From positions 124,001 to 188,000 of the forward strand of contig JAPLFR010000006.1 of NCBI GenBank assembly GCA_026390575.1: DNA of 64,000 bases, given 5' to 3'. Below the pieces are notes generated by a model that saw only the letters and a program-made list of their open reading frames with translations, had not been told where the DNA came from and ran no database searches. This stretch comes from Ignavibacteriales bacterium. GTDB taxonomy: Bacteria; Bacteroidota; Ignavibacteria; UBA10030. Of this stretch, positions 1 to 64,000 are shown in pieces (positions within the stretch are counted from its first letter, which is position 1; the number at the start of each line of letters is the position of its first letter). Made by a program: the position numbers and the translations under genes.

Positions 1-141
1 TGATGCCATTCAAGTTGTGGTTCAATAACTTCTATCTTAATATGAATAATAAGATAGAAGTTATGTACGAATGAACTTACCAAAGGTTATGAAAATTAAC
101 TTACAGGATGTTTGTTTCAGAGGAGGAAAAACGTAAATAAT

Positions 142-2712
142 TTGACGCATAGTAAGAACACATATTTCCGGAGTATAATATTCATCGTTGTATTGATAGT
201 CTGCACGGTGTCCTCAGCCCTTGCTCTCGATCCTCAAAAAACTATAAATCAGTACGGGCATAATGTTTGGCTAAAACAGAATGGCCTGCCGGCGAACGCT
301 GTCAATGTTGGCCTGCAGGGACGAGATGGCTATCTCTGGCTTGGTACTTCGGCAGGTCTCTTCCGCTTCGATGGAGTCAATTTTACTCCGGTGAATACAA
401 ATCCGAAGGATAGTAAAGTAATTGAAACCATTTCAACGTTATGTTTTTCCAGAGATAGCAATCTCTGGGTCGGAACAACTTTCAGTAATCTTCGACGCAT
501 TAAGAACGAGAAAATTTTTCGTTACAGTGGAGCTGATGGACTTCTCTCGAGAGAAATACAAGTATTATTGGAAAGCAAGATTGGACACATCTGGGTTGGT
601 ACAACGTACGGCCTCTTTATGTATGCTGGAGGAAAATTCATATCTGTACCCATCAATCCGCGATATATCACCAGTCTTACAGAAGATTCACTTGGCAGAA
701 TTTGGGTGGGGACACATGAAGGAGTGCGTATCTTCGATGATGTTCGCATGACACAAGTCGGTACCATGACAATCGCAAATGGATTGCCCCACGATATAAC
801 TACCACTCTCTTTACTGATCGTGATTCAAATGTTTGGGTTGGAACAGTTAATGGGCTGGTCCGTTGGAAGAATGGTGCTTTGAAAACCTACAAATGGTCG
901 GATGGTATACACAGTGATCACATCACTTCCGTTTGTGAAGACAGAGATAACAATCTGTGGTTCGGAACATACAAGGGAATCAATCGTTTGACGAAGGGAA
1001 CATGGTCGAGCATGACATATTTATATGGACTCACAAACGACCACGTTCTTAATATCTTTGAAGATCACGAAGGCAGTATCTGGGTGTGCACATTAGAGGG
1101 ACTCAACCAGTATACGGATGTGAATATCACTTCCTATACAACGAAAGAAGGTCTCGCGAGCGATTATATTTCGGGCATTGCCGAGACTCCTGACAGTACT
1201 CTTTACATTCTCAGTAATGCAGATGGAGTAATAATGCATATGAAGAATGGCCGTACTATCATAGATACTGCAAATGTGGGGCCGGCGTATGTGGCGCGTG
1301 ATGGCAGTCTGTGGATCAGTCAAACCGGCTTGCTTCTCAACATAAAGAATAATCGGATCAAACGTTTTACTCCCCAAACAGGTTTGCCTAATAAGTGGTT
1401 TTCTGCTATCACGGAAGACAGTGTAAGTTTAATTCTCTATGTCGATGGTATAGGTCTTCAAAGATTTGTTGATGGACGGTTGAAGCCCTATCTCCTCAAG
1501 AACGGGGAACCGTATCATACTTTGGAATATGTCGCATGCCTTTATTCTCAACTTCATGGTCCTCTATGGATTGGTTCTACAAACGGTCTTGTGAAGATAG
1601 AGAATGGATCTTCTACAATGTTCAAACAAACAGAAGGGTTGGCCGGGCCCTGGGTTAATTGCATTCTCGATGATCAGCTGGGAAGCCTGTGGATCACTTC
1701 CCCGAGTGACGGACTTACACGATATAACAATGGTAAACTTACCCCCTTGAGCATCAAGGATGGTTTATTCACGTCCGAATTCTATTGCGTGCTTTGTGAT
1801 AATGAGGGCGATCTCTGGTTGAGCAGTCCAAGTGGTATCATCTATCTGAAACGCGCAGATATTGATGACTATCAAGCAGGAAAGATCAAAACATTGCATT
1901 CACAAGTTTATGTCACTGCCGACGGAATGAAAACAGATGAATGCTTCGGCGGGTGGCAGCCTGTTGGATGGAAGACGCATGATGGATGTTTATGGTTTGC
2001 AACGAAGAAAGGGGCAGTCAAGATAGATCCAAAAATTTTTAAGCGGAATACTTTTCCCCCGCCGGTTATTATCGAACGGGTTATGGTAGATCAAGAGACG
2101 ATGCCTGCAGATCAATTTACAATTTTTTCTCCCGGCAAAGAAAAATGGGAATTTCATTTCACGGCGTTAAGTCTTCTTGTTCCTCATAGAGTCCTCTTTA
2201 AGTATAAACTTGAAGGGTACGATCGTGAATGGGTAGAAGCAGGAACAAGGCGGGTTGCATATTATACGAACCTTCCTTCCGGTCAATATCGCTTTCGTGT
2301 GATCGCTTGTAACAATGACGGCGTGTGGAACAAAGTAGGAGCAAACTTTACATTTAACCTTCAGCCGCATTTTTATGAGGCGTATTGGTTCTATGGTCTC
2401 GTGCTGATTGTCCTGGGAGGAGCAATTTTTGGTGCGTACCGGGTGCGGGTGTGGCAGCTCTTAAAGAGAGAGAAAGAACTTCAACAGGGCATCCAGGAAG
2501 CGCTGGCCAGCGTTAAGACTTTAAGCGGGCTTCTTCCCATTTGTGCGAATTGTAAAAAAATACGAAACGATAAGGGGTATTGGGATCAAATAGAAGGATA
2601 TATACAAAAACATTCAGAGGCGCAATTTACACATGGTATTTGTCCGGAATGCGCAAAAGAATTATACAGTGACGTCGTTTTTGAAAATAACAAAATAAAT
2701 AAAAGCGCTTAA
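142..2712 (+). CDS. Two-component-type beta-propeller/Y_Y_Y protein with a Cys-rich cytoplasmic tail and no kinase domain
   Basis: An exported sensor-like protein. After a signal peptide (hydrophobic stretch IIFIVVLIVCTVSSALA) come about a dozen propeller blades of the Reg_prop type with recurring W(V/I)GT..GL motifs, over residues ~60-610. A Y_Y_Y-like domain follows at ~660-745 (FKYKLEGYDREWVEAG), then one membrane helix at ~757-777. Hybrid sensors of this class normally continue into a HisKA/HATPase. Here the cytoplasmic part is only ~80 residues, with two Cys pairs (PICANCKKIR and GICPECAKELY), a tail known from the C-termini of some PAS and response-regulator proteins. The start is uncertain. 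TTG at 142 follows AGGAGG by 15 nt; TTG at 112 is also open but has no good ribosome site. No partner kinase is adjacent. The architecture is clear; the ligand and output are unknown. Confidence 0.8.
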   Translation: MTHSKNTYFRSIIFIVVLIVCTVSSALALDPQKTINQYGHNVWLKQNGLPANAVNVGLQGRDGYLWLGTSAGLFRFDGVNFTPVNTNPKDSKVIETISTLCFSRDSNLWVGTTFSNLRRIKNEKIFRYSGADGLLSREIQVLLESKIGHIWVGTTYGLFMYAGGKFISVPINPRYITSLTEDSLGRIWVGTHEGVRIFDDVRMTQVGTMTIANGLPHDITTTLFTDRDSNVWVGTVNGLVRWKNGALKTYKWSDGIHSDHITSVCEDRDNNLWFGTYKGINRLTKGTWSSMTYLYGLTNDHVLNIFEDHEGSIWVCTLEGLNQYTDVNITSYTTKEGLASDYISGIAETPDSTLYILSNADGVIMHMKNGRTIIDTANVGPAYVARDGSLWISQTGLLLNIKNNRIKRFTPQTGLPNKWFSAITEDSVSLILYVDGIGLQRFVDGRLKPYLLKNGEPYHTLEYVACLYSQLHGPLWIGSTNGLVKIENGSSTMFKQTEGLAGPWVNCILDDQLGSLWITSPSDGLTRYNNGKLTPLSIKDGLFTSEFYCVLCDNEGDLWLSSPSGIIYLKRADIDDYQAGKIKTLHSQVYVTADGMKTDECFGGWQPVGWKTHDGCLWFATKKGAVKIDPKIFKRNTFPPPVIIERVMVDQETMPADQFTIFSPGKEKWEFHFTALSLLVPHRVLFKYKLEGYDREWVEAGTRRVAYYTNLPSGQYRFRVIACNNDGVWNKVGANFTFNLQPHFYEAYWFYGLVLIVLGGAIFGAYRVRVWQLLKREKELQQGIQEALASVKTLSGLLPICANCKKIRNDKGYWDQIEGYIQKHSEAQFTHGICPECAKELYSDVVFENNKINKSA

Positions 2713-2749
2713 TGTTTCTCATTATTTCTCCCCCCAAAAAAATTCTTCT

Positions 2750-2816
2750 GTAGGGGTTCAATATATTGAACCCCTACTCGCAGGTTTTGTAGGGACGTAT
2801 AGCTATACGTCCCTAC
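2750..2816. repeat. Two adjacent 28-bp perfect palindromes
   Basis: Positions 2750-2777 and 2789-2816 are each perfect inverted repeats. Both begin GTAGGG and end CCCTAC, with different cores (GTTCAATATATTGAAC; ACGTATAGCTATACGT). They lie 11 bp apart, 37 bp after the propeller gene. Either could form a strong hairpin and act as a terminator, but there is no T-run, and the matched ends suggest members of a dispersed palindrome family. Confidence 0.75.
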
Positions 2817-2949
2817 GAGAGACCTTGCTTCTCCCGCCAAAAAATACTACACTTTACCCCAGTGGTTCCCAATCCTACTCAGTTGGGAATTCGCTTCATC
2901 GCTGCCAAGCAATCACAGCTGTTGAGCATTTTGTTCAGGAGGAACGAAC

Positions 2950-3372
2950 ATGGATCAACCCGCACTTTCCGATAAAACGCAATTTCCCACGGAAGAAATA
3001 ATCTTTTCGCATCTCGGAAAAACAAAAGACATTTGGATAACTTTTTTCGAATATCTTCAGATGGACCACCCTGACATAATTCCAGAGTGGCGGTATTACA
3101 ACGACGGGAAAAGCTGGCTCATGAAGAATATGCTGAAGAAAAAGAATCTCTTCTGGTTATCTATTAGAGAAGGTACGTTCAGAACCACGTTTTACTTTAC
3201 CGACAGAGCCGCAAAGGCAATTGTGGACAGTGCCATTCCCGCGGAAATGAAAAAGGAGTTCAAGGATGGAAAACATTATGGTAAAATCCGGGGATTGACG
3301 GTTGTATTTAAATTTAAAAAGGATATCGAGACTGCAAAAGCACTCTTAGAGATTAAATTGAGCGTGAAATAA
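2950..3372 (+). CDS. DUF3788 family protein
   Basis: A 140-residue cytosolic protein without signal peptide or membrane segment. It matches the DUF3788 pattern as I remember it: a W-rich N-terminal half (FFEYLQMDHPDIIPEWRYYNDGKSWLMK), a central strand pair (LFWLSIREGTFRTTFYF) and a C-terminal basic helix. Function is unknown for the family. An AGGAGG site ends 6 nt before the ATG, which supports the start. It stands alone between a palindrome-rich spacer and an AT-rich island. A role in small-molecule binding is possible, but nothing in the sequence supports it directly. Confidence 0.75.
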   Translation: MDQPALSDKTQFPTEEIIFSHLGKTKDIWITFFEYLQMDHPDIIPEWRYYNDGKSWLMKNMLKKKNLFWLSIREGTFRTTFYFTDRAAKAIVDSAIPAEMKKEFKDGKHYGKIRGLTVVFKFKKDIETAKALLEIKLSVK

Positions 3373-3621
3373 AACAGCAAGAATCGGTTGGACGGCAGGA
3401 GAGCTATTTAAGAGAGGCGGATATATGTATCAGTACCTGGCGAAGGATGTTCAATGAATTATAGATTGGCTGTACAACAATTTTTTCAAAGCTTAATGAT
3501 GCCACTACAAACAATAAACCAAACTAATTACAATACAATATCAACCCATCCGAAATTGGGCAGATATAATTAAGAGATATACACTATTCAAATAATTGTA
3601 TGCCATATCACCTTTTAAACT

Positions 3622-4827
3622 ATGAACCCCTATTATATCTTTAAAAAAGAACTAGAGGAATTAGAAACTTTTTACAAAACATCTGCTTTTTCTATCCAAC
3701 AGATTCATGAAATATATAAACACGAAAAAAAGTTAAGAGGAATAGATATTGATCTAAAGCTTTTAGTCCCTGATAAACCTTCTTTCTTCAGGAAAAACAA
3801 ACAATTCGTATTAAATCAACAATACTTTCTTAGAGAGCTAATATTAATTAGACTTATTTCTGCACTTGAAGTTTACCTTATTGACAATATTAAATTTATA
3901 TCAGCTAATAATATTTTCATTTTTAAAACCAACGACATTATATCATTCACTACCGCTGAAATAATATCATATGATAGTATTACAGAAATCTTCGAAAAGT
4001 TAATAACAAGAGACTGCAGGAAGTTATCTAGTGATGGTTTTATTAAAATTATGACATACTATAACACAAAATTCAAACTAAATATATCGTCAATATTTCC
4101 TGGTGAAAAAACAATGAACGAATATCATGATAGGCGTCATTTGTTCGTTCATCGTCTTGGAAAAACAGACGAATATTATAGGCATAAATACAATGTAAAA
4201 AATGTAGGGTTATCTATTAATGAGTCTTATTTATTGAAAGCTTTTAAAGATATAAAATTATACGCTGAATCTATTGAAAAAGCGACAAAAACATTAATCG
4301 AAAATAAGCCCGATCCAAAAGGTTCAAAAAGTGAGACTTTAGTAGTTTTTAAGTTTAACTACAAAGAGGAATTACCTGAATTTCTAAATACAGAATTTCG
4401 CTTTTGGCATAACGATAAACTTGTATCAGCTAAAGACATTATAAAAAATATTTCTGTATTAGAGGATAATTATGTTGAAGTTGTTCTTTTTGGGTCGAGC
4501 CTAAAGGTTACGGCATTTTATAAAAATGCTAAAAGTTACGTGTCAGGTAAAAAGGGATATTCAGATTTTCAAACAATACAACAACTAGTCTATGGTACTC
4601 CGATACAATCAGAAAAAAGGAAACACAAAAAAAAGAGGCGGATTGCTGATGAGCAAACAATCGAGAAAGTTAAAAATTTACTGCCGGTACAACCTTGGAA
4701 TAAGGGTGTGCATATAGAAGTCGCCGAAAAGCTAGGGATAAAAAAAAGTTTGGTACAAAGTGCAATATCAGAATTAATTAAAAGAGGTGTATTCAAACAT
4801 CAAATCGATGGTAAAATAATTGAATAG
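3622..4827 (+). CDS. HEPN-like protein with C-terminal winged helix
   Basis: A 401-residue cytosolic protein with no family I recognise end to end. A helical N-terminal half (residues ~60-230) carries RHLFVH at 172-177, which fits the R-X4-6-H signature of HEPN ribonuclease domains, placed as usual at the start of the final helix and followed by YYRHKY. Residues ~235-330 are of unclear fold. A Lys/Arg-rich linker (KRKHKKKRR) leads to a C-terminal winged-helix-like segment (~340-401: VHIEVAEKLGIKKSLVQSAISELIKRGVF). The gene is much more AT-rich than its neighbours, has no convincing ribosome site, and is isolated between repeats, all of which suggest horizontal transfer. HEPN proteins often act as RNases in toxin-antitoxin and defence systems, but no nucleotidyltransferase partner is adjacent. 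Confidence 0.6.
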   Translation: MNPYYIFKKELEELETFYKTSAFSIQQIHEIYKHEKKLRGIDIDLKLLVPDKPSFFRKNKQFVLNQQYFLRELILIRLISALEVYLIDNIKFISANNIFIFKTNDIISFTTAEIISYDSITEIFEKLITRDCRKLSSDGFIKIMTYYNTKFKLNISSIFPGEKTMNEYHDRRHLFVHRLGKTDEYYRHKYNVKNVGLSINESYLLKAFKDIKLYAESIEKATKTLIENKPDPKGSKSETLVVFKFNYKEELPEFLNTEFRFWHNDKLVSAKDIIKNISVLEDNYVEVVLFGSSLKVTAFYKNAKSYVSGKKGYSDFQTIQQLVYGTPIQSEKRKHKKKRRIADEQTIEKVKNLLPVQPWNKGVHIEVAEKLGIKKSLVQSAISELIKRGVFKHQIDGKIIE

Positions 4828-4860
4828 AAATACAGGACACTGTACATGGCATCACAATTA

Positions 4861-4945
4861 CCAAGTTATGAAGTAGATGTTCTCCCGAACAAAAAGATCG
4901 TGAGTGTCCCGAAGGGACGGCTTCGCCGCAACTAACCCCCAGCTT
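4861..4945. repeat. Dispersed repeat around AGATGTTCTCCCGAACA, copy 1
   Basis: This stretch shares an ordered set of blocks with 6247-6309: CCAAGTT, AGATGTTCTCCCGAACA, TCGTGAGTG and CCCAGCTT. Copy 1 carries an extra insertion of about 20 bp (GTCCCGAAGGGACGGC) that is itself palindromic. It starts 33 bp after the HEPN gene. No coding sense is visible. Confidence 0.6.
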
Positions 4946-4984
4946 ATTTTTTTTAAATCTTCCCTCAAATAAAATATTTCGATA

Positions 4985-5033
4985 CTCTACAGCTTCACAC
5001 TTTTTTAACCTCATTGAGTTCGTCACCACACTT
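4985..5033 (-). repeat. Fragment of the copA 3' end (degenerate)
   Basis: Read on the minus strand this encodes VVTNSMRLKK, matching the copA C-terminus [10 protein letters not shown] at the nucleotide level, although the frame is lost after the match. It contains none of the rest of copA. One of at least seven such fragments in the window, all in the same orientation. Confidence 0.65.
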
Positions 5034-5149
5034 TAAGATTTAAGAATGAAGATTTATGATTGAAGAATTAAGATTAAAGATGAGAGATTGTCCGGCATAA
5101 AAAACCTCGGGGAAAAAGAAAAATATTTTATCGCTCCCACGACAAACAT

Positions 5150-5690
5150 CGTGTAGAGTCCTGCTCGCAGCAGGACGAAATGAAATCACACCAATCCTGT
5201 AAATGTCCGACAGAGTGTCGGACGCTACGTCGAATGTTACGAATGTTCACTCTGAGCTTTGCGAATTTACAAAACGTGAATTGATTTCTTGAATTGCGAT
5301 AGAAAAGAATCAAACATCCTACAGCTTCACGCCTCTTAGCCTCAGCGAGTTCGTCACCGTCAAACAGCCTGCGGGTAAACTACTCGTAGCAGGACGAAAT
5401 GAAATCGCGCCATTCCTGTAAATGTCCGACAGAGTGTCGGACGCTACATCGAATGCTACGAATGTTCACTGTGAACCTTGCGAATTTACAAAACGTGAAT
5501 TGATTTCTTGAATTGTGATAGAAAAGAATCAAACATCCTACAGCTTCACTCCACATAACCTCACCGAGTTTGTCACCACACTTACGGAAATTTACACTAT
5601 GATTCTGTAGAGTCCTGCTCGCAGCAGGACGAAATGAAATCGCGCCATTCCTGTAAATGTCCGACAGAGTGTCGGACGCTACATCATACC
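5150..5690. repeat. Tandem repeat, ~219-235 bp unit, containing hairpins and copA-tail fragments
   Basis: A landmark palindrome (GTCCGACAGAGTGTCGGAC) recurs at 5205, 5424 and 5659, giving periods of 219 and 235 bp. Each unit holds a TAGAGTCC/AGCAGGAC hairpin (intact at 5153-5176 and 5607-5630, altered near 5375), then AAATGAAATC, the GTCCGAC palindrome with GCTAC, an AT-rich spacer (TTTACAAAACGTGAATTG), and an antisense copy of the copA 3' end (5319-5359 and 5538-5592). The array fills most of the 890-bp gap between the HEPN and VOC genes. I see no open reading frame of substance in it. Confidence 0.8.
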
Positions 5691-5717
5691 AAATATGAAG
5701 AAACCGTCAAAAACAGA

Positions 5718-6104
5718 TCATTGGCCTGGAGGTGGCTGCCAGAGTTCAATACGATTACCTTCTGGATCCATCAACCAACCAAACTTTCCAAATTCTGATT
5801 CATCCACTTTGGAATCGACAGTGCATCCCTCAACCCGAAGAACTCGCAGAAGTTCGTCCAAGTTGTCGACACGATAGTTGATCATAAATGTCGATTGGCT
5901 GGGATCGAAATACTTCGTATCAGCTTTGAAGATATTCCATACAGTAGTACCGTTCCCCTCAGAATTCTTCTCGGAGCGCCACTTGAACGCAAATCCACCC
6001 CAAGCTTCAATTTCAATACCAAGATGCTGGCGATACCAAGCACGAAGTGAGTCCGGATTCTTTGCTTTGAAGAAAATTCCGCCGATGCCTGTGACTCGTT
6101 TCAT
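5718..6104 (-). CDS. VOC (glyoxalase/bleomycin-resistance) family protein
   Basis: A 128-residue single-domain VOC protein. It opens with a beta-alpha-beta unit (KRVTGIGGIFFKAKNPDSLRAWYRQHLGIE) and closes with the family signature FGWLMDPEGNRIELWQPP, whose Glu is the usual metal ligand. The first metal-ligand position, often His or Gln, appears to be Phe, so metal-dependent catalysis is doubtful. The reading frame stays open upstream to 6218, but AAAGGAGG lies just before two ATGs (6110 and 6104). The ATG at 6104 has the better spacing (7 nt) and matches the normal family length. It is a single gene; no resistance role can be inferred. Confidence 0.8.
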   Translation of the reverse strand: MKRVTGIGGIFFKAKNPDSLRAWYRQHLGIEIEAWGGFAFKWRSEKNSEGNGTTVWNIFKADTKYFDPSQSTFMINYRVDNLDELLRVLRVEGCTVDSKVDESEFGKFGWLMDPEGNRIELWQPPPGQ

Positions 6105-6246
6105 AGTCATTCCTCCTTTGAGAATAGCGGCAGAATCAGAAATAATCTGCCCTGTACAAATATAGAAAAGGACACTGCTTAAGAATAATGATTTGATATA
6201 AGGTGATCGAAGTACCATTGCTATTATGTCCTTGTTGATTTGGATC

Positions 6247-6309
6247 CCAAGTTGTGAGGGAGATGTTCTCCCGAACAGCGAGGTCGTGAGTGCAACTCAC
6301 TCCCAGCTT
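6247..6309. repeat. Dispersed repeat around AGATGTTCTCCCGAACA, copy 2
   Basis: Second copy of the element at 4861-4945, without the GTCCCGAAGGGAC insertion. It includes the palindrome GGGAGATGTTCTCCC. It lies 5' of the VOC gene. Confidence 0.6.
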
Positions 6310-6351
6310 GATAGCGTGTGGCGACAGGAGTTGCCAGAATGTGTGAAAACA

Positions 6352-6430
6352 GTCATTCCGAACTTGTTTCGGAATCTCCCACCTTGAAATTCAATGGATT
6401 TCATAGATGCTGAAACAAGTTCAGCATGAC
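6352..6430. repeat. Imperfect inverted repeat, 26-bp arms
   Basis: The left arm (6352-6377, core GAACTTGTTTCGGAATCT) and right arm (6405-6430, core AGATGCTGAAACAAGTTC) pair over ~26 bp with a few mismatches around a ~27-bp loop. Such units recur in Chlorobi/Bacteroidota-like genomes as I remember them. It lies 23 bp beyond the 3' end of the DUF1579 gene and could serve as a transcription terminator for it. Confidence 0.65.
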
Positions 6431-6453
6431 AATCCTACACTTGCAATAAATTT

Positions 6454-7068
6454 CTATTTTTTCCTTGTATAAGTGATTTGGAAATTGGGTTGCGCTGCTG
6501 TTCCCATGTAAGATTCAAAGATATGTTTGTTCTTATCAATAATACGATAAATATATTTCACATCTTTATTCATATCTCCCGTCATCGGGTCATCCATTTT
6601 TCCCCAGAATGTAAGTGTCTTTCCCGCGTCATCCATCGTCCCTTCCATCGTGGAAATTGCTGTTCCCATATTGTCGATCCAGGTGCCGGTATATTTTTTC
6701 TTCATGTTGTCATACGCCGTATAGCCGGTACCGATGAAATGCTGCCCCATCATTTCTCCTTTAAATTCCTCTTTGAGATAACGTCCGCCGTACACCAACG
6801 AATACTGGGCAACTCCTTTTGAAATCGTAGGCGGGCTATTGGGGCCCTTATCCCAGGTTTTAGATTCGGCATTCCAGGAGCCGACGAATATCTCGAGTTT
6901 CTTATGCATATCCCCCGGAGTCATGGATGCTTTCCAATTTGCCATCATTTCTTCCCGGGACGGCATTTTTTTATCTCCACTCGAAGAGCCCTGGGAAAAC
7001 GAGAAAGATGAGAGGAGCATCGTACACAGGATGATGAAAAGTCCGCGGCAAACCAAAGAGTGTTTCAT
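6454..7068 (-). CDS. Secreted DUF1579 family protein
   Basis: A 204-residue protein with a signal peptide (GLFIILCTMLLSSFSFSQ, likely cleaved near residue 26). The mature part matches DUF1579: GDMHKKLEIFVGSWNAESKTW, then VYGGRYLKEEFKGEMMGQHFIGTG, then TLTFWGKMDDPMTG. The predicted fold is a lipocalin-like beta-barrel. The ATG has a strong AAGGAG site 7 nt upstream. No biochemical role is established for the family. Single gene; the upstream spacer carries a weak copA-tail fragment at 7240-7277. Confidence 0.85.
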   Translation of the reverse strand: MKHSLVCRGLFIILCTMLLSSFSFSQGSSSGDKKMPSREEMMANWKASMTPGDMHKKLEIFVGSWNAESKTWDKGPNSPPTISKGVAQYSLVYGGRYLKEEFKGEMMGQHFIGTGYTAYDNMKKKYTGTWIDNMGTAISTMEGTMDDAGKTLTFWGKMDDPMTGDMNKDVKYIYRIIDKNKHIFESYMGTAAQPNFQITYTRKK

Positions 7069-7239
7069 ATGTATCTCCTTATAATATAATATGATTTGAG
7101 TTGGTATAAAACCGAATGGTAAATGATTCCTGTTTTGTAATTTTACATAACAAGTGAAGGAACTTAAAAAGTTCCTTTCTGCCAGTTTTCACCATCGGTT
7201 GAGAATAAAATCCTGTCGCACCAGAAAAATTTAATCACC

Positions 7240-7277
7240 CTGCATCTTCATCCCTATTAACCTCAGCAAGTACGTCA
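7240..7277 (-). repeat. copA 3'-end fragment, divergent copy
   Basis: The stretch CCTCAGCAAGTACGTCA aligns with CCTCAGCGAGTTCGTCA of the other copies, and GCATCTTCATCCCTATTAA with the stop-proximal part. Indels break the reading frame. It is the most diverged copy in the window and lacks the TAGAGTCC module. Confidence 0.45.
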
Positions 7278-7353
7278 ATCCAGAAACAGAAATGCACAAG
7301 TAACTTTTAGGTTTTTTTTTCGTAAATACTCAAAGAACCTCCGGAGATCGATT

Positions 7354-8367
7354 ATGGAAACCATCATACAACTTCTCAAAGAAAACATCCGTCAGCGGAA
7401 ACAAAATATTACGGAATTCCTCAGGAACGCGGGAACTCAAACTGTTAGCATGCGTGTCGGGCCGAGCGGAGAGAAGGCAGCAGAAAAGCAGCTTCAGCAG
7501 CTCGATTCCTTTCTCAAAAAAGCCGACGATCAGACATTAGGACTTTGCGAAGTCTGTCATGACCTCGTCAACGAAAACCGGCTCGAAATGGATTATTCCT
7601 CCTGCGTCTGCCTTGAACATTTGAGCGGTGAGGAACGGACGCGTCTGGAAAACGATCTGGAACTTTCACAGAAAGTCCAGCAAGCACTTCTTCCCCACAC
7701 CGTACCGGACATACGCGGTTTAGACGTTGCCGCATTTAGTCAGCCGGCACGCATTGTCGGAGGTGATTATTTCGATTTTCTCAGATTCAAAGACGGTTCA
7801 CATGCTTTTGCTATTGCGGATGTCATGGGAAAAGGCATGCCGGCAAGCATGCTGATGGCAAACCTGCAGGCTTCACTCCGCATTCTCACTCCGGAAAGCG
7901 AATGCCCTGAGCAAGTTATCTCGCGGCTGAATGAATTGTTCGGCAGGAATATCCGATTGACAAAATTTGTGACCTTCTTCCTCGCACAGTTTGACGAAAC
8001 TACGCGCACTCTGACGTACTGCAACGCCGGACATAATCCCCCGCTGCTGCACCGGCGGAATGGAAATATCGAACGGCTGCTTCCTACCGGTGCAGCTATT
8101 GGGTTAATTGAGCAATCGACATTTTCCCAAAACTCTCTCGTCCTTCTACCGGGCGATCGGCTCATGCTCTATACAGACGGCGTTGTGGAGTCCTTCAATG
8201 ACAAGCAGGAAATGTACGGTGAAGAAACGCTGGAACAATTTCTTAAGAAAACTTCTCACATAAGCGGGTCACAGGTCATTGCCTCGCTCAGAGAGGCGCT
8301 GCACACATTTACGAAAACCAACGCTCCTGCCGATGATACGACAATCATCGTTATCACTGCACTGTAA
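7354..8367 (+). CDS. PP2C/SpoIIE-type serine phosphatase with N-terminal DksA/TraR-like zinc finger
   Basis: A 337-residue cytosolic protein. Residues ~1-100 are helical with a DksA/TraR-like zinc-finger signature: LGLCEVC (C65, C68), then NENRLEMDYSSCVCLEH, where C86 and H89 could complete a CxxC/CxxH site. The RL.(8-10).C spacing is as in DksA. Residues ~101-337 form an RsbU/SpoIIE phosphatase with the metal-binding GGDYFDF, ADVMGKGMPASM, YCNAGHNPPLL, MLYTDGVVESFN and PADDTTIIVI. Such phosphatases usually dephosphorylate anti-sigma-factor antagonists (RsbV/SpoIIAA-like), but no antagonist or anti-sigma kinase is adjacent. GGAG lies 7 nt before the ATG. The phosphatase call is firm; the role of the finger as a sensor or RNA-polymerase contact is inference. 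Confidence 0.85.
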   Translation: METIIQLLKENIRQRKQNITEFLRNAGTQTVSMRVGPSGEKAAEKQLQQLDSFLKKADDQTLGLCEVCHDLVNENRLEMDYSSCVCLEHLSGEERTRLENDLELSQKVQQALLPHTVPDIRGLDVAAFSQPARIVGGDYFDFLRFKDGSHAFAIADVMGKGMPASMLMANLQASLRILTPESECPEQVISRLNELFGRNIRLTKFVTFFLAQFDETTRTLTYCNAGHNPPLLHRRNGNIERLLPTGAAIGLIEQSTFSQNSLVLLPGDRLMLYTDGVVESFNDKQEMYGEETLEQFLKKTSHISGSQVIASLREALHTFTKTNAPADDTTIIVITAL

Positions 8368-8454
8368 GAGCTTCCTTGTCGATGAAGCTAATTCGTGATA
8401 CGCTTTGTTAAAATGGGAATTGTAAATTATTTCATTTTTCGTCCCCCTCACATC

Positions 8455-8477
8455 GTTCCCAAACTCAGTTTGGGAAC
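8455..8477. repeat. 23-bp palindrome (GTTCCCAAACT core)
   Basis: A perfect inverted repeat with 11-bp arms and a 1-nt centre, GTTCCCAAACT-C-AGTTTGGGAAC. It lies 88 bp after the phosphatase stop and forms a pair with the palindrome at 8535-8559. It may help end transcription. Confidence 0.7.
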
Positions 8478-8534
8478 GTGCAAGATTGAAGCTCTGCTTC
8501 ATAATAAATGTAGAATCTGAGTTTCCGTGACCAA

Positions 8535-8559
8535 CGCTCCCAAGCGGAGCTTGGGAGCG
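8535..8559. repeat. 25-bp palindrome (CGCTCCCAAGC core)
   Basis: An inverted repeat with 11-bp arms, CGCTCCCAAGC-GGA-GCTTGGGAGCG. It is the sister of 8455-8477: both have the form (T/C)CCCAA...TTGGGA. The 57 bp between them contain no gene. I recall paired elements like this being common intergenic repeats in environmental genomes. Confidence 0.7.
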
Positions 8560-8609
8560 AGAATAATGTTTATTGCATTCAGTTACACCAAAAAAGGATA
8601 TTATACTGC

Positions 8610-9122
8610 ATGACTGCAATTCCTTTTGATGTCAATAACGAAAAGCTTCGCGAGAAATTCTTTGATCAACTTTTCAACGAGTGTATTGCTTGTCTCGCTG
8701 AAAATACTCCGCCCCTCTGGGGCAAAATGACTCCGCAGAATATGGTTGAGCACCTCGTCTGGGCATTTGAATGCTCTACAGGTATCATCGAGCTTCCTTG
8801 TCGTACTCCGGAGATCCTGCTGGAGCGGGCAAAGAGATTCCTCCATGACAACAAGCAAACACCTCGTGAGTTTAAGAATCCCTTGCTCGGTGAGAATCCG
8901 CTCCCATTTCGATTCCCCACTTTCGCCGACGCGAAGAGTGCATTGCGCAAAGAGATCGCTCGCTTTGTCATTCATTTCCGGGAACAACCGGGTGCTATTC
9001 ATGTTCACCCCGTATTTGGGCCGCTCAACGCGGAGGAATGGCAACGAGCTCAATTCAAACACTGCTATCACCACTTGCTGCAATTCGGTCTTATCATCCA
9101 ATTGGAAACTGTTTTCTTATGA
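8610..9122 (+). CDS. DUF1569/DinB-like protein
   Basis: A 170-residue cytosolic protein resembling the DUF1569 branch of the DinB superfamily (four-helix bundle). The signature is WGKMTPQNMVEHLVWAFE near residue 40, whose His is a potential metal ligand, and a C-terminal HPVFGPLNAEEWQRAQFKHCYHHLLQFG carrying the second His cluster. The three His positions would fit a DinB-type metal site. The substrate is unknown, and thiol-transfer or hydrolase roles known in DinB relatives cannot be assigned here. A weak AAGGA lies 13 nt before the ATG. Single gene with palindromes upstream and a hairpin element directly downstream. Confidence 0.7.
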   Translation: MTAIPFDVNNEKLREKFFDQLFNECIACLAENTPPLWGKMTPQNMVEHLVWAFECSTGIIELPCRTPEILLERAKRFLHDNKQTPREFKNPLLGENPLPFRFPTFADAKSALRKEIARFVIHFREQPGAIHVHPVFGPLNAEEWQRAQFKHCYHHLLQFGLIIQLETVFL

Positions 9123-9128
9123 GCAGTT

Positions 9129-9188
9129 GAGTCCCCACCAAAAAGATGGCCAGCCGACTTATGTCTGGCGGGCGGGCAGGGACTCTAC
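9129..9188. repeat. GAGTCCC/GGGACTC hairpin element
   Basis: Outer arms GAGTCCC (9129-9135) and GGGACTC (9179-9185) enclose an inner palindromic segment (CCAGCCGACTTATGTCTGG) and GC-rich CGGGCGGGC. The inner part is nearly identical to 17103-17143 next to copA. It starts 6 bp after the DUF1569 stop and could terminate it. Confidence 0.65.
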
Positions 9189-9418
9189 ACCGAGCCACAT
9201 TCCTACAGCTTCCTGGATGAGAAATTTTTATCGGACGACAACGAGAGATTTGTTTTGTGACTGATGTTGCAGGTTAGGGAGAATTTTGCTAATTAAAATA
9301 GACTCAGTCTCCAGAATTTGCAATTACTGTATTGATGTTTGGGAAGAGTCCTCCCTTCAATACAACAAAATCCGTTCTTCATAAAACTGTTGTCGGCACT
9401 TTTCAAGGATCATTAATA

Positions 9419-12058
9419 ATGAATATTAAATTTGCCATTCCTTTTTCCTTCCTTTTATTATTCAACGACACTGTATTCTCGTTCAATCTGGGAAACACGG
9501 GTGATACAATACATACTCCTCTGAAAAAACCCTTACGAGTGTACAACGCGACACGTTTAACTACGGAAAAACCTGCGATAGACGGTGTGCTGGATGACGC
9601 CTGCTGGAAAACGGGAGAATGGGCCGGCGACTTTACGCAATGGGTACCTCGAGAAGGCGCAAAACCCTCGCAGCCTACACAAATAAAAATTCTCTACGAT
9701 GACAAAAATATTTATGTTGCCATTCGAGCGTTTGACAGTGAACCTGATAAGATTATCCGCAAAGCCGGAAGACGTGATGAATTAAATGGTGATATCGTAG
9801 GTATTAATTTCGACAGTTATCATGATCATCGTACCGGATTTGAATTTGATGTTACTTCCGCCGGCCAAAAAATTGATCTTATGTTAACAAACCCATCGAA
9901 TGCAGATTACAACTGGAACGCAGTGTGGTATGTGAAAACCGGTATGGAAGATTCTGCCTGGACAGCTGAATATGAAATTCCGTTAAGCCAATTGCGTTAC
10001 AGCAGCGACAGCGAACAGGTCTGGGGAATGCATTGCTGGCGATGGATAGACCGTTTGCAGGAAGAAAGCGATTGGGAAGTTCAATCATCGACTGGTCCGG
10101 GCATGCTGTATCAGTTTGGTGAATTACATGGAATTAAGGAGCTGCCGCAATCGCGGCGCATCGAAATAATGCCTTACGCACTTGGAAAACTCAAGACGTT
10201 TAAAAGTGAACCGGGAAATCCATTTGCAGATAAAGGAAGATCGTTATTTCGAAATCTCGGGCTTGATGCGAAAATAGGGTTATCAAGCAATTTCACCGCC
10301 GATCTTACAATAAACCCGGATTTTGGTCAAGTGGAATCCGATCCATCTGTTATGAACTTAACGGCGTTTGAAACTTTTTACGAAGAAAAGCGGCCGTTCT
10401 TCCTTGAAGGAAAAAATATTTTTAGTTTCGATGTTGATGATGCAAGCATTTTTTACAGCCGCCGGATAGGACATTCGCCGAACTACACACCTACATTAGG
10501 ATCAAATGAGTTCCTGGATTTTCCGGATAATACCACAATACTCAGTGCGGCAAAAGTAAGCGGAAAAACCTCAGACGGGCTCGCCGTCGGCATTTTACAA
10601 AGCTTAACGGCCAATGAACAGGCAAAAATAAACTCATCCGGTGAAGACAGGAATGTAGGCGTTGAACCACTGACAAATTATTTAATTGCACGTGTCCAGA
10701 AAGATTTTAGTGAAGGAAACACGATGCTCGGTGGAATATTGACTTCTACTAATCGCTTCATAAAAGATTCTCATCTCGAATTCATGAATCATAATGCTTA
10801 CACCGGCGGTATTGATTTGCTTCATTATTGGAACGATAAAGAATTCTTTATCGATGCGAAGCTTGTGGGCAGTACAATTAATGGAAGTACCGAAAGTATA
10901 CGGATACTGCAAAATTCATCAGCCCGGTATTACCAGCGTCCGGATGTTGATCATTTCAATTTCGATAGCACACGCACAGAGCTTTCAGGGTACGGCGGAA
11001 GAATCAGAATAGGAAAAGGAAGCATAGGTCTGTGGCGTTACTCAACCGGAATCCATTGGCGGTCACCTGGTCTTGATTTAAATGATATGGGTTATATGCA
11101 AACAACCGATATTGTTGAACAGGAAAACGCCATATCATATTTCGTTAATCAACCTGTATCGATTTTCAGAACGTACTCTATCGGCCTGGAACAATTCAAC
11201 AACTGGGATTATGGAATGAATCATTTATACTCTGGCGGCAAATTAAGCATCTATCTTGAATTCCTTAACAACTGGGCAATTTCAACATCGGCAAATTTTA
11301 CAGGACAGGCTTTAGATACACATATCCTGCGCGGCGGCAGCGCCATGCTGGTACCTGCAATTTGGTCTCATAGTTTTTATGTCAGGACAGATCCGTCGGA
11401 AAAAATATTTTTTGATTTCACCACCAACGCTTCCCTGTCAAACAATAAAAGTTCACAATATATTTTGATACAACCTGGAATATCTGTAATGCCAATTAAC
11501 ACACTGAAAATAACAATGAGTGTAAACTATTCAGACAATCTCAATAATTTGCAATATATCGACACAAAATCTGTCAATGGTGATAAAAAGTATATCCTTG
11601 GAAAAATCAAACAGCAAACTATAGGTGCGACTTTCAGAATTGATTACAACATTACTACAGAGTTATCAATTCAATATTACGGAAGCCCGTTCGCTACTGT
11701 GGGGAAATACTCTGATTTTAAATCCGTTACAAATCCAAAGGCAGCTGAATACAACGACAGGTATTCGATTCTCAATCCAGTATTCAATGGCAACAATTAC
11801 GAAATTTCAGAAAACAACATTGCACAAGTTAATTACTCTTTTGGCAATCCCGATTTCAATTTTTCCCAGTTGCGGTCCAATCTGGTATTGAGATGGGAAT
11901 ACCGTCCCGGCTCACAAATATACTTCGTATGGTCGCAGGATAGAACAAATTATATTATGCCAGGGAATACTTCAGTATATAATGCTGTGGGTGACTTAGG
12001 CAATGTATATCCCAATAATATTTTTCTCATAAAAATCAATTATTGGTTTTCAATTTAA
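9419..12058 (+). CDS. CBM9-like/DUF5916 outer-membrane beta-barrel protein
   Basis: A protein of about 879 residues with a signal peptide (MNIKFAIPFSFLLLFNDTVFS). Residues ~35-220 form a CBM9-like domain (AIDGVLDDACWKTGEW, ILYDDKNIYVAIRAFD, SWTAEYEIP-like segment). Residues ~250-879 form the DUF5916 region, which begins at TINPDFGQVESDPSVMN and FEKRPFFLEGKNIF-like text, continues in alternating polar and aromatic strands, and ends in FLIKINYWFSI with a C-terminal aromatic, typical of an outer-membrane barrel. The frame opens at 9332, but ATG 9419 gives the signal peptide and has AAGGA upstream. These proteins are often linked to carbohydrate or polymer handling, but the substrate is unknown and no susC/susD-like pair is nearby. 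A transport role is inferred only from the barrel. Confidence 0.85.
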   Translation: MNIKFAIPFSFLLLFNDTVFSFNLGNTGDTIHTPLKKPLRVYNATRLTTEKPAIDGVLDDACWKTGEWAGDFTQWVPREGAKPSQPTQIKILYDDKNIYVAIRAFDSEPDKIIRKAGRRDELNGDIVGINFDSYHDHRTGFEFDVTSAGQKIDLMLTNPSNADYNWNAVWYVKTGMEDSAWTAEYEIPLSQLRYSSDSEQVWGMHCWRWIDRLQEESDWEVQSSTGPGMLYQFGELHGIKELPQSRRIEIMPYALGKLKTFKSEPGNPFADKGRSLFRNLGLDAKIGLSSNFTADLTINPDFGQVESDPSVMNLTAFETFYEEKRPFFLEGKNIFSFDVDDASIFYSRRIGHSPNYTPTLGSNEFLDFPDNTTILSAAKVSGKTSDGLAVGILQSLTANEQAKINSSGEDRNVGVEPLTNYLIARVQKDFSEGNTMLGGILTSTNRFIKDSHLEFMNHNAYTGGIDLLHYWNDKEFFIDAKLVGSTINGSTESIRILQNSSARYYQRPDVDHFNFDSTRTELSGYGGRIRIGKGSIGLWRYSTGIHWRSPGLDLNDMGYMQTTDIVEQENAISYFVNQPVSIFRTYSIGLEQFNNWDYGMNHLYSGGKLSIYLEFLNNWAISTSANFTGQALDTHILRGGSAMLVPAIWSHSFYVRTDPSEKIFFDFTTNASLSNNKSSQYILIQPGISVMPINTLKITMSVNYSDNLNNLQYIDTKSVNGDKKYILGKIKQQTIGATFRIDYNITTELSIQYYGSPFATVGKYSDFKSVTNPKAAEYNDRYSILNPVFNGNNYEISENNIAQVNYSFGNPDFNFSQLRSNLVLRWEYRPGSQIYFVWSQDRTNYIMPGNTSVYNAVGDLGNVYPNNIFLIKINYWFSI

Positions 12059-12137
12059 AGAAGTATAAGCAATGCTGTACTGTTTTTTGGAAAAGAAGAT
12101 AGGGACTCTTCCAAACTTTCAGGCGGGCGAAAGAAAT

Positions 12138-12296
12138 CGACGCTCACGAAACTCAAAGCCATTGCTCCGGTAGAGTCCCCGCCACACAACTGGCGGGCAA
12201 GCTGCTCAGCCGGAGGCATAAAACAAAATCACACGAAGTGTGATACAATATTGTTGTGACAGTCTAATAAATGTCCGACTGCGAGTCGGACGCTAC
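12138..12296. repeat. TAGAGTCC element with copA 3'-end fragment
   Basis: Positions 12138-12170 read on the minus strand encode GAMALSFVSV, matching [10 protein letters not shown] of copA; the rest of the tail is missing. At 12171 it switches to TAGAGTCCCCGCC, followed by hairpin-rich sequence and the closing palindrome GTCCGACTGCGAGTCGGAC with GCTAC at 12272-12295. This fills most of the 421-bp gap before the aldo/keto reductase. Confidence 0.7.
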
Positions 12297-12479
12297 GGCA
12301 ATGCCTTCATCTGCCTATACCAGCAAATGTCAAACAATCCAACCTTGACTTTGACACTTAGAAATTTAATATTACCAACGGTGTTAATTTGCTTATAATA
12401 CCACATAACGACGACGCTGCATGCGTTGGGTGATTCGATATGAAGAAATTATTGGAACACAAAAACTAAGGATAAAAGT

Positions 12480-13472
12480 ATGTCAAAGATTAATGTGCGT
12501 CAATTGGGAAGGTCAGGCATCATCGTCAGCCCAATGGGACTTGGTTGTTGGGCTATTGGCGGTCCATTCTGGTTGGATGAAACACCTCTTGGCTGGGGCG
12601 AAGTGGATGACGCGGAGTCAATCCGTGCAATTCATACCGCTCTGGATGCGGGCATAACTCTCTTCGATACCGCGAACGTCTATGGAGCCGGACACAGTGA
12701 ACAGGTTTTGGCGCGTGCACTTGCCGGAAATCGTTCGCGTGTTGTCATTGCAACAAAGTTCAACTCTGTTTTCAACGAAACCACTCGTCAGGTAACAGGA
12801 AGCGATTCATCCCCCGCCGGTATCTGCACCGCATGCAACGAATCTTTGCGACGTCTGAACACAGACTACATCGATCTGTATCAGTTTCATGATAACGGCT
12901 TTCCAGCCGAGAAGGCAGAACCAGTACGTGAGACGCTCGAAGCACTGGTGATGGAGGGAAAAATCCGCGCATATGGTTGGAGCACTGACTTTCTCAAGAG
13001 TGCAGAAGTATTTGCGCAAGGGCCAAAATGTGCGGCCATTCAATTGCAGCTGAATGTTCTGGATGTAAACCCGGCGGTTATTGCTCTGTGTGAAAAATAT
13101 AATTTAGCGGCTCTGAATCGCGGCCCGCTGGCAATGGGACTCTTAACCGATAAATATACGATAGAAACAAAACCTTCTATCGATGATGTGCGTGGAATAA
13201 AAAGTCCGGAGTGGATGAAATATTTTAAAGATGGAAAGCCAAACCCTGAATGGGTGAGAAAACGAAATACTATTCGCGAAATACTGACGAGTGAAGGACG
13301 CACGGTAGCACAGGGTGCTCTAGCTTGGCTTTGGGCATTCAGTGAAAAGACCCTCCCGATACCGGGTTTTCGAACAGTTGCACAAGTAAAAGAAAATGTC
13401 GGAGCTATGCAGTTCGGTCCGCTTACTAAGAAACAAATGAGCGAGATTGATATGCTGCTTGAGAGAACATAA
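12480..13472 (+). CDS. Aldo/keto reductase
   Basis: A 330-residue cytosolic TIM-barrel oxidoreductase. The AKR catalytic tetrad is complete: D63 and Y68 (LFDTANVYG), K93 (ATKF) and H137 (YQFHD). The C-terminal NADPH-binding signature is present as PIPGFRTVAQVKENVGA. Length and order fit the broad AKR family acting on aldehydes or ketones; no specific substrate can be named. The start is backed by AAGGAT 7-8 nt upstream. It stands alone, with repeat elements both upstream (12138-12296) and downstream (13489-13687). Confidence 0.9.
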   Translation: MSKINVRQLGRSGIIVSPMGLGCWAIGGPFWLDETPLGWGEVDDAESIRAIHTALDAGITLFDTANVYGAGHSEQVLARALAGNRSRVVIATKFNSVFNETTRQVTGSDSSPAGICTACNESLRRLNTDYIDLYQFHDNGFPAEKAEPVRETLEALVMEGKIRAYGWSTDFLKSAEVFAQGPKCAAIQLQLNVLDVNPAVIALCEKYNLAALNRGPLAMGLLTDKYTIETKPSIDDVRGIKSPEWMKYFKDGKPNPEWVRKRNTIREILTSEGRTVAQGALAWLWAFSEKTLPIPGFRTVAQVKENVGAMQFGPLTKKQMSEIDMLLERT

Positions 13473-13488
13473 CAATCTAAAGAAATTC

Positions 13489-13687
13489 TAGATTCTCACT
13501 CCTCTTAACCTCAGCGAGTTCGTCACCACAGTTACGGAACTCAACGCTATTGCTTGGTAGAGTCCCCGCCTAGCAACTGGCGGGTAAACTGCTCGCAGCA
13601 GGACGAAATGAAATCACGCTAATCCTGTAAATGTCTGACAACGTGTCCGCCACAAGATGAATCACGGCGGATAAATCGGACGCTACG
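13489..13687. repeat. TAGAGTCC element with the best-preserved copA 3'-end fragment
   Basis: The minus strand of 13489-13556 encodes [21 protein letters not shown] followed by TAG, nearly the last 21 residues of CopA with its stop. At 13557 it joins TAGAGTCCCCGCC, then an ACTGGCGGGTAAACTGCTCGC stretch with AGCAGGACG, AAATGAAATC and a final CGGACGCTAC. It begins 17 bp after the aldo/keto reductase stop. The remaining ~215 bp to the next gene hold nothing I recognise. Confidence 0.8.
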
Positions 13688-13902
13688 ATTGCATTCCGCT
13701 CACAAAAGGCTTAATCCCATTATCATCCCTTTGCTCTATTACACTTTGTAAATTTCTTTGGTACCCTTTATGAGGAATAATAGCCATCGGACAATGATCC
13801 GGCATTATCCCGTCATTCCGGTCGTCTCTTCCAATCCGAATAAGAGTTGAAAGGTTCGCGGAATGGCATACGTTCACTAATCGCCATGAAAGGACGATCA
13901 CT

Positions 13903-14376
13903 ATGAAACAATCGAAGCTCATGTTCCTGCTTTGTGCTCTGGTCTTCGCTGGCATAGCAGTTTCCTCCCTCAACTGCATGTTCCCTAGTACTATGAGTGG
14001 AAGAGTCGGTGTGAATATCTACGATCAGCCTGTTTGGGGACCTGAAGGGTATGACTACGCTGAATACTATTACATTCCTGAAATAGACTCCTATTACTCT
14101 GTCTCCGAACATCAATATATCTATAGAGACGGATCAACATGGAGACACAGCGCAATGCTGCCTAATACGTACAGCGGATATGATCCATACCATTCATATA
14201 AAGTTGTCATCAATGGAAGTGCTCCGTATGAGAACCACGAGATCCATCAGGCCAAATATGGGACGTACAGAGGTAATAGGAATCAGCCGGTAATTCGAGA
14301 CAGCAAAGATCCCAAATACTGGGAAATCAAAGATCATCCCCAGCACGATAACTGGGTAAAACAACAACAGCATTGA
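13903..14376 (+). CDS. Exported hypothetical protein, Tyr-rich
   Basis: A 157-residue protein with an N-terminal export signal (LMFLLCALVFAGIAVSS). A Cys follows at SLNC, but the lipobox is poor because Asn precedes the Cys. The mature part is rich in Tyr, Trp, His and Gly: VWGPEGYDYAEYYYIPEID, YYSVSEHQYIYRDGSTWRHSAMLP, then YSGYDPYHSYKVVINGSAPY. I recall this YYYLPD...YDGG.W...LP...GYD..YKVV pattern from uncharacterised Bacteroidota secreted proteins; no function is known. A good AAAGGA site precedes the ATG. The gene is monocistronic; a palindrome array follows. Confidence 0.75.
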   Translation: MKQSKLMFLLCALVFAGIAVSSLNCMFPSTMSGRVGVNIYDQPVWGPEGYDYAEYYYIPEIDSYYSVSEHQYIYRDGSTWRHSAMLPNTYSGYDPYHSYKVVINGSAPYENHEIHQAKYGTYRGNRNQPVIRDSKDPKYWEIKDHPQHDNWVKQQQH

Positions 14377-14583
14377 CCCTCATTCGAGTGAGTGTGCAAG
14401 CATGGATCTATGAAGGTTCGGTCGGTCCATAGCAATAATTGAGATCGGCAGACTCTGCAAAGACACATTCCTGCAAAAGAATAGAAGAAAGCGGCAGATA
14501 AAAAAGAATCTGCTGCTTAGCACATTTCGGCCGCCTGAAGGTGATGTACTGTTGTCATGGTTTTCATCGAACTCCCGCTAGTG

Positions 14584-14898
14584 GAACTCCGATGGAGTTC
14601 TGAATTAATTTTTTACAGAATTATAAACGTATAATCCCTGCCTGCGACAGGCAGGCCTACGGGATTGGTAGGAAACATGGGTTTTCGGAAAAACTCCGAA
14701 GGAGTCTCAAGTTTGTAATTAAAGTCAAAATAAATGTGGAACTCCTCTGGAGTTCTAAATTCTTTTTATTACTAAAATCTATAAACATTTAATCCCTAAC
14801 GGGATTATTTAGATGAATTGTATCATTGGATAGACTCCGAAGGAGTCTCACGCTTGTAACAAGAATCAAGGCAGGGAAGGAAAACTCCGCATGGAGTT
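14584..14898. repeat. Array of short palindromes of the ACTCC..GGAGT type
   Basis: Five short inverted repeats at 14584-14600, 14693-14705, 14739-14755, 14833-14847 and 14883-14898, all variants of (GA)ACTCC-NNN-GGAGT(TC). Odd-numbered ones are 155 and 144 bp apart, so the region is about two tandem units. Each unit also contains a TTATAAACGT/CTATAAACAT segment and an ATCCC...GGGAT inverted repeat (at ~14633 with an extra GCCTGC/GCAGGC hairpin, and at ~14792). The 579-bp gap holds no credible gene. Confidence 0.75.
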
Positions 14899-14955
14899 CA
14901 ACGTTCATGACCGAAACCATGTCTCTATGAAAAAGTGCGCTAGGTAGCTACCAAA

Positions 14956-15426
14956 ATGATAGATATATCCAAAGTGACCGATTATTTATTCGTGGGCTCG
15001 AAAGTCGGGAAAGAACATGCCGATGAACTGAAGGTGCTCAATTTTAATCTGATTATTTCCATGATCGGACAAATGCCGCCCGACGAAATCTATACTCTTC
15101 CTCCCTTTAAAACCCTATGGATCAAAACGTACGATACATTTTTTACACCCATCACAATCAAGAAATTGCTGGCGGGGGTTGAGGCAGCCATGCCTATTAT
15201 TCAAAACAAAGGAAAGGTTTTAGTTTTTTGCATGCAAGGCAAACGTCGAAGCGTTGCTATGGCCGCCGCCATTCTTATCAGTATGGGACATACCGGCGAA
15301 CAGGCCATCGACTTATTGACCACTGCCCGCACGGTAGCTGATCCAAGAAGGTGGTATATCCATAGACAAATCAAAGCGTTTGAAAAATATTGGCGGAAAA
15401 AAGAATTGTCATGGAAAAAAAAATAA
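14956..15426 (+). CDS. Dual-specificity/tyrosine phosphatase family protein
   Basis: A 156-residue cytosolic protein with the Cys-based phosphatase loop FCMQGKRRS (C92 to R98, CX5R, then S99). The His that usually precedes the Cys is Phe here. D60 (KTYDTFF) is a candidate general acid. The N-terminal VTDYLFVGS and overall size match bacterial dual-specificity phosphatases. The next gene starts inside its 3' end (16-nt overlap), and that gene overlaps the following PAP2 gene, so the three are probably translated together. Given those neighbours, a lipid-phosphate or phospho-intermediate substrate is plausible, but protein phosphotyrosine cannot be excluded. Confidence 0.8.
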   Translation: MIDISKVTDYLFVGSKVGKEHADELKVLNFNLIISMIGQMPPDEIYTLPPFKTLWIKTYDTFFTPITIKKLLAGVEAAMPIIQNKGKVLVFCMQGKRRSVAMAAAILISMGHTGEQAIDLLTTARTVADPRRWYIHRQIKAFEKYWRKKELSWKKK

Positions 15427-16328
15427 AAAATATCCACATCATTATTAATCCCGCCGCCGGAGAAGAAGAAGCTATCCTGCCTTTTATCAATGCTTCCATG
15501 AAAGAAGCCGGCATTACGTGGGAAGCATTCATTACCCACGAGGCAGGCGATGGGATTAAGTTTGCAAAGGCTGCCGTCAAAGAAGGAGTCGATGCTCTCG
15601 CTGTGTACGGCGGAGACGGCACACTCATGGAAGCAATCAGCGGCCTGATTGGATCGGAAATTCCTTTGATTATTCTGCCCGGTGGGTCCGCAAATGTCAC
15701 CGCCACAGGACTTGGCATACCCAAAGATTTTAAAGAAGTCTGCACGCTCCTCGGCCACGGCCATTTAGAGATAAAAACCATTGATGTGGGACAGTTCGAT
15801 ACGCGTTATTTTCTTACAGCGATAAGCCTTGGTTTTGGAGCGGATTTGGTTAAGGGTGCGGATCGTAAGTCTAAAAATAAGTTTGGCATACTCGCCTATT
15901 TTCTATCGGCGGTCGCGGCATTAAAGATAACTAAAAAAGTCGTCTACCATCTGAAAATCGATGGACAAGAATATAAACTTAAAGGTTTCACCTGTATTAT
16001 TGCGAATGTAGGGAATCTCGGGTTTACTAAAATCTCTTTGGATAAGCATATAGATATCAGCGATGGATTCCTGGATGTTGTTGTCTTGCGAAAAGTGAAT
16101 TTTAGTCTGTTGAAGCATATAGTAGTCACTTTACTGAAACGGGAACGTCCGCACAATTTGAAATTAGTGAAACATTGGCATGGCAAAGAGATCGGTGTTT
16201 CCTCGACCCCCCAGCAAACCATTCAATGTGACGGCGAGGTAATAGAAAAAATGCCTCTGCATATCAAGATCATTCCGGGAGCGATTAAGGTTTTGGTTCC
16301 CAAAGAAAAGAGCAACGTCATTGAATAA
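15411..16328 (+). CDS. Diacylglycerol kinase-family (DgkB/YegS-type) lipid kinase
   Basis: A 305-residue cytosolic lipid kinase. It shows the family's NPAAG near residue 13 and the nucleotide-binding GGDGT at 67-71, followed by LIILPGGSANVTATGLGIP, which is the typical GT(G)N.FA-like region with Ser-Ala in place of Thr/Gly. The C-terminal domain has the expected FGADLVKGADR and DGFLDVVVLRK segments. The reaction is ATP-dependent phosphorylation of diacylglycerol or a similar lipid alcohol. ATG at 15411 is preferred over an in-frame TTG at 15390. It lies between a phosphatase and a PAP2 enzyme, with overlapping ends on both sides. Confidence 0.85.
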   Translation: MEKKIKNIHIIINPAAGEEEAILPFINASMKEAGITWEAFITHEAGDGIKFAKAAVKEGVDALAVYGGDGTLMEAISGLIGSEIPLIILPGGSANVTATGLGIPKDFKEVCTLLGHGHLEIKTIDVGQFDTRYFLTAISLGFGADLVKGADRKSKNKFGILAYFLSAVAALKITKKVVYHLKIDGQEYKLKGFTCIIANVGNLGFTKISLDKHIDISDGFLDVVVLRKVNFSLLKHIVVTLLKRERPHNLKLVKHWHGKEIGVSSTPQQTIQCDGEVIEKMPLHIKIIPGAIKVLVPKEKSNVIE

Positions 16329-16953
16329 ACGTCTGTTGGTTTTTTATGCCTTAGTGGTAGTGAGCATTATTGGATTGATTATTTTTGTAGAGAATCATCC
16401 AATATCCCACTTTGACCTCCATATGACCCAAGAAATTCAGGAACAAAGGGCATGGGATATTACACTTCCGATGAAATTCGTCAGTGTTTTTGGCGATGCT
16501 GTCGTTGCGCCTGTTTCGATCGTCATTGCTTCATTTTTTTTCTTTCTCGCTTATCGCCGGCGGGAGGCGTACTTTACTCTCGCGGTCATTCTCCCCGATC
16601 TCTTCAATATGTTGATCAAGATATTCATCCATCGCCCCCGGCCAACATTAGAAAACGCTAAAATATTCTTAAGTTTCAACCAATCGAGTTTCCCCAGCGG
16701 GCATGTTGTTCATTATGTCGTATTTTTTGGTTTTCTCTTAACGGTGATGATCGTGGACAAAAATATTTCTTTATTTTGGAAAATTTTTATCGGCTTTCTT
16801 TCTGCCTTCCTCATCATCACCGTCTCAATCTCCCGGATTTATCTTGGCGCCCATTGGGCCACGGATGTGATAGGGGGATATTTATTCGGCTTTGTTTACC
16901 TCGGAATCATCCTTAAATATTATTTTAAATATTCCATGTTTAAACGTCCTTAA
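16321..16953 (+). CDS. PAP2-family membrane phosphatase
   Basis: A 210-residue integral membrane protein with about five or six helices. The three PAP2 motifs are intact: KIFIHRPRP, FPSGH, and SRIYLGAHWATDV. It would dephosphorylate phosphatidate, lipid pyrophosphates or undecaprenyl pyrophosphate at the membrane face. The start is TTG at 16321, overlapping the kinase gene by 8 nt; this suggests translational coupling. With the lipid kinase upstream, one enzyme would phosphorylate and the other dephosphorylate related lipid intermediates. That pairing is inference from gene order. Confidence 0.85.
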   Translation: MNKRLLVFYALVVVSIIGLIIFVENHPISHFDLHMTQEIQEQRAWDITLPMKFVSVFGDAVVAPVSIVIASFFFFLAYRRREAYFTLAVILPDLFNMLIKIFIHRPRPTLENAKIFLSFNQSSFPSGHVVHYVVFFGFLLTVMIVDKNISLFWKIFIGFLSAFLIITVSISRIYLGAHWATDVIGGYLFGFVYLGIILKYYFKYSMFKRP

Positions 16954-17023
16954 GGAACATAATTTTCGATATCTAGACAATATCCAGGGATTCAATACTC
17001 ACAAAAATAATCTGACCAACGGA

Positions 17024-17163
17024 CAGTTTCACTCTTCGTAGCCTCAGCGAGTTTGTCACTACACTTAGGGAGCTCAAAACCGTGGTTCTGTAGAGTCCCC
17101 GCCAAAAAGATGGCCAGCCCGACTTATGTCTGGCGGGCGGGCAGGCTGCTCGTAGCAGGACGA
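17024..17163. repeat. TAGAGTCC element immediately downstream of copA
   Basis: The minus strand of 17024-17078 encodes [20 protein letters not shown], a second copy of the CopA C-terminus only ~110 bp beyond the real one. It switches to TAGAGTCCCCGCC at 17091, followed by the hairpin-forming CCAGCCCGACTTATGTCTGG and GCTGCTCGTAGCAGGACG. The rest of the 16954-17190 spacer holds nothing else I recognise. The hairpins could terminate copA. Confidence 0.8.
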
Positions 17164-17190
17164 ATGCAGAAAATAAAAGATTAGATCAAT

Positions 17191-19449
17191 CTACAGCCTC
17201 ACCCCTCGTAACCTCAGCGAGTTTGTCACTACACTTACGGAACTCAATGCCATTGCTCCGGCGGCAAACATTGGATTGAGCAAACCCATCGCCGCCAAAG
17301 GAATTCCGATACTATTATAGATAAATGCCCAGAACAGATTCTGCTTGATCGTGCGCATGGTCTGCCGGGAAAGACGAATCGCGCGAAGAACTCCTCTTAG
17401 ATCGGATTTCATCAGCGTGATATCCGCCGTTTCCATTGCGATATCCGTGCCGGTACCTACGGCAATGCCTACATCCGCCTGCGCCAGTGACGGCGCATCG
17501 TTCATGCCGTCGCCGACCATTGCAACGATTTTCCCTTTCGATTGAAGTTCTTGTATCTTCGCAGCTTTTTCCTGCGGTAAAACTTCGGCAAATACTTTCT
17601 CGATACCGGCTTGTGCAGCAATCGCATGCGCTGTGCGGGAGTTGTCGCCCGTGAGCAGTACGAGTTCGAATCCCATTTCTTTCAATTCCGCCGCAGTTTG
17701 GTTCGATGCCGGACGAAGTGTATCTGCAACGGCGATAATGCCAGCGAGTTTTCCATCGGCTGCAACTAAAATTAACGTCTTGCCCTGCTCTGAGAATCGG
17801 AGGATTGCGCCTGATGCAAGCGCAGTATCTATCGATGCATCCTGCAGCATCTTCTCGCTGCCGACAGACGCTTTCCGTCCGTTCACAGTTCCCTTTACAC
17901 CGAATCCGGTGTGAGACTGAAACGAATCTACTTCGTCCAAAATTAGAGAACGTTTTGCTGCTTCTCGTACAACAGCCTCACCCAGCGGGTGTTCAGACTT
18001 CTTTTCCAGCGAAGCCGCCAAACGAAGGACTGTCTCTTCATCGTTACCATTGTAGCTCTCAATATCTGTCACAGATGGCGTACCCGAAGTTATTGTGCCG
18101 GTTTTATCAAACACAATCGTATTTATTTTATGCGCCCGCTCGAGACTTTCTGCGTTTTTTATCAGCACACCGAGGGATGCTCCTCTGCCGGTACCAACCA
18201 TAATCGCCGTTGGTGTCGCAAGTCCGAGTGCGCACGGACAAGCAATGACGAGAACAGCAATTGCATTCATCAGAGCGGCAGCAAAACCAGCGCTAAGTAC
18301 GAAATACCAAATACCAAATGCCGCAAGAGCAATCACCATCACAACCGGCACAAAGATCGATGCAATTTTATCAGCAAGATGCTGGATGGGAGCTTTGGAC
18401 CCTTGCGCTTCTTCGACTAGTTTCGCAATGTGCGCAACAACCGTATCCGCACCGACAGCAGAGGCGCGGAATTCAAAACTTCCATTTCGGTTTATCGTAC
18501 CGCCGATAACTTTATCGCCGATAGTCTTTTCAACGGGAATGCTTTCTCCGCTTACCATAGACTCATCGACGGAGGAATTTCCCTTGAGGATTACGCCATC
18601 CACCGGAATACGCTCACCAGGGCGTACTATTATTATATCGCCGACAATGACATCAGCAATTGGAATTTCAATTTCTTTTTTGTCTTTAATGATCCGAGCG
18701 GTTTTTGGCTGAAGTCCCAATAATAATTTTATGGAATCGGACGCTTTATGTTTTGCACGAGCTTCGAGCATCCTCCCCATCAAAATGAGCGTAATAATAA
18801 CGGCCGCAGAATCAAAATAAACATCATAGAGATTCGTGCCGACTGGAAACCATTGCGGAAAAAGGACGACAGCGGCGCTGTAAAAAAACGCCGCTCCTGT
18901 TCCAACCGCAACTAGTGTATTCATATCCGCTGCAAAATGCTGAGCTAATTTCCAAGCCGGTTTAAAAAAACGTTTACCCGATACAATCATTACTGGCGTC
19001 GTGAGAACAAGCAGCAATTTGTTGACCTCATCCATCGACAAAGGAATGTGGAACATAAACCAGGCGGTCATGCTCAACATATTGATCAGCATGATCGGAA
19101 TGGCAAGTATGAGACTGAAGAGAAATTCGCGCTTGAGTTGGTGGTAGGATTTTTCCTGATGAGAAACTCCGGAAAATTGCCGCTGGTCAAAGCTATGAGA
19201 AATTTCGGGAGTTTTCTCAGGTATATCTAATTTGTATCCCGCGCCTTCAACTGCTTTTGCTAATACGTCGAGAGACGTCTTTGCCGGATCATAAGAAAGT
19301 GCCACTGCTTCCGTTGCAAGATTGACATTGGCGATTTCGACGCCGTCTACCTTCTTTAATGTTTTCTCAACCCGGGCTACACAGCTGGCGCACGTCATCC
19401 CTTCCACTGGCAATATCAGTGTTTCTATATGACGAAGAGGTTCAGTCAC
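17191..19449 (-). CDS. copA: Copper-exporting P1B-type ATPase
   Basis: A 752-residue Cu(I) pump of the inner membrane. It has one N-terminal heavy-metal domain with GMTCASC (C20, C23), the actuator motif SGES, the transmembrane CPC ([14 protein letters not shown]), the phosphorylation motif DKTGTIT, the SEHPLGEAV nucleotide-site motif, and GDGMNDAP. The late helices carry YNSIGIPLA and [16 protein letters not shown], the YN and MxxSS signatures of Cu(I) specificity. The start is GTG, overlapping the stop of the upstream chaperone gene by 4 nt (GTGA), so the pair is coupled. The last ~22 codons are also found as isolated fragments elsewhere in this window. The family assignment is secure. Confidence 0.95.
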
Positions 19450-19652
19450 TGTATTGAAACAACTTTGTATCCGGCCTCTTCTACCTTGTCGGTGAGAACT
19501 TTGGCGACTTTTTCATCTTCATACCAAACGCGTGCTTTGCCGATCTGCACGTCTTCAACTTCCAATCCATCAATTGCATCGAGCGCTTGTTTTACGTGCA
19601 TGACACAATGACCGCAGCTCATACCTTGTATTGTCAACTCGTGGGATTTCAT
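19446..19652 (-). CDS. copZ: CopZ-like heavy-metal-associated domain chaperone
   Basis: A 68-residue single HMA domain with the metal site GMSCGHC near residue 10-16 and the beta-alpha-beta-beta-alpha-beta length of copper chaperones. The GHC variant with His between the Cys pair is known from bacterial CopZ proteins. It would carry Cu(I) to the ATPase encoded by the overlapping next gene. AAAGGA lies ~7 nt before the ATG. No CsoR or CueR regulator gene is adjacent, and the 65-bp upstream spacer shows no clear operator. Confidence 0.88.
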
Positions 19653-19717
19653 TTACTTTTCCTTTCATATGTCAATGTTAGAGAGTCGGGAGAATATCTC
19701 ACTCATTTATGAGATGC

Positions 19718-20479
19718 TCAATTCGACATAACGGCTCCGCCGTTAACGCTAACTATAGAACCGACAAGATGATTTGAGAGTTCCGACGCGAGGAAAAGAA
19801 CAGATCCGGCAATCTCTTCTGCCGTTGCCACGTGACCGCGCGGAATGATTCTCCGTATTTCTTCGCCGATATTCGGATCGCGCAATTCTCTTGCTGTCAT
19901 ATCGGTCGCGACCCATCCCGGAGAAACACAATTCACGATAACATTATGAGGCGCTAATTCCACTGCAATAGATTTTGTGAAAGCAATCATTCCGCCTTTT
20001 GATGCTGCATAATGAGAATGGAACGCCTCGCCGCGCTGGCCTGCCGTGCTTGCAATGTTGATAATTTTCCCGCTTCCCTGTTTCTTCATCACAGGCACCA
20101 CTTCGTTGGCGAATAAGAACATCCCCTTTAAATTGATGTCGAGCATTTCATCCCACTGCTGCTCGGTCATCTTGCCTATGGCGCCGTATTTCCAGATGCC
20201 GGCATTGTTCACTAGAATATCAATGCGTCCAAACTCACGCACAGTTTTCCGTACCGCATTGTGCACTTGTGTCTTACTACTGACGGACGTCTTCAGCACC
20301 AAGCATCTTCGTCCAAATTTCTTCACAGCTGTTTCTACTTGCTTAGCACTTTTCTTGTCGGCGATATATGTGAACGCAATATCTGCCCCGGCATCCGCAC
20401 ACACTTTGACAATTGCCGCACCGATGCCACGTGAACCGCCGCTCACAAGTACAACTTTTCGCATCAAGTCAATTTTCAT
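19718..20479 (-). CDS. SDR-family oxidoreductase (FabG-like)
   Basis: A 253-residue classical short-chain dehydrogenase/reductase. It has the Rossmann GGSRGIG motif, NNAG near residue 91, and the catalytic Ser (S144, IASTAG), Y157 and K161 (YAASK). The C-terminus (VGSIVSVNGGAVMSN) matches FabG-type proteins. It reduces or oxidises a ketone/alcohol with NAD(P)H; similarity to 3-oxoacyl-ACP reductase does not prove that role, and no other fatty-acid genes are nearby. AAGGA precedes the ATG by ~10 nt. It is divergent from the hemerythrin-LuxR gene and may be read through into copZ. Confidence 0.85.
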   Translation of the reverse strand: MKIDLMRKVVLVSGGSRGIGAAIVKVCADAGADIAFTYIADKKSAKQVETAVKKFGRRCLVLKTSVSSKTQVHNAVRKTVREFGRIDILVNNAGIWKYGAIGKMTEQQWDEMLDINLKGMFLFANEVVPVMKKQGSGKIINIASTAGQRGEAFHSHYAASKGGMIAFTKSIAVELAPHNVIVNCVSPGWVATDMTARELRDPNIGEEIRRIIPRGHVATAEEIAGSVLFLASELSNHLVGSIVSVNGGAVMSN

Positions 20480-20597
20480 GCAACCAAATTCCTTCGTATA
20501 ATGTTTATGATTACAAAATATGGATAAAAGATAAGCGAACTTAATATCGTTTCCAATAGTACACTAAACATAAGAATATCCGAAAGCACTCTTTAAG

Positions 20598-21677
20598 ATG
20601 AAGCTTCTCACTGCAAATATGAAAATGGCGGACGTGGTCCACAGCAATTATCTATTGATGCCTGTTATAGGCCGTTTTGGTATTCCATTTGGGTTTGGTG
20701 AAAAGACGGTTTATGAAGTGTGTAAAAAATGCCGTGTTGATATCGAATTCTTTCTCGCCATTATTAATGCTTTCAGTCATGAAGAATACTTCCCAGAAAG
20801 AAAACTTCAAACATTCAATGTTCTGATGATTATCAATTATCTCGAAAAGGCACATTCATACTATATAAAGACACAAGTACCTCTCATCGAGAAACTCATC
20901 AATGATCTCATCCGTCATCGTCCTGCGGACAAAAAGAATTTAGGCTTAATAAAAAAGTTTTTTATAGAATATAGACGGGAACTTCTGGTTCATCTAAAAC
21001 GCGAAGAACGAGTCACCTTCCCTTACATCAAAAAGGTGTATAAGATGTATCAAGCACCGCGTGTCTCAAACAAGGAGAAACGAACTCTCACACAATATTC
21101 GATGCATGTGTACGAAGAAGAACACAGCGATGTAGACGAAAAATTATTCGATCTGAAAAACATCCTTATTAAGTACGTGCGCGGTGATTCTATGCAGGCA
21201 TTATACCATGAAGTGATCTTTGAGTTGTTTCGTCTAGAAAAAGATATTCAAGATCATACTCGCATCGAAAATAAAATTCTTTTACCGCTGGTAGCAGATA
21301 TGGAGGATGAATTGTTCTATCCAAAAGAACATTCGCGCAGAACGGCTGGAAGCAGTATGCTGCAAGCATCGTCTCAAATACCGATACAAGATTCCGGTTC
21401 TTCACCCTTCACTAAACACACATTTGAATTGTCGCCATTGAGCAGTAAACACGGTATTCAGAAATTGGAAGGACTTTCTTCCCGAGAGATTGAAGTGCTT
21501 CAACTTGTCGCTTGCGGATTTTTAAACAAAGAGATCGCCGATCAGCTTTCCATTTCTCTCCATACCGTCATCTCGCATAGAAAAAACATTACACGCAAGC
21601 TTCAAATTAAAACCGTCGCCGGTCTAACAATCTACGCCCTACTCAACGGCCTTATCTCGTCTAAGAACATCAATTAG
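20598..21677 (+). CDS. Hemerythrin-like/LuxR-type transcriptional regulator
   Basis: A 359-residue cytosolic regulator. The N-terminus (MKMADVVHSNYLLMPVIGRFGIPFGFGEKTV) matches the ScdA-like N-domain found in Bacteroidota regulators of this kind. Residues ~95-250 form a hemerythrin-type four-helix bundle with candidate diiron ligands (HLKREERVTFPYI, YEEEHSDVDEK, DHTRIENKILLPL). Residues ~290-355 are a LuxR/GerE helix-turn-helix (LSSREIEVLQLVACGFLNKEIADQLSISLHTVISHRKNI). A diiron centre could sense O2, NO or redox. The position directly upstream of feoAB suggests it controls ferrous iron uptake; this is inference. Confidence 0.85.
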   Translation: MKLLTANMKMADVVHSNYLLMPVIGRFGIPFGFGEKTVYEVCKKCRVDIEFFLAIINAFSHEEYFPERKLQTFNVLMIINYLEKAHSYYIKTQVPLIEKLINDLIRHRPADKKNLGLIKKFFIEYRRELLVHLKREERVTFPYIKKVYKMYQAPRVSNKEKRTLTQYSMHVYEEEHSDVDEKLFDLKNILIKYVRGDSMQALYHEVIFELFRLEKDIQDHTRIENKILLPLVADMEDELFYPKEHSRRTAGSSMLQASSQIPIQDSGSSPFTKHTFELSPLSSKHGIQKLEGLSSREIEVLQLVACGFLNKEIADQLSISLHTVISHRKNITRKLQIKTVAGLTIYALLNGLISSKNIN

Positions 21678-21750
21678 TTTTACACTCTCTTTTAAAGTAG
21701 AATCCCAACAAATTTTGTTTTTTAGGCATGTTGAGAAGCCTGACACTGGC

Positions 21751-21768
21751 ATCCCCATAAATGGGGAT
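21751..21768. promoter_or_regulatory. Palindrome in the feoA upstream region
   Basis: A perfect 18-bp inverted repeat, ATCCCCATA-AATGGGGAT in outline, 79 bp before the feoA ATG. It may be an operator for the hemerythrin-LuxR regulator encoded just upstream or for a Fur-like protein, but it does not match a classical Fur box. It could instead be a hairpin ending the upstream gene; no T-run follows. Confidence 0.4.
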
Positions 21769-21846
21769 TGTTTAGCAGATGTAAGATGTATATTTTAAAT
21801 TTATGAAATACTCCGCACATTTATTAAAGATTGGTTTGAGATCACT

Positions 21847-22119
21847 ATGAAAATGAAAATACCGCTTCACACCATTCCCAAAGGCAGCCGCGTGTTGATC
21901 GTGGAAGTGCCGGAAGGAAAAGGAAAAAGCCAACTTATCCGGCTGGGAATTTTAAAAGGTGAATTTATCCGATGTCTCGAACGATTGCCGGGTGGAACGA
22001 TGGTGATCGAAAAAAACCGGCGGGAAGTTGCCATTGGGATGACATTGGCAAAAACGATCTTTGTTGCATACGCAGCTCATGAAGGCATTGAAGGGACAGC
22101 GAAGAAGAACCATGCCTGA
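21847..22119 (+). CDS. feoA: FeoA-domain ferrous iron transport accessory protein
   Basis: A 90-residue cytosolic SH3-like FeoA protein. The signature is present: KGSRVLIVEVPEGKGKSQLIRLGILKGEFI, then RLPGGTMVIEKNRREVAIGMTLAKTIFV. FeoA supports Fe(II) import through FeoB. Its last 8 nt overlap the feoB start, so the two are coupled. The ribosome site is weak. Confidence 0.9.
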   Translation: MKMKIPLHTIPKGSRVLIVEVPEGKGKSQLIRLGILKGEFIRCLERLPGGTMVIEKNRREVAIGMTLAKTIFVAYAAHEGIEGTAKKNHA

Positions 22120-23974
22120 GCACATAGATCATCACAAACATCCTGCTGCCGTTCCTCTCGTTGCTGAAACGCCGCACCTGAAAGTTGCGCTGGTTGGAAA
22201 TCCGAACGTTGGCAAATCTGTCATTTTCAATTTTCTTTCGGGACTGTATGTCGATGTCTCGAATTATCCCGGTACGACAGTTGAGTTTTCCAAAGGACAA
22301 TTTGGCAAGTACGATATTTACGATACACCGGGTGTGTACGGAATTTCAGCATTCAGCGCGGAAGAAAATGTCACACGGGATGTTGTCCTTGAGGCAGACG
22401 CGGTTCTTAATGTTGTAGATTCTGTGCATATCGAGCGCGATCTCTTCCTCACGCAGCAACTGATTGACATGGGCAAGCGTGTGTCCGTCATTTTAAACTT
22501 TAACGATGAACTGGAAAGGCAAGGCATCGTCATTGACACAGCACAATTATCTTTATCGCTTGGTGTGCCTGTATTTCAGACATCCGCTGTGCGCAAAACC
22601 GGATTCGACAGGTTAGAAACTGCAATTGTTGAAGCACGTCGCGGCAGAATCGATCCGGCGCTTCATACAAAGCTGCACGCGATGCTGATAGAAGTCGGCT
22701 CGGAAGCAGAAGCCCTGCTTATCCTCGAAGGCGACGAATCCATCGCACACACGCATGGAGTACCTACAGGAAACGAGAGAGAAGATTTGTACATCGAGCG
22801 GCGCAATCGGGTCAATCTCATTGTAAGCTCTGTGTTTTCAGAAACAAAAACGCGCGCGCTTATTTCCACGCTGCTTGGCCGCTGGGCAGTGAATATCTGG
22901 ACAGGTATTCCGATGCTGCTCGTGGCGCTCTACATTATTTATCTTTTTGTGGGAAAACTTGTCGCCGTCGATCTCGTCAACATCACAGAAAAACATCTTG
23001 GCAATGAAATTTGGGAGCCATGGATCCGCAGTGTTATATCGCATTTCATTCCACTGACCTCGTGGCTTGGCACATTACTCGTGGGTGAGTTCGGTGTCAT
23101 TTCAATGACAGTGACATATCTTTTGTTCCTCCTTCTTCCTCTCGTTGTCGCGTTCTATCTTGCACTTTCGATTATGGAAGACAGTGGCTATCTACCGCGC
23201 TTAGCGACGCTGGTGGACAGAAGTCTCAATGCAATCGGTCTGAATGGAAGCGCAATCATTCCAATTATTCTCGGCTTCGGTTGTGTCACGATGGCTACCA
23301 TCACGACGCGCTTGCTTGGCAGTGAACGGGAGAAAACTATTGCGACAACGATTCTGCAATTTGCAATTCCGTGCTCAGCTCAGATTGCAGTTGTTGCAGC
23401 GTTATTAGCAGGAGCTGGATTTGGTGCGATGATTATTTATTCCGTAACCATTCTAGCTGTGTTCGTTGCAATTGGTACCATTTTACATCATACGCTGCCG
23501 GGAGAATCAAGTCCACTGCTCATTGATCTTCCTCCGATGCGAATACCGAGACTTGATAATATCGTTCGGAAAACAACCTTTCGTTCATACGGATTTATGA
23601 AAGAAGCAACGCCATGGTTCTTTGCCGGCGCACTTGTCGTCGGCATTATGCAGGTAACCGGATTGCTCGTTGTCTGGCAAAACTTGCTAGCGCCGCTTGT
23701 GACCGGATGGCTTCAGCTTCCGCGCGAAGCAGCAACTGCTTTTGTCATGGGATTAGTCCGGCGCGATTTTGGCGCTGCAGGTTTATACGCTTTGGCCCTG
23801 ACGCCGCATCAAGTGGTCGTTGCGCTCGTCACGATTACACTTTTCGTTCCTTGCGTTGCATCGTTGATGGTAATGCTGAAAGAGCGCGGCGTGAAAGAGG
23901 CACTCATTATTTGGTTCAGTACGTGGGTTGGTGCATTCGTCATTGGCGGGATTGTTTCACAAATACTCATATAG
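22112..23974 (+). CDS. feoB: Ferrous iron transporter B
   Basis: A 620-residue inner-membrane Fe(II) transporter with an N-terminal G domain: G1 GNPNVGKS near residue 30, G3 DTPG, G4-like NFND in place of the more usual NMxD, and G5-like TSAVRK. The C-terminal half has eight or more helices with two gate domains, including MEDSGYLPRLATLVDRSLNAIGLNGSAIIPIILGFGC and RRDFGAAGL. The His-rich N-terminus (EHIDHHKH) might bind metal. It is shorter than E. coli FeoB, as in other compact FeoBs. ATG 22112 is chosen because it overlaps feoA by 8 nt and yields the normal lead into the G domain. Secure assignment. Confidence 0.95.
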   Translation: MPEHIDHHKHPAAVPLVAETPHLKVALVGNPNVGKSVIFNFLSGLYVDVSNYPGTTVEFSKGQFGKYDIYDTPGVYGISAFSAEENVTRDVVLEADAVLNVVDSVHIERDLFLTQQLIDMGKRVSVILNFNDELERQGIVIDTAQLSLSLGVPVFQTSAVRKTGFDRLETAIVEARRGRIDPALHTKLHAMLIEVGSEAEALLILEGDESIAHTHGVPTGNEREDLYIERRNRVNLIVSSVFSETKTRALISTLLGRWAVNIWTGIPMLLVALYIIYLFVGKLVAVDLVNITEKHLGNEIWEPWIRSVISHFIPLTSWLGTLLVGEFGVISMTVTYLLFLLLPLVVAFYLALSIMEDSGYLPRLATLVDRSLNAIGLNGSAIIPIILGFGCVTMATITTRLLGSEREKTIATTILQFAIPCSAQIAVVAALLAGAGFGAMIIYSVTILAVFVAIGTILHHTLPGESSPLLIDLPPMRIPRLDNIVRKTTFRSYGFMKEATPWFFAGALVVGIMQVTGLLVVWQNLLAPLVTGWLQLPREAATAFVMGLVRRDFGAAGLYALALTPHQVVVALVTITLFVPCVASLMVMLKERGVKEALIIWFSTWVGAFVIGGIVSQILI

Positions 23975-24090
23975 TGAAATCGCACACACCCATATTCAAA
24001 TGACAAACAAATCATAACTATCGAAATCCAAATCATTTTCATAATTGAATTTGTGTGCCATTTGCAATTTGATATTTGAAATTTTAGAGT

Positions 24091-24297
24091 ATGCCTACTA
24101 CACGTGAACAACAACAAAAGCTCGAAGTTCGCAATTGTCCGCAATGCCGGATGGAAATCACTAATCCGTTCATTGCGCGTTGTCCGCGCTGTTTTGCATC
24201 TGTTCCGATGGAAGAGACTGGCTGCAGTTCGTGCGTCCATAGAAGGAGTTGCCCCGTTATTCCCTCTTCCACCGCGAAACAGCTGTACAATGCATAA
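24091..24297 (+). CDS. Cys-rich mini-protein (zinc ribbon-like) downstream of feoB
   Basis: A 68-residue protein with seven Cys, arranged as NCPQC, RCPRC and GCSSC...SCP. The first two CxxC pairs, 13 residues apart, look like a zinc ribbon, and the third cluster resembles Cys-rich tails seen in FeoC-like or FeoB-associated small proteins. It starts 116 bp after feoB on the same strand. The ribosome site is weak and the gene is short, so its reality depends mostly on the Cys pattern. It may bind iron or zinc in the Feo system; I do not recognise a family. Confidence 0.55.
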   Translation: MPTTREQQQKLEVRNCPQCRMEITNPFIARCPRCFASVPMEETGCSSCVHRRSCPVIPSSTAKQLYNA

Positions 24298-24432
24298 TAG
24301 CCGTTTCTATCAATTCTGATTTCTAGGCCGCTCTTTCGATCCATGAAAGAGAGATTTGCTTTCTCAAAAATATTTAGTATCATCTTGTTAATCCACTATG
24401 TCATTATCTCATAACAATCCAATGGAGTAACT

Positions 24433-25179
24433 ATGGAAGACCAACAACCATTGCCGCCCGCACCATCGATAGGAGATGCACTTGTTAATGTCTTTGCCGC
24501 ACCTGCCGAGGTATTTACGAATCTGCATACAACTGAATCGAAGCCATCGCTCTGGATTTTGCCCCTGATTGTTTCCATCGCAGCTGTCCTTGTCATGATG
24601 GTAGTCGGATTCTCAAATCAAAATTTAAAATCTCAACGGCTCGATGCAACGCGCACTACTTTGGAGCAACGCGTTACAGAAGGGAAAATGACACAAGAAC
24701 AACTGGATCGCACGATGGAGGGGATGGAAAAAGGAGCAGGAATTGTTTTAGCTATCCAACTTGTTGCAGTGACCATCATATTTTCCCTCGTTTTTTTCCT
24801 GTCTGCATTGCTTCTGTGGTTGGGAAGCAAAACTATTTTGAAGTTGCCTGCAGGATATGAAAAGATCCTCGAACTGAGCGGCATTGCAACATGGATCGGC
24901 GTACTTGGTATTTTTATACAAATGCTGATGATGATTGGATTGAATTCTATTTTTGCACAACCCAATGCTGTTATTTTCTTTTACCAATCCTTTGATATTA
25001 CAAACTCTACACATAAAGCATTGGCGATGGTAAATTTCTTCAGCATCTGGCAGACGATCGTTATTGGGATCGGTCTCCAAAAGTGGAGCGGCAAGGGTCT
25101 CGCATTGCCGATGATTATTTCATTTGCCGCCTGGCTGCTCATCATCGGGATGATGCTCTTGTTAGGGCTTGGCGGATAA
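24433..25179 (+). CDS. YIP1-family membrane protein
   Basis: A 248-residue inner-membrane protein with about five helices. The N-terminus PSIGDALVNVFAAPAEVFTNL is typical of bacterial YIP1 (Yip1 domain) proteins, where a short amphipathic segment precedes the first helix. Helices fall near residues 45-65, 105-130, 145-170, 195-215 and 222-245. Function in bacteria is unknown. GGAG lies 5 nt before the ATG. A hairpin at 25202-25246 follows. Confidence 0.8.
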   Translation: MEDQQPLPPAPSIGDALVNVFAAPAEVFTNLHTTESKPSLWILPLIVSIAAVLVMMVVGFSNQNLKSQRLDATRTTLEQRVTEGKMTQEQLDRTMEGMEKGAGIVLAIQLVAVTIIFSLVFFLSALLLWLGSKTILKLPAGYEKILELSGIATWIGVLGIFIQMLMMIGLNSIFAQPNAVIFFYQSFDITNSTHKALAMVNFFSIWQTIVIGIGLQKWSGKGLALPMIISFAAWLLIIGMMLLLGLGG

Positions 25180-25201
25180 TAGCTCCTTCTTCGACCTCGT
25201 T

Positions 25202-25246
25202 CCCTTTTCAAGGTTTTCATCCAATACACCGGGATCTTGAAAAGGG
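25202..25246 (+). terminator. Long-loop hairpin after the YIP1 gene
   Basis: Arms CCCTTTTCAAG (25202-25212) and CTTGAAAAGGG (25236-25246) pair perfectly over 11 bp, followed by TTCTTTTTTCCCC. The 23-nt loop is longer than ideal, but the T-run supports rho-independent termination. Confidence 0.55.
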
Positions 25247-25353
25247 TTCTTTTTTCCCCTCCAAACAATTTTTGCATTTCCATCAATGGATGTTTATCCA
25301 AACCATCTGATTGCTAAAATAATGAAAAGTGTAAAGTTGAATACAACAAGGAA

Positions 25354-25380
25354 CGATGGGCCGGGGTCGAACCGGTACTT
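25354..25380 (-). other. tRNA-like 3' fragment (T arm)
   Basis: On the minus strand, ACCGGTTCGACCCCGGCCCATCG has the T-loop TTCGA with a four-pair T stem and a following acceptor-like strand. No matching acceptor 5' strand, D arm or anticodon arm can be found upstream, so this is not a full tRNA. It may be a relic of a tRNA or an old attachment site, or chance. The rest of the 25247-25482 spacer shows nothing else. Confidence 0.35.
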
Positions 25381-25482
25381 TTGAGGTAAGAATATTTTAT
25401 GCCATGCATTCTATGCCCGTGTAAACGAGGGAATTCTTATTTCAATGCGGAATTCGTAATAAATATTCCTGAATGAGACTGA

Positions 25483-25508
25483 TAAAAAAAACAGCGCACT
25501 TGGCGCTG
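25483..25508 (-). terminator. Rho-independent terminator of the histidine kinase gene
   Basis: On the minus strand, CAGCGC-CAAGT-GCGCTG is followed by a run of eight T. It lies 31 bp beyond the kinase stop. Confidence 0.8.
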
Positions 25509-25538
25509 AATTGTGAAAAATTGATACTAAAACCTTCT

Positions 25539-27176
25539 TTAAGATTTTTTAAAGGGGAGATACATAGTGATGGTTGTTCCCTTTCCCATCACGCTATTGA
25601 TTTCAATCCTGCCTTGGTGATCATCTATCACTTTTTTAACAATGGACATGCCGAGACCCGTTCCATGCTTCTTGCCATATGTCATGAATGGTTCAAAAAT
25701 ACGTTTCTTCACTTCTTCCGGCATGCCGGTTCCCGTATCCGTGAAATCAATGCGCACATAGCCGTTCTCATCGATTGTTGTGACGATTAACGTACCGCCC
25801 TGCGGCATAGCATCCCGTGCATTGCTGGCGATGTTGTAAAACACGCGCACCATTTTATCTTGATCAATATTTACTATTCCTTTAAATTGCGCAAACTTCT
25901 TCAGCTTAATATTGTTCTTCTCCAAATCTTTCTCAATGAAATCCAACACGCCATTCATCACATCGAAGAATTCGAGTTCTTGGAAATTCGATGCACTGAC
26001 ACCGCGCGTGAAATCTAAAATTTCCTGCGTCATATTTACGAAGCGGTCCACTTGATGAATCATTTCATCGGCAAGTTTGTTCGCTTCTTCATTGCCGGAT
26101 TTCTTCTTCATGACCTGTGCATACACGCGCAGTGTGCCCATCGGGTTCTTGATGTCATGAATAATAACGCTTGCCATCTTTCCGACTGCAGACAGGCGTT
26201 CATTTGCAACCATTTCCTGCGCCAAACGCGCATTCTCAATCGCGACGGACGCATGAGCAGAAAGCGCATCGATGAAAGAAACATCATCGTTATTAAAAGA
26301 TCCTTGATCTTTATTCAAGAGTTGGAACACACCGATGATCTTTCTGTCCTTGTTTTTCATCGGCATGCAAAGCATATTACGTGTACGATATCCGCTTTGT
26401 TTATCTGTTTCAGGATTAAACCGAGGATCAGCATACGCATCGGGAATTAAAATTGTTTCTCCTGTTTCTGCAACATAACCTGAAAAACCTTTTCCAATCG
26501 GCATTCGAATTTCTGCCATATCACTGCCCTGCAGGATCTTTGACCATATCTCTTTTTTAATGTCATCGACAAGATAGAGCGTACCACGGTCTGCTTTGAC
26601 ACTCTTCGTAGCAGCGTTGAGAATCAATTCAAGCAATTCATCAAGATCAAGTGTAGAGTTTATGATCTTGCTTGCCTCCATAAGTCTTTGAAGCTTGTCG
26701 AAGCGAAGTTCAATCGCTTTACGCTGTTCTTCCAGCCGCCTCACGATATTATCGTCTGCTTTACGAATGCGGGCACTGAGCTCTCTGAGAAGATTGAATG
26801 CAACCCTATGATTCGCGAGCAGCAATAACTCAAACTCGGATTTCTCAAGCGAGAGAAGAATTGAATCTTCAATGCACGTTGCGCGTGCCGAACGCGATAG
26901 ACCGTCGAGCGAGGCAAGTTCACCGACAATTTCTCCGCTTTTTAAAATATCCAGCGTTGTCTCTTCACCAAATGAGGTCACGCGGGAAATTCGGATCATT
27001 CCATTTTCAATAATAAAAACTTTATTGCCGGATGAATTCGCATCAAAGAGAATGGTCCCTCCCGGGTAATGCTCTTGTTTAAAATCATTCAGCAGGTGTG
27101 CTAGTTCATTGCTCGATAAGCCATGAAAAAGCACCGTAGATTGAAGATTGCGAATTCGTTCATCCTGTGTGGACAT
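25539..27176 (-). CDS. Cytosolic sensor histidine kinase with cNMP-binding and GAF domains
   Basis: A 545-residue soluble kinase without membrane segments. Residues ~10-130 form a Crp-type cyclic-nucleotide-binding domain (PGGTILFDANSSGNKVFIIENGMIRI, GEIVGELASLDGLSRSARAT). A helical linker leads to a GAF domain at ~175-320 (ADRGTLYLVDD, MPIGKGFSGYVAETGE, MLCMPMKNKD). HisKA follows with H340 in IIHDIKNPMG, then HATPase_c with an N box (YNIASNARDAMPQGG), DTGTGMP and GTGLGMSIVKK. It would autophosphorylate in response to cyclic nucleotides and a GAF ligand. The partner is unknown; a separate response regulator at 31870-32616 lies ~5 kb away and is a candidate. Confidence 0.9.
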   Translation of the reverse strand: MSTQDERIRNLQSTVLFHGLSSNELAHLLNDFKQEHYPGGTILFDANSSGNKVFIIENGMIRISRVTSFGEETTLDILKSGEIVGELASLDGLSRSARATCIEDSILLSLEKSEFELLLLANHRVAFNLLRELSARIRKADDNIVRRLEEQRKAIELRFDKLQRLMEASKIINSTLDLDELLELILNAATKSVKADRGTLYLVDDIKKEIWSKILQGSDMAEIRMPIGKGFSGYVAETGETILIPDAYADPRFNPETDKQSGYRTRNMLCMPMKNKDRKIIGVFQLLNKDQGSFNNDDVSFIDALSAHASVAIENARLAQEMVANERLSAVGKMASVIIHDIKNPMGTLRVYAQVMKKKSGNEEANKLADEMIHQVDRFVNMTQEILDFTRGVSASNFQELEFFDVMNGVLDFIEKDLEKNNIKLKKFAQFKGIVNIDQDKMVRVFYNIASNARDAMPQGGTLIVTTIDENGYVRIDFTDTGTGMPEEVKKRIFEPFMTYGKKHGTGLGMSIVKKVIDDHQGRIEINSVMGKGTTITMYLPFKKS

Positions 27177-27278
27177 TCAAGTTGCCTTTGTACGTGGATT
27201 GCAATAATCGCATAGATAATAACAAGAATCGATCACTTAGTCAAGAAAGCACTCGATTTATCCGTTGCGGGCGGCAGG

Positions 27279-27866
27279 TCAATGTGATTGTATCACTTTT
27301 GTCATCTTCGCAAACGACCGTGCACGATGGCTGATGAGGTTCTTTTCTTTGGCTGTGAGTTCTGCGTATGTTTTGTCGAAACCGTCCGGGATAAAAATTG
27401 GATCGTATCCAAAACCATTTGTTCCCCGCGGTGCTTCACCGAGCGAGCCAGGGCAAATTCCCTCAGTCACTTCTTCCATTCCAGCACCGATAAGTGCAAG
27501 CACTGAACGAAATTGTGCACGCCGCCGGCGCGGCGCTACACCGCGCATTTCTTCCAGCAGCTTTCGGTTGTTCATCTCATCAGTTGCTTCTCCACCGGCA
27601 TAACGAGCAGAGAACACTCCGGGGCGGCCTTGAAGGTAGAACACTTCCAGACCGGAGTCATCAGCGAGTGATAGTAGTTTTGTGCGAGCGTGTACAATCC
27701 GGGCTTTTTGGATCGCATTCGCTTCGAACGTATCGCCGTCTTCCCTTAAAACTATTTCATCTGAAATATCGTTCAGCGTGAGCACGTCAACATCGAGATT
27801 GCTGAGCAGTGTCTTTAATTCACGTGCTTTATGAATATTGCGTGTAGCGAGAATAAGTTGGGTCAT
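27279..27866 (-). CDS. rdgB: dITP/XTP pyrophosphatase (Ham1/RdgB family)
   Basis: A 195-residue cytosolic house-cleaning enzyme that hydrolyses non-canonical purine triphosphates (ITP, dITP, XTP) to monophosphates. It carries ATRNIHKARE (substrate/Mg motif), the conserved DDSGLEV, GVFSARYAG, GFGYDPIF and the C-terminal SHRARSFAK. Length is normal. It lies between radA (132 bp upstream) and the histidine kinase (102 bp downstream) on the same strand. Confidence 0.95.
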   Translation of the reverse strand: MTQLILATRNIHKARELKTLLSNLDVDVLTLNDISDEIVLREDGDTFEANAIQKARIVHARTKLLSLADDSGLEVFYLQGRPGVFSARYAGGEATDEMNNRKLLEEMRGVAPRRRRAQFRSVLALIGAGMEEVTEGICPGSLGEAPRGTNGFGYDPIFIPDGFDKTYAELTAKEKNLISHRARSFAKMTKVIQSH

Positions 27867-27998
27867 TTGGAATGTGGAATTGGAAACGAGAAATTTGTTA
27901 TACTCTGCGATTCACTATGTGAAGAGAAAGAAGCTTCTTCCTTTCTCTGTCTGTGCCTTCTACTTTCTACCATATTCCTTTTACATCTTCACCTTGTA

Positions 27999-29357
27999 TT
28001 ATTCCAGCAACGCTTCAATCGCTTGTTCAATACGATCAACACCAATAATCTCAATATCGCTATTTGGTTTAAAGGTTTTCAGATTATGCTGAGGAACAAT
28101 GATCCGTTTGAATCCAAGTTTTGAAGCTTCATGCACGCGCTTTTCAATTTGTCCTATAGTTCGAATCTCTCCGCCCAAACCTATTTCGCCAACTGCTACT
28201 GACGATGAATCAACGGGAATATCACGCAAGCTCGATGTGATAGATACTGCAATTCCTAAATCTACAGCCGGTTCATCTATGCGAATACCACCTGCCACAT
28301 TCACAAACACATCTTGCTGTCCAAGATTAAGGCCAACACGCTTCTCTAGAACTGCGAGTAAAAGGGCGAGACGCCGATAGTCAAAACCCGTACTCGTGCG
28401 CTGCGGCATACCATAGTTCGTCGGCGTCACTAACGCCTGCACTTCAACGAGAATCGGGCGTGAACCCTCAATGCTCGCTACGACGGTTGAACCAGATGTG
28501 CCATAGTGACGTTCAGAAAGAAATATTTCCGAGGGATTGAGAACTTCGCATAATCCGGTATCGTGCATCTCGAAGATACCAATCTCGTTTGTTGAGCCAA
28601 ATCGATTCTTGAGCGCTCTCAGAATGCGATAGGCATAATGCGCTTCGCCCTCAAATTGCAGAACCGTATCAACCATATGTTCAATGACTTTCGGCCCGGC
28701 AATCATGCCGTCTTTTGTAACGTGCCCGACAACGAAGATAGGAATACCTCGAGTTTTAGCAACACGCAGCAGCAGAGCGGCGGATTCCCGCACTTGACTT
28801 ACACTGCCCGGTGCGCTTTCCATGCCCGGTCGGTACATCGTTTGAATCGAATCCACAATTATTAAATCAGGAGTACCGGCATCAATCACATCAAGAATTA
28901 AATCAAGGTTGGTTTCCGCAAGAAGTAAAATATTTTTTGCTGAGCTCACATTGAGGCGTTCAGCGCGTAGCTTGATCTGCCGCACCGACTCTTCACCCGT
29001 TACGTACAGCACGAGCTGATCTTTTAGTGCGATCGCCATCTGCATCATGAGTGTGGATTTACCGATACCGGGATCACCGCCGAGTAAAATGAGTGAGCCA
29101 GGAACAAGTCCGCCGCCAAGCACGCGGTCAAATTCATTCAATGTGGTCTGAATGCGCGGAACATCTTCCTTCTCAATTTGATCAAAAGAAACCGGTTCGA
29201 TCTTTGAGGCAATGCCCATCTTACGCGATGCTTTCACAGGTGTGGCGGCTTCTTCAACAAATGAATTCCACTCTGAACAGTTGGGACATTTACCAATCCA
29301 TCGCGGCGAAACATATCCACATGACTGGCAAACATATTTTGTGAGGGTTTTTGACAT
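27999..29357 (-). CDS. radA: DNA repair protein RadA
   Basis: A 452-residue RecA-like branch-migration factor. It has the N-terminal C4 zinc finger (CQSCGYVSPRWIGKCPNC), Walker A GGDPGIGKST near residue 93, Walker B LIIVDSIQT, the RadA-specific KNRFG motif, and a C-terminal Lon-protease-like domain (DVFVNVAGGIRIDEPAVDLGIA). It processes recombination intermediates. All catalytic motifs are intact. Confidence 0.97.
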   Translation of the reverse strand: MSKTLTKYVCQSCGYVSPRWIGKCPNCSEWNSFVEEAATPVKASRKMGIASKIEPVSFDQIEKEDVPRIQTTLNEFDRVLGGGLVPGSLILLGGDPGIGKSTLMMQMAIALKDQLVLYVTGEESVRQIKLRAERLNVSSAKNILLLAETNLDLILDVIDAGTPDLIIVDSIQTMYRPGMESAPGSVSQVRESAALLLRVAKTRGIPIFVVGHVTKDGMIAGPKVIEHMVDTVLQFEGEAHYAYRILRALKNRFGSTNEIGIFEMHDTGLCEVLNPSEIFLSERHYGTSGSTVVASIEGSRPILVEVQALVTPTNYGMPQRTSTGFDYRRLALLLAVLEKRVGLNLGQQDVFVNVAGGIRIDEPAVDLGIAVSITSSLRDIPVDSSSVAVGEIGLGGEIRTIGQIEKRVHEASKLGFKRIIVPQHNLKTFKPNSDIEIIGVDRIEQAIEALLE

Positions 29358-29485
29358 GGCTGAATCTTATCGCGATGGCAATATACCAAGGCGTGTGCAG
29401 ACAATCAAACTCATGTGGATAGAAAAGGAACTGATTGATCTGCAAAATTTTAGATGTAGTAAGATGAAAGCGGAAGTGAAAGAAT

Positions 29486-29518
29486 TAAAAACACCCTGAT
29501 GATAATTTATCAGGGTGT
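29486..29518 (-). terminator. Terminator of the CpoB/YbgF-like gene
   Basis: Arms ACACCCTGAT (29491-29500) and ATCAGGGTGT (29509-29518) form a perfect 10-bp stem with an 8-nt loop. On the minus strand it is followed by TTTTTAATT, 31 bp beyond the stop codon. Confidence 0.85.
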
Positions 29519-29548
29519 ACCAACAATCACAATCATTACTAATTATGG

Positions 29549-30427
29549 TTATAATTTTGCCCAGCGCGCTTTCGCACGTTTCACATTCTTACTCATAGGA
29601 TAGTTCTTCACAACTTTTTCGTACGCCTCTTTCGCTTTTGCTTTGTTGCCAAGTCGTTCATAGGTCTGTCCAATCATGAACTGAGCATCGGCTTTCTTTT
29701 CTGAATTCTTATACTTGAGAACATCCTGGAATAGGGGCAATGCCTCTTTATATTTTTTCTTCGCAAAATAGGATTCACCTAACCAATATTCAGCACGGTT
29801 TGTAAGTTCACTATTCGTACCGCTCGTGACAATAGCACTGAATCCTTTTGCAGCATCATCATATTTGTGTACGTTAAATGCTTTCATTGCAGCATCGTAG
29901 GTAGAACCCGAAACAGGAGCAGACTTTTCTGATACGGGTTTTTCTTCCGCCACTTGCGGCGTTCGAGAAGTATTCTTTGCCAATTCCTCTGCCTTATCTG
30001 CACGTAATTTTTCAGCCGTCGATTGGGCTTCCGCTTCACTCATGCGTGCATTCATTCCCCTATTTTCCTGCTCAAGTTTTCCAATCTTTTGTTTCAAACT
30101 TGTATTCTCTGTGCGTAAATCTTCAATTTGTTTTTCGTATTGTGAAAGTTGAGACCGCGATGCAATCGAAGGTTTCGGCGACTCAACCACTTTTTCAGTA
30201 TCGGCACCAATAAAGTTCGTAAGAGCTTGATCCATCGGCTTAACTTCTGCAGGCTGTTCTTGCTCAACTGTACCGAGCGGTTTTACGGTGTCTTGCGGAT
30301 TCTGTGTTTCATTCGTAGCTTCTTCGCTTCCTCCGCAGCCGATCAACAAAAATGCGATAAGAGTGAGAAGGATAAACCAAGTATTTCTCAAACCAGAATT
30401 ACAAACACCAATTTTATTGAGACTCAT
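29549..30427 (-). CDS. CpoB/YbgF-like lipoprotein with coiled coil and TPR repeats
   Basis: A 292-residue envelope lipoprotein. The signal ends in a good lipobox (AFLLIGC). Residues ~90-150 form a coiled coil (SQYEKQIEDLRTENTSLKQK), a Ser/Pro linker follows, and the C-terminal ~130 residues hold TPRs with the YbgF layout (TYDAAMKAFNVHKYDDAAKGF, RAEYWLGESYFAKKKYKEAL, AQFMIGQTYERLGNKAKAK). The frame opens further upstream at 30511, but ATG 30427 has GGAGG 4 nt before it and gives the signal peptide. CpoB coordinates peptidoglycan synthesis with outer-membrane constriction; no tol-pal genes are adjacent, so that role is inferred. Confidence 0.8.
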   Translation of the reverse strand: MSLNKIGVCNSGLRNTWFILLTLIAFLLIGCGGSEEATNETQNPQDTVKPLGTVEQEQPAEVKPMDQALTNFIGADTEKVVESPKPSIASRSQLSQYEKQIEDLRTENTSLKQKIGKLEQENRGMNARMSEAEAQSTAEKLRADKAEELAKNTSRTPQVAEEKPVSEKSAPVSGSTYDAAMKAFNVHKYDDAAKGFSAIVTSGTNSELTNRAEYWLGESYFAKKKYKEALPLFQDVLKYKNSEKKADAQFMIGQTYERLGNKAKAKEAYEKVVKNYPMSKNVKRAKARWAKL

Positions 30428-30482
30428 AAAGCCTCCAAACAATGACGAAAGGATTAGTGGATTTTTTACAATAGCTTGACTT

Positions 30483-30511
30483 AAGTTATCGATACACTTT
30501 CTGAAAGTCAA
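30483..30511 (-). promoter_or_regulatory. Candidate promoter with flanking inverted repeat upstream of the CpoB-like gene
   Basis: On the minus strand TTGACT (-35, 30511-30506) and TAACTT (-10, 30488-30483) are 17 bp apart. An inverted repeat CTTGACT/AGTCAAG (30475-30481 and 30506-30512) brackets it, so a regulator could bind here. Confidence 0.4.
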
Positions 30512-30868
30512 GTGCTTTTCCCCAAATTGAATTTAGTATACACTCGATGTGCTCAATAATTCCAATAGGATGGTTCGTTGTTCAGCACTCTTCCCTGCCT
30601 CACTTCGTCGGCAATTTGATCCATCTTTTACTTCATTGTCCGTTGTGTACTTTTCCCCAAAATAGGCTTGCAAGCAGTAAAGGAGCTGGTAGGGTTTTCT
30701 TTTTCCATGCGGACATCCTGCAGCGTCTGCGAATTCGGACCTTCCCGAAATTGCCCTTCGAAAGTATACCGGGCCGTATATTACGACCCTGCATCCACTT
30801 TTTCGTTCCACTTCCTTTATCATCCATAGCGTTGTCAGGATTTGAATTACAACTCAGTATGACTTAAC
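30512..30868. other. Non-coding or decayed spacer between the CpoB-like gene and coaX
   Basis: Several frames stay open for 60-95 codons on the minus strand (best 30533-30823 and 30633-30827), but none has a family signature, good ribosome site or convincing codon use. The text in two neighbouring frames (YTFEGQFREGPN; KKWMQGRNIRPGILSKG) could be two halves of a frameshifted gene. I cannot identify it. Confidence 0.35.
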
Positions 30869-30968
30869 TTAATGTGCGGTTTACCCGGTGAAGATCAGTA
30901 TCATCCATTCATGAAGAATATATTGTGCGTACCATCAATGAGTGGTAATCTCAGGAAGGAAAATTGAC

Positions 30969-31769
30969 ATGTTTATAGCAATTGATATTGGCAACACCAG
31001 TACTGTCATAGGAATATACAAGAAAGATACGCTCATTGCCGATTGTCGGCTGACGAGCACAGTGCAACAGACAAGGGATGAAATCTTCGCACAAGTTCAT
31101 TCATTACTTCTTGAAGCTGGTATCAATAAAAGGGAGATCAAAGGTATCGGCATTTCGTCTGTTGTTCCCCGTCTGACCAATGTCTATGCCGCGATGGCGA
31201 AAAATTATTTCCGTCAAGAACCGATGATTGTAAGTGCAGAATTGAATCTCGGAATCACCATACATTACGATAACCCAAAGTCTCTCGGTGCCGATAGAAT
31301 TTGCAATGCATTTGCCGGTTATTCTAACTATGGCGGACCGCTTATCATTATTGATTTCGGAACAGCTACCACGTACGATGTTATTGCATCAAACGGCGAT
31401 TTTCTCGGCGGTGTTATTGCTCCAGGGATAGAAACATCGGCAATTTCTTTGCATAAGCGGACTGCAAAGTTGCCACAACTCGTCGGTACAAAACTGCATT
31501 TTCCTGAAACTGTCATCGGCACGAATACACTGAACAGTATGCAAGCCGGAATTCTCTTGGGTGCATTGGATGCAATGACGGGAATAGTGAACCGAATTCA
31601 AAAAAAACTCCGCGAACATCGGTCGAAGAAAGCAATCGTGATCGCAACAGGCGGGTTTTCAACATTGATTGCAGAACAGACACGCATCATTCAGCACATA
31701 GAACCAACACTTGTGCTGGACGGCATTCGATTGATATATGCTCGCGTGAAAAATAAGATGGGAAGCTAA
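30969..31769 (+). CDS. coaX: Type III pantothenate kinase
   Basis: A 266-residue cytosolic enzyme of the ASKHA fold catalysing the first step of coenzyme A synthesis. It shows the N-terminal phosphate-binding DIGNTST (D6), the pantothenate-site LGADRICNA, the DFGTATTYDV motif and GGVIAPGIETSA. ATG 30969 is preferred to an upstream in-frame start because AGGAAGG lies before it and it places DIGNT at the usual residue. No birA gene is adjacent, although the two often occur together. Confidence 0.95.
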   Translation: MFIAIDIGNTSTVIGIYKKDTLIADCRLTSTVQQTRDEIFAQVHSLLLEAGINKREIKGIGISSVVPRLTNVYAAMAKNYFRQEPMIVSAELNLGITIHYDNPKSLGADRICNAFAGYSNYGGPLIIIDFGTATTYDVIASNGDFLGGVIAPGIETSAISLHKRTAKLPQLVGTKLHFPETVIGTNTLNSMQAGILLGALDAMTGIVNRIQKKLREHRSKKAIVIATGGFSTLIAEQTRIIQHIEPTLVLDGIRLIYARVKNKMGS

Positions 31770-31869
31770 ATAAATTTCGTTCGAATACTCCCATGAGTAT
31801 GAGACCCTGTGTTTGTGAAATATTGTACAACCACTCGGCAGGCTGAAGGGATTTTTCTAATGTGATACA

Positions 31870-32616
31870 TCAGACGGATGTTGTCTTCGCTTCTATCTCC
31901 CGTTTCAATCGATCAAGTTCTTGAGCTTCGGCATGATGAGCGTACAACATTCGATACAATCCTAACAATCCCCGAATGGAGGTTTCCAGCAGCACGGCAG
32001 AACTCTGAATCTGCTGCAATAAATTGTGAACTTGCTCACGCTGTGGTGCTGGTAATTGTTTGCAGAGTTCTTCACCGCGTGTTTCAATATCTCCATTGAT
32101 GTTCGCAAGAGCAGAGTTTAATGTTGGTGTGAGGGCATTGAGCACATCGCGCACTTTATCCGTAGCAAGATTATTTAATCCAATTTCACGCGCCCGTTCT
32201 TCTTCCATTGATTTCGCGATACGAAACTGATGCCGTTCATGTGTTGCAGTAATCACAATACCAAGATGCTGAAGATCGAGTTGTTCCTTCCGGACATAAT
32301 CATAAGCGCCTAATTTCATCGCTTCAACAGCAATAACGTCCGAACCGGCTGCTGTCAACATAACCACTGGTGTTTCCCCGTTATGGTCTTGAATCCATTT
32401 CAGCAGATCAATGCCGTTCATCTCGGGCATGGAGTAATCTGTCAATACCATATCAAAATGATTGCTGCCTCCCGTGGCAATCAGTTCTTTTGCCTCGCGT
32501 CCATTCCGCGCAATTGTTACTTTATATTTAAATTCGTCTTGAAGTTGATTGGCAACAATGCTGGCAAAAAATTCATCGTCGTCGGCAAGAAGAATATTGA
32601 GTGTCTGTTGTTCCAA
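31870..32616 (-). CDS. Response regulator with helical C-terminal domain
   Basis: A 248-residue protein. Residues 1-125 are a receiver domain with the acidic triad ADDDE, the phosphoacceptor D60 (MVLTDYSMPE), the Thr in VVMLTAAGSD and the Lys in YVRKEQ. The remaining ~120 residues are helical and contain no DNA-binding or enzymatic motif (ERAREIGLNNLATDKVRDVLNALTP, then coiled-coil text), so output is probably by protein interaction or by a phosphotransfer-like helix bundle. The C-terminal part faintly resembles HisKA-type dimerisation helices but lacks an obvious phospho-His. The cNMP/GAF kinase at 25539-27176 is the nearest candidate partner. Confidence 0.85.
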   Translation of the reverse strand: MEQQTLNILLADDDEFFASIVANQLQDEFKYKVTIARNGREAKELIATGGSNHFDMVLTDYSMPEMNGIDLLKWIQDHNGETPVVMLTAAGSDVIAVEAMKLGAYDYVRKEQLDLQHLGIVITATHERHQFRIAKSMEEERAREIGLNNLATDKVRDVLNALTPTLNSALANINGDIETRGEELCKQLPAPQREQVHNLLQQIQSSAVLLETSIRGLLGLYRMLYAHHAEAQELDRLKREIEAKTTSV

Positions 32617-32771
32617 TGATGTACGTAAGTTTTAGATTAGAAATAGTCGCCGATTATTGGCAATAAATTGTGTTTAATCTAAGGATTTCTCCATTGACAA
32701 ACAAATATCGTCATCACAAAGTATTGACACAAAGTACTGACGGGGAATGCTGTTCAGATGTCCATCTAAGT

Positions 32772-34271
32772 TTAATGCAGGCCAAACATCTGAATTGATG
32801 CATTTGCTAAATCCACGATTGGCGTAAAATATAGCCCAAAGAGAAGCGTCGGAATAGCAAGTGCTAGTAGTATCAATGCTTCTATCCGAAGAATATGGAG
32901 ATGTCCTGATTGATCATCCGGATCTCGGAGAAACATATAACGAAGCACGCGCGCGTAATAATACAGTGAGATGACACTATTAACAGCGCCAACAACTGCA
33001 AGCCAAACCCATCTTGCATCCAGAACTGCGACAAAAAGATAAAATTTTCCCACAAAGCCGGCAGTCGGCGGCAATCCGGTGAGCGAAACAAGGAAGAGAG
33101 CCATTGACACACCGATAATCGGGGAACGATAACCAAGTCCTTTGTAAGCGCTGATGTCTTCACTTCCCGTTTTATACGCAACGAGCATAACCACATAGAA
33201 TGCACCGAGATTCATAAACAGGTACATAACGAAATAAATGAGGACAGCAGTAATGCCTTTATCGCTGAGAAGAACTACGCCCATCAGCATATAACCGGCA
33301 TGTGCAATGCTGGAATACGCGAGCAGACGCTTCAGATTATCCTGCCAAACAGCAACAAGATTACCAAGCGTCATGGTAAGCACGGAAAGAATGACAAGTA
33401 ACTTGTTCCATTCAAAATTATAGAGCGGCGTCCACACACCGGATGGCAACGCAAGAATTGCTGTATCGATGAAGATAATTTTGAAGAACCGCATCATCAT
33501 TGCAAAACCAGCCGCCTTTGATGCAACGGAAAGAAAAGCTGTAATGGTAATAGGCGCACCTTCATAGACATCTGGAGTCCAGAAATGAAACGGCACTGCG
33601 GAAATCTTATAACCGAAACCGACAACAATAAAGATCGTTGCAAGAAGCAGCGCAAAATGATTTGGAGCATTCAACGTCAACGCGTGGTTGATTCCACTAT
33701 AATTCATTGCGCCGGACAAGCCGAAGAGAATCGAGACACCATAAAGCATCACACCGGATGAGACCGCTCCGTAAATGATGTACTTCAATGACGCTTCGCT
33801 CGAATCCGATGCTTCCTTCGTATATCCCGCAAGAATGTAGGACGAGTAACTTGTCAATTCCATTGCCAAGACCATCATCAGCAAATTTGCTGCGCCTGCC
33901 ATCAAGAACATTCCAAGTGTCATGGTTAAGAGCAATGCGTAATACTCCGCCATGCGCTTCATCGTTGTCTGTACTTCAATCGAGTAAGCCGAGAATAGAA
34001 TAATGAATAACGCGCAGAGTGCCGTAAGTAATTTAAAAAACACGGCAAATGGATCCACCGCTATCATACCGGAGAAGATTTCTTCAGATGTACCCGACTG
34101 GTTGATAACAAAGAACATTGCTGTCATCACACCAATACATGAAATCCATCCAACAACCTTGGGATTTTTTCGGAAAATTAACCCAGCGAATATTGCGATG
34201 CAAAATGTAACCGCTAAGACCGTCTCCGGCAAGAAGTGTGTCAGATTTTGTAATACCTGTTGAACGAACAT
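32772..34271 (-). CDS. nuoN: NADH-quinone oxidoreductase subunit N
   Basis: A 499-residue antiporter-like membrane subunit of complex I, the last gene of the nuo operon. It has ~14 helices and the conserved proton-pathway segments: MELTSYSSYILAGY (Glu on TM5), YKISAVPFHFWTPDVYEGAP (Lys on TM7), and LLAYSSIAHAGYMLMG. Length is normal. It follows nuoM after a 108-bp spacer with two hairpins. Confidence 0.95.
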   Translation of the reverse strand: MFVQQVLQNLTHFLPETVLAVTFCIAIFAGLIFRKNPKVVGWISCIGVMTAMFFVINQSGTSEEIFSGMIAVDPFAVFFKLLTALCALFIILFSAYSIEVQTTMKRMAEYYALLLTMTLGMFLMAGAANLLMMVLAMELTSYSSYILAGYTKEASDSSEASLKYIIYGAVSSGVMLYGVSILFGLSGAMNYSGINHALTLNAPNHFALLLATIFIVVGFGYKISAVPFHFWTPDVYEGAPITITAFLSVASKAAGFAMMMRFFKIIFIDTAILALPSGVWTPLYNFEWNKLLVILSVLTMTLGNLVAVWQDNLKRLLAYSSIAHAGYMLMGVVLLSDKGITAVLIYFVMYLFMNLGAFYVVMLVAYKTGSEDISAYKGLGYRSPIIGVSMALFLVSLTGLPPTAGFVGKFYLFVAVLDARWVWLAVVGAVNSVISLYYYARVLRYMFLRDPDDQSGHLHILRIEALILLALAIPTLLFGLYFTPIVDLANASIQMFGLH

Positions 34272-34309
34272 ATTATTTTTTCTTCTTTATTTATCTGCGC
34301 CAGAGGCCT

Positions 34310-34355
34310 GCCCGCCGTTGCACTTTGGCAGGCGGGCGTATCCGTCTTTGACGGA
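34310..34355. promoter_or_regulatory. Two hairpins in the nuoM-nuoN spacer
   Basis: GCCCGCC (34310-34316) pairs with GGCGGGC (34331-34337), and TCCGTC-TTT-GACGGA (34341-34355) is a second compact stem. They sit in the widest gap of the nuo operon. They may reduce or process transcript before nuoN, or be passive repeats. Confidence 0.45.
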
Positions 34356-34379
34356 AATTCTCAATTTGCAATTTACTAT

Positions 34380-35990
34380 TTATGGAATCAGTGCAACAGC
34401 AGCGCCGCCTTTTGCTACGACTTCGACCAGATGATTCACTGATGACGTCATGACGTTCAGCATAAACGACGGATAGATGCCGAGCACAAGAATAATGATT
34501 GCCAGCGGCACGAGCATAAATATTTCCCGCCCGTCGACATCCGGCATTGCACTCCATTTCTCACTCGCTGTTCCGAGAAACACCCGCTGTAACGTCCACA
34601 GCATATACGCCGCAGTAAGAACAATACCCAGCGTTGATGCCATCGTGACGATGCGTAACTTATCCACTTGGAATGCACCAAGGAAAGAGAACGCTTCCGA
34701 AACAAATCCGCTTAAGCCGGGTAACCCAAGTGCTGCAAAAAATGCAACCGTCATAATGCCTGTATACTTCGGCATTGTTAATGCCAAACCGCCAAATGCA
34801 TTGAGATCGCGTGTATGTGCGCGGTCGTAAATCACGCCGACAATAAGGAAGAGCATTGCTGTAATGGTACCATGATTAAACATCTGAAATACTGCGCCCA
34901 TCATACCCTGCGTATTCAGAGCCGACATGCCAAGCAGAACAATTCCCATATGGCTCACGCTGGAATACGCAATAAGTTTTTTAAAATCTGTCTGAGCCAT
35001 CGCACATAAAGCGCCATAGACAATGTTGATGAATGCAAGAATTGCCAGCCAAAAAGCATATTTTTGTGCCAGCTCTGGAAATATCGGGAAACTAATTCGG
35101 ATGAGTCCATATGCGCCCATCTTTAAAAGAACGCCGGCAAGAATGACGCTGATTGCCGTTGGCGCTTCAACGTGGGCATCCGGAAGCCACGTATGAAACG
35201 GAAAGATTGGTACTTTGATTGCAAAACCTATGAAGAGCGCTAAATAAGCAAGTGAACGCATCCCCGTTCCGAAGCCGGCAAGCAGCGAGTTCGGCTCAAA
35301 GTTTGCTGGATTCATCATTGCCAGCAAATTGAATGTATGCAGTTTTTCGCCCGATGCCGGATCAATGATTGTTACGCTGAAGTAGAGCGCGATCATCGCC
35401 AGGAGCATCAACACGCTGCCTGCAAGTGTATACAGGAAGAATTTGATAGCGGCATATTCGCGCCGCGGTCCGCCCCAGACACCAATGAGAAAGTACATCG
35501 GGAGAAGCATGAGTTCCCAGAATACATAGAACAGGAAAAAATCGAGCGCGACAAATACGCCCATCATCCCTGTGTCGAGGAGCAACAGCATTGCCATATA
35601 ACCTTTGAGGGCTTTGTCAATCTTCCACGATGCGAATACCGCAATGAAACTAATAAGCGCCGTGAGAATTACCATCGGCACACTTATGCCATCGACTCCA
35701 AGAAAGTATTCGATCTGTACACGCCCGAACCACGACACGCTTTTAATATCAATCCATTTTGCTTTCTCAACGAACTGCATCCCTTCCTGTGAATTGATGC
35801 CGCCGAGATTGTAGTTGAAGTTTACATAAATCATCACAGCAAGCACGACTTGCAGGAACGTGACACCAACCGCAGTCCACTTCATTGCGCTGCGTGCTTC
35901 CTTGGGAATCAGCAGGACAATACCCATGCCGATGATCGGCAGGAATGTGATCCAACTGAGCCATCCGATACCCAAAATTTGAAATGCCAT
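34380..35990 (-). CDS. nuoM: NADH-quinone oxidoreductase subunit M
   Basis: A proton-pumping, antiporter-like membrane subunit of ~536 residues with ~14 helices. Conserved sites include FYVFWELMLLPMYFLIG (TM5 Glu), IKVPIFPFHTWLPDAHVEAPTA (TM7 Lys) and LIAYSSVSHMGIVLLG. The frame opens at a TTG at 35999, but GGAG would then touch the start codon; ATG 35990 leaves a 9-nt gap and is chosen. It lies 39 bp after nuoL. Confidence 0.95.
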   Translation of the reverse strand: MAFQILGIGWLSWITFLPIIGMGIVLLIPKEARSAMKWTAVGVTFLQVVLAVMIYVNFNYNLGGINSQEGMQFVEKAKWIDIKSVSWFGRVQIEYFLGVDGISVPMVILTALISFIAVFASWKIDKALKGYMAMLLLLDTGMMGVFVALDFFLFYVFWELMLLPMYFLIGVWGGPRREYAAIKFFLYTLAGSVLMLLAMIALYFSVTIIDPASGEKLHTFNLLAMMNPANFEPNSLLAGFGTGMRSLAYLALFIGFAIKVPIFPFHTWLPDAHVEAPTAISVILAGVLLKMGAYGLIRISFPIFPELAQKYAFWLAILAFINIVYGALCAMAQTDFKKLIAYSSVSHMGIVLLGMSALNTQGMMGAVFQMFNHGTITAMLFLIVGVIYDRAHTRDLNAFGGLALTMPKYTGIMTVAFFAALGLPGLSGFVSEAFSFLGAFQVDKLRIVTMASTLGIVLTAAYMLWTLQRVFLGTASEKWSAMPDVDGREIFMLVPLAIIILVLGIYPSFMLNVMTSSVNHLVEVVAKGGAAVALIP

Positions 35991-36029
35991 TAGTCTCAAC
36001 TCCTTAAGAGAACTTTTTCACGACTCGCG

Positions 36030-38303
36030 TCATCTAAACCATAAGAAAAACACCATGACACCAAAAAGTGCAAAGGCAAGATACGTCTGCACTTTTCCTG
36101 TTTGAAGTTTGCGTGCCAGCAAACCACAAAAACCTCCAAGGTATGCGACGAGATTCACTATACCATCAATGATTGTATTATCAAAGCCGCCGACGCCGAC
36201 GTAAAATAAGAAGAAGGACAGCGCTGCAACACCCGAGCCAAGCAAGCCGCATTCGATTTTTGTAACGATACCTGCACCCTGTATAAACAGTCCTATAGCA
36301 ACTTCCCATCCGATAAAGAGCGAAAGCAAAGCAAAAACAATAAGATAAAAAATTGAACCGGCTATTCCCTCTTCCCACGTATGCTTGACGCCATGCGTAA
36401 TTCCAACCGTCCACTTTGCAACGCCATTAACAACACCATCAATTATGACATTATCGAACCATCGATAGGCATCCGCAATGACATCCGTTCCTTTAACAAA
36501 CGTCATTTGATAGAGCTCGTCAAAATACCATTTGTTGAGGAAAAACTTATAGAGATACTTCAACACGGGCGCTGATGCAACTGCATCGGCATTAATTTTT
36601 TTCCAGTAATACGTTGCGAAGGCAATGAGAATTCCTATGCTTGCCATAGTGAGCGAGAGAAGCATTGCAAGACTATGCGAATGATGAAGTGCTTCTGTAA
36701 ACGTTTCGGTGTTCGTGGGTGCAACAGCAGCTGGAACTACTGATTCTGGACGATTGACTGCTTGATAAAACCATCCAGACGATGCTCCAAAGGGATTCCA
36801 GCTATAGAATGCAAAGAACGATAACACTGCCAACACGATAAGCGGAAGTGTCATCACCCAAGGTGATTCACGAATTGCTTCGAAACGGAGATGGTCTTTG
36901 TGTTCTCCAAGAAATGTGAGAATAACAAGACGGAACATGTAGAACGCCGTCAATCCGGCGACAAAGAATCCGGTAATCGGAACAATCCAATGCCATCCGC
37001 CATGAAGATTTCCAAATGCTAATGTGCCGGCAAGAATTTCATCTTTACTTAAAAATCCAGACGTGAATGGTATGCCGGAAATCGCCAGCGTGTAGATGAG
37101 GAATGTCCAAAATGTAATCGGCATCTTTGCACGGAGACCGCCCATATTGCGAATATCCTGGGCATCGGTACTGTGATCATTCGCGTGGTGTAAGGCACTG
37201 TGCATTGCATAAATGACGGAACCGGAGCCGAGAAAAAGTCCGGCTTTGAACATCGCATGCGTCGTGAGATGGAAAAATCCGGCTGTGTACGCGCCAACAC
37301 CAAGTCCCATGATCATATAGCCGAGTTGACTTACTGTAGAATACGCCAGAACTTTCTTAATATCGTTCTGCGCAATTGCGATTGTTGCGGATATAAATGC
37401 CGTCATCGCACCGATGTAGGCAATCACCATCAATGTCTCAGCCGTCATCATCGAAAATGTACGCGCCACCAAATAGACACCGGCAGCGACCATGGTCGCG
37501 GCATGAATCAGCGCGCTGACCGGAGTTGGGCCTTCCATCGCATCCGGGAGCCAGACATGCAATGGAAATTGCGCCGACTTGCCAACAGCTCCGCAGAATA
37601 TAAGCAGACCCGCGGCAGTCAACCACGTTTCACTTCCAAACGGAATGTGTCCCGCCTTCATCGCTTCAAATATTGCATCAAACGTGAACGTGTGAAACGT
37701 GTTAAAAAGAATTAAGATGCCGATGAACATTCCGACATCGCCAATACGCGTGACAATGAATGCTTTCTTCCCGGCATCGGAAGCTGATTTCTTTTCAAAC
37801 CAGTGACCGATGAGTAAATACGAACTCAGCCCCACTAATTCCCATGAGACATACATCAGTAAAAAATTATTTGTGAGAACAATACCGAACATCGAAAATG
37901 AAAATAAGCCAAGGTATGCAAAATAGCGGCCGTAACGTACATCGTCCTTCATATAGCCGATAGAGAACAAATGCACAAATGAACTGACGATACATACGAC
38001 GACAAGCATAATCGCCGCAACGTTATCGATCATGAAGCCAAGATCAATTTGCATCGCGCCTAAACCCGGTACGTTTCCAAAATTCACCCACGTGAATGTA
38101 GCCTGTAAGGTTTGGTCGTGATAGAAGTTAAGTTTTGCGAAAAGAATCGTCAGCGAGAGCGCAAGTGCTGCAAACAGAATGGATGTGCCCAACCAATCAC
38201 CGGAACGCGGCAAACGTTTGTGGAAAAAAATCAATATGACAAAATCCACTAACGGGACCAGCCAAACGATCAATGCGAGAGTAAGTAACGTTTCTTGAGA
38301 CAT
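36030..38303 (-). CDS. nuoL: NADH-quinone oxidoreductase subunit L
   Basis: A 757-residue subunit, larger than the ~610 residues of E. coli NuoL. The antiporter core includes MYVSWELVGLSSYLLIGHWFEK (TM5 Glu), AVGKSAQFPLHVWLPDAMEGPTPVSALIHAATMVAAG (TM7-8), and LAYSTVSQLGYMIMG. The extra length lies after TM14, including a charged linker (YYWKKINADAVAS) that fits the lateral helix, and more C-terminal helices. Start ATG 38303. Confidence 0.95.
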   Translation of the reverse strand: MSQETLLTLALIVWLVPLVDFVILIFFHKRLPRSGDWLGTSILFAALALSLTILFAKLNFYHDQTLQATFTWVNFGNVPGLGAMQIDLGFMIDNVAAIMLVVVCIVSSFVHLFSIGYMKDDVRYGRYFAYLGLFSFSMFGIVLTNNFLLMYVSWELVGLSSYLLIGHWFEKKSASDAGKKAFIVTRIGDVGMFIGILILFNTFHTFTFDAIFEAMKAGHIPFGSETWLTAAGLLIFCGAVGKSAQFPLHVWLPDAMEGPTPVSALIHAATMVAAGVYLVARTFSMMTAETLMVIAYIGAMTAFISATIAIAQNDIKKVLAYSTVSQLGYMIMGLGVGAYTAGFFHLTTHAMFKAGLFLGSGSVIYAMHSALHHANDHSTDAQDIRNMGGLRAKMPITFWTFLIYTLAISGIPFTSGFLSKDEILAGTLAFGNLHGGWHWIVPITGFFVAGLTAFYMFRLVILTFLGEHKDHLRFEAIRESPWVMTLPLIVLAVLSFFAFYSWNPFGASSGWFYQAVNRPESVVPAAVAPTNTETFTEALHHSHSLAMLLSLTMASIGILIAFATYYWKKINADAVASAPVLKYLYKFFLNKWYFDELYQMTFVKGTDVIADAYRWFDNVIIDGVVNGVAKWTVGITHGVKHTWEEGIAGSIFYLIVFALLSLFIGWEVAIGLFIQGAGIVTKIECGLLGSGVAALSFFLFYVGVGGFDNTIIDGIVNLVAYLGGFCGLLARKLQTGKVQTYLAFALFGVMVFFLWFR

Positions 38304-38346
38304 ATTCTGATTTACGATTTACGATTGCCGATTGTCTATCAGCATG

Positions 38347-38685
38347 CTAATCTTTCAATTGATTAATTTCGTCCACATTCACAGTGTTAAAGTTTTGATA
38401 GATGTTCAAAATGATTGCCAGCGCAATTGCTGCTTCTGCCGCGGCAAGAATGATGACAAAAATCGCCACTACATGCCCATCAAACGACGTGGTAACATAG
38501 CGCGAGAATGCCACGAAATTGATATTGGCAGCATTCAATACAAGTTCAACACCCATGAGAACCATAATGGCGTTACGGCGCGTCAAGATGGCAAATATGC
38601 CAAACGAGAATAACAGTCCGCTGAGGATAAGAAAATGTATCAATCCTGGGTGCTGTAGAAAATTTATCAGATCTTGCGTATTCAT
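38347..38685 (-). CDS. nuoK: NADH-quinone oxidoreductase subunit K
   Basis: A 112-residue, three-helix membrane subunit. It has the two conserved glutamates: VLMGVELVLNAANINFVAF and VIILAAAEAAIALAI. It follows nuoJ without a gap. Confidence 0.95.
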   Translation of the reverse strand: MNTQDLINFLQHPGLIHFLILSGLLFSFGIFAILTRRNAIMVLMGVELVLNAANINFVAFSRYVTTSFDGHVVAIFVIILAAAEAAIALAIILNIYQNFNTVNVDEINQLKD

Positions 38686-39198
38686 TTAAACCTTCTTCTC
38701 TCTCCGTGCAATCATTGCGGCACCGATCAGAGCAACAAGTAATATTACAGATGCAATTTCAAACGGTAACAGGTATTTTGTCAAGAGCAATTCACCAATA
38801 TTTGCAGCGGTTGTTTCTACGAGCGGCAACTGCGGCTTCACTTTCCAGTCTGTTCTCCAAAAGACCCAAATCAGCGCTCCACCGATACAAGCGGCAATGA
38901 GTATTGCCGGCAATGTTTGGACCGTGCCTGTTTTTGCATCTACATTAATTTGATGACTTGTCAGCATCACACCAAACAGAATCAACACCATAATTCCGCC
39001 AACATATATAAGCAGTTGCGTGACAGCAATAAAGTCAGCGAGAAGGAATATATAAATGCCCGCTACACCGAATAATGCGAGCAACAGGGCAAAGGCAGCG
39101 CGGACAATATTCCGAGAGAACACAACAATGCACGCTGATCCCAGTGTGATTACAGCAAAGAAATAAAATAGTATTGTAGTGAGATCCATAAGAGTCAA
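38686..39198 (-). CDS. nuoJ: NADH-quinone oxidoreductase subunit J
   Basis: A 170-residue, five-helix membrane subunit. The TM3 signature with a conserved Tyr/Gly kink is present as FIAVTQLLIYVGGIMVLILFGVML. The C-terminal MIARREKKV is basic and cytosolic. It lies 90 bp after nuoI; the spacer is AT-rich and otherwise empty. Confidence 0.93.
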   Translation of the reverse strand: MTLMDLTTILFYFFAVITLGSACIVVFSRNIVRAAFALLLALFGVAGIYIFLLADFIAVTQLLIYVGGIMVLILFGVMLTSHQINVDAKTGTVQTLPAILIAACIGGALIWVFWRTDWKVKPQLPLVETTAANIGELLLTKYLLPFEIASVILLVALIGAAMIARREKKV

Positions 39199-39288
39199 TG
39201 CAAAAGTAAAAAGTGTAAATTAAAAATGAAAAAATAAAAATCTAAAAGCATGAAGAAATCATATCTATTTATTCAGTCAAACAATATC

Positions 39289-39918
39289 TTAACTTTTATT
39301 CGGCTCCGCTGCCGGAGGTTCTGGTTTTATTGGTGGCGGCGTCACCGGTGCTGGTGAAGTTGAAGTCACTGATGATTCTTTTGCAGCCGCGGCGGCAGCT
39401 GCTTTCTTCGCTGCCTGCTCTTCATTAAACTCGTTCAATCGATCTTGTGCGGCGGTGATTTCTTCCGTCGTCATATTGCTGAAACTGTATATCAAATTAT
39501 GCCTGTCATATTCCGAAAATTCGTATACATCGGTCATCACAATGCACTCTGTTGGACATGGCCACACGCACAGTCCGCAGTAGCAGCATTTCGCAATGTC
39601 GATATCGAAACGCGGAATGTAGAGACGCTTCTTCGTATTTTTTGACGTCAAACCCAAATCCATGTCCGGAGTTGATTTGATCGTCTCAATCGTAATACAG
39701 TCCACCGGGCATGCAATGGCACATTGATCGCAGCCAATGCAATCGTCGATATTGACAAACAGACGGTTGCGTGCCCGTTCCGGAATTTTCATTTTGACAG
39801 TCGGATACTGCACAGTTGCCGAGCGAGTGAAGAGATGCTTGATGGTAATCTTCATTCCTACGAGAACTGTATAGAGAGAATGAAAAATACTATAAAAATA
39901 TGTTCCGAGTACCAACAT
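39289..39918 (-). CDS. nuoI: NADH-quinone oxidoreductase subunit I (two 4Fe-4S clusters)
   Basis: A 209-residue ferredoxin-like subunit of the peripheral arm. Both cluster motifs are complete: CIGCDQCAIACP and CCYCGLCVWPCP (each C-x2-C-x2-C-x3-CP). The N-terminus is hydrophobic (YFYSIFHSLYTVLVG) and would sit at the membrane. The C-terminus has an unusual ~45-residue Ala/Pro/Lys-rich extension (AAKKAAAAAAAKESSV...PPAAEPNKS) not present in typical NuoI. In a complex without NuoEFG, such tails could help dock a ferredoxin or other electron donor; this is inference. Confidence 0.95.
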   Translation of the reverse strand: MLVLGTYFYSIFHSLYTVLVGMKITIKHLFTRSATVQYPTVKMKIPERARNRLFVNIDDCIGCDQCAIACPVDCITIETIKSTPDMDLGLTSKNTKKRLYIPRFDIDIAKCCYCGLCVWPCPTECIVMTDVYEFSEYDRHNLIYSFSNMTTEEITAAQDRLNEFNEEQAAKKAAAAAAAKESSVTSTSPAPVTPPPIKPEPPAAEPNKS

Positions 39919-39967
39919 TGAATTTAATAATTTCCGATTGTCGATTTTCGATTGTTCATTAAAGAGT

Positions 39968-41011
39968 TTAGATTACTAAAATCAAACCGACAGCAAGAAG
40001 ACAGACAAAGAGCCATGGTGTTAAAACTTTCCATGAGACATACATCAGTTGATCAACACGCAACCGCGGAAGCGTCCACCGTAGCCAAATTTGCATCAGC
40101 ATAAACATATACGCTTTCGTGACAAACCAGAAGACACCCCACACAGGTCCCGACATAAATGCACCAAATGGACTCGACCATCCGCCGAGAAAGAGCGACA
40201 CGACGACAGCTGAGACGGTGAATAAGTTTGCATACTCTGAAAGATAAAACATTGCAAACCGCATACCGCTATATTCCGTATTGAATCCCTGCACCAACTC
40301 CGATTCAGCTTCCGGTAAATCAAACGGCGTGCGGTTGACTTCCGCAATGGAAGCAACGAACATAATAAGGAATGTGACAAATGTGAACGGCATGAGCATT
40401 AATTTTTGTGTCCATGGCAGCGGGCCGCCGAACACAATCCAGTTGCCGATACCGCCATCTTGAAACTTCGTCACATCCTGCAGATTCAGTGATCCGGTAA
40501 TCATCACAACAATGATGACGGCAAGCGCTGTCGGAATTTCGTAACTGATCATTTGTGCTGCCGAGCGAATTCCGCCGAAAAGCGACCATTTATTATTCGA
40601 TGCCCAGCCGGCCATCAAAATTCCAATGACGACGAGAGAGCCGGCTGCAACTAAAAAGAATGCACCAAGATTGATATTGGAACCAATATAGATACTGCTG
40701 AATGGAAGTACAGCATAAGCGACATACGTTCCGGTGAACGCAATAAACGGTGCCGCGCGAAATAACAGCTTGTCCGCTTTCGTCGGAATAATATCTTCCT
40801 TCTGCAGAAGCTTCAGCATATCAGCGATGGGCTGAAACACACCATGCCAGCCGGTGCGCATATATGCAACACGATCCTGAATGTGCGCCGCCACTTTCAT
40901 CTCCGTATAAAGTACCACTAATACCATGAGAACGATGAAGACAAGCGGAAGCGTGCTCAGAAGAATTGAGACGAGTAACTGATTTGCAAGTAATGTTTGA
41001 ATGAATTCCAT
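39968..41011 (-). CDS. nuoH: NADH-quinone oxidoreductase subunit H
   Basis: A 347-residue, eight-helix subunit that lines the quinone-access channel. It has YMRTGWHGVFQPIADMLKLLQKED and EVNRTPFDLPEAESELVQGFNTEYSGMRFAMFYLSEYAN, with the conserved charged E-channel residues. It lies 16 bp after nuoD. Confidence 0.96.
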   Translation of the reverse strand: MEFIQTLLANQLLVSILLSTLPLVFIVLMVLVVLYTEMKVAAHIQDRVAYMRTGWHGVFQPIADMLKLLQKEDIIPTKADKLLFRAAPFIAFTGTYVAYAVLPFSSIYIGSNINLGAFFLVAAGSLVVIGILMAGWASNNKWSLFGGIRSAAQMISYEIPTALAVIIVVMITGSLNLQDVTKFQDGGIGNWIVFGGPLPWTQKLMLMPFTFVTFLIMFVASIAEVNRTPFDLPEAESELVQGFNTEYSGMRFAMFYLSEYANLFTVSAVVVSLFLGGWSSPFGAFMSGPVWGVFWFVTKAYMFMLMQIWLRWTLPRLRVDQLMYVSWKVLTPWLFVCLLAVGLILVI

Positions 41012-41027
41012 TTTATGTAATTATACG

Positions 41028-42233
41028 TTAGCGATCGACTTCACCGAGAACAATATCAATACTGCCTGCGGTAAGAACTAAATCAGCGATCAAACCGCCG
41101 CGGACAATTTCCGGCAGAACACTCAGGTTCACAAATGCAGGCCCGCGCGCTTTCACCCGGAACGGGCTTGCTGTACCATCGCTGATAATATAATATCCCA
41201 ATTCACCACGTGATGCTTCTGTGCGAACATAAATTTCTGCATCTTTTTCCGGACGAATGCGTTTTGGAATCGCCGCCTTCACATTCCCTTCCGGTAATTC
41301 GTCAAGTGCCTGATCTATGATATGAAGACTCTGTTCCATCTCGCGCATACGAACGATATGTCTATCCCAGCAATCGCCGACTGTTCCTACTTCCCCTTTA
41401 CCAATCTGCGGCTGCCAGTCCAATTTATGATAAATGGAATACGGATCATCGCGGCGTAAATCCCAATTCACACCGGAACCGCGAAGCTGCGGCCCGCTGA
41501 CCGCATAATTAATAGCAACATCTTTCGGTAAAACGCCAACATTCGCTGTTCGTTTCACAAAGATTTCATTGTAGGTCAGCAAATCGTTCAGCATTTTTAT
41601 TCGCGGACGGAAATATGTTATAAACTCTTTCGCTTGTTGAATAAAATTCGGAGGCAGGTCATGCGAGAGGCCGCCAATCCAGATATAATTATAGAGCAAG
41701 CGTGCACCGCATGTCAATTCGAAGAGGTCGAGAATTTTCTCACGGTCGATAAAGGTATAGAGGAATGGTGTGAACGCACCGGAATCAATGCCGTACGTGC
41801 CGACAGCAATTAGGTGGCTGGCGATTCTCTGCAGTTCCGCCATAATCACACGAATATATTCTACGCGCTCCGGCACTTCGATCTTCAACAATCGTTCTGC
41901 GGCCAGCGCAAATGCCCATTCATTGGTCATTGCCGAACAATAATCCATCCGGTCCGCGTAGGGAATGACCTGCTGGTAATTCGTCATCTGCTCGCAGTGC
42001 TTCTCGAAACACCTGTGCAAATACCCGATATGCGGAATACAATCAACAATAATTTCGCCATCAACAACAATTTCGAGCCGCAGTACCCCATGCGTGGACG
42101 GATGCTGAGGACCCATGTTAATAATCATTTCTTCTGTACGAATTGTTTTGCCGGTCGAAGTCTTGATGTGACCAGGTTTGACAGTATAATTTGTTGGAAG
42201 AGTCGGCGGTTGCAGCATAGTTGGGTTCATCAT
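41028..42233 (-). CDS. nuoD: NADH-quinone oxidoreductase subunit D
   Basis: A 401-residue peripheral-arm subunit related to the hydrogenase large subunit. It shows NMGPQHPSTHGVLRL (quinone-site His and Thr/His), PHIGYLHRCFEKHCEQ, and GELGYYIISDGTASPFRVKARGPAFVNL. It is not fused to nuoC. ATG at 42233 or the adjacent 42230 both fit. Confidence 0.97.
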   Translation of the reverse strand: MMNPTMLQPPTLPTNYTVKPGHIKTSTGKTIRTEEMIINMGPQHPSTHGVLRLEIVVDGEIIVDCIPHIGYLHRCFEKHCEQMTNYQQVIPYADRMDYCSAMTNEWAFALAAERLLKIEVPERVEYIRVIMAELQRIASHLIAVGTYGIDSGAFTPFLYTFIDREKILDLFELTCGARLLYNYIWIGGLSHDLPPNFIQQAKEFITYFRPRIKMLNDLLTYNEIFVKRTANVGVLPKDVAINYAVSGPQLRGSGVNWDLRRDDPYSIYHKLDWQPQIGKGEVGTVGDCWDRHIVRMREMEQSLHIIDQALDELPEGNVKAAIPKRIRPEKDAEIYVRTEASRGELGYYIISDGTASPFRVKARGPAFVNLSVLPEIVRGGLIADLVLTAGSIDIVLGEVDR

Positions 42234-42239
42234 TCAGCG

Positions 42240-42746
42240 TTAGTACGGAACCTTCATGCCGTGATAAAATTCTTGAACTTTATAATCCTTGCGAAGCGGA
42301 TTGCCTTCCCAATCATCCGGGAGCAAAATGCGGCGCAAATCAGGATGTCCGTCGATGATGATGCCATAGAGATCGAACACTTCTCGTTCGTGCCAATTGG
42401 CGGTTCCCCATACATCGCTGACAGATTGAACGTGTGGATTTTCTTTCGTACAAAAAGTTTTAAGAACAATTGTGTGTTTATACACCATCGAGTTCAGATG
42501 ATAGACAATACCGAGCGTTCCGTTATTGTAATCAACCCCGCTCAAACACGAAAGATAATCGAATTGCATCTCGCTATCATCGCGGAGGAAAAAACAGATA
42601 TCCTTGATTTTATCAGACGCAATATTAATCCACACCTGCATGGCATATCCGACCGCGGCGGATCCACCCGCGGCGGAAATCTTTTCCTCCTTGAGCGCAT
42701 CGCCAAATTTCGCTTTTAACACATCAAATATTTCTTGTGCTGTCAT
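42240..42746 (-). CDS. nuoC: NADH-quinone oxidoreductase subunit C
   Basis: A 168-residue peripheral-arm subunit with the 30-kDa family motif ANWHEREVFDLYGIIIDGHPDLRRILLPDDWEGNPLRKDY. It is a separate gene, 4 nt after nuoB. The N-terminal ~60 residues are less conserved. Confidence 0.95.
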   Translation of the reverse strand: MTAQEIFDVLKAKFGDALKEEKISAAGGSAAVGYAMQVWINIASDKIKDICFFLRDDSEMQFDYLSCLSGVDYNNGTLGIVYHLNSMVYKHTIVLKTFCTKENPHVQSVSDVWGTANWHEREVFDLYGIIIDGHPDLRRILLPDDWEGNPLRKDYKVQEFYHGMKVPY

Positions 42747-42750
42747 TCTG

Positions 42751-43242
42751 TTACGCCCGTTTCTTGACCATGCTTTCCCTGCGCACCTTGTCCTGTAGCT
42801 TCATAATACCTTCTAATAATGCCTCGGGACGCGGCGGGCATCCCGGGATATAGACATCAACCGGAATGACACGATCTACACCTTTCAGGACGTGATAGCC
42901 ATGCTCCCAATACGGTCCGCCGCAATTGGAACAGCTTCCCATCGATATGACGTAACGCGGTTCCGACATTTGATCGTACAAGCGTTTGATACGAGATGCC
43001 ATTTTTATCGTGACTGTTCCGGCAACGAACATGACATCCACCTGACGGGGCGTTGCACGCGGGATAACACCAAATCGCATAATATCGAAATTGGAAGCCG
43101 ATGCCGCCATCATTTCGATTGCACAACAGGCGAGACCGAACTGCATCTGCCAGAGCGATGAAAGCCGCGCCCAGTTTAAAAGGCCATCGAGTGATGTTAT
43201 AAACACATTGCCATTTTCAAATCGCTGATCAAGAAGTCCCAC
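42751..43242 (-). CDS. nuoB: NADH-quinone oxidoreductase subunit B (cluster N2)
   Basis: A 163-residue subunit that ligates the terminal N2 cluster. The four Cys are in place: [19 protein letters not shown] and [10 protein letters not shown]. The spacer to nuoA is 5 nt. All catalytic elements are intact. Confidence 0.97.
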
Positions 43243-43247
43243 GGGCT

Positions 43248-43712
43248 TTACTCCACACCTTCATTAATATCATCATCATCTAAAATTGCAGAAGCGACTT
43301 TCATTCTCCCTGCCGTCACAATGGTGCGATTGATGGTAGGAATTTGTTGTGTTGGCTTATCCCAATTTAAGTCTCCCTTCACCCATACGTATGCATAACC
43401 AACAATCAGGATGAGAAGGAACACTGCCATTTCTAAAAAGCCAAAAAGGCCAAACTGTCGATAGACGAGTGCCCACGGAAAGAGAAACGCTACTTCGACA
43501 TCGAAAATCAGAAAGACAAGTGCGGTAACATAAAAGCGGACATTAAGGCGTATCCACGCGCTGCCGATTGGTTCTTCACCGCATTCATATGTAGCATTTT
43601 TTTCTGGATACGGACGATGCGGACGAAATATCCATGCACCTATCAGGCCGAGCGCGACAAAAATTGCACCAATAAGTATAAAAATAAAAGCTTTGCCAAA
43701 TTCCGTAAGCAT
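43248..43712 (-). CDS. nuoA: NADH-quinone oxidoreductase subunit A
   Basis: A 154-residue, three-helix membrane subunit and first gene of the operon. It has [39 protein letters not shown], including the DVE motif on TM2. A hydrophilic C-terminal tail of ~35 residues ends in [10 protein letters not shown]. No strong ribosome site or promoter is evident in the 133-bp spacer to the ATP-grasp gene. Confidence 0.95.
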
Positions 43713-43845
43713 AAGTAACTACTTCAATTCCTTGATAAAGAACCAACTAAATCGGTGAACAATATACTGGAAACTTGGGCGTATGTCAAGAAACATGGAG
43801 AAGTTGAATACAGAAATGAATTCGATGCAGAAGTTTTCTAAATTT

Positions 43846-44769
43846 TTATTTTACATAATCCATCATTCTGGAAACGATCCGATGAACTATTGCATCCGGC
43901 ACTCCATCCTTAAATTGAGATTGCAGCCGCATATCGCACATCTCATTCACATAATCTACAGTAACATATTTTCTCTCCGCAGTACAAACTAATTCTGTCG
44001 AAAAGAATTCGAGCTGGCAGACTGTATAAATACGTTTTGTGATTGTCGTAAGCTGTCCGACATCAAATTGCCGTTCTTCATCCTCATTCAAAACAGAATA
44101 AATGTGCGTGACATCATCCCACCAACAAGGAATAATATCACCGAACGCGTAGAACACACGGAACCATGCCCGCCGCCCGGCACATTCAATCGGTTTAATA
44201 GTTTCCTGTAAGAGATACTTGTCGCTTTTATGGGATTGTCGTGCTTCGATAATTTCCTTCAACGTTTCAGCCCCCATCACAACACCGATACCGCCGCCGG
44301 TTGTGTTTGCCGGTTTTATTATAAACGGCCGTCCGAGTTTTGCCAATTCGGTAATTGTAAGTTCCATTTCTTGTTTATGATTGTATGGAGAAACGATGAT
44401 AGTATAGGGAACCTCAATACCATGCGCAAGAAATTCGAGGTGCATCGTCGCTTTATCAGCAGCGCGGATTTGCAGATCATGAAGATTGATAGGACGCATT
44501 GAGGTTCCATCACCTGCACGAAATTGCTTGAGAATAAATCGCGCCAACGGTTGGAATGCATCGTCCTCATCTGAAGCCCGATCAAGGAAATAGCGAAATT
44601 GTAGTTTCTCTTTCTTGAGCATATTAAAAATTTCTTCTACATTTTCTGCACGGATTTCCAAAACCGACAGGTTATTCAGGCGAAACACTTCTTGTACAAG
44701 CTGTATAAACTCACGGTCAAACGCCCAATTCCAAGCAACAGCAAAATCATATTTCTTAGACAGTTCCAT
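43846..44769 (-). CDS. ATP-grasp domain protein of unknown substrate
   Basis: A ~307-residue cytosolic protein with an ATP-grasp core: the Lys-containing FIIKPANTTGGGIGVVMG, an LLQETIKPIE segment as the next nucleotide contact, and a C-terminal Mg-site like FFSTELVC...YVTVDYVNEMCDMRLQ (D and N ligands). Residues 1-100 form a pre-ATP-grasp-like alpha/beta lobe. ATG 44769 is chosen because the lobe's first strand (KYDFAVAWN) begins there; an upstream TTG at 44841 also stays open and would overlap the divergent lipoprotein gene. ATP-grasp enzymes ligate carboxylates to amines; no substrate is evident. Confidence 0.75.
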   Translation of the reverse strand: MELSKKYDFAVAWNWAFDREFIQLVQEVFRLNNLSVLEIRAENVEEIFNMLKKEKLQFRYFLDRASDEDDAFQPLARFILKQFRAGDGTSMRPINLHDLQIRAADKATMHLEFLAHGIEVPYTIIVSPYNHKQEMELTITELAKLGRPFIIKPANTTGGGIGVVMGAETLKEIIEARQSHKSDKYLLQETIKPIECAGRRAWFRVFYAFGDIIPCWWDDVTHIYSVLNEDEERQFDVGQLTTITKRIYTVCQLEFFSTELVCTAERKYVTVDYVNEMCDMRLQSQFKDGVPDAIVHRIVSRMMDYVK

Positions 44770-44855
44770 TATTATTTTAAGATAATCGCTTTCTACCTGC
44801 AAAACAAGGTGCCGATGCTTGTATGTGGCGCTCTGTTTCAATATATTTATATGTA

Positions 44856-46595
44856 ATGAATAACACTATTAAGTTTCTTATTTCCCTCACCTCCATCGTG
44901 GGGATTTTTTTTCTCTCAGGCTGCGCCACTTCACAGAAGACTTCTCGATCAACGCCCGCTGATCGCAGAGTCAATTTGCAGGAGCGCAAGATGATTGAAT
45001 TGCAGCGCGATCACGCACTTCAGCATTTTGTCGAAGGTGCCGCGTTGGATGCAAAAGGCTCTTTCGCCGAAGCCATTCTCGAATACCAAGAAGCGCTGCA
45101 ATCAGATCCAAATGCCTCCATCTACTTTGCCATCTCCAGGGATTATTTACTCTTGAACAAGTTCGATCGTGCCGTTGAAGCAGCCGGCGAAGCTGTTCGG
45201 TTAGAACCGCAGAACATTTCGTACCGCGAAAATCTTGGCACAATTTATTTCAATGCCTCTCGAGTAGATTTAGCCATCCATGAATATGAAGAGATTGTCA
45301 GGATTGATTCCAATGCCACTGCCGCATGGATTGCATTAGCAAATCTCTACCAACAAATACGGCCGCTCAAAGCATTGGAGATTTACGAAAAGATGCTTGA
45401 GCGTAACGGTGAGCAGTTGGATATCCTCTTCCAGTGTGCTCAGCTTTATAGTGCGATCGGACGGTTTGATGAAGCTGCGACAAAGTACAAGCGAATGCTT
45501 GAGCTCGATCCAACCAACAAGCCGCTCCAAAAACAACTTGCAGAAACATTTGCGAAAAGCGGAAAATTAGATCAGGCGCGTTCGATCCTTGAAACAATGG
45601 TCGAATCCGATTCTTCCGATGCAGAAGTTGTTGCTACACTCGCAGATGTTTATTTAGATCAGAAACGATTTCAAAATGCGATTGATCTCTATGAAAAATT
45701 ATTAAACCGTGGGATAAAAAACACAGGGATCAAATTACGGATCGCGTTAGGATTCTTTGGGTTAACAGAACACGACTCAACGTTGATTCAAAAAGCACAG
45801 GGATTGTTTGAAGATCTGCACAAGGAAATCCCCAACGATTGGCGACCGTGCTGGTATCTTGGCGCCCTTGCTGCTAACCAGCACAAAGATTCGCTTGCCG
45901 GTACATACTTTGAGCAAGTAACAAAGTTGGAAGAACATCATGCAGACGCATGGTGGTTTTTAGGTTCTTCGTTATTCGAACAAGGGAAATACAATAAACT
46001 GCTTGAAGAGATGGAACAAGCACAGAAGGTGCTTCCCAACGATTTTCGTTTTTATCTGCTTCAAGGACTTGCACTTACGCGCATGGAGAAACAGGAAGAT
46101 GCCGTACCGCCATTAAAGAAAGCGTATATACTGAATCCCAAGGATCTTAACACACTCAGTTCACTTGCCCTCACGTTAGATGGATTACATCGCTATCAGG
46201 AAAGCGACAGTTTGTACGAAGAAGGATTAAAGTTGGATCCGAAGTCTGCGCTGCTTCTCAATAATTATGGATACAGTCTTGCTGAACGCGGACTTCAACT
46301 TAGGCGCGCCTTAGAAATGTCAAAGCAAGCAGTAACTGCTGAACCGGATAATTCCGCTTACCTCGATACCTATGGCTGGATTTTCTTCCGGTTGAAAAAT
46401 TACAAGGATGCCGCTGGGTACATAGAAAAATCCGTCGCAACCGGCAAAGCAAGTGCCGTTGTTCACGAACATCTTGGCGATGTGTATCTCAAACTCGGGC
46501 GGAAAGAACAGGCAATCGAGTTGTGGAAGAAAGCACTGGAGATGGATCCAAAGAACGAGGCGGTAAAAGAAAAAATTCTCCATGGAGCTATCTGA
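44856..46595 (+). CDS. TPR-repeat outer-membrane-type lipoprotein
   Basis: A 579-residue lipoprotein. The signal MNNTIKFLISLTSIVGIFFLSGC has a clean lipobox. The rest is ~13-15 TPR units, for example AEAILEYQEALQSDPNASIYFAIS, FDRAVEAAGEAVRLEPQN, and a late ALEMSKQAVTAEPDNSAYLDTYGW. No ribosome site is evident upstream of ATG 44856; the 12-codon-longer start at 44823 would spoil the signal peptide. The stop overlaps the start of the DUF4292 gene by 1 nt (TGATG), and that gene overlaps the EnvC-like gene, so the three form a coupled envelope operon. The partners are not known. Confidence 0.85.
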   Translation: MNNTIKFLISLTSIVGIFFLSGCATSQKTSRSTPADRRVNLQERKMIELQRDHALQHFVEGAALDAKGSFAEAILEYQEALQSDPNASIYFAISRDYLLLNKFDRAVEAAGEAVRLEPQNISYRENLGTIYFNASRVDLAIHEYEEIVRIDSNATAAWIALANLYQQIRPLKALEIYEKMLERNGEQLDILFQCAQLYSAIGRFDEAATKYKRMLELDPTNKPLQKQLAETFAKSGKLDQARSILETMVESDSSDAEVVATLADVYLDQKRFQNAIDLYEKLLNRGIKNTGIKLRIALGFFGLTEHDSTLIQKAQGLFEDLHKEIPNDWRPCWYLGALAANQHKDSLAGTYFEQVTKLEEHHADAWWFLGSSLFEQGKYNKLLEEMEQAQKVLPNDFRFYLLQGLALTRMEKQEDAVPPLKKAYILNPKDLNTLSSLALTLDGLHRYQESDSLYEEGLKLDPKSALLLNNYGYSLAERGLQLRRALEMSKQAVTAEPDNSAYLDTYGWIFFRLKNYKDAAGYIEKSVATGKASAVVHEHLGDVYLKLGRKEQAIELWKKALEMDPKNEAVKEKILHGAI

Positions 46596-47368
46596 TGTTC
46601 CGATTTTCTATCTTCCTACTTTGCTTTTCTCTCCTTACACTCATTGGATGCCGGACAACAAGACCGCTCAACCTCGGCGATCGCCCCGTTTCCTATTTAG
46701 AAGTTCAGGAAATCACGCGCAGTCATCACGCGCACATTCACTCGATGACGGGCGAAGGACGAATTTCCGTTGAGACACCGGAAATCGCGCAAAGTGGATC
46801 ATTTACGTTAACACTCCAAAAACCCGACTCCGTGCTTATTAATCTTCAGGGACCATTCGGCATTAAAGTTGGATCAGCACTCGTCACGAGAACGGGATTC
46901 CTCTTCTATAATAGTCTGGAAAATAAACTCATCACCGGATTATCCAGTGTAGAAAACTTGAATCGCATTCTTCATGTTCAACTAAGTTTTGATGATTTGT
47001 TGAATTTATTTGCAGGCGGAGCATTCCTTGAAAACGATTTTCACGCCCCCGACGAAACATACATAGAAAACGACCAGTGTGTGTTCGTCTTTACTTCCTC
47101 TAAAACGAGTCGGAAGTATTGGATTGATCCGACGACATTGTACATTCAGAAAGTTCAATTTCTGGATCAAAGCGGAAAGCTGGCACTTGAGCAGACATTC
47201 AATAACTTCGAGGACGTCAATGGATTTGCGATGCCTTATACCATTCGCGTCATTCAACCAAAGACGCGGCAGAGGCTTACTTTTACATATTCTGAAATTC
47301 TGGTGAACACAGAACAACTTCACTTCACTTTCACAATTCCATCTAACGCCGAACGAATTCACTGGTAA
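46595..47368 (+). CDS. DUF4292 lipoprotein (LolA/LolB-like)
   Basis: A 257-residue lipoprotein with signal MFRFSIFLLCFSLLTLIGC. The mature part matches DUF4292: HIHSMTGEGRISVETPEIAQSGSFTLTLQKPDSVLINLQGPFGIKVGSALVT, then YWIDPTTLYIQKVQFLDQ and MPYTIRVIQP. The fold resembles LolA/LolB, which carry lipoproteins to the outer membrane, so a lipid- or lipoprotein-binding role is plausible but not shown. Its start overlaps the TPR gene and its stop overlaps the next start (TAATG). Confidence 0.85.
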   Translation: MFRFSIFLLCFSLLTLIGCRTTRPLNLGDRPVSYLEVQEITRSHHAHIHSMTGEGRISVETPEIAQSGSFTLTLQKPDSVLINLQGPFGIKVGSALVTRTGFLFYNSLENKLITGLSSVENLNRILHVQLSFDDLLNLFAGGAFLENDFHAPDETYIENDQCVFVFTSSKTSRKYWIDPTTLYIQKVQFLDQSGKLALEQTFNNFEDVNGFAMPYTIRVIQPKTRQRLTFTYSEILVNTEQLHFTFTIPSNAERIHW

Positions 47369-48639
47369 TGCGTATTCTTTCTCGTATTCTTATCCTCTCA
47401 CTGTTCATGGTTTTCGCACTTCCTGCGATTGCACAACGAACCAATAAAGAAATTAAGCAGAGGGAAAACGAGTTACAGAAACTTCGTAACGATATTCAGG
47501 CCTATGAAAAAAAAGTAAATGATAGCGAAAAAAAAGAAAAAATAACGCTGGATCGACTTGATGACCTCGAACACAATTCTGTTCTCATCCGACAATTGAT
47601 TCAGAAACTTCGGGAGGAAGAACTCAGCATGACAGGAGAGATCGACACCGCCAAGAGTGCTATTGCCAATTTAGAAGGACAACTTCAGTTTTTAAAATCG
47701 CATTACGCTAATTATGTCCGGTCGGTATATAAAAATGGACGTGTGTATGATGTCGAACTCCTCTTCTCATCAAAATCCATTAATCAGCTTTCTATTCGCA
47801 TTCAATATTTAAAAAAATTCTCTGATCAACGCGCCAAAGACCTGCAGAGTATAAGCGAAAATAAAGCTACTTTGGAGCAAAAAAACGAGCAGCTCCAAAT
47901 AAAACTGCAAAGAGAGCGGCAGCTGCTTTCTGAAAAAACACGCGAAGAAGGAAACTTAAAGAGGACATTTTCACAGCGGCAAATGGTGCTGAAGAAAATA
48001 CGTAAGAATAAACAGACGTATCAGAAGGAATTGATACGAAAAACAGAAGCCTCCAAGAAAATTGAGAATCTCATTGCAGAATTAATTGAGAAAGAACGAA
48101 TACGAAAAGAACGCGAAGAAACCGAAAGACGCGAGCGGTTGGCCGCAGAAGCTCGAGAGCGCGAACTGAAGAGAACAGCAACGCCGCCAGCACCGTTCAC
48201 ACCGCAGCCAGTCGACACAAAAGCAGTATTGGCATTCGAGCGGCGACGAGGAAAACTCCGCTGGCCAGTAGCACACGGAACAGTTCAGACCCCTTTCGGG
48301 AACCAAACTCATCCGGTCTTGAAAACAATTACACAAAACACTGGTATCGATATCGCAACACCATCTGGTTCAGATGTCTATGCCGTTGCAGATGGTGAAG
48401 TAGCGGTGATGTCATTCATTCCGGGATTTGGTAACGTGCTCATCCTGAACCACAGCAACGGTTTCCGCACAGTGTATGCGCATCTCTCGGATATTACGGT
48501 TTCGGAGTCTCAGCGCGTTACAGAAGGAACAATCATAGCAAAAAGTGGCGACACTGTCGTGGGTGCAATTCTTCATTTTGAAATTTGGAAAGAACGGGAA
48601 AAACAAAACCCTGAATGGTGGTTAGTGCACCGCCGGTGA
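47368..48639 (+). CDS. EnvC-like murein hydrolase activator (degenerate M23/LytM)
   Basis: A 423-residue secreted protein with a signal peptide (LILSLFMVFALPAIAQ). Residues ~22-260 are coiled coil (EIKQRENELQKLRNDIQAYEKKV..., KERIRKEREETERRERLAAEARER). The C-terminal M23 domain covers ~295-423. Its zinc site is incomplete: the HxxxD motif reads NTGID (Asn for His), and the HxH motif reads ILHFE (first His lost), while YAHLS is kept. This is typical of EnvC-type activators, which switch on amidases at division rather than cleave peptides. It would act in the periplasm. Third gene of the coupled TPR/DUF4292 unit. Confidence 0.85.
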   Translation: MRILSRILILSLFMVFALPAIAQRTNKEIKQRENELQKLRNDIQAYEKKVNDSEKKEKITLDRLDDLEHNSVLIRQLIQKLREEELSMTGEIDTAKSAIANLEGQLQFLKSHYANYVRSVYKNGRVYDVELLFSSKSINQLSIRIQYLKKFSDQRAKDLQSISENKATLEQKNEQLQIKLQRERQLLSEKTREEGNLKRTFSQRQMVLKKIRKNKQTYQKELIRKTEASKKIENLIAELIEKERIRKEREETERRERLAAEARERELKRTATPPAPFTPQPVDTKAVLAFERRRGKLRWPVAHGTVQTPFGNQTHPVLKTITQNTGIDIATPSGSDVYAVADGEVAVMSFIPGFGNVLILNHSNGFRTVYAHLSDITVSESQRVTEGTIIAKSGDTVVGAILHFEIWKEREKQNPEWWLVHRR

Positions 48640-48836
48640 CCGTACAGAACAAAGAGAAGAATTGCAGAAGTTATACTCGCATCAAAAATAATGCTTGCTG
48701 GAATACATCATGTATTCAGATTATCTTTGCAGCTAATTATCGTCAAAGGTGATTTTGAATAAACTATACCGAGCATCAAACAAATTTTACATCGATTTGA
48801 ATTCATTCAATTCGCTCTATCAAAATGAAGACAATG

Positions 48837-48865
48837 TTGATTTCACTGCTAATTTTGCTTATAAT
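48837..48865 (+). promoter_or_regulatory. Sigma70-type promoter of tRNA-Pro
   Basis: TTGATT (48837-48842) and TATAAT (48860-48865) are separated by 17 bp and lie 20 bp before the tRNA 5' end. The -10 is a perfect match and the -35 is 4 of 6. The rest of the 48640-48836 gap has only a 17-bp palindrome at 48701-48717. Confidence 0.65.
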
Positions 48866-48885
48866 GTATTGATTAAATAGAAATT

Positions 48886-48960
48886 CGGGGTGTGGCTCAG
48901 CCCGGTTAGAGCGCCTGCCTTGGGCGCAGGAGGCCGGAGGTTCGAATCCTCTCACCCCGA
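48886..48960 (+). tRNA. tRNA-Pro (anticodon TGG)
   Basis: A 75-nt cloverleaf. The acceptor CGGGGTG pairs with CACCCCG and the discriminator base is A; the anticodon stem CCTGC/GCAGG holds the loop CTTGGGC with anticodon TGG; the T arm is CGGAGGTTCGAATCCTCTC-like. CCA is not encoded (CTT follows). Confidence 0.96.
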
Positions 48961-49153
48961 CTTGTTCTTTTTATTTTAATAGTTTAACAGATTCGCTGAT
49001 ATAACGGCGTTCCTAAGACAACCTCATACTATGCCGTCATTTTTCCAGTTAATAATTTGTTTTATTGACAATAATTTGGAAATTATCTACCATGAGATGC
49101 CGAAGTGGGTTTTATTTGACAGATAATAAAGTCTCCTCGATAAGGTGCGAGTA

Positions 49154-51856
49154 ATGGCAAAAGCTTCAGATTCTCCAAGAAGCGCTGAACAGTTAAAAGA
49201 AGTTGCAATATTCCTCAAGCAAGCTGACAAACTTGTGAGGGAAGGTAACTATACCACCGCACTTGAAGAAATTGCCAAGGCGCGTGGAAGAGATCCAAGG
49301 AATCTGTACGCTCTCGCGTACGAAGAACGTGTACGTTCACTTGTCGCTGCACAAAAAGAGAAAAAGCCAGAGCTCGATGATGGCGCGCCTCCACAGCCAG
49401 TAGAACCGCCGCCAATGTCGGCTACCCTCGAACACATTTCTAATCTTGCCATCGTAGAGGCACAACGATCTGCCGCTGTAGCTGCCAAACAAGAACAAGA
49501 TGTGGCTCTCCGCAAAAAGGAGGATGACGAACGCCGAAGGAATGAAGAACTCCGTCACCAAGCCATCGAATCGAAAATTATCGTCTTTCTTGATCGTTCA
49601 AAGGATTATTTAGGAAAGGGAGATTTTAACCGCGCTCTTGATGAAGTAGCTCGCGCGTACCTGCTGGATCCCGCCAATGACAAAATTCATGCAGCGGAGA
49701 ACCAAATCAGGAAATCGCAAGAAGAAACACGCTTACGTGTTGACCAAGAACGGCTCCAGAAACAACAAGAAGATAACCAGAAGCGCCAGGAGCTTCTCAA
49801 AGCTCAAGTGCTGCGCATGCAACAGGAGAAAGAAGAAAAGCGCCGCAGAGAAGAAGAAGCCCGCAATCAAGCACAACAACAAAAAATTTCCCAATATTTA
49901 AACCGCGCGCAAGAATTCTTGAACAACGGCAGGCTTGACGAAGCATTGAGCGAATTAGCATTTGTCGTGGTGGTGGATCCGCTGAACGAGGAAGTCCTCA
50001 GTTTGGAGCGAAAAATTCGTGACGCACAAGAGCGGGAACAGAGCGAGCAATTGGAGCAGTATCGCCGTCGCGAAGAGGAACAGCGTAAAAAACGTGAAGC
50101 AATTATCACCGCCATTCAGAAACACATAGAAAACGCCGATCTTCTCGCCGGTCAACAAAAGTGGTCAGAGGCATTGCGGGTTATTACGCGAGCGTATGTG
50201 TTGGATCCCATGAACGACGCTTTGCAGGCATGCGAGAAACGCATTCAGACGGCTCAGGAAGAAGCATTGCGCATTGCCGAAGAACAACGTCAAGTATCGG
50301 AAGAATCTGTGCGCCGTCGGCAGGAGGAAGAGCTTCGCCAGCTCGAGCAAGCAGAACGCGAACGTGCTATGCTTGGCGAAAGCGCAGAAACAGAAGCGAA
50401 ACGCCGTGCCGACAAAGAGAAAGTTTTCCTCTACCTTACTAAAGCCCGCGGATATATGTCCGACGGAAGGTACGAAGACGCCCTTGGCGAAGTTGCACTC
50501 GCCTTTATTGTCAATCCGTTTGATGAAGATGTGAAACGGATGGAACATGAAATTATTACATCGCAGAACCAGAAAAAGGCGCAAGAGACTGCAACGGCAG
50601 AAGAAAATGCAGCGGCCATGCCCGCTGATGAAACCGGAGAGCAGATTTTCAAGCATCTTGCAGCAGCATCACAGTACGCCTCTGAATATGAATACAGCAA
50701 AGCGCTTGACGAAGTTGCCAAAGCATTTCTGCTGGATCCATTGAGTGAAGCAGTGCAAAAATATGAATTTCAACTTCAAAACGAATTTCACGAGCACCAG
50801 GAAAAACAACACAAGAAGCAAGAAGAGGAATCTCGGCAAAACGCACTCAATAAGCATAAAACACGCGCGAGGGAATTTCTTGACCGTGAAGCTTTTGATG
50901 AAGCACTTACCGAAGTCATAGAAGGATATTCGTACGATCCGGACAGTTCAGAACTCCGGGCACTTGAACAGCAGATACAGGACGCACATCAACAATGGCA
51001 AGAGAAACTCGCTCAAGAAGAAAAGAATACAAAAATAGAAGACTTTGTCTTAAAAGCGAAAGAGTACCTGAACAAGGAATTATTTGAAGATGCCCTCAAG
51101 ACCATTACCGAAGCGATTGTACTCGATCCGGAACGCGACACACTGAAAGCAATTGAAGCAGAAATCGAAAAGGCACAACAAGCATTTGAAAAACGGAAAC
51201 AGACTGAAGAGAATAATAAAGTCATCCAGAAACATCTTTTCCGCGCAAAGGAGTGCAGAGTTCTCCGAAGTTATGAAGAAGCTCTTTCGGAAATAGATCA
51301 AGCGCTCGTCATTGATCCTTCGCGCGAAGATTTACTCGATCTCAAAAATCAAACACAGCAAGACTTAGCTGATTGGCAATCACAAAAAGATCAGAATGCT
51401 CATCAGGAATCACTCAAACAGCATCTGCGTCAAGCACGTGAGTATCTTGCCAAGAAAGTGTACGATGAAGCGCTGATGGAAATTGCTCTTGGAATGACAA
51501 TTGATCAAGAGAATGCAGAATTAAAAACTCTCGAAGAAGACATCGTGAAAGCTCAAGCTGATGCTGAGATCGCCGAATTAGAAATGACAGAAGGAACAAC
51601 TGATTCAACCATTAAGGATGAAGAACGGGATCAGTTGATATGGATTCATCTGAGGGCGGCAGACGAGCTTCAGAAACAAAAGGAGTTTGCACAAGCGCTT
51701 GATGAGTTGGCAAAAGCTTATGTCATCGACCCATTGAACAAGGAAGTGAAGAAAGCAGAAATTCGAATACGGCAGAACGAGATTCGTCATGCGCAGCAAA
51801 CTGGTCAAACGCTAAAGTTAGTCTACCCGAATGAAAAAGCGATGGGTGGAAGCTGA
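49154..51856 (+). CDS. Cytosolic protein of eleven TPR-like/coiled-coil repeats
   Basis: A ~900-residue soluble protein with no signal peptide or membrane segment. It contains eleven copies of a ~55-residue helical repeat with the consensus A.(E/D)(Y/F)L....(Y/F)(D/E)EAL.E(I/V)A.A...DP.N..(V/A)..LE..I..AQ, at residues ~15-70, 140-195, 245-298, 320-375, 423-478, 500-553, 567-618, 630-683, 692-745, 755-805 and 828-880. Between them are Gln/Glu/Arg-rich coiled-coil linkers. ATG 49154 is used (AAGG 8 nt upstream); an in-frame GTG lies at 49145. The next gene, 27 bp on, encodes a TonB-like protein with the same repeat. The protein looks like a long scaffold; its function is unknown. Confidence 0.85.
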   Translation: MAKASDSPRSAEQLKEVAIFLKQADKLVREGNYTTALEEIAKARGRDPRNLYALAYEERVRSLVAAQKEKKPELDDGAPPQPVEPPPMSATLEHISNLAIVEAQRSAAVAAKQEQDVALRKKEDDERRRNEELRHQAIESKIIVFLDRSKDYLGKGDFNRALDEVARAYLLDPANDKIHAAENQIRKSQEETRLRVDQERLQKQQEDNQKRQELLKAQVLRMQQEKEEKRRREEEARNQAQQQKISQYLNRAQEFLNNGRLDEALSELAFVVVVDPLNEEVLSLERKIRDAQEREQSEQLEQYRRREEEQRKKREAIITAIQKHIENADLLAGQQKWSEALRVITRAYVLDPMNDALQACEKRIQTAQEEALRIAEEQRQVSEESVRRRQEEELRQLEQAERERAMLGESAETEAKRRADKEKVFLYLTKARGYMSDGRYEDALGEVALAFIVNPFDEDVKRMEHEIITSQNQKKAQETATAEENAAAMPADETGEQIFKHLAAASQYASEYEYSKALDEVAKAFLLDPLSEAVQKYEFQLQNEFHEHQEKQHKKQEEESRQNALNKHKTRAREFLDREAFDEALTEVIEGYSYDPDSSELRALEQQIQDAHQQWQEKLAQEEKNTKIEDFVLKAKEYLNKELFEDALKTITEAIVLDPERDTLKAIEAEIEKAQQAFEKRKQTEENNKVIQKHLFRAKECRVLRSYEEALSEIDQALVIDPSREDLLDLKNQTQQDLADWQSQKDQNAHQESLKQHLRQAREYLAKKVYDEALMEIALGMTIDQENAELKTLEEDIVKAQADAEIAELEMTEGTTDSTIKDEERDQLIWIHLRAADELQKQKEFAQALDELAKAYVIDPLNKEVKKAEIRIRQNEIRHAQQTGQTLKLVYPNEKAMGGS

Positions 51857-51883
51857 TAAAAGCACTCACAACGAGACGGCAGC

Positions 51884-53194
51884 ATGGAACCGCAAGAAAA
51901 AATAGATACACAGCAATTTATCATCGACCGATTGCAGGATATTCACCGTAAAGCAGAAGCAAGTAATTTTGCCGAAGCTTTGACGGCTATGAAAGAGGTA
52001 AAGGCAGCGGATGCGAAGAACATATACCTCATCGCTATTGAAAAACAAATTGCTAAATTAAACGATCCTTCACTTCAAGCAGAAAACCGCACAGCAATAA
52101 TCAAATCGCTTCCCCCCATGATTGATCGCGCTATCAGCGATGTCCAACGCCGTGCAGTTGTTCCAAAAGAAGATTCACAAAAAGTACAAAAAGAAGCGGC
52201 GCTTGAAAAATTAAAAAGCCAGTACTTTCAGCGTTCCGATGACTATGTAGAGAAGAAGGAATATCAGCGCGCCCTTGAAGAGATCCGGCGCATTTATATC
52301 ATCGAACCGGGAAGTGTTGTTGCAAAAGAATATGAGAAAAAAATTGAGCAACTCGCCGCTCTGCAAATACGTGGAGAGTCTCCGGCACCACAGGAAGAAG
52401 TAGTAAAGGAAAGCAAGACCACCATTCCTATTGCTGAAGCACGAGAAGAAGAAGATAAACCTGCCGCTAAATCTAATAAACCAAAGATACTCATTATGGC
52501 AGCGGCAGCAGTTGTTATTCTCTTAGTGGGAACTTGGTTTATTCTTTCAAAAAATTCCGCAAGCAAACCGAGTGAGCAACTAACAGTGCAGCAGCCTCCT
52601 GTCTCGCAGGAAAGTGCAACACCGACACTACCCACGACGACGACTTCTACTCCCCAATCTGGAAACGAACCTGCTCCAATCGCGGAGAAATCGAAAGAGC
52701 CGGCGAAAGTTCAAAAGACAACACCCGAGATAAAAAAACCTGTTACTTCAGAGCAAAAACCTGTCCAGACACCTGCAACAACGCAGCCAATACGCACTCA
52801 GACACAACCGGCCCAACAGCCATCACAACAGCCAGTTGTGAACACTCCATCAACGCAACCACCGGCTCAACAACAGACCAAACCAGCAGAAAGCACACCT
52901 GCACCAATGCCATTTGTTGCCATTGAATCTCAACCGGAATTTATCCATCGTGAACCGGCAGTATATCCAGAAATTGCAAAAAAAATGGGACTCCAGGGCA
53001 GGGTAACTGTTGAAGTAACTATCGATGCACAGGGTAAACCAATTCAAGCAAAGGTTGTTAAAAGTGCCAGCGATGTTTTTAATGAAGCCGCGGTTGAAGC
53101 TGTTATGAAGTACACTTTTAAACCAGCCATGATGTCTACAGGTCCTGTAAGTTCAAAAATCATGATACCAATTGACTTTCGCATGTCACGTTGA
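51884..53194 (+). CDS. TonB-like protein with cytosolic repeat domain
   Basis: A 436-residue protein with unusual topology. Residues 1-150 hold two repeats of the same type as the upstream protein (FAEALTAMKEVKAADAKNIYLIAIEKQI and YQRALEEIRRIYIIEPGSVVAKEYEKKI). The single membrane helix comes only at ~201-222 (ILIMAAAAVVILLVGTWFIL). A Pro/Gln/Thr-rich periplasmic linker (~225-345) and a TonB C-terminal domain (~353-434: YPEIAKKMGLQGRVTVEVTIDAQGKPIQAKVVKS... FKPAMM) follow. Ordinary TonB has only a short N-terminal tail before its helix. No exbB or exbD is adjacent. It is probably co-transcribed with the repeat scaffold gene. Confidence 0.88.
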   Translation: MEPQEKIDTQQFIIDRLQDIHRKAEASNFAEALTAMKEVKAADAKNIYLIAIEKQIAKLNDPSLQAENRTAIIKSLPPMIDRAISDVQRRAVVPKEDSQKVQKEAALEKLKSQYFQRSDDYVEKKEYQRALEEIRRIYIIEPGSVVAKEYEKKIEQLAALQIRGESPAPQEEVVKESKTTIPIAEAREEEDKPAAKSNKPKILIMAAAAVVILLVGTWFILSKNSASKPSEQLTVQQPPVSQESATPTLPTTTTSTPQSGNEPAPIAEKSKEPAKVQKTTPEIKKPVTSEQKPVQTPATTQPIRTQTQPAQQPSQQPVVNTPSTQPPAQQQTKPAESTPAPMPFVAIESQPEFIHREPAVYPEIAKKMGLQGRVTVEVTIDAQGKPIQAKVVKSASDVFNEAAVEAVMKYTFKPAMMSTGPVSSKIMIPIDFRMSR

Positions 53195-53219
53195 ACTTCT
53201 GCCATTCAAGTGAGAACAA

Positions 53220-53257
53220 AAAAAGGATTCTTTTCTATGTGGAAAAGAATCCTTTTT
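53220..53257. terminator. Bidirectional terminator between the tonB-like and RND genes
   Basis: A 16-bp perfect stem AAAAAGGATTCTTTTC/GAAAAGAATCCTTTTT with a 6-nt loop. It has T-runs on both strands and lies between converging genes. Confidence 0.85.
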
Positions 53258-53273
53258 ATTTTGCAGCATTTTC

Positions 53274-56200
53274 CTATTTGTCTATCTCTTTTGTTCCAAA
53301 TTTATTCTTCCACAATTGTCCGGCCTTCTCTGCCCACTCATCAAGCAACGAGTACACTGTCGGTAGAACAACAAGCGTTAAAAATGTAGAGATGGTGAGA
53401 CCAAAAATGATTGTGACCGCCAGTGGTCTCCAAAATTCCGCACTCTCTGCACCAAAGATAAAATGAAATTCACGCCAGTCAAAATCAATACCCGTTGCCA
53501 TTGGTACAAGTCCAAGAACAGTGGCAACTGCAGTTAAAAGCACAGGCCGCAAACGAATACGTCCTGCTTCAAGCAACGCATCATTGAGTGACATTCCCCC
53601 TTCGCCATGTTTGTGCTTAACAAAATCCAATAACACAATGCCATTTCGAACAACGATACCTGCAAGAGCTACAACTCCAACTCCGGTCATAATCACACTG
53701 GCCGGAGTGCGTGTAATGACAAGCCCAAACATAACACCAATAAGCGAGAGAATAACAGAAATCATAATGACAAAAGGCACTTTCATCGAATTAAATTCTG
53801 CCACCATGATCAGGAAAACCAACAGCAGTGTAATGATAAATGCATTCCCCAGAAAAGCTGCGGCCTTTTGTTGCTCTTCTTCTGAACCAGTCAGTTTGAC
53901 TCCGTACCCTGCCGGAAGATCCATGTTCGAGAGGCGTGCTTTCACTTCTTTGATTACCTCAGATTGTACGCGACCCTCTACATCGCCGCTGACAGTGATG
54001 ACCCGTTTCTGATCTTTACGCCTAATGTCTGTTACTGATGTTGTACGCTTTATTTCGGCAAGCGATGTCAATGGCAGCGAAAGCAACTGTCCGCGACGAT
54101 TCATAAACGTAATACGCAGATTCTCTAAATCATTCGGTGACTGGCGTTGATCCTCCTGCAAGCGAACACGTATTTTGTACTCATCCTCGCCAACACGGTA
54201 CTTGGATGCTTCCACACCAGCAATTGCAGCGCGAATCGTGGAAGCAATCTGGCCGGTGCTCGTGTAGAAAAGTCCCGCTTTTTCACGATCAACAATAATT
54301 TCTACTTCTGGCCTGCCGGTATTATAGTCATCTTTCAAATCGACAAGGCCTTTTATATCCTTAATCTTTTCACGTATCGAACGACTGAGTGAGGCCAATT
54401 GCGCATAGTCTTCACCGGATACTTCTATATTCACCGGTGAACCAACCGGCGGTCCCATTTGTTGCTTTACTATGCGCAAGGTAGCACCCGCATTTCCGAT
54501 CGTCGTCTTACGGACCTCTTCAATCGTTTGAAACGTGTTTTGTTTCCGCAGTTTTTTTTCAAAGAAATTAATAGCAATGCGGCCTTTGTTCGGAGTCCCC
54601 TGCCCGCCCATATCAAATATGTCATCAGAAGTACCAACGCTTGTTGCAAAATATTCAATATCCTTTATGTGCGGTATTTGACTGATACGCTCTTCCAAGA
54701 TTTCAGAGATGCCGTTGGTAACATTCAAGGAAGTACCGGCGGGAGTTTCAATGGTCACGTTTATTTGCGACGGTTCTGTTGTCGGAAAAAATTCAACACC
54801 TTTGTTGAATAATCCGAAAAGAATCATGATGAATACAAGCAGTCCGAACGAACCGCCAATAGTAAGCCATTTACGTTCCAATGTCCAGCGAAGGATTTTC
54901 ACGTATTCCTTCTGGAACCACGGAAAGACAACTGTATCTACTTCATGGTACAAACTATTAAACACATTGTATTTTTTGTACCAATGCGGATGTTCGCGAT
55001 CCTCTTTTGCCTTTTTGATTTCACGTTTGTAGTTGATCCATTGAGCGCTTTGCACCGGACTGATGACATATGCAACGAAGAGTGAAGCACTTAAGGTGAT
55101 AATAAGTGTAATCGGGAAAAATTTCATAAAGCTGCCTACAATCCCTGGCCAGAACATCAAAGGTAAGAATGCAGACAATGTGGTAATGGTTGATGTAAGA
55201 ACAGGCACAAAAACTTCTCCTGCCGCAGCTTTTGCTGCAACAATCGGGTGTTCGCCATATTCCTGCTGGTGCCGATACGTATTTTCAATAACGACAATCG
55301 CATCATCTACCAAAATACCAAGCACCATCACGAGTGAAAATAGTACCACCATATTCAACGTAATTCCGAGTGTCGACAATACCACAAATCCAACAAACAT
55401 CGATAATGGAATTGCAGTTGAGATCAACATTGCATTTTTAAAGCCAAAGAACATGAACAGAGACATAATCACGAGAAACATGCCGCTCAAGATACTATTT
55501 TCCAATTCTTTTACCATACGAATAACAAAGACCGATTGATCGTTGGAAATATCGAGTTTGATACCAGCCGGTAGTTTTGTTTGCTCTTCCTTTGCAATTC
55601 GCTTTACCTCCTCTGAGATTCGAATAAGATTTTCACCGGCTCGTTTGCGTACTGCAAGTGATACTACTTCTGTCCCATTTAAACGTGCATGCGTTTGTCT
55701 ATCTTCAAAGGAATAATCCACTTTTGCTACGTCGCGTAAATAGATCGGTTTACCACTCTGATTTTTTATAACAATATCTTCAAGGGGTTTTACTTCTTTG
55801 AATTCGCCGGGTACACGCACCGTTAGAGTCTTTTCCCTGGTATCGATTGTCCCACCAGGGATAGATAGATTTTCTGCACGGATTGCATTTGCCACATCAT
55901 CAAAGCTAATTTGATAGGCGTTCATCCTATAGACGTCAACATTCACCTGTACTTCTGGTACTAAACCGCCGGTAACATCTGCACTAATAACGCCCGATAT
56001 TCCTTCAATTCTGTCACGGATATCGTCGGCAATTTTCTTTAGCCGTGCTAATCCAACCTCGCCACCGACGTTGACGAACATAATCGGAAATTCACTGATG
56101 TTGATTTCCGAAATAACGGGATCAAGAATATCGGTTGGAAGCTGCGGACGTGTTGAATTTACCTTATCACGCACACGGCGTAATGCTTCATCAATATCAA

Positions 56201-56501
56201 TACCGGTGTTAAATTCCACACGAATCGTCGAAAGGCCTTCTTTTGAGACGGATGTTACTTGTTTGAGATCCTTTAAGCCTTTGAGATCACGTTCAAGCGG
56301 TTGTGTGATGAGCCCTTCGATATCAACTGGCGATACACCGATGTACGGTGTCGCCACAATCACAAGTGGAATGGTGATGTCAGGTGCCGCTTCGCGTGGA
56401 AGCCCTTGATAGGCACTCCAGCCGAACATGACAATCAGCACCATTAGAATATAGACGACGATTTTATTATCTACAGCCATACTCCAGATTTTCATTTTCA
56501 T
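53274..56501 (-). CDS. RND-family efflux permease (operon 1)
   Basis: A ~1075-residue inner-membrane pump with 12 helices and two large periplasmic loops. It has the RND helix-4 motif GILVDDAIVVIENTYRH with the two Asp of the proton relay. The N-terminus PREAAPDITIPLVIVATPYIGVSPVDIEG and the loop sequences place it in the HAE1-like/hydrophobe-exporter branch rather than CusA-type, since no clear Met triad is visible. ATG 56501 and 56495 are both possible; the second is 8 nt from GGAG. It follows the adaptor gene by 8 bp, so adaptor, pump and TolC form one operon. Substrate unknown. Confidence 0.92.
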   Translation of the reverse strand: MKMKIWSMAVDNKIVVYILMVLIVMFGWSAYQGLPREAAPDITIPLVIVATPYIGVSPVDIEGLITQPLERDLKGLKDLKQVTSVSKEGLSTIRVEFNTGIDIDEALRRVRDKVNSTRPQLPTDILDPVISEINISEFPIMFVNVGGEVGLARLKKIADDIRDRIEGISGVISADVTGGLVPEVQVNVDVYRMNAYQISFDDVANAIRAENLSIPGGTIDTREKTLTVRVPGEFKEVKPLEDIVIKNQSGKPIYLRDVAKVDYSFEDRQTHARLNGTEVVSLAVRKRAGENLIRISEEVKRIAKEEQTKLPAGIKLDISNDQSVFVIRMVKELENSILSGMFLVIMSLFMFFGFKNAMLISTAIPLSMFVGFVVLSTLGITLNMVVLFSLVMVLGILVDDAIVVIENTYRHQQEYGEHPIVAAKAAAGEVFVPVLTSTITTLSAFLPLMFWPGIVGSFMKFFPITLIITLSASLFVAYVISPVQSAQWINYKREIKKAKEDREHPHWYKKYNVFNSLYHEVDTVVFPWFQKEYVKILRWTLERKWLTIGGSFGLLVFIMILFGLFNKGVEFFPTTEPSQINVTIETPAGTSLNVTNGISEILEERISQIPHIKDIEYFATSVGTSDDIFDMGGQGTPNKGRIAINFFEKKLRKQNTFQTIEEVRKTTIGNAGATLRIVKQQMGPPVGSPVNIEVSGEDYAQLASLSRSIREKIKDIKGLVDLKDDYNTGRPEVEIIVDREKAGLFYTSTGQIASTIRAAIAGVEASKYRVGEDEYKIRVRLQEDQRQSPNDLENLRITFMNRRGQLLSLPLTSLAEIKRTTSVTDIRRKDQKRVITVSGDVEGRVQSEVIKEVKARLSNMDLPAGYGVKLTGSEEEQQKAAAFLGNAFIITLLLVFLIMVAEFNSMKVPFVIMISVILSLIGVMFGLVITRTPASVIMTGVGVVALAGIVVRNGIVLLDFVKHKHGEGGMSLNDALLEAGRIRLRPVLLTAVATVLGLVPMATGIDFDWREFHFIFGAESAEFWRPLAVTIIFGLTISTFLTLVVLPTVYSLLDEWAEKAGQLWKNKFGTKEIDK

Positions 56502-56509
56502 TGCTCCGT

Positions 56510-57562
56510 CTATTTTACGACATTGACTGTTGTACCATCGACGAGTTTTTGATAGCCGGTGACAACGAGATGATCACCTATCTTCAAACCATCCAACACT
56601 TCCATCATCATTCCCTGGCGGCCGCCGAGTTTTAAACGCCGCTCTTGTGCCTTACCGTCTTGTTCTACATAGACAATAATACGATCACGATCTACCAGCT
56701 GCACGATGTTTTCACTCACGAGAATTGCATTATTCTTTGCCTCGCGAAGTAATTTTACCTTTGCTACCATTTCTGGTTTGAGCTTTCGGAATGGATTCGA
56801 TAGAATGAGTTCTACCTGCATTGTTCGGTTTGCTGCAGATACTGCTGAACTGACAAACGACACCCTTCCTCTGAGTGTATCGCCTGGCAATGCATCGAAT
56901 GTCACAACGGCCGGTATGCCAAGAGGAAGTGTGCCTGAATATAACTCCGGTACTTCTGCCTGAATTTTCACTTTCGAATTATTGACGATACGGACAATCG
57001 GTACTCCGGGCGGCGCGAATTCTCCCTCGTTCATGAGGTTGCCCATTGGAGTATTCTCTACAACACCGTCGATCGTGCTGCGAATCTGAGTCCGTTCCCA
57101 GCGTGCTTTCATTAAGTCAGCGTTGGCTTTTGCAGCATCGCGGCCATATTGGAAATTCTTCATCTGAAGGTCGCTAATACCCTGTTGTTCAAATACCTTC
57201 TGCTGTTTCTCAACATTTAAATCCGCCATACGGTATTGCGCTTCAGCAGCATCGTACCCGGCCTTGATCACTTCATCTTTCAATGTTACTATCAGATCGC
57301 CTTTTTTTACATGCTGGCCTTTTTGAGCTATCCATTCTTTGATTACTCCACCCTCTTCAGGACTAATATTGACATCCTCAAAAGCCTTCACAGTTCCTGC
57401 TACTTGGATAGCATCTACAAGACGCGTCGGTTTAATGATTTCAATTTTTACGTCGACCGGCTGAATCTTGAGCGAGGTATTTTCATCGACCTTTTTGCAG
57501 GAGAAAAACACCAAACCGGTACAAAGCACTGGAACCGTTACTATTCTTGCTATATTGTTCAT
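56510..57562 (-). CDS. RND efflux periplasmic adaptor lipoprotein (operon 1)
   Basis: A 350-residue membrane-fusion protein. The signal (VTVPVLCTGLVFFSC) ends in a lipobox-like FFSC. The barrel-sandwich/lipoyl halves (GVIKEWIAQKGQHVKKGDLIVTL, then STIDGVVENTPMGNLMNEGEFAPPGVPIVRI) flank a helical hairpin at ~95-140, and the membrane-proximal domain ends in the VVTGYQKLVDGTTVNVVK motif. It links the RND pump to TolC. Confidence 0.93.
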   Translation of the reverse strand: MNNIARIVTVPVLCTGLVFFSCKKVDENTSLKIQPVDVKIEIIKPTRLVDAIQVAGTVKAFEDVNISPEEGGVIKEWIAQKGQHVKKGDLIVTLKDEVIKAGYDAAEAQYRMADLNVEKQQKVFEQQGISDLQMKNFQYGRDAAKANADLMKARWERTQIRSTIDGVVENTPMGNLMNEGEFAPPGVPIVRIVNNSKVKIQAEVPELYSGTLPLGIPAVVTFDALPGDTLRGRVSFVSSAVSAANRTMQVELILSNPFRKLKPEMVAKVKLLREAKNNAILVSENIVQLVDRDRIIVYVEQDGKAQERRLKLGGRQGMMMEVLDGLKIGDHLVVTGYQKLVDGTTVNVVK

Positions 57563-57587
57563 TGAAGTATTCCTTCTACGGTGGGTT

Positions 57588-59009
57588 CTATTCTTCAGTT
57601 TCTATCGCATAACTGGGGAGGTGACCGATGAGTTGATCCAGCTCGGCCGAAGCGACGAGGTAATCATAAATTGCTTGAATACGGTTTACTTTCGCTTGTG
57701 TTAACGCAAGTTGTGCATCGTTCACTTCCAATTGCGTAGCAGCGCTCGAGAGAAAACGCGTTGTGACAATCTTGTAGCCGCGCTCTGCCATCTCAACGGT
57801 TTTGTCCTGTGCTTCAACACGCTTTCGTGCCTGCTGTAAATTGCTCTTTACCGAATGCACACCTGTATATAAGTTCCGTTCTACAGTCGTCCGTTGTTCT
57901 TCACTCTTCCGTTGTTCTAACTGTGCCTGTTCAACCTTGGAATATGTTTGAAGTCCCTGGAACAGGCTGAGTGAAAAAACTAATCCTACCTGAGAAGACT
58001 TGTAAAAATCGTTTGTTGAGAAATTAAATCGGTCGTTGATCGCCGAATAAGAATACGATCCAAACATGGCAATTGTCGGCAAATAATTTGATCTCTCTGC
58101 ATTAATCACGGCTCCATTTAATTCTATCTGACGTTTTGCCGCCGTTAATCCCGGATTGGTCTCCAGAACAAGTGATTCCGCTTCTGACACTATTAAATCG
58201 TCAACCGGCACAAACTTGAGATCACCGGAGAGCACGATATTCTCATTGTTCGAAAGTCCGATCGTATTTCGAAGATTATCAAGTGCAAGATTATAATTAT
58301 TCTCGCTTTGAATGACCGCAGGGCGAAGATTTTCTACTCCCACCGAGGCCCGCAGTTCATCATACTCTGAAAGAATTCCCTGACTCAGCATGAGCCGCAC
58401 ATTCTTTTGATTATCCTCTGCATTTTGCAGGCTCGAGTGCATCAATTCCTGAGCTTCATGTGCAAGCAATGTTTGGTAGTACGCTTTTCTCACCTTGGTC
58501 ACTGTCTCGATATGTTTCGCCTGATATAAATCACGCGCAAGGTGCGAATACACATGCGCCGCTCCGACTCCAACAAATACAGCACCATTAAAAATAACCT
58601 GTTTAAAATTCAGTGATGCAGTTGCCGAATAATCAGGCGACATAGACCCCGGCAATTGTATTAACTCGCCGGTCGGTTTTGGATAATGCGTTGAATCGCC
58701 CATAAGTTTATACAACGGGTATAAAAGATAATCGGGGAAATATGTGATCGGTTTATCGATCAGGTGAACAAAATTTGCGGATAGGTCGATTGAAGGCATC
58801 GCATATCCCCACGCTTCGAGGACACGGGCATCCGATTTTTTCACTTCCAGACGCGCACTTTCCAAATCCGGATTGTGTTTTATTGCAAAGCGCACAGCTT
58901 CTTCTAATGTCAGGCGCCGTGCTGTCGTATCCTGCCCCCGCGAACGCTCCATAAAAACCATGAGCATCAATGGCACAAGTAAGAGCAGTACTGTTCGTTT
59001 TCGGACCAT
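57588..59009 (-). CDS. TolC-family outer-membrane channel (operon 1)
   Basis: A 473-residue protein with signal peptide (VLLLLVPLMLMVFMERSRG). It contains two TolC repeats: LTLEEAVRFAIKHNPDLESARLEVKKSD near residue 33 and a second with NPGLTAAKRQIELNGAVINAERSNYLP. Strands and long helices match the OEP family. It is the first gene of the TolC-adaptor-RND operon. No promoter is clear in the 59010-59142 spacer beyond the terminator of the other operon. Confidence 0.92.
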   Translation of the reverse strand: MVRKRTVLLLLVPLMLMVFMERSRGQDTTARRLTLEEAVRFAIKHNPDLESARLEVKKSDARVLEAWGYAMPSIDLSANFVHLIDKPITYFPDYLLYPLYKLMGDSTHYPKPTGELIQLPGSMSPDYSATASLNFKQVIFNGAVFVGVGAAHVYSHLARDLYQAKHIETVTKVRKAYYQTLLAHEAQELMHSSLQNAEDNQKNVRLMLSQGILSEYDELRASVGVENLRPAVIQSENNYNLALDNLRNTIGLSNNENIVLSGDLKFVPVDDLIVSEAESLVLETNPGLTAAKRQIELNGAVINAERSNYLPTIAMFGSYSYSAINDRFNFSTNDFYKSSQVGLVFSLSLFQGLQTYSKVEQAQLEQRKSEEQRTTVERNLYTGVHSVKSNLQQARKRVEAQDKTVEMAERGYKIVTTRFLSSAATQLEVNDAQLALTQAKVNRIQAIYDYLVASAELDQLIGHLPSYAIETEE

Positions 59010-59090
59010 GTATCCCTCGTCAGAATGTTTTAAATTTACGTTACTACTATTTGCTGAATAAATCTACGATAGTACGCATGAAAACAGGTA

Positions 59091-59126
59091 TAAAATAAAA
59101 GAGGCACGAAGTTCAGTCCGTGCCTC
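59091..59126 (-). terminator. Terminator of RND operon 2
   Basis: Arms GAGGCACG (59101-59108) and CGTGCCTC (59119-59126) with a 10-nt loop. On the minus strand the stem is followed by TTTTATTTTA. It lies 17 bp beyond the RND stop. Confidence 0.85.
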
Positions 59127-59142
59127 TTCATTTCAGGAGCTT

Positions 59143-62100
59143 TTATTTCACATCAGCATATTCTATTTCGCCGTCTGATGTGACGACAGTGCGTCTTTTT
59201 CTTTTGTCAAAAAGAGATGAAGGTTTCTTAAAGAATCCAGGAATCTTTTCCTTCCATTCATCCACTTTCATATAGACCACAGGAACAACGATCAGCGTCA
59301 GGAAAAGCGAGCTTGTCAATCCGCCGATGATCGCCCATGCCAGACCAGACTTCCATTCTGAGCCGGACGCTGTCGATAATGCAATCGGCATCATACCAAA
59401 AATCATAGTAAATGTCGTCATCAAAATCGGACGCAGCCGTGATTTCGCCGCTTCGAGCAGCGCATCGTACACCGATAATCCTTGTTCCAGCCTTGTCTGA
59501 TTCGTCCTATCAACAAGGAGAATTGCATTCTTAGTCACAAGGCCGATCAGCATAATAATGCCGAGGATTGTAAAGATGCTGAGTGATTTTCCTGAAACAG
59601 CCAGTGCCACCATTGCGCCGACCATTGCGAGTGGAATCGCAAAAAGAACCACAAAGGGATAGACATACGAATCGTACAACGCCACCATAATCAGGTATAC
59701 AAAGAGAATCCCGATTAACATAGCAAGAAAAAGATCGATGAAGCTATCGCCGCGCATCTTTTCCATACCGAGGTACGAAAGTGAGATTCCGGTTGGAAGC
59801 TGTACACCCGCAATTTTATTTTTAAAATCCTGCATAATCGTACCTGTCGGCCTGCCCAGTGTTTGACCCGAGACATAGACGACACCAATGCGGTCTCTCC
59901 GTTCCAACTTTGTTGGTCCGGAAGACATGAACACATTCGCAAATTGTTTCAGTTCTATTAGCTGGCCTCGGTTATTCATAAAAGTGATACTGCCGATACT
60001 TTCTGTCTGCGATCGATTGTATTTATCGAACTGTATGCGAATGTCATATTCATTTGTACCGTCACGGAATTTCGAATCGTTGTCTCCTGTCAATGCCACG
60101 CGCAATGTTGTACCGACATCCGCAACGGATAAACCGAGCTGCGCCAATTTTGCACGATCGATCTCAACTTGCATTTCCGGTTTTCCCGATTCCGAGGAAA
60201 GACGAACGTCTGTAGTGCCTTCCACAGAATTCAGGATCTGCTTTACTTGCGCTGCGGCCTGCATGATGAGTTTATTGTCCGTACCGCTTATACCTATTTG
60301 AATCGCAGCTTGATCGGAAGATCCAAAGATACCGATCGGATTGACGTAGACCTTTGTTCCCGGAATCTCGCGCACCTTCGTTTTGATTTCCTCACCCACC
60401 TGCGAAGTGGTTTTCTTGCGATTTTCCTTCGGAATAAGTGCCACATTAAACTGTACCAGGTTATTGCTTGACAGAGTAAGAGCACCACTTTCTTGTGCAC
60501 CAACTCCTGTGAAAACTTTCTTTATTTCCGGCATTTGAGATAATATCCGTTCTATCTGTAGCGCTGTTTGGTTGGTCTGCTCCACTGAGGAACCGGGCAT
60601 CAATTCAACAGACACACCAAACTCACCTCGATCCGACTGCGGCATGAATTCATTCCCGATGAGTCCGAAGGCAGGAATCAATAGAGCTAAAATAAATACG
60701 CCGGTTGCTCCGAGAGCAACTTTTGCCTTGTTGACAAGAGACCATTTGAGCATCTTCTGATAAACATCAGAGAACCTGTGATAGAACCGTTCAAATGCGA
60801 GCGCAAATCTTCCCAGTAAGGTTCTATCTGTCAATCGTTCCAATTTCGCGAAACGCGATGCGAGCGTCGGCGTAATAGTAAATGACACAAAGAGACTCAT
60901 TAAGGTTGCACCAACAACAACAAGAGCGTATTGCCGCATAATTTGCCCGACAATACCGGAGACTAACGACAACGGCAAGAACACGACCACATCCACCATG
61001 GTGATGGAGAGCGCAGCTAAACCGATTTCATTTCTTCCGCGTATTGCTGCCGTACGGGATTCTTCTCCTTTTTCAATATGATGATATATATTTTCCAGAA
61101 CGACGATCGAGTCGTCGACCAGGATGCCAATCACGAGCGACAACCCGAGCAGCGTCATCAAGTTCATAGAAAAATTCAACGCATACATAATCACAAATGT
61201 TGCGATCAAGGAAGAAGGAATAGCGACAAGCACGATCAGTGAATTCCGAATGCTGTGCAAGAAGAGCAGCATCACGATCGCAACCATCATAATTGCAAGC
61301 ATGAGATCTTTTTTCACTGCATTTGCGGAGTCGAGTGTAAAGGTTGATGTGTCCTGCGCTATATCAAAAATGATTCCCTGTTCCTTATACTCAGCCTGAA
61401 TCTTTTGTAATTCCTCCCGCACGAGTTTACTGACGCTCACCGCATTGGCATCGGATTGCTTGACAACCTGAATACCAACAGAGGTCAGTCCGTTGACACG
61501 GTTCATTTGTTCATATTCTTTGATTCCATCCTGCACTTCTGCAACATCCCGCAAGCGAATATCTCCGCCCTGACGTGATCGCCCCACAACAAGATCCCTG
61601 AGATCTTCGATAGTTTTGAATTTCCCTGCGATGCGAACCACAAACTGTGCATCCTCATCCTTTATCTTTCCCGTCGGAAAATCCATATTTGCGGACCGCA
61701 CCGCCTGAACAATCTGCAGAATAGACATCCCATACGCACGCACCTTTTGAGCGTCCATGTTTACTTTGATCTCGCGTTCTTCTCCGCCCGTAAGAGAGAC
61801 CTGGGCAACACCGGCAATTTTGGATATCCGCGGCTGCACACGGTCTGTTAAAAACTGAAAGAATTCCCGAGAATCCATTTGACTGGTCACACCCATACGC
61901 AAGACCGGAATTTCATCAAAGGCAATCTTGGATACAACCGGTGCTTTTGCATCTGTCGGAAGCTTAGCGAGAATCGCATTCACCTTGCGCGATGCGTCCT
62001 GCACCACATTGTCGATGTCTGCGTCCTGTTTGAATTCAATGATCACGAGCGACATACTTTCAAACGACCTGGAGCTGACAGCGTCAATTTTATCGATTCC

Positions 62101-62316
62101 CGATACAGCATCTTCAATGATTTTGGAAACGTTATTTTCCACTTCGTATGGAGATGCACCGGGGTAAATCGTCTGCACCACGACCACGGGAATGGACATC
62201 TTCGGAAGCAGCTCATATTTCAACTGGAAATAGCTGAATAATCCCAGCACAGCTATGACCGTAAAGACTACCACCACAAGTGTGGGACGTTTTATAGATA
62301 ATTCAGTAATCGTCAT
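59143..62316 (-). CDS. RND-family efflux permease (operon 2)
   Basis: A 1057-residue pump with 12 helices. The N-terminus ITELSIKRPTLVVVVFTVIAVLGLFSYFQL and the proton-relay helix GILVDDSIVVLENIYHH are intact, as is the FxxPL-type QLKYELLPKMSIPVVVVQTIYPGASPYEVE. The C-terminal tail (KRKRRTVVTSDGEIEYADVK) is hydrophilic. It differs strongly from the operon 1 pump in its periplasmic loops, so the two likely serve different substrates. It follows its adaptor by 22 bp. Confidence 0.93.
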   Translation of the reverse strand: MTITELSIKRPTLVVVVFTVIAVLGLFSYFQLKYELLPKMSIPVVVVQTIYPGASPYEVENNVSKIIEDAVSGIDKIDAVSSRSFESMSLVIIEFKQDADIDNVVQDASRKVNAILAKLPTDAKAPVVSKIAFDEIPVLRMGVTSQMDSREFFQFLTDRVQPRISKIAGVAQVSLTGGEEREIKVNMDAQKVRAYGMSILQIVQAVRSANMDFPTGKIKDEDAQFVVRIAGKFKTIEDLRDLVVGRSRQGGDIRLRDVAEVQDGIKEYEQMNRVNGLTSVGIQVVKQSDANAVSVSKLVREELQKIQAEYKEQGIIFDIAQDTSTFTLDSANAVKKDLMLAIMMVAIVMLLFLHSIRNSLIVLVAIPSSLIATFVIMYALNFSMNLMTLLGLSLVIGILVDDSIVVLENIYHHIEKGEESRTAAIRGRNEIGLAALSITMVDVVVFLPLSLVSGIVGQIMRQYALVVVGATLMSLFVSFTITPTLASRFAKLERLTDRTLLGRFALAFERFYHRFSDVYQKMLKWSLVNKAKVALGATGVFILALLIPAFGLIGNEFMPQSDRGEFGVSVELMPGSSVEQTNQTALQIERILSQMPEIKKVFTGVGAQESGALTLSSNNLVQFNVALIPKENRKKTTSQVGEEIKTKVREIPGTKVYVNPIGIFGSSDQAAIQIGISGTDNKLIMQAAAQVKQILNSVEGTTDVRLSSESGKPEMQVEIDRAKLAQLGLSVADVGTTLRVALTGDNDSKFRDGTNEYDIRIQFDKYNRSQTESIGSITFMNNRGQLIELKQFANVFMSSGPTKLERRDRIGVVYVSGQTLGRPTGTIMQDFKNKIAGVQLPTGISLSYLGMEKMRGDSFIDLFLAMLIGILFVYLIMVALYDSYVYPFVVLFAIPLAMVGAMVALAVSGKSLSIFTILGIIMLIGLVTKNAILLVDRTNQTRLEQGLSVYDALLEAAKSRLRPILMTTFTMIFGMMPIALSTASGSEWKSGLAWAIIGGLTSSLFLTLIVVPVVYMKVDEWKEKIPGFFKKPSSLFDKRKRRTVVTSDGEIEYADVK

Positions 62317-62338
62317 TGTTCTATTCCTTTATCTCTCA

Positions 62339-63403
62339 TTACTTTCGGACAATCACTGGAGCGTTATCACTTAAATTATTTTGACCGTTCACCACGATCT
62401 GTTCACCTTCCTGCAAACCGCTCAGGACTTCAATGTCCGTCCCTAATTCTTTTCCCGTGACCACTGAACGGAGGTTTGCCACATTATTCTTGATCACATA
62501 CAGCGCTGCATTTTTTACACTTCCAACAATGGATTCACGGGGAATCACAATAGCGGCGCCGGATATTTTTGGAGTGAATCTGACTCTGCCGAACATCCCG
62601 GCTTTGATTTGCTGCTTGGAATTATTCAACACGACTTCCACGGGGTACGTATGACCTTCATCACCCTTTGATGAAATACTAAAAATGGATCCCGTAAACA
62701 CCGAATTCGGAAACACATCCGTTGTCACTTCAACCTTCTCACCGACCTTCAACCGGATGACATCTTTTTCTGCAACGCTCACTTTCACCTTCAGCCGGGA
62801 GATATCCACCACATTCGCAACGAGCGTTGCCTGCGGCGCACCCATCACCATGGAGCCAATATTGACATACCGTGCTGTTACAATACCTGAGATAGGTGTC
62901 GTAATTTTCGTATCGGTAAACTGGCGCCGGGCGACGATATACTGTGCTTCCGCCGATTGATAACTCCAGCGCGCCTGTTCAATCTGCGAATCAGAGATGG
63001 ACCCTTCTTTATAAAGAGCCTCATATCGTTCGAGGTCTTTCTTTGCCTTCTCATACGAGACGTTCGCTGCTTTATAGGCAGCTTCCTTCAACTCGCTGTC
63101 TACTTCAACCAGTACCGCTCCGGCTTTTTTATAGTCACCAACTTCTGCATCGATTTTCACAACCCGCCCCGAGGTTTCTGAGACCACGGCAACATCATTG
63201 TATGCTACAATGGTACCGACCTGAGAAAAGCTGTCCGTCATATCTTTCTTAGCCGCTGTGATTACCGAGACAGAATAGGATGTGGATATTGTTTTTACTG
63301 CACTGTTTTGACTATCGCTTCTTGCTTTGTTGCACGAATAGATGCCAAAGACCAATGCTATCAGCGTTATGCCTAATAAGAAATATTTTATTGTCGTGTT
63401 CAT
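62339..63403 (-). CDS. RND efflux periplasmic adaptor lipoprotein (operon 2)
   Basis: A 354-residue adaptor with an N-terminal signal ending in a lipobox-like sequence (LIALVFGIYSC). The lipoyl halves (GRVVKIDAEVGDYKKAGAVLVEVD; TTPISGIVTARYVNIGSMVMG) flank a short helical hairpin (AANVSYEKAKKDLERYEALYKEGSISDSQIEQARW). The C-terminal GLQEGEQIVVNGQNNLSDNAPVIVRK closes the membrane-proximal domain. Normal length. Confidence 0.93.
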   Translation of the reverse strand: MNTTIKYFLLGITLIALVFGIYSCNKARSDSQNSAVKTISTSYSVSVITAAKKDMTDSFSQVGTIVAYNDVAVVSETSGRVVKIDAEVGDYKKAGAVLVEVDSELKEAAYKAANVSYEKAKKDLERYEALYKEGSISDSQIEQARWSYQSAEAQYIVARRQFTDTKITTPISGIVTARYVNIGSMVMGAPQATLVANVVDISRLKVKVSVAEKDVIRLKVGEKVEVTTDVFPNSVFTGSIFSISSKGDEGHTYPVEVVLNNSKQQIKAGMFGRVRFTPKISGAAIVIPRESIVGSVKNAALYVIKNNVANLRSVVTGKELGTDIEVLSGLQEGEQIVVNGQNNLSDNAPVIVRK

Positions 63404-63432
63404 TGTTCGTATCCTTTTGTTATCAATCCTTG

Positions 63433-64000
63433 TTATTCGCCTATTGATTTTGAAAGCCGCGCCATGGAAAGTTCATAATCCACTAACGACTGTGTCAGGT
63501 TCAGTTTTGACTGTAGTAATGCGACTTCCGCATCAAGCAATTCAGAGTTCGGGGTAAGCCCCTTTTTATATTTATCATTCATAATTCGGTAGTTTTCTTC
63601 CGCTTGTTTTACTCCCAGCTCGGAGACCGCTTTCCGTTCTTTTGACTGATTCACACCCAGGTAACTTTGCATTACTTCCAGCATCACACCGTCTCGTATC
63701 ATCGACAATCCTTCCTGCGCCTGAGCCAGCTGTGCCTGGGCTTGATTGGACTGGTACCCAGTTTGCCACCAATTCCAGATATCGAATGAAACCGACAGAG
63801 TGACATCCCATGTTTCCTTGAATGCATCCACCGCGGGGAAATACCGGGAGTTCGGACGTAAATAATTATAATTCCCTAAGAGATAAATTTGCGGCCACCA
63901 TCCGCCCCGGGCTGCTGTCAAACCGAATTCTCCGGCTTTCACACGCGCATTCATTCCCAGAACATCCGGACGTTTTACAAATGCCACATCAATCAATGAA
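63433..64000 (-). CDS. TolC-family outer-membrane channel (operon 2), 5' end outside the window
   Basis: The visible part is the C-terminal ~189 residues of an OEP-family protein on the minus strand, entering from beyond 64000. It includes the second TolC repeat (RPDVLGMNARVKAGEFGLTAARGGWWPQIYLLGNYNYLRPNS) and the closing helix region (NSELLDAEVALLQSKLNLTQSLVDYELSMARLSKSIGE). It is the first visible gene of operon 2, 29 bp before the adaptor. The true start cannot be given. Confidence 0.9.
   Translation of the reverse strand, partial: SLIDVAFVKRPDVLGMNARVKAGEFGLTAARGGWWPQIYLLGNYNYLRPNSRYFPAVDAFKETWDVTLSVSFDIWNWWQTGYQSNQAQAQLAQAQEGLSMIRDGVMLEVMQSYLGVNQSKERKAVSELGVKQAEENYRIMNDKYKKGLTPNSELLDAEVALLQSKLNLTQSLVDYELSMARLSKSIGE

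Follow-up and report, generated by a model that had tools for sequence, protein, structure and literature searches.

The window analyzed here, a stretch of 64,000 nucleotides from an Ignavibacteriales genome, includes two adjacent genes on the forward strand (Table 1), found at the places and with the 27 bp intergenic gap that the initial annotation had reported. The upstream gene (P0001), with an AAGG 8 nt before its ATG, encodes a large scaffold protein in which no membrane helix was apparent on visual inspection of the sequence. The downstream gene (P0002) encodes its partner, in which two hairpins are followed by a single membrane-spanning helix, a linker, and, at the C-terminus, a true TonB domain. 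The position of the membrane helix bears out the expected cytosolic part of ~200 residues with two repeats. No kinase or receiver gene adjoins the pair in its own window.

Table 1. Features of the scaffold and partner genes, with positions counted from the first nucleotide of the window.
Feature	Residues	Coordinates	Strand	Evidence
Scaffold gene (P0001), 900-aa soluble TPR protein		49154..51856	+	ORF (ATG at 49154, stop at 51856); Pfam TPR_2/TPR_14
Scaffold repeat 1, class common to response regulators and partner repeat 1	22-70	49217..49363	+	Repeat profile; BLOSUM comparison
Scaffold repeat 2, closest scaffold repeat to partner repeat 2	148-193	49595..49732	+	Repeat profile; BLOSUM comparison
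Scaffold repeat 3	250-297	49901..50044	+	Repeat profile
Scaffold repeat 4	327-372	50132..50269	+	Repeat profile
Scaffold repeat 5	429-477	50438..50584	+	Repeat profile
Scaffold repeat 6	504-551	50663..50806	+	Repeat profile
Scaffold repeat 7	570-618	50861..51007	+	Repeat profile
Scaffold repeat 8	634-680	51053..51193	+	Repeat profile
Scaffold repeat 9	697-744	51242..51385	+	Repeat profile
Scaffold repeat 10	760-806	51431..51571	+	Repeat profile
Scaffold repeat 11	835-880	51656..51793	+	Repeat profile
Scaffold tail motif LKLVY, candidate docking peptide	887-891	51812..51826	+	Motif counts; pLDDT
Partner gene (P0002), 436-aa bitopic TonB-domain protein		51884..53194	+	ORF (ATG at 51884, stop at 53194); Pfam
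Partner repeat 1	17-60	51932..52063	+	BLOSUM comparison; model helices 2-25, 29-42, 48-59
Partner repeat 2	115-158	52226..52357	+	Repeat profile; BLOSUM comparison; model
Partner membrane helix, without histidine	201-223	52484..52552	+	Model; sequence
Partner Pro/Gln/Thr-rich linker, mostly disordered in model	224-350	52553..52933	+	pLDDT
Partner TonB C-terminal domain	351-436	52934..53191	+	Pfam; PDB sequence match; Foldseek

The scaffold contains 11 TPR-like hairpins, the number counted in the initial annotation, but the ~55-residue unit proposed there does not hold: each hairpin spans ~45 residues and successive units start 63–126 residues apart. As these 11 units were themselves the input to the repeat profile, the scores that it gives them follow by construction. 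The whole scaffold matches TPR_2 (8.4e-10) and TPR_14 (4e-8) in Pfam, and its AlphaFold model has 11 short helices of 12–14 residues at places that coincide with the 11 repeats. The model consists of long helices with TPR-like kinks, and its overall shape is uncertain given a pTM of 0.29. The best Foldseek matches are TPR proteins (2y4u, 5e-7) with TM-scores of at most 0.19, and among the best 50 matches listed these are to generic TPR structures with an rmsd of 43.7–72.6 Å. TPRs are generic and widespread repeats.

In the partner, the TonB assignment is consistent across sequence and fold. Residues 359–433 match PF03544 (E 1e-20), the domain matches TonB2 among PDB sequences (2.8e-7), and Foldseek ranks C-terminal domains of TonB proteins first (6i97_D, E 3.5e-5, target TM-score 0.85). 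A profile of the cytosolic partner domain matches the designed TPR 3kd7_A (8.9e-7), and pLDDT in the linker falls below 50 at residues 226–280, 284–325, and 328–334. Screening with the PADLOC defence models matched the partner to PD-T4-6 (1.3e-5, 22.9 bits) over residues 165–335, which was judged to reflect the low-complexity linker; the scaffold had no match in these models and an anti-phage defence system was rejected.

The initial annotation described the first repeats of the two proteins as especially alike. Among the scaffold repeats this is the case, as ungapped BLOSUM comparison ranks scaffold repeat 1 first of the 11 against partner repeat 1 (score 54, next 32), a score reached in none of 20,000 shuffles; only 10 of 44 positions are identical between the two repeats. 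Both, however, are closer to a response-regulator repeat of their own genome (24/44 identical, score 125, for scaffold repeat 1; 13/44, score 66, for partner repeat 1), and response regulators of the same genome are the closest relatives of scaffold repeat 1. Average-linkage clustering places partner repeat 1 outside all other repeats, and it was not picked up by a profile made from the scaffold repeats only. With the same profile, partner repeat 2 scored 26.9 bits; 2000 shuffled versions of partner residues 1–200 gave a best domain score of 7.8. Chance similarity of the repeats was rejected on these comparisons.

The partner-domain profile matches scaffold residues 15–186 in one collinear stretch (model positions 4–158, E 1e-14, own genome), with a stronger match to the N-terminus of the G008 scaffold (5.7e-20), and in the tree a single branch (support 99/97) parts 38 partners from 26 scaffolds. 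Because of this collinear match and the split on one branch, the cytosolic domain of the partner is, judged from sequence, an old duplicate of the first two scaffold repeats. It should be noted that the one-stretch match occurs in only 13 of the 26 scaffold N-termini, the rest matching in pieces, and that the order has many other proteins with the repeat. Thus, where the initial annotation offered joint assembly or duplication as explanations for the common repeats, duplication is upheld by profile and tree, and the genes themselves belong together, as the relatives illustrate.

Far from lying apart in relatives, an outcome regarded at the outset as damaging to a functional pairing, the two genes are adjacent across families of the order (f1, f5, f6) and in another family of the same class, f54, where the gap is 16 bp (L174). 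Across 98 genomes of the order, 31 of 47 partner-domain places (the broken G354:C68 copy entering without its second piece) have a scaffold match directly upstream at a gap of 118 bp or less, so the pairing is beyond chance on gene order and the genes belong together. Counted by genome, 29 have both genes, five the partner only, five the scaffold only, and 59 neither; here a 50-residue match at the end of a contig sufficed to score G002 as present, and the partial partner pieces of G356 and scaffold matches that were weak and confined to coils (G057, G352, G353, G359, G360, and G362) were scored as absent. In genus g26, the gene following the partner (L084, 8026–8562) resembled a kinase remnant by eye, a guess that was dropped when Pfam showed no kinase domain and returned only MENTAL (1e-3). 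One explanation for the adjacency is that two generic TPR proteins were kept together by operon inheritance and form no complex. The ubiquity of TPRs, the wide occurrence of the repeat elsewhere in proteins of the order, and the five genomes in which a partner persists but no scaffold was recognised (G057, G060, G352, G353, and G354) would fit this explanation; the recurrence of the pairing in four families and the four pairs within one genome (G361, two of them in tandem; L156, L157, and L158) speak against it, as does the scaffold tail described below, and it is considered unlikely.

The scaffold ends in a short motif within a segment modeled at pLDDT below 50 (residues 884–900). The pattern L[KT][LM][VI]Y is present in 32 of 35 partner-adjacent scaffolds (25/28 and 7/7 in two sets), the exceptions being two in G361 and one in G363, and absent from all 19 scaffolds without a partner beside them (0/12, 0/6, and 0/1), although these are non-independent events and the 19 represent about seven lineages. 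In many unpaired scaffolds the sequence is shorter or its end has diverged, and this by itself would remove the tail. None of 561 non-scaffold ORFs has the pattern. It originally began with LK and was relaxed to L[KT] once the data had been inspected; the strict form occurs in 30 of 35. The 19 leave out L184, L185, L186, and L190 (repeat or coil proteins of another type, one of them cut by a contig end) and, for G377 (L196) and G373, first scaffolds that were cut or broken. L155 was entered as partner-adjacent though its pair is split over two contig ends, the fragment in G002 was omitted, and G374 genes were read without the filter for longer overlapping ORFs. As the presence of the tail follows adjacency to the partner, it is a candidate docking peptide for that protein.

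The initial annotation further envisaged mechanical or regulatory input through TonB and proposed a test for exbB/exbD partners elsewhere in the genome. Several observations run counter to mechanical input. No histidine is found in or beside the membrane helix in 20 of 21 membrane-bound partners, and in the single exception the residue is located at the end of the helix. Among 12 ordinary TonBs from the order, by contrast, all but L027 carry a histidine in this region (11 of 12). These 12 derive from 20 loci, of which 14 rows passed the filters and L006 (206 aa) and L033 (175 aa) were dropped as non-TonB; seven loci, including L003, L004, L005, and L007 from the genome of the window, yielded no row, and exbB/exbD neighbours were checked for L002 only. 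A stricter criterion for the TonB membrane helix is a Ser-X3-His spacing. Just one of the 12 ordinary TonBs has it, and histidine alone was therefore taken as the test. The SHLS motif of energy-transducing TonB (PMC12204202) contains the membrane-helix histidine. Additionally, BLASTP recovered no ExbB/ExbD relatives among 637 ORFs from the window and the neighbourhoods, a set filtered for overlaps from which a short motor gene beneath a longer chance ORF could escape. The one MotA_ExbB match and two ExbD matches of the genome sit beside a TonB of their own, in an exbB-exbD-exbD-tonB set, which may still serve the partner from a distance.

Further, the TonB half is dispensable, having been lost in f5 and elsewhere while the cytosolic domain and scaffold were kept; partners without a TonB domain or membrane helix occur in several lineages. 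A frame error hiding the TonB half in f5 is unlikely, given that at L079 the next ORF, on the other strand, ends 10 bp behind a 160-aa partner and that seven g21 genomes with a partner have open frames of only 171–180 residues there. A canonical TonB was rejected as an identity for the partner on the missing membrane-helix histidine and the separate tonB that the genome has elsewhere. That it is an ordinary nutrient-uptake TonB which acquired a cytosolic regulatory extension is very improbable: the C-terminal domain would suit this role by sequence and fold, yet the motor histidine is missing, a complete set exists elsewhere, and the soluble f5 partners could not do the job. A force-transducing envelope machine of the Agl-Glt type, with the partner coupling a distant motor to an outer-membrane part and the scaffold organising the cytoplasmic side, could draw on the genuine TonB fold, the ExbB/ExbD set elsewhere in the genome, and a topology like that of GltG, whose cluster also encodes a giant cytosolic TPR protein (PMC3169522). 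It is rather improbable in view of the missing histidines, the lack of ExbB/ExbD relatives among the 637 ORFs, the sole MotA_ExbB match adjoining its own TonB, and the partners reduced to a soluble domain.

A different role is suggested by two-component proteins. In five proteins of the own genome the repeat is fused to a receiver domain; the four of them that were scanned match Response_reg at 3e-13 to 6e-22. Five of six scanned repeat proteins from relatives also have this domain. In f5, a histidine kinase and a double receiver (HK1-REC2) lie just upstream of two scaffold genes at all eight loci examined, the HK1-REC2-scaffold order is found again in f6 (L182), and kinase and receiver genes also stand beside scaffolds in G361. 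The putative two-component link of the pair rests on common repeats and the gene order of other families. These kinase and receiver neighbours, along with the receiver fusions, make it quite improbable that the pair is a purely structural envelope tether or a cell-organisation scaffold (for polarity, division, or a surface appendage) with no part in signalling, a role with which the long, kinked helices of the model, uncertain in overall shape, and a TonB-type domain across the envelope would otherwise agree.

The favored interpretation, to which we assign a probability of roughly 45%, is that the pair joins a two-component-linked TPR scaffold to a non-motorised periplasmic tether or sensor in a lineage-restricted signalling platform. 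The scaffold would be a rod in the cytoplasm, with long charged helices linking its 11 TPR-like hairpins, and would gather response regulators and related proteins with the same N-terminal repeat. The two-repeat domain of the partner would bind it physically, most likely through the L[KT][LM][VI]Y tail, while the membrane helix, linker, and TonB-type domain would tie the cytosolic complex to a periplasmic or outer membrane component, as a tether or sensor and not as an ExbB/ExbD-driven force transducer. Both the signalling role and any direction of information flow are what we infer from this arrangement. A more specific version is possible, if somewhat doubtful: a new transenvelope signalling conduit in which a motorless TonB-type domain is the periplasmic or outer-membrane sensing end of a bitopic protein, the cytosolic TPR domain of which is plugged into a rod-like scaffold by the LKLVY-type tail, the scaffold assembling response regulators of the same repeat, with one lineage having lost the TonB half and carrying its scaffold genes behind those for a membrane-bound histidine kinase and a double receiver instead. 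If the signalling interpretation holds, TonB-type domains would also serve signalling as passive sensors or tethers across the envelope, in addition to transducing proton-driven force, and two-component proteins in a bacterial lineage would have a scaffold system of their own. The association of tail and partner offers one short peptide and one 165-residue domain as direct test objects.

A literature search of open-licence PMC papers found no description of the pair, which looks like an undescribed signalling platform of one Ignavibacteria-like group and not a nutrient-uptake TonB. The assertion in the initial annotation that no described system has this layout was nonetheless too strong. According to PMC3169522, on the Agl-Glt gliding machinery of Myxococcus, one cluster encodes GltG, composed of an FHA domain, a membrane helix, and a TonB domain (PF03544), and GltI, a TPR protein of 4132 aa that has neither a signal peptide nor a membrane helix. 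An interaction of GltG with the AglR motor is seen by two-hybrid assay. The likeness, compared by layout alone, lies in a bitopic TonB-domain protein encoded with a large cytosolic TPR protein. The systems differ in that the cytosolic domain of GltG is FHA and that of the partner TPR (Pfam detected no FHA domain in scaffold or partner), in the further Glt genes clustered in Myxococcus, and in the AglRQS-type motor, no counterpart of which was detected among the 637 ORFs. In vWA force-transducer clusters, a TPR gene also stands beside a transducer of TonB-like topology; these have a vWA and not a TonB domain, adjacent motor genes, and in many cases the SHLS motif (PMC12204202). With canonical TonB of the ExbB-ExbD-TonB system, the partner has in common the fold and sequence of the C-terminal domain, a disordered linker, and a single membrane helix, and it departs in its ~200 cytosolic residues with two TPR-like repeats, a helix without histidine, no exbB/exbD nearby, and the absence of the TonB half in some relatives. 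A further likeness is to the response regulators of the order, which carry the N-terminal repeat of the scaffold (24/44 identical to scaffold repeat 1 in the closest of them) and which combine one or two repeats, a middle region, and a receiver domain in place of an 11-repeat rod and a membrane part.

The association of the soluble scaffold with its TonB-domain partner is very probably genuine, and the observation behind it real. The initial annotation had described a scaffold gene of ~900 residues with a TonB-like gene 27 bp behind it, and the reading frames agree (900 and 436 aa, 27 bp; see table). The gene-neighbourhood comparison that it proposed was run on the 98 genomes of the order, where 47 places matched the partner domain at E 1e-25 or better and 31 of these had a scaffold match directly upstream on the same strand. 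The remaining 16 comprise four second copies that precede a scaffold-partner pair (G036, G350, G351, G358), one reversed gene order (G363:C201, L160), one place at a contig end (G372), one broken (G354:C68) and nine in genomes with no recognised scaffold (G057, G060, G352, G353, G354). By our classing, 29 genomes hold both genes, five the partner only, five the scaffold only (G012, G045, G367, G368, G373) and 59 neither. Within the phylum sample, 11 of 296 matched the partner domain at 1e-5, all from the order, though five of these matches are weak (E 6e-11 to 2e-6) and resemble the scores of receiver proteins or scaffold repeats. The class sample gave 39 of 391 at 1e-15, five of them beyond the order; adjacency extends there too, with an 875-aa scaffold 16 bp from a 418-aa TonB-domain partner in G380 (L174) and the same gene order in G389 and G396. 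The genome G361 carries four scaffold-partner pairs, two in tandem (L156, L157, L158). Upstream of the L174 pair, in family f54, lie sigma factor-like and anti-sigma-like genes followed by an 877-aa protein, an order kept in L175. In sister genomes G001, G003, G004 and G005 the pair and the next RND set lack the RND-type efflux set that lies between them in the window.

Coordinates of genes and loci discussed (window positions unless a genome or locus is named)
Feature	Position	Strand	Remarks
Scaffold gene	ATG 49154 to stop 51856	+	
Partner gene	ATG 51884 to 53194	+	
tRNA-Pro (TGG)	48886-48961		about 190 bp upstream of scaffold gene
TPR protein	44823-46595		
RND-type efflux set	53274-59009	-	ORFs of 1075, 350 and 473 aa, named by eye
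Next RND set	59143-63403		
Repeat-receiver response regulators (L068-L072)	G000 C16:14779, C1:153245, C6:313812, C16:556461, C16:558016		
178-aa membrane protein, genus g26	L084 8026-8562, L085 7434-7970, L087 6253-6789		
ECF sigma factor-like and anti-sigma-like genes	L174 4972-6555		197 and 308 aa, by eye
Single-repeat variant	G381 L179 9265-10470		401 aa; repeat, membrane helix, linker, TonB domain; no adjoining scaffold

The scaffold matches TPR_2 (8.4e-10) and TPR_14 (4e-8) and holds eleven hairpin units, starting at residues 22, 148, 250, 327, 429, 504, 570, 634, 697, 760 and 835; the number of repeats given in the initial annotation thus stands, but their spacing is 63-126 residues and not about 55. 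Its AlphaFold model (mean pLDDT 81) places one short helix of 12-14 residues in each of the 11 units, with intervening helices as long as 82 residues, and with a pTM of 0.29 it does not give the overall shape. For the partner, the proposed layout of cytosolic part, membrane helix, linker and TonB domain is matched by the model, which shows seven helices, mostly at pLDDT above 90, in residues 2-164 and a further helix at 201-223, then a linker that is for the most part disordered, and a TonB-type domain. The best PDB matches of that domain are TonB C-terminal domains, and TonB_C (1e-20) is the sole strong Pfam match. Since no signal peptide was seen ahead of the membrane helix, an N-in topology is expected.

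The suggestion that the shared repeat arose by duplication gained support. A profile of the 11 scaffold repeats scored partner repeat 2 at 26.9 bits, against 7.8 for the best of 2000 shuffles, and also picked up repeats in all five other same-genome proteins submitted; it missed partner repeat 1 and matched none of the other window ORFs in the search set, the TPR protein among them. The partner cytosolic-domain profile (model 4-158) covers scaffold residues 15-186 end to end (E 1e-14), as it does the G008 scaffold (E 5.7e-20), and of 26 scaffold N-termini 13 matched in one stretch and the other 13 piecewise. A tree built from 38 partner domains and these 26 N-termini splits the two sets at a single branch (99/97); several of its branches are long, 16 of its 61 inner branches are open, and the root between the sets is our own choice. 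We read the scaffold N-terminus and the partner domain as probable old duplicates of one two-repeat unit. The special likeness claimed for the first repeats holds only in part: in a position-wise comparison among the 11 scaffold repeats, repeat 1 is nearest to partner repeat 1 and repeat 2 to partner repeat 2, but both partner repeats score higher with response-regulator repeats, and average-linkage clustering places partner repeat 1 outside all others.

Judged by sequence, response regulators are the closest relatives of the scaffold's shared repeat. Scaffold repeat 1 is identical at 24 of 44 residues to the repeat of a same-genome 369-aa protein, against 10 of 44 for partner repeat 1. That protein is one of five in the genome (369-435 aa) with one or two repeats, a helical middle region (weak matches to ENT, TerB and Tic110) and a C-terminal receiver; Response_reg was matched in the four scanned (3e-13 to 6e-22) and in five of six scanned related proteins from other genera. 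Relatives of these regulators are spread over many of the order's genera.

In family f5 the gene context is of two-component type. All eight loci in which the two scaffold genes and the sequence ahead of them are available (G035, G059, G378, G369, G372, G365, G373, G374) carry a membrane histidine kinase (HK1), a double receiver (REC2; two Response_reg stretches), scaffold a and scaffold b in that order, the genes of G059 being recognised by position and sequence start. A small receiver gene (one stretch) precedes HK1 in all seven loci inspected for it, and so does a second kinase (HK2) in six of the seven; G372 and G365 carry an additional regulator gene in between. Both kinases were named from their sequences and mutual BLAST. 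HK1, REC2 and scaffold also follow one another in G361, of a different family (L182), and in a G377 fragment (L196). No kinase- or receiver-like gene was found among the immediate neighbours of the pair in the window.

At its C-terminus the scaffold has a conserved stretch, disordered in the model, with the motif L[KT][LM][VI]Y. This tail occurs in 32 of 35 partner-adjacent scaffolds (25/28 and a further 7/7; 30/35 for the strict LK form used first), the exceptions including two paired G361 scaffolds, and in none of those lacking an adjoining partner (0/12, 0/6 and 0/1, f5 first scaffolds included), which span about seven lineages by our count; it is absent from all 561 non-scaffold ORFs. Fisher's test for 32/35 against 0/18 gives 2e-11, an overstatement as orthologues are not independent. 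TPR domains bind C-terminal peptides, such as the MEEVD of Hsp90, and weak Foldseek matches of the partner include TPR complexes with peptides of this type. We propose the tail as a candidate docking site, by which the scaffold would bind its partner.

Unlike the pairing, the idea that force or mechanical input is fed through the partner was not supported. TonB and TolA bind their motors via an SHLS motif of the membrane helix (PMC12204202). Alignment A3 covers 25 partners; a membrane helix is present in 21, of which 20 have no His in or beside it and the remaining one has a His at the helix end. Ordinary TonBs of the order have a His in this region in 11 of 12, and the stricter Ser-X3-His spacing in 1 of 12. 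No ExbB/ExbD-like protein was found among 637 ORFs (the longest non-overlapping ORFs of the window and fetched neighbourhoods), where a positive control worked. A check for exbB/exbD elsewhere, also proposed initially, found one MotA_ExbB and two ExbD matches in the source genome, mutually adjacent and beside a 243-aa TonB with the His. The partner may use this distant set; as far as sequence tells, it is not a motor-driven TonB.

The TonB half itself appears optional, the constant elements being the cytosolic domain and, in most genomes, the scaffold. The f5 partners (155-161 aa) end immediately past repeat 2, and no membrane helix was found in the four tested. They follow the scaffolds in six of the eight f5 loci; the G372 partner lies across a contig break, and no partner was found in G373, whose scaffold b is truncated as well. 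In the tree the six soluble partners group as a single clade (100/99) inside the TonB-domain partners, given the scaffold-side root, so that loss of the TonB half would be the simplest reading. In genus g26 (L084, L085, L087) no TonB domain was matched and the membrane helix is kept (L084 in the membrane-helix test, L085 and L087 by eye); the first G036 copy is likewise TonB-less with a membrane helix, by eye. The g26 partner is followed, overlapping or within 6 bp, by a 178-aa protein with two membrane helices by eye, and the one scanned matched no kinase family.

A literature search of open-licence PMC papers listed none that describes the pair. The reading that we think most likely, at a little under even odds (about 0.45), makes the pair part of a two-component network, as a TPR scaffold specific to this lineage with a TonB-type periplasmic end that no motor drives. 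The nearest described layout is that of Myxococcus gliding, where GltG combines an FHA domain on the cytosolic side with a membrane helix and a TonB domain, and the same cluster encodes GltI, a TPR protein of 4132 aa that lacks a signal peptide (PMC3169522). The likeness is one of placement and of TPR and TonB domains; a two-hybrid assay showed an interaction of GltG with the AglR motor, whereas the motor link fails for the partner, and the pair is therefore not classed as a Glt member.
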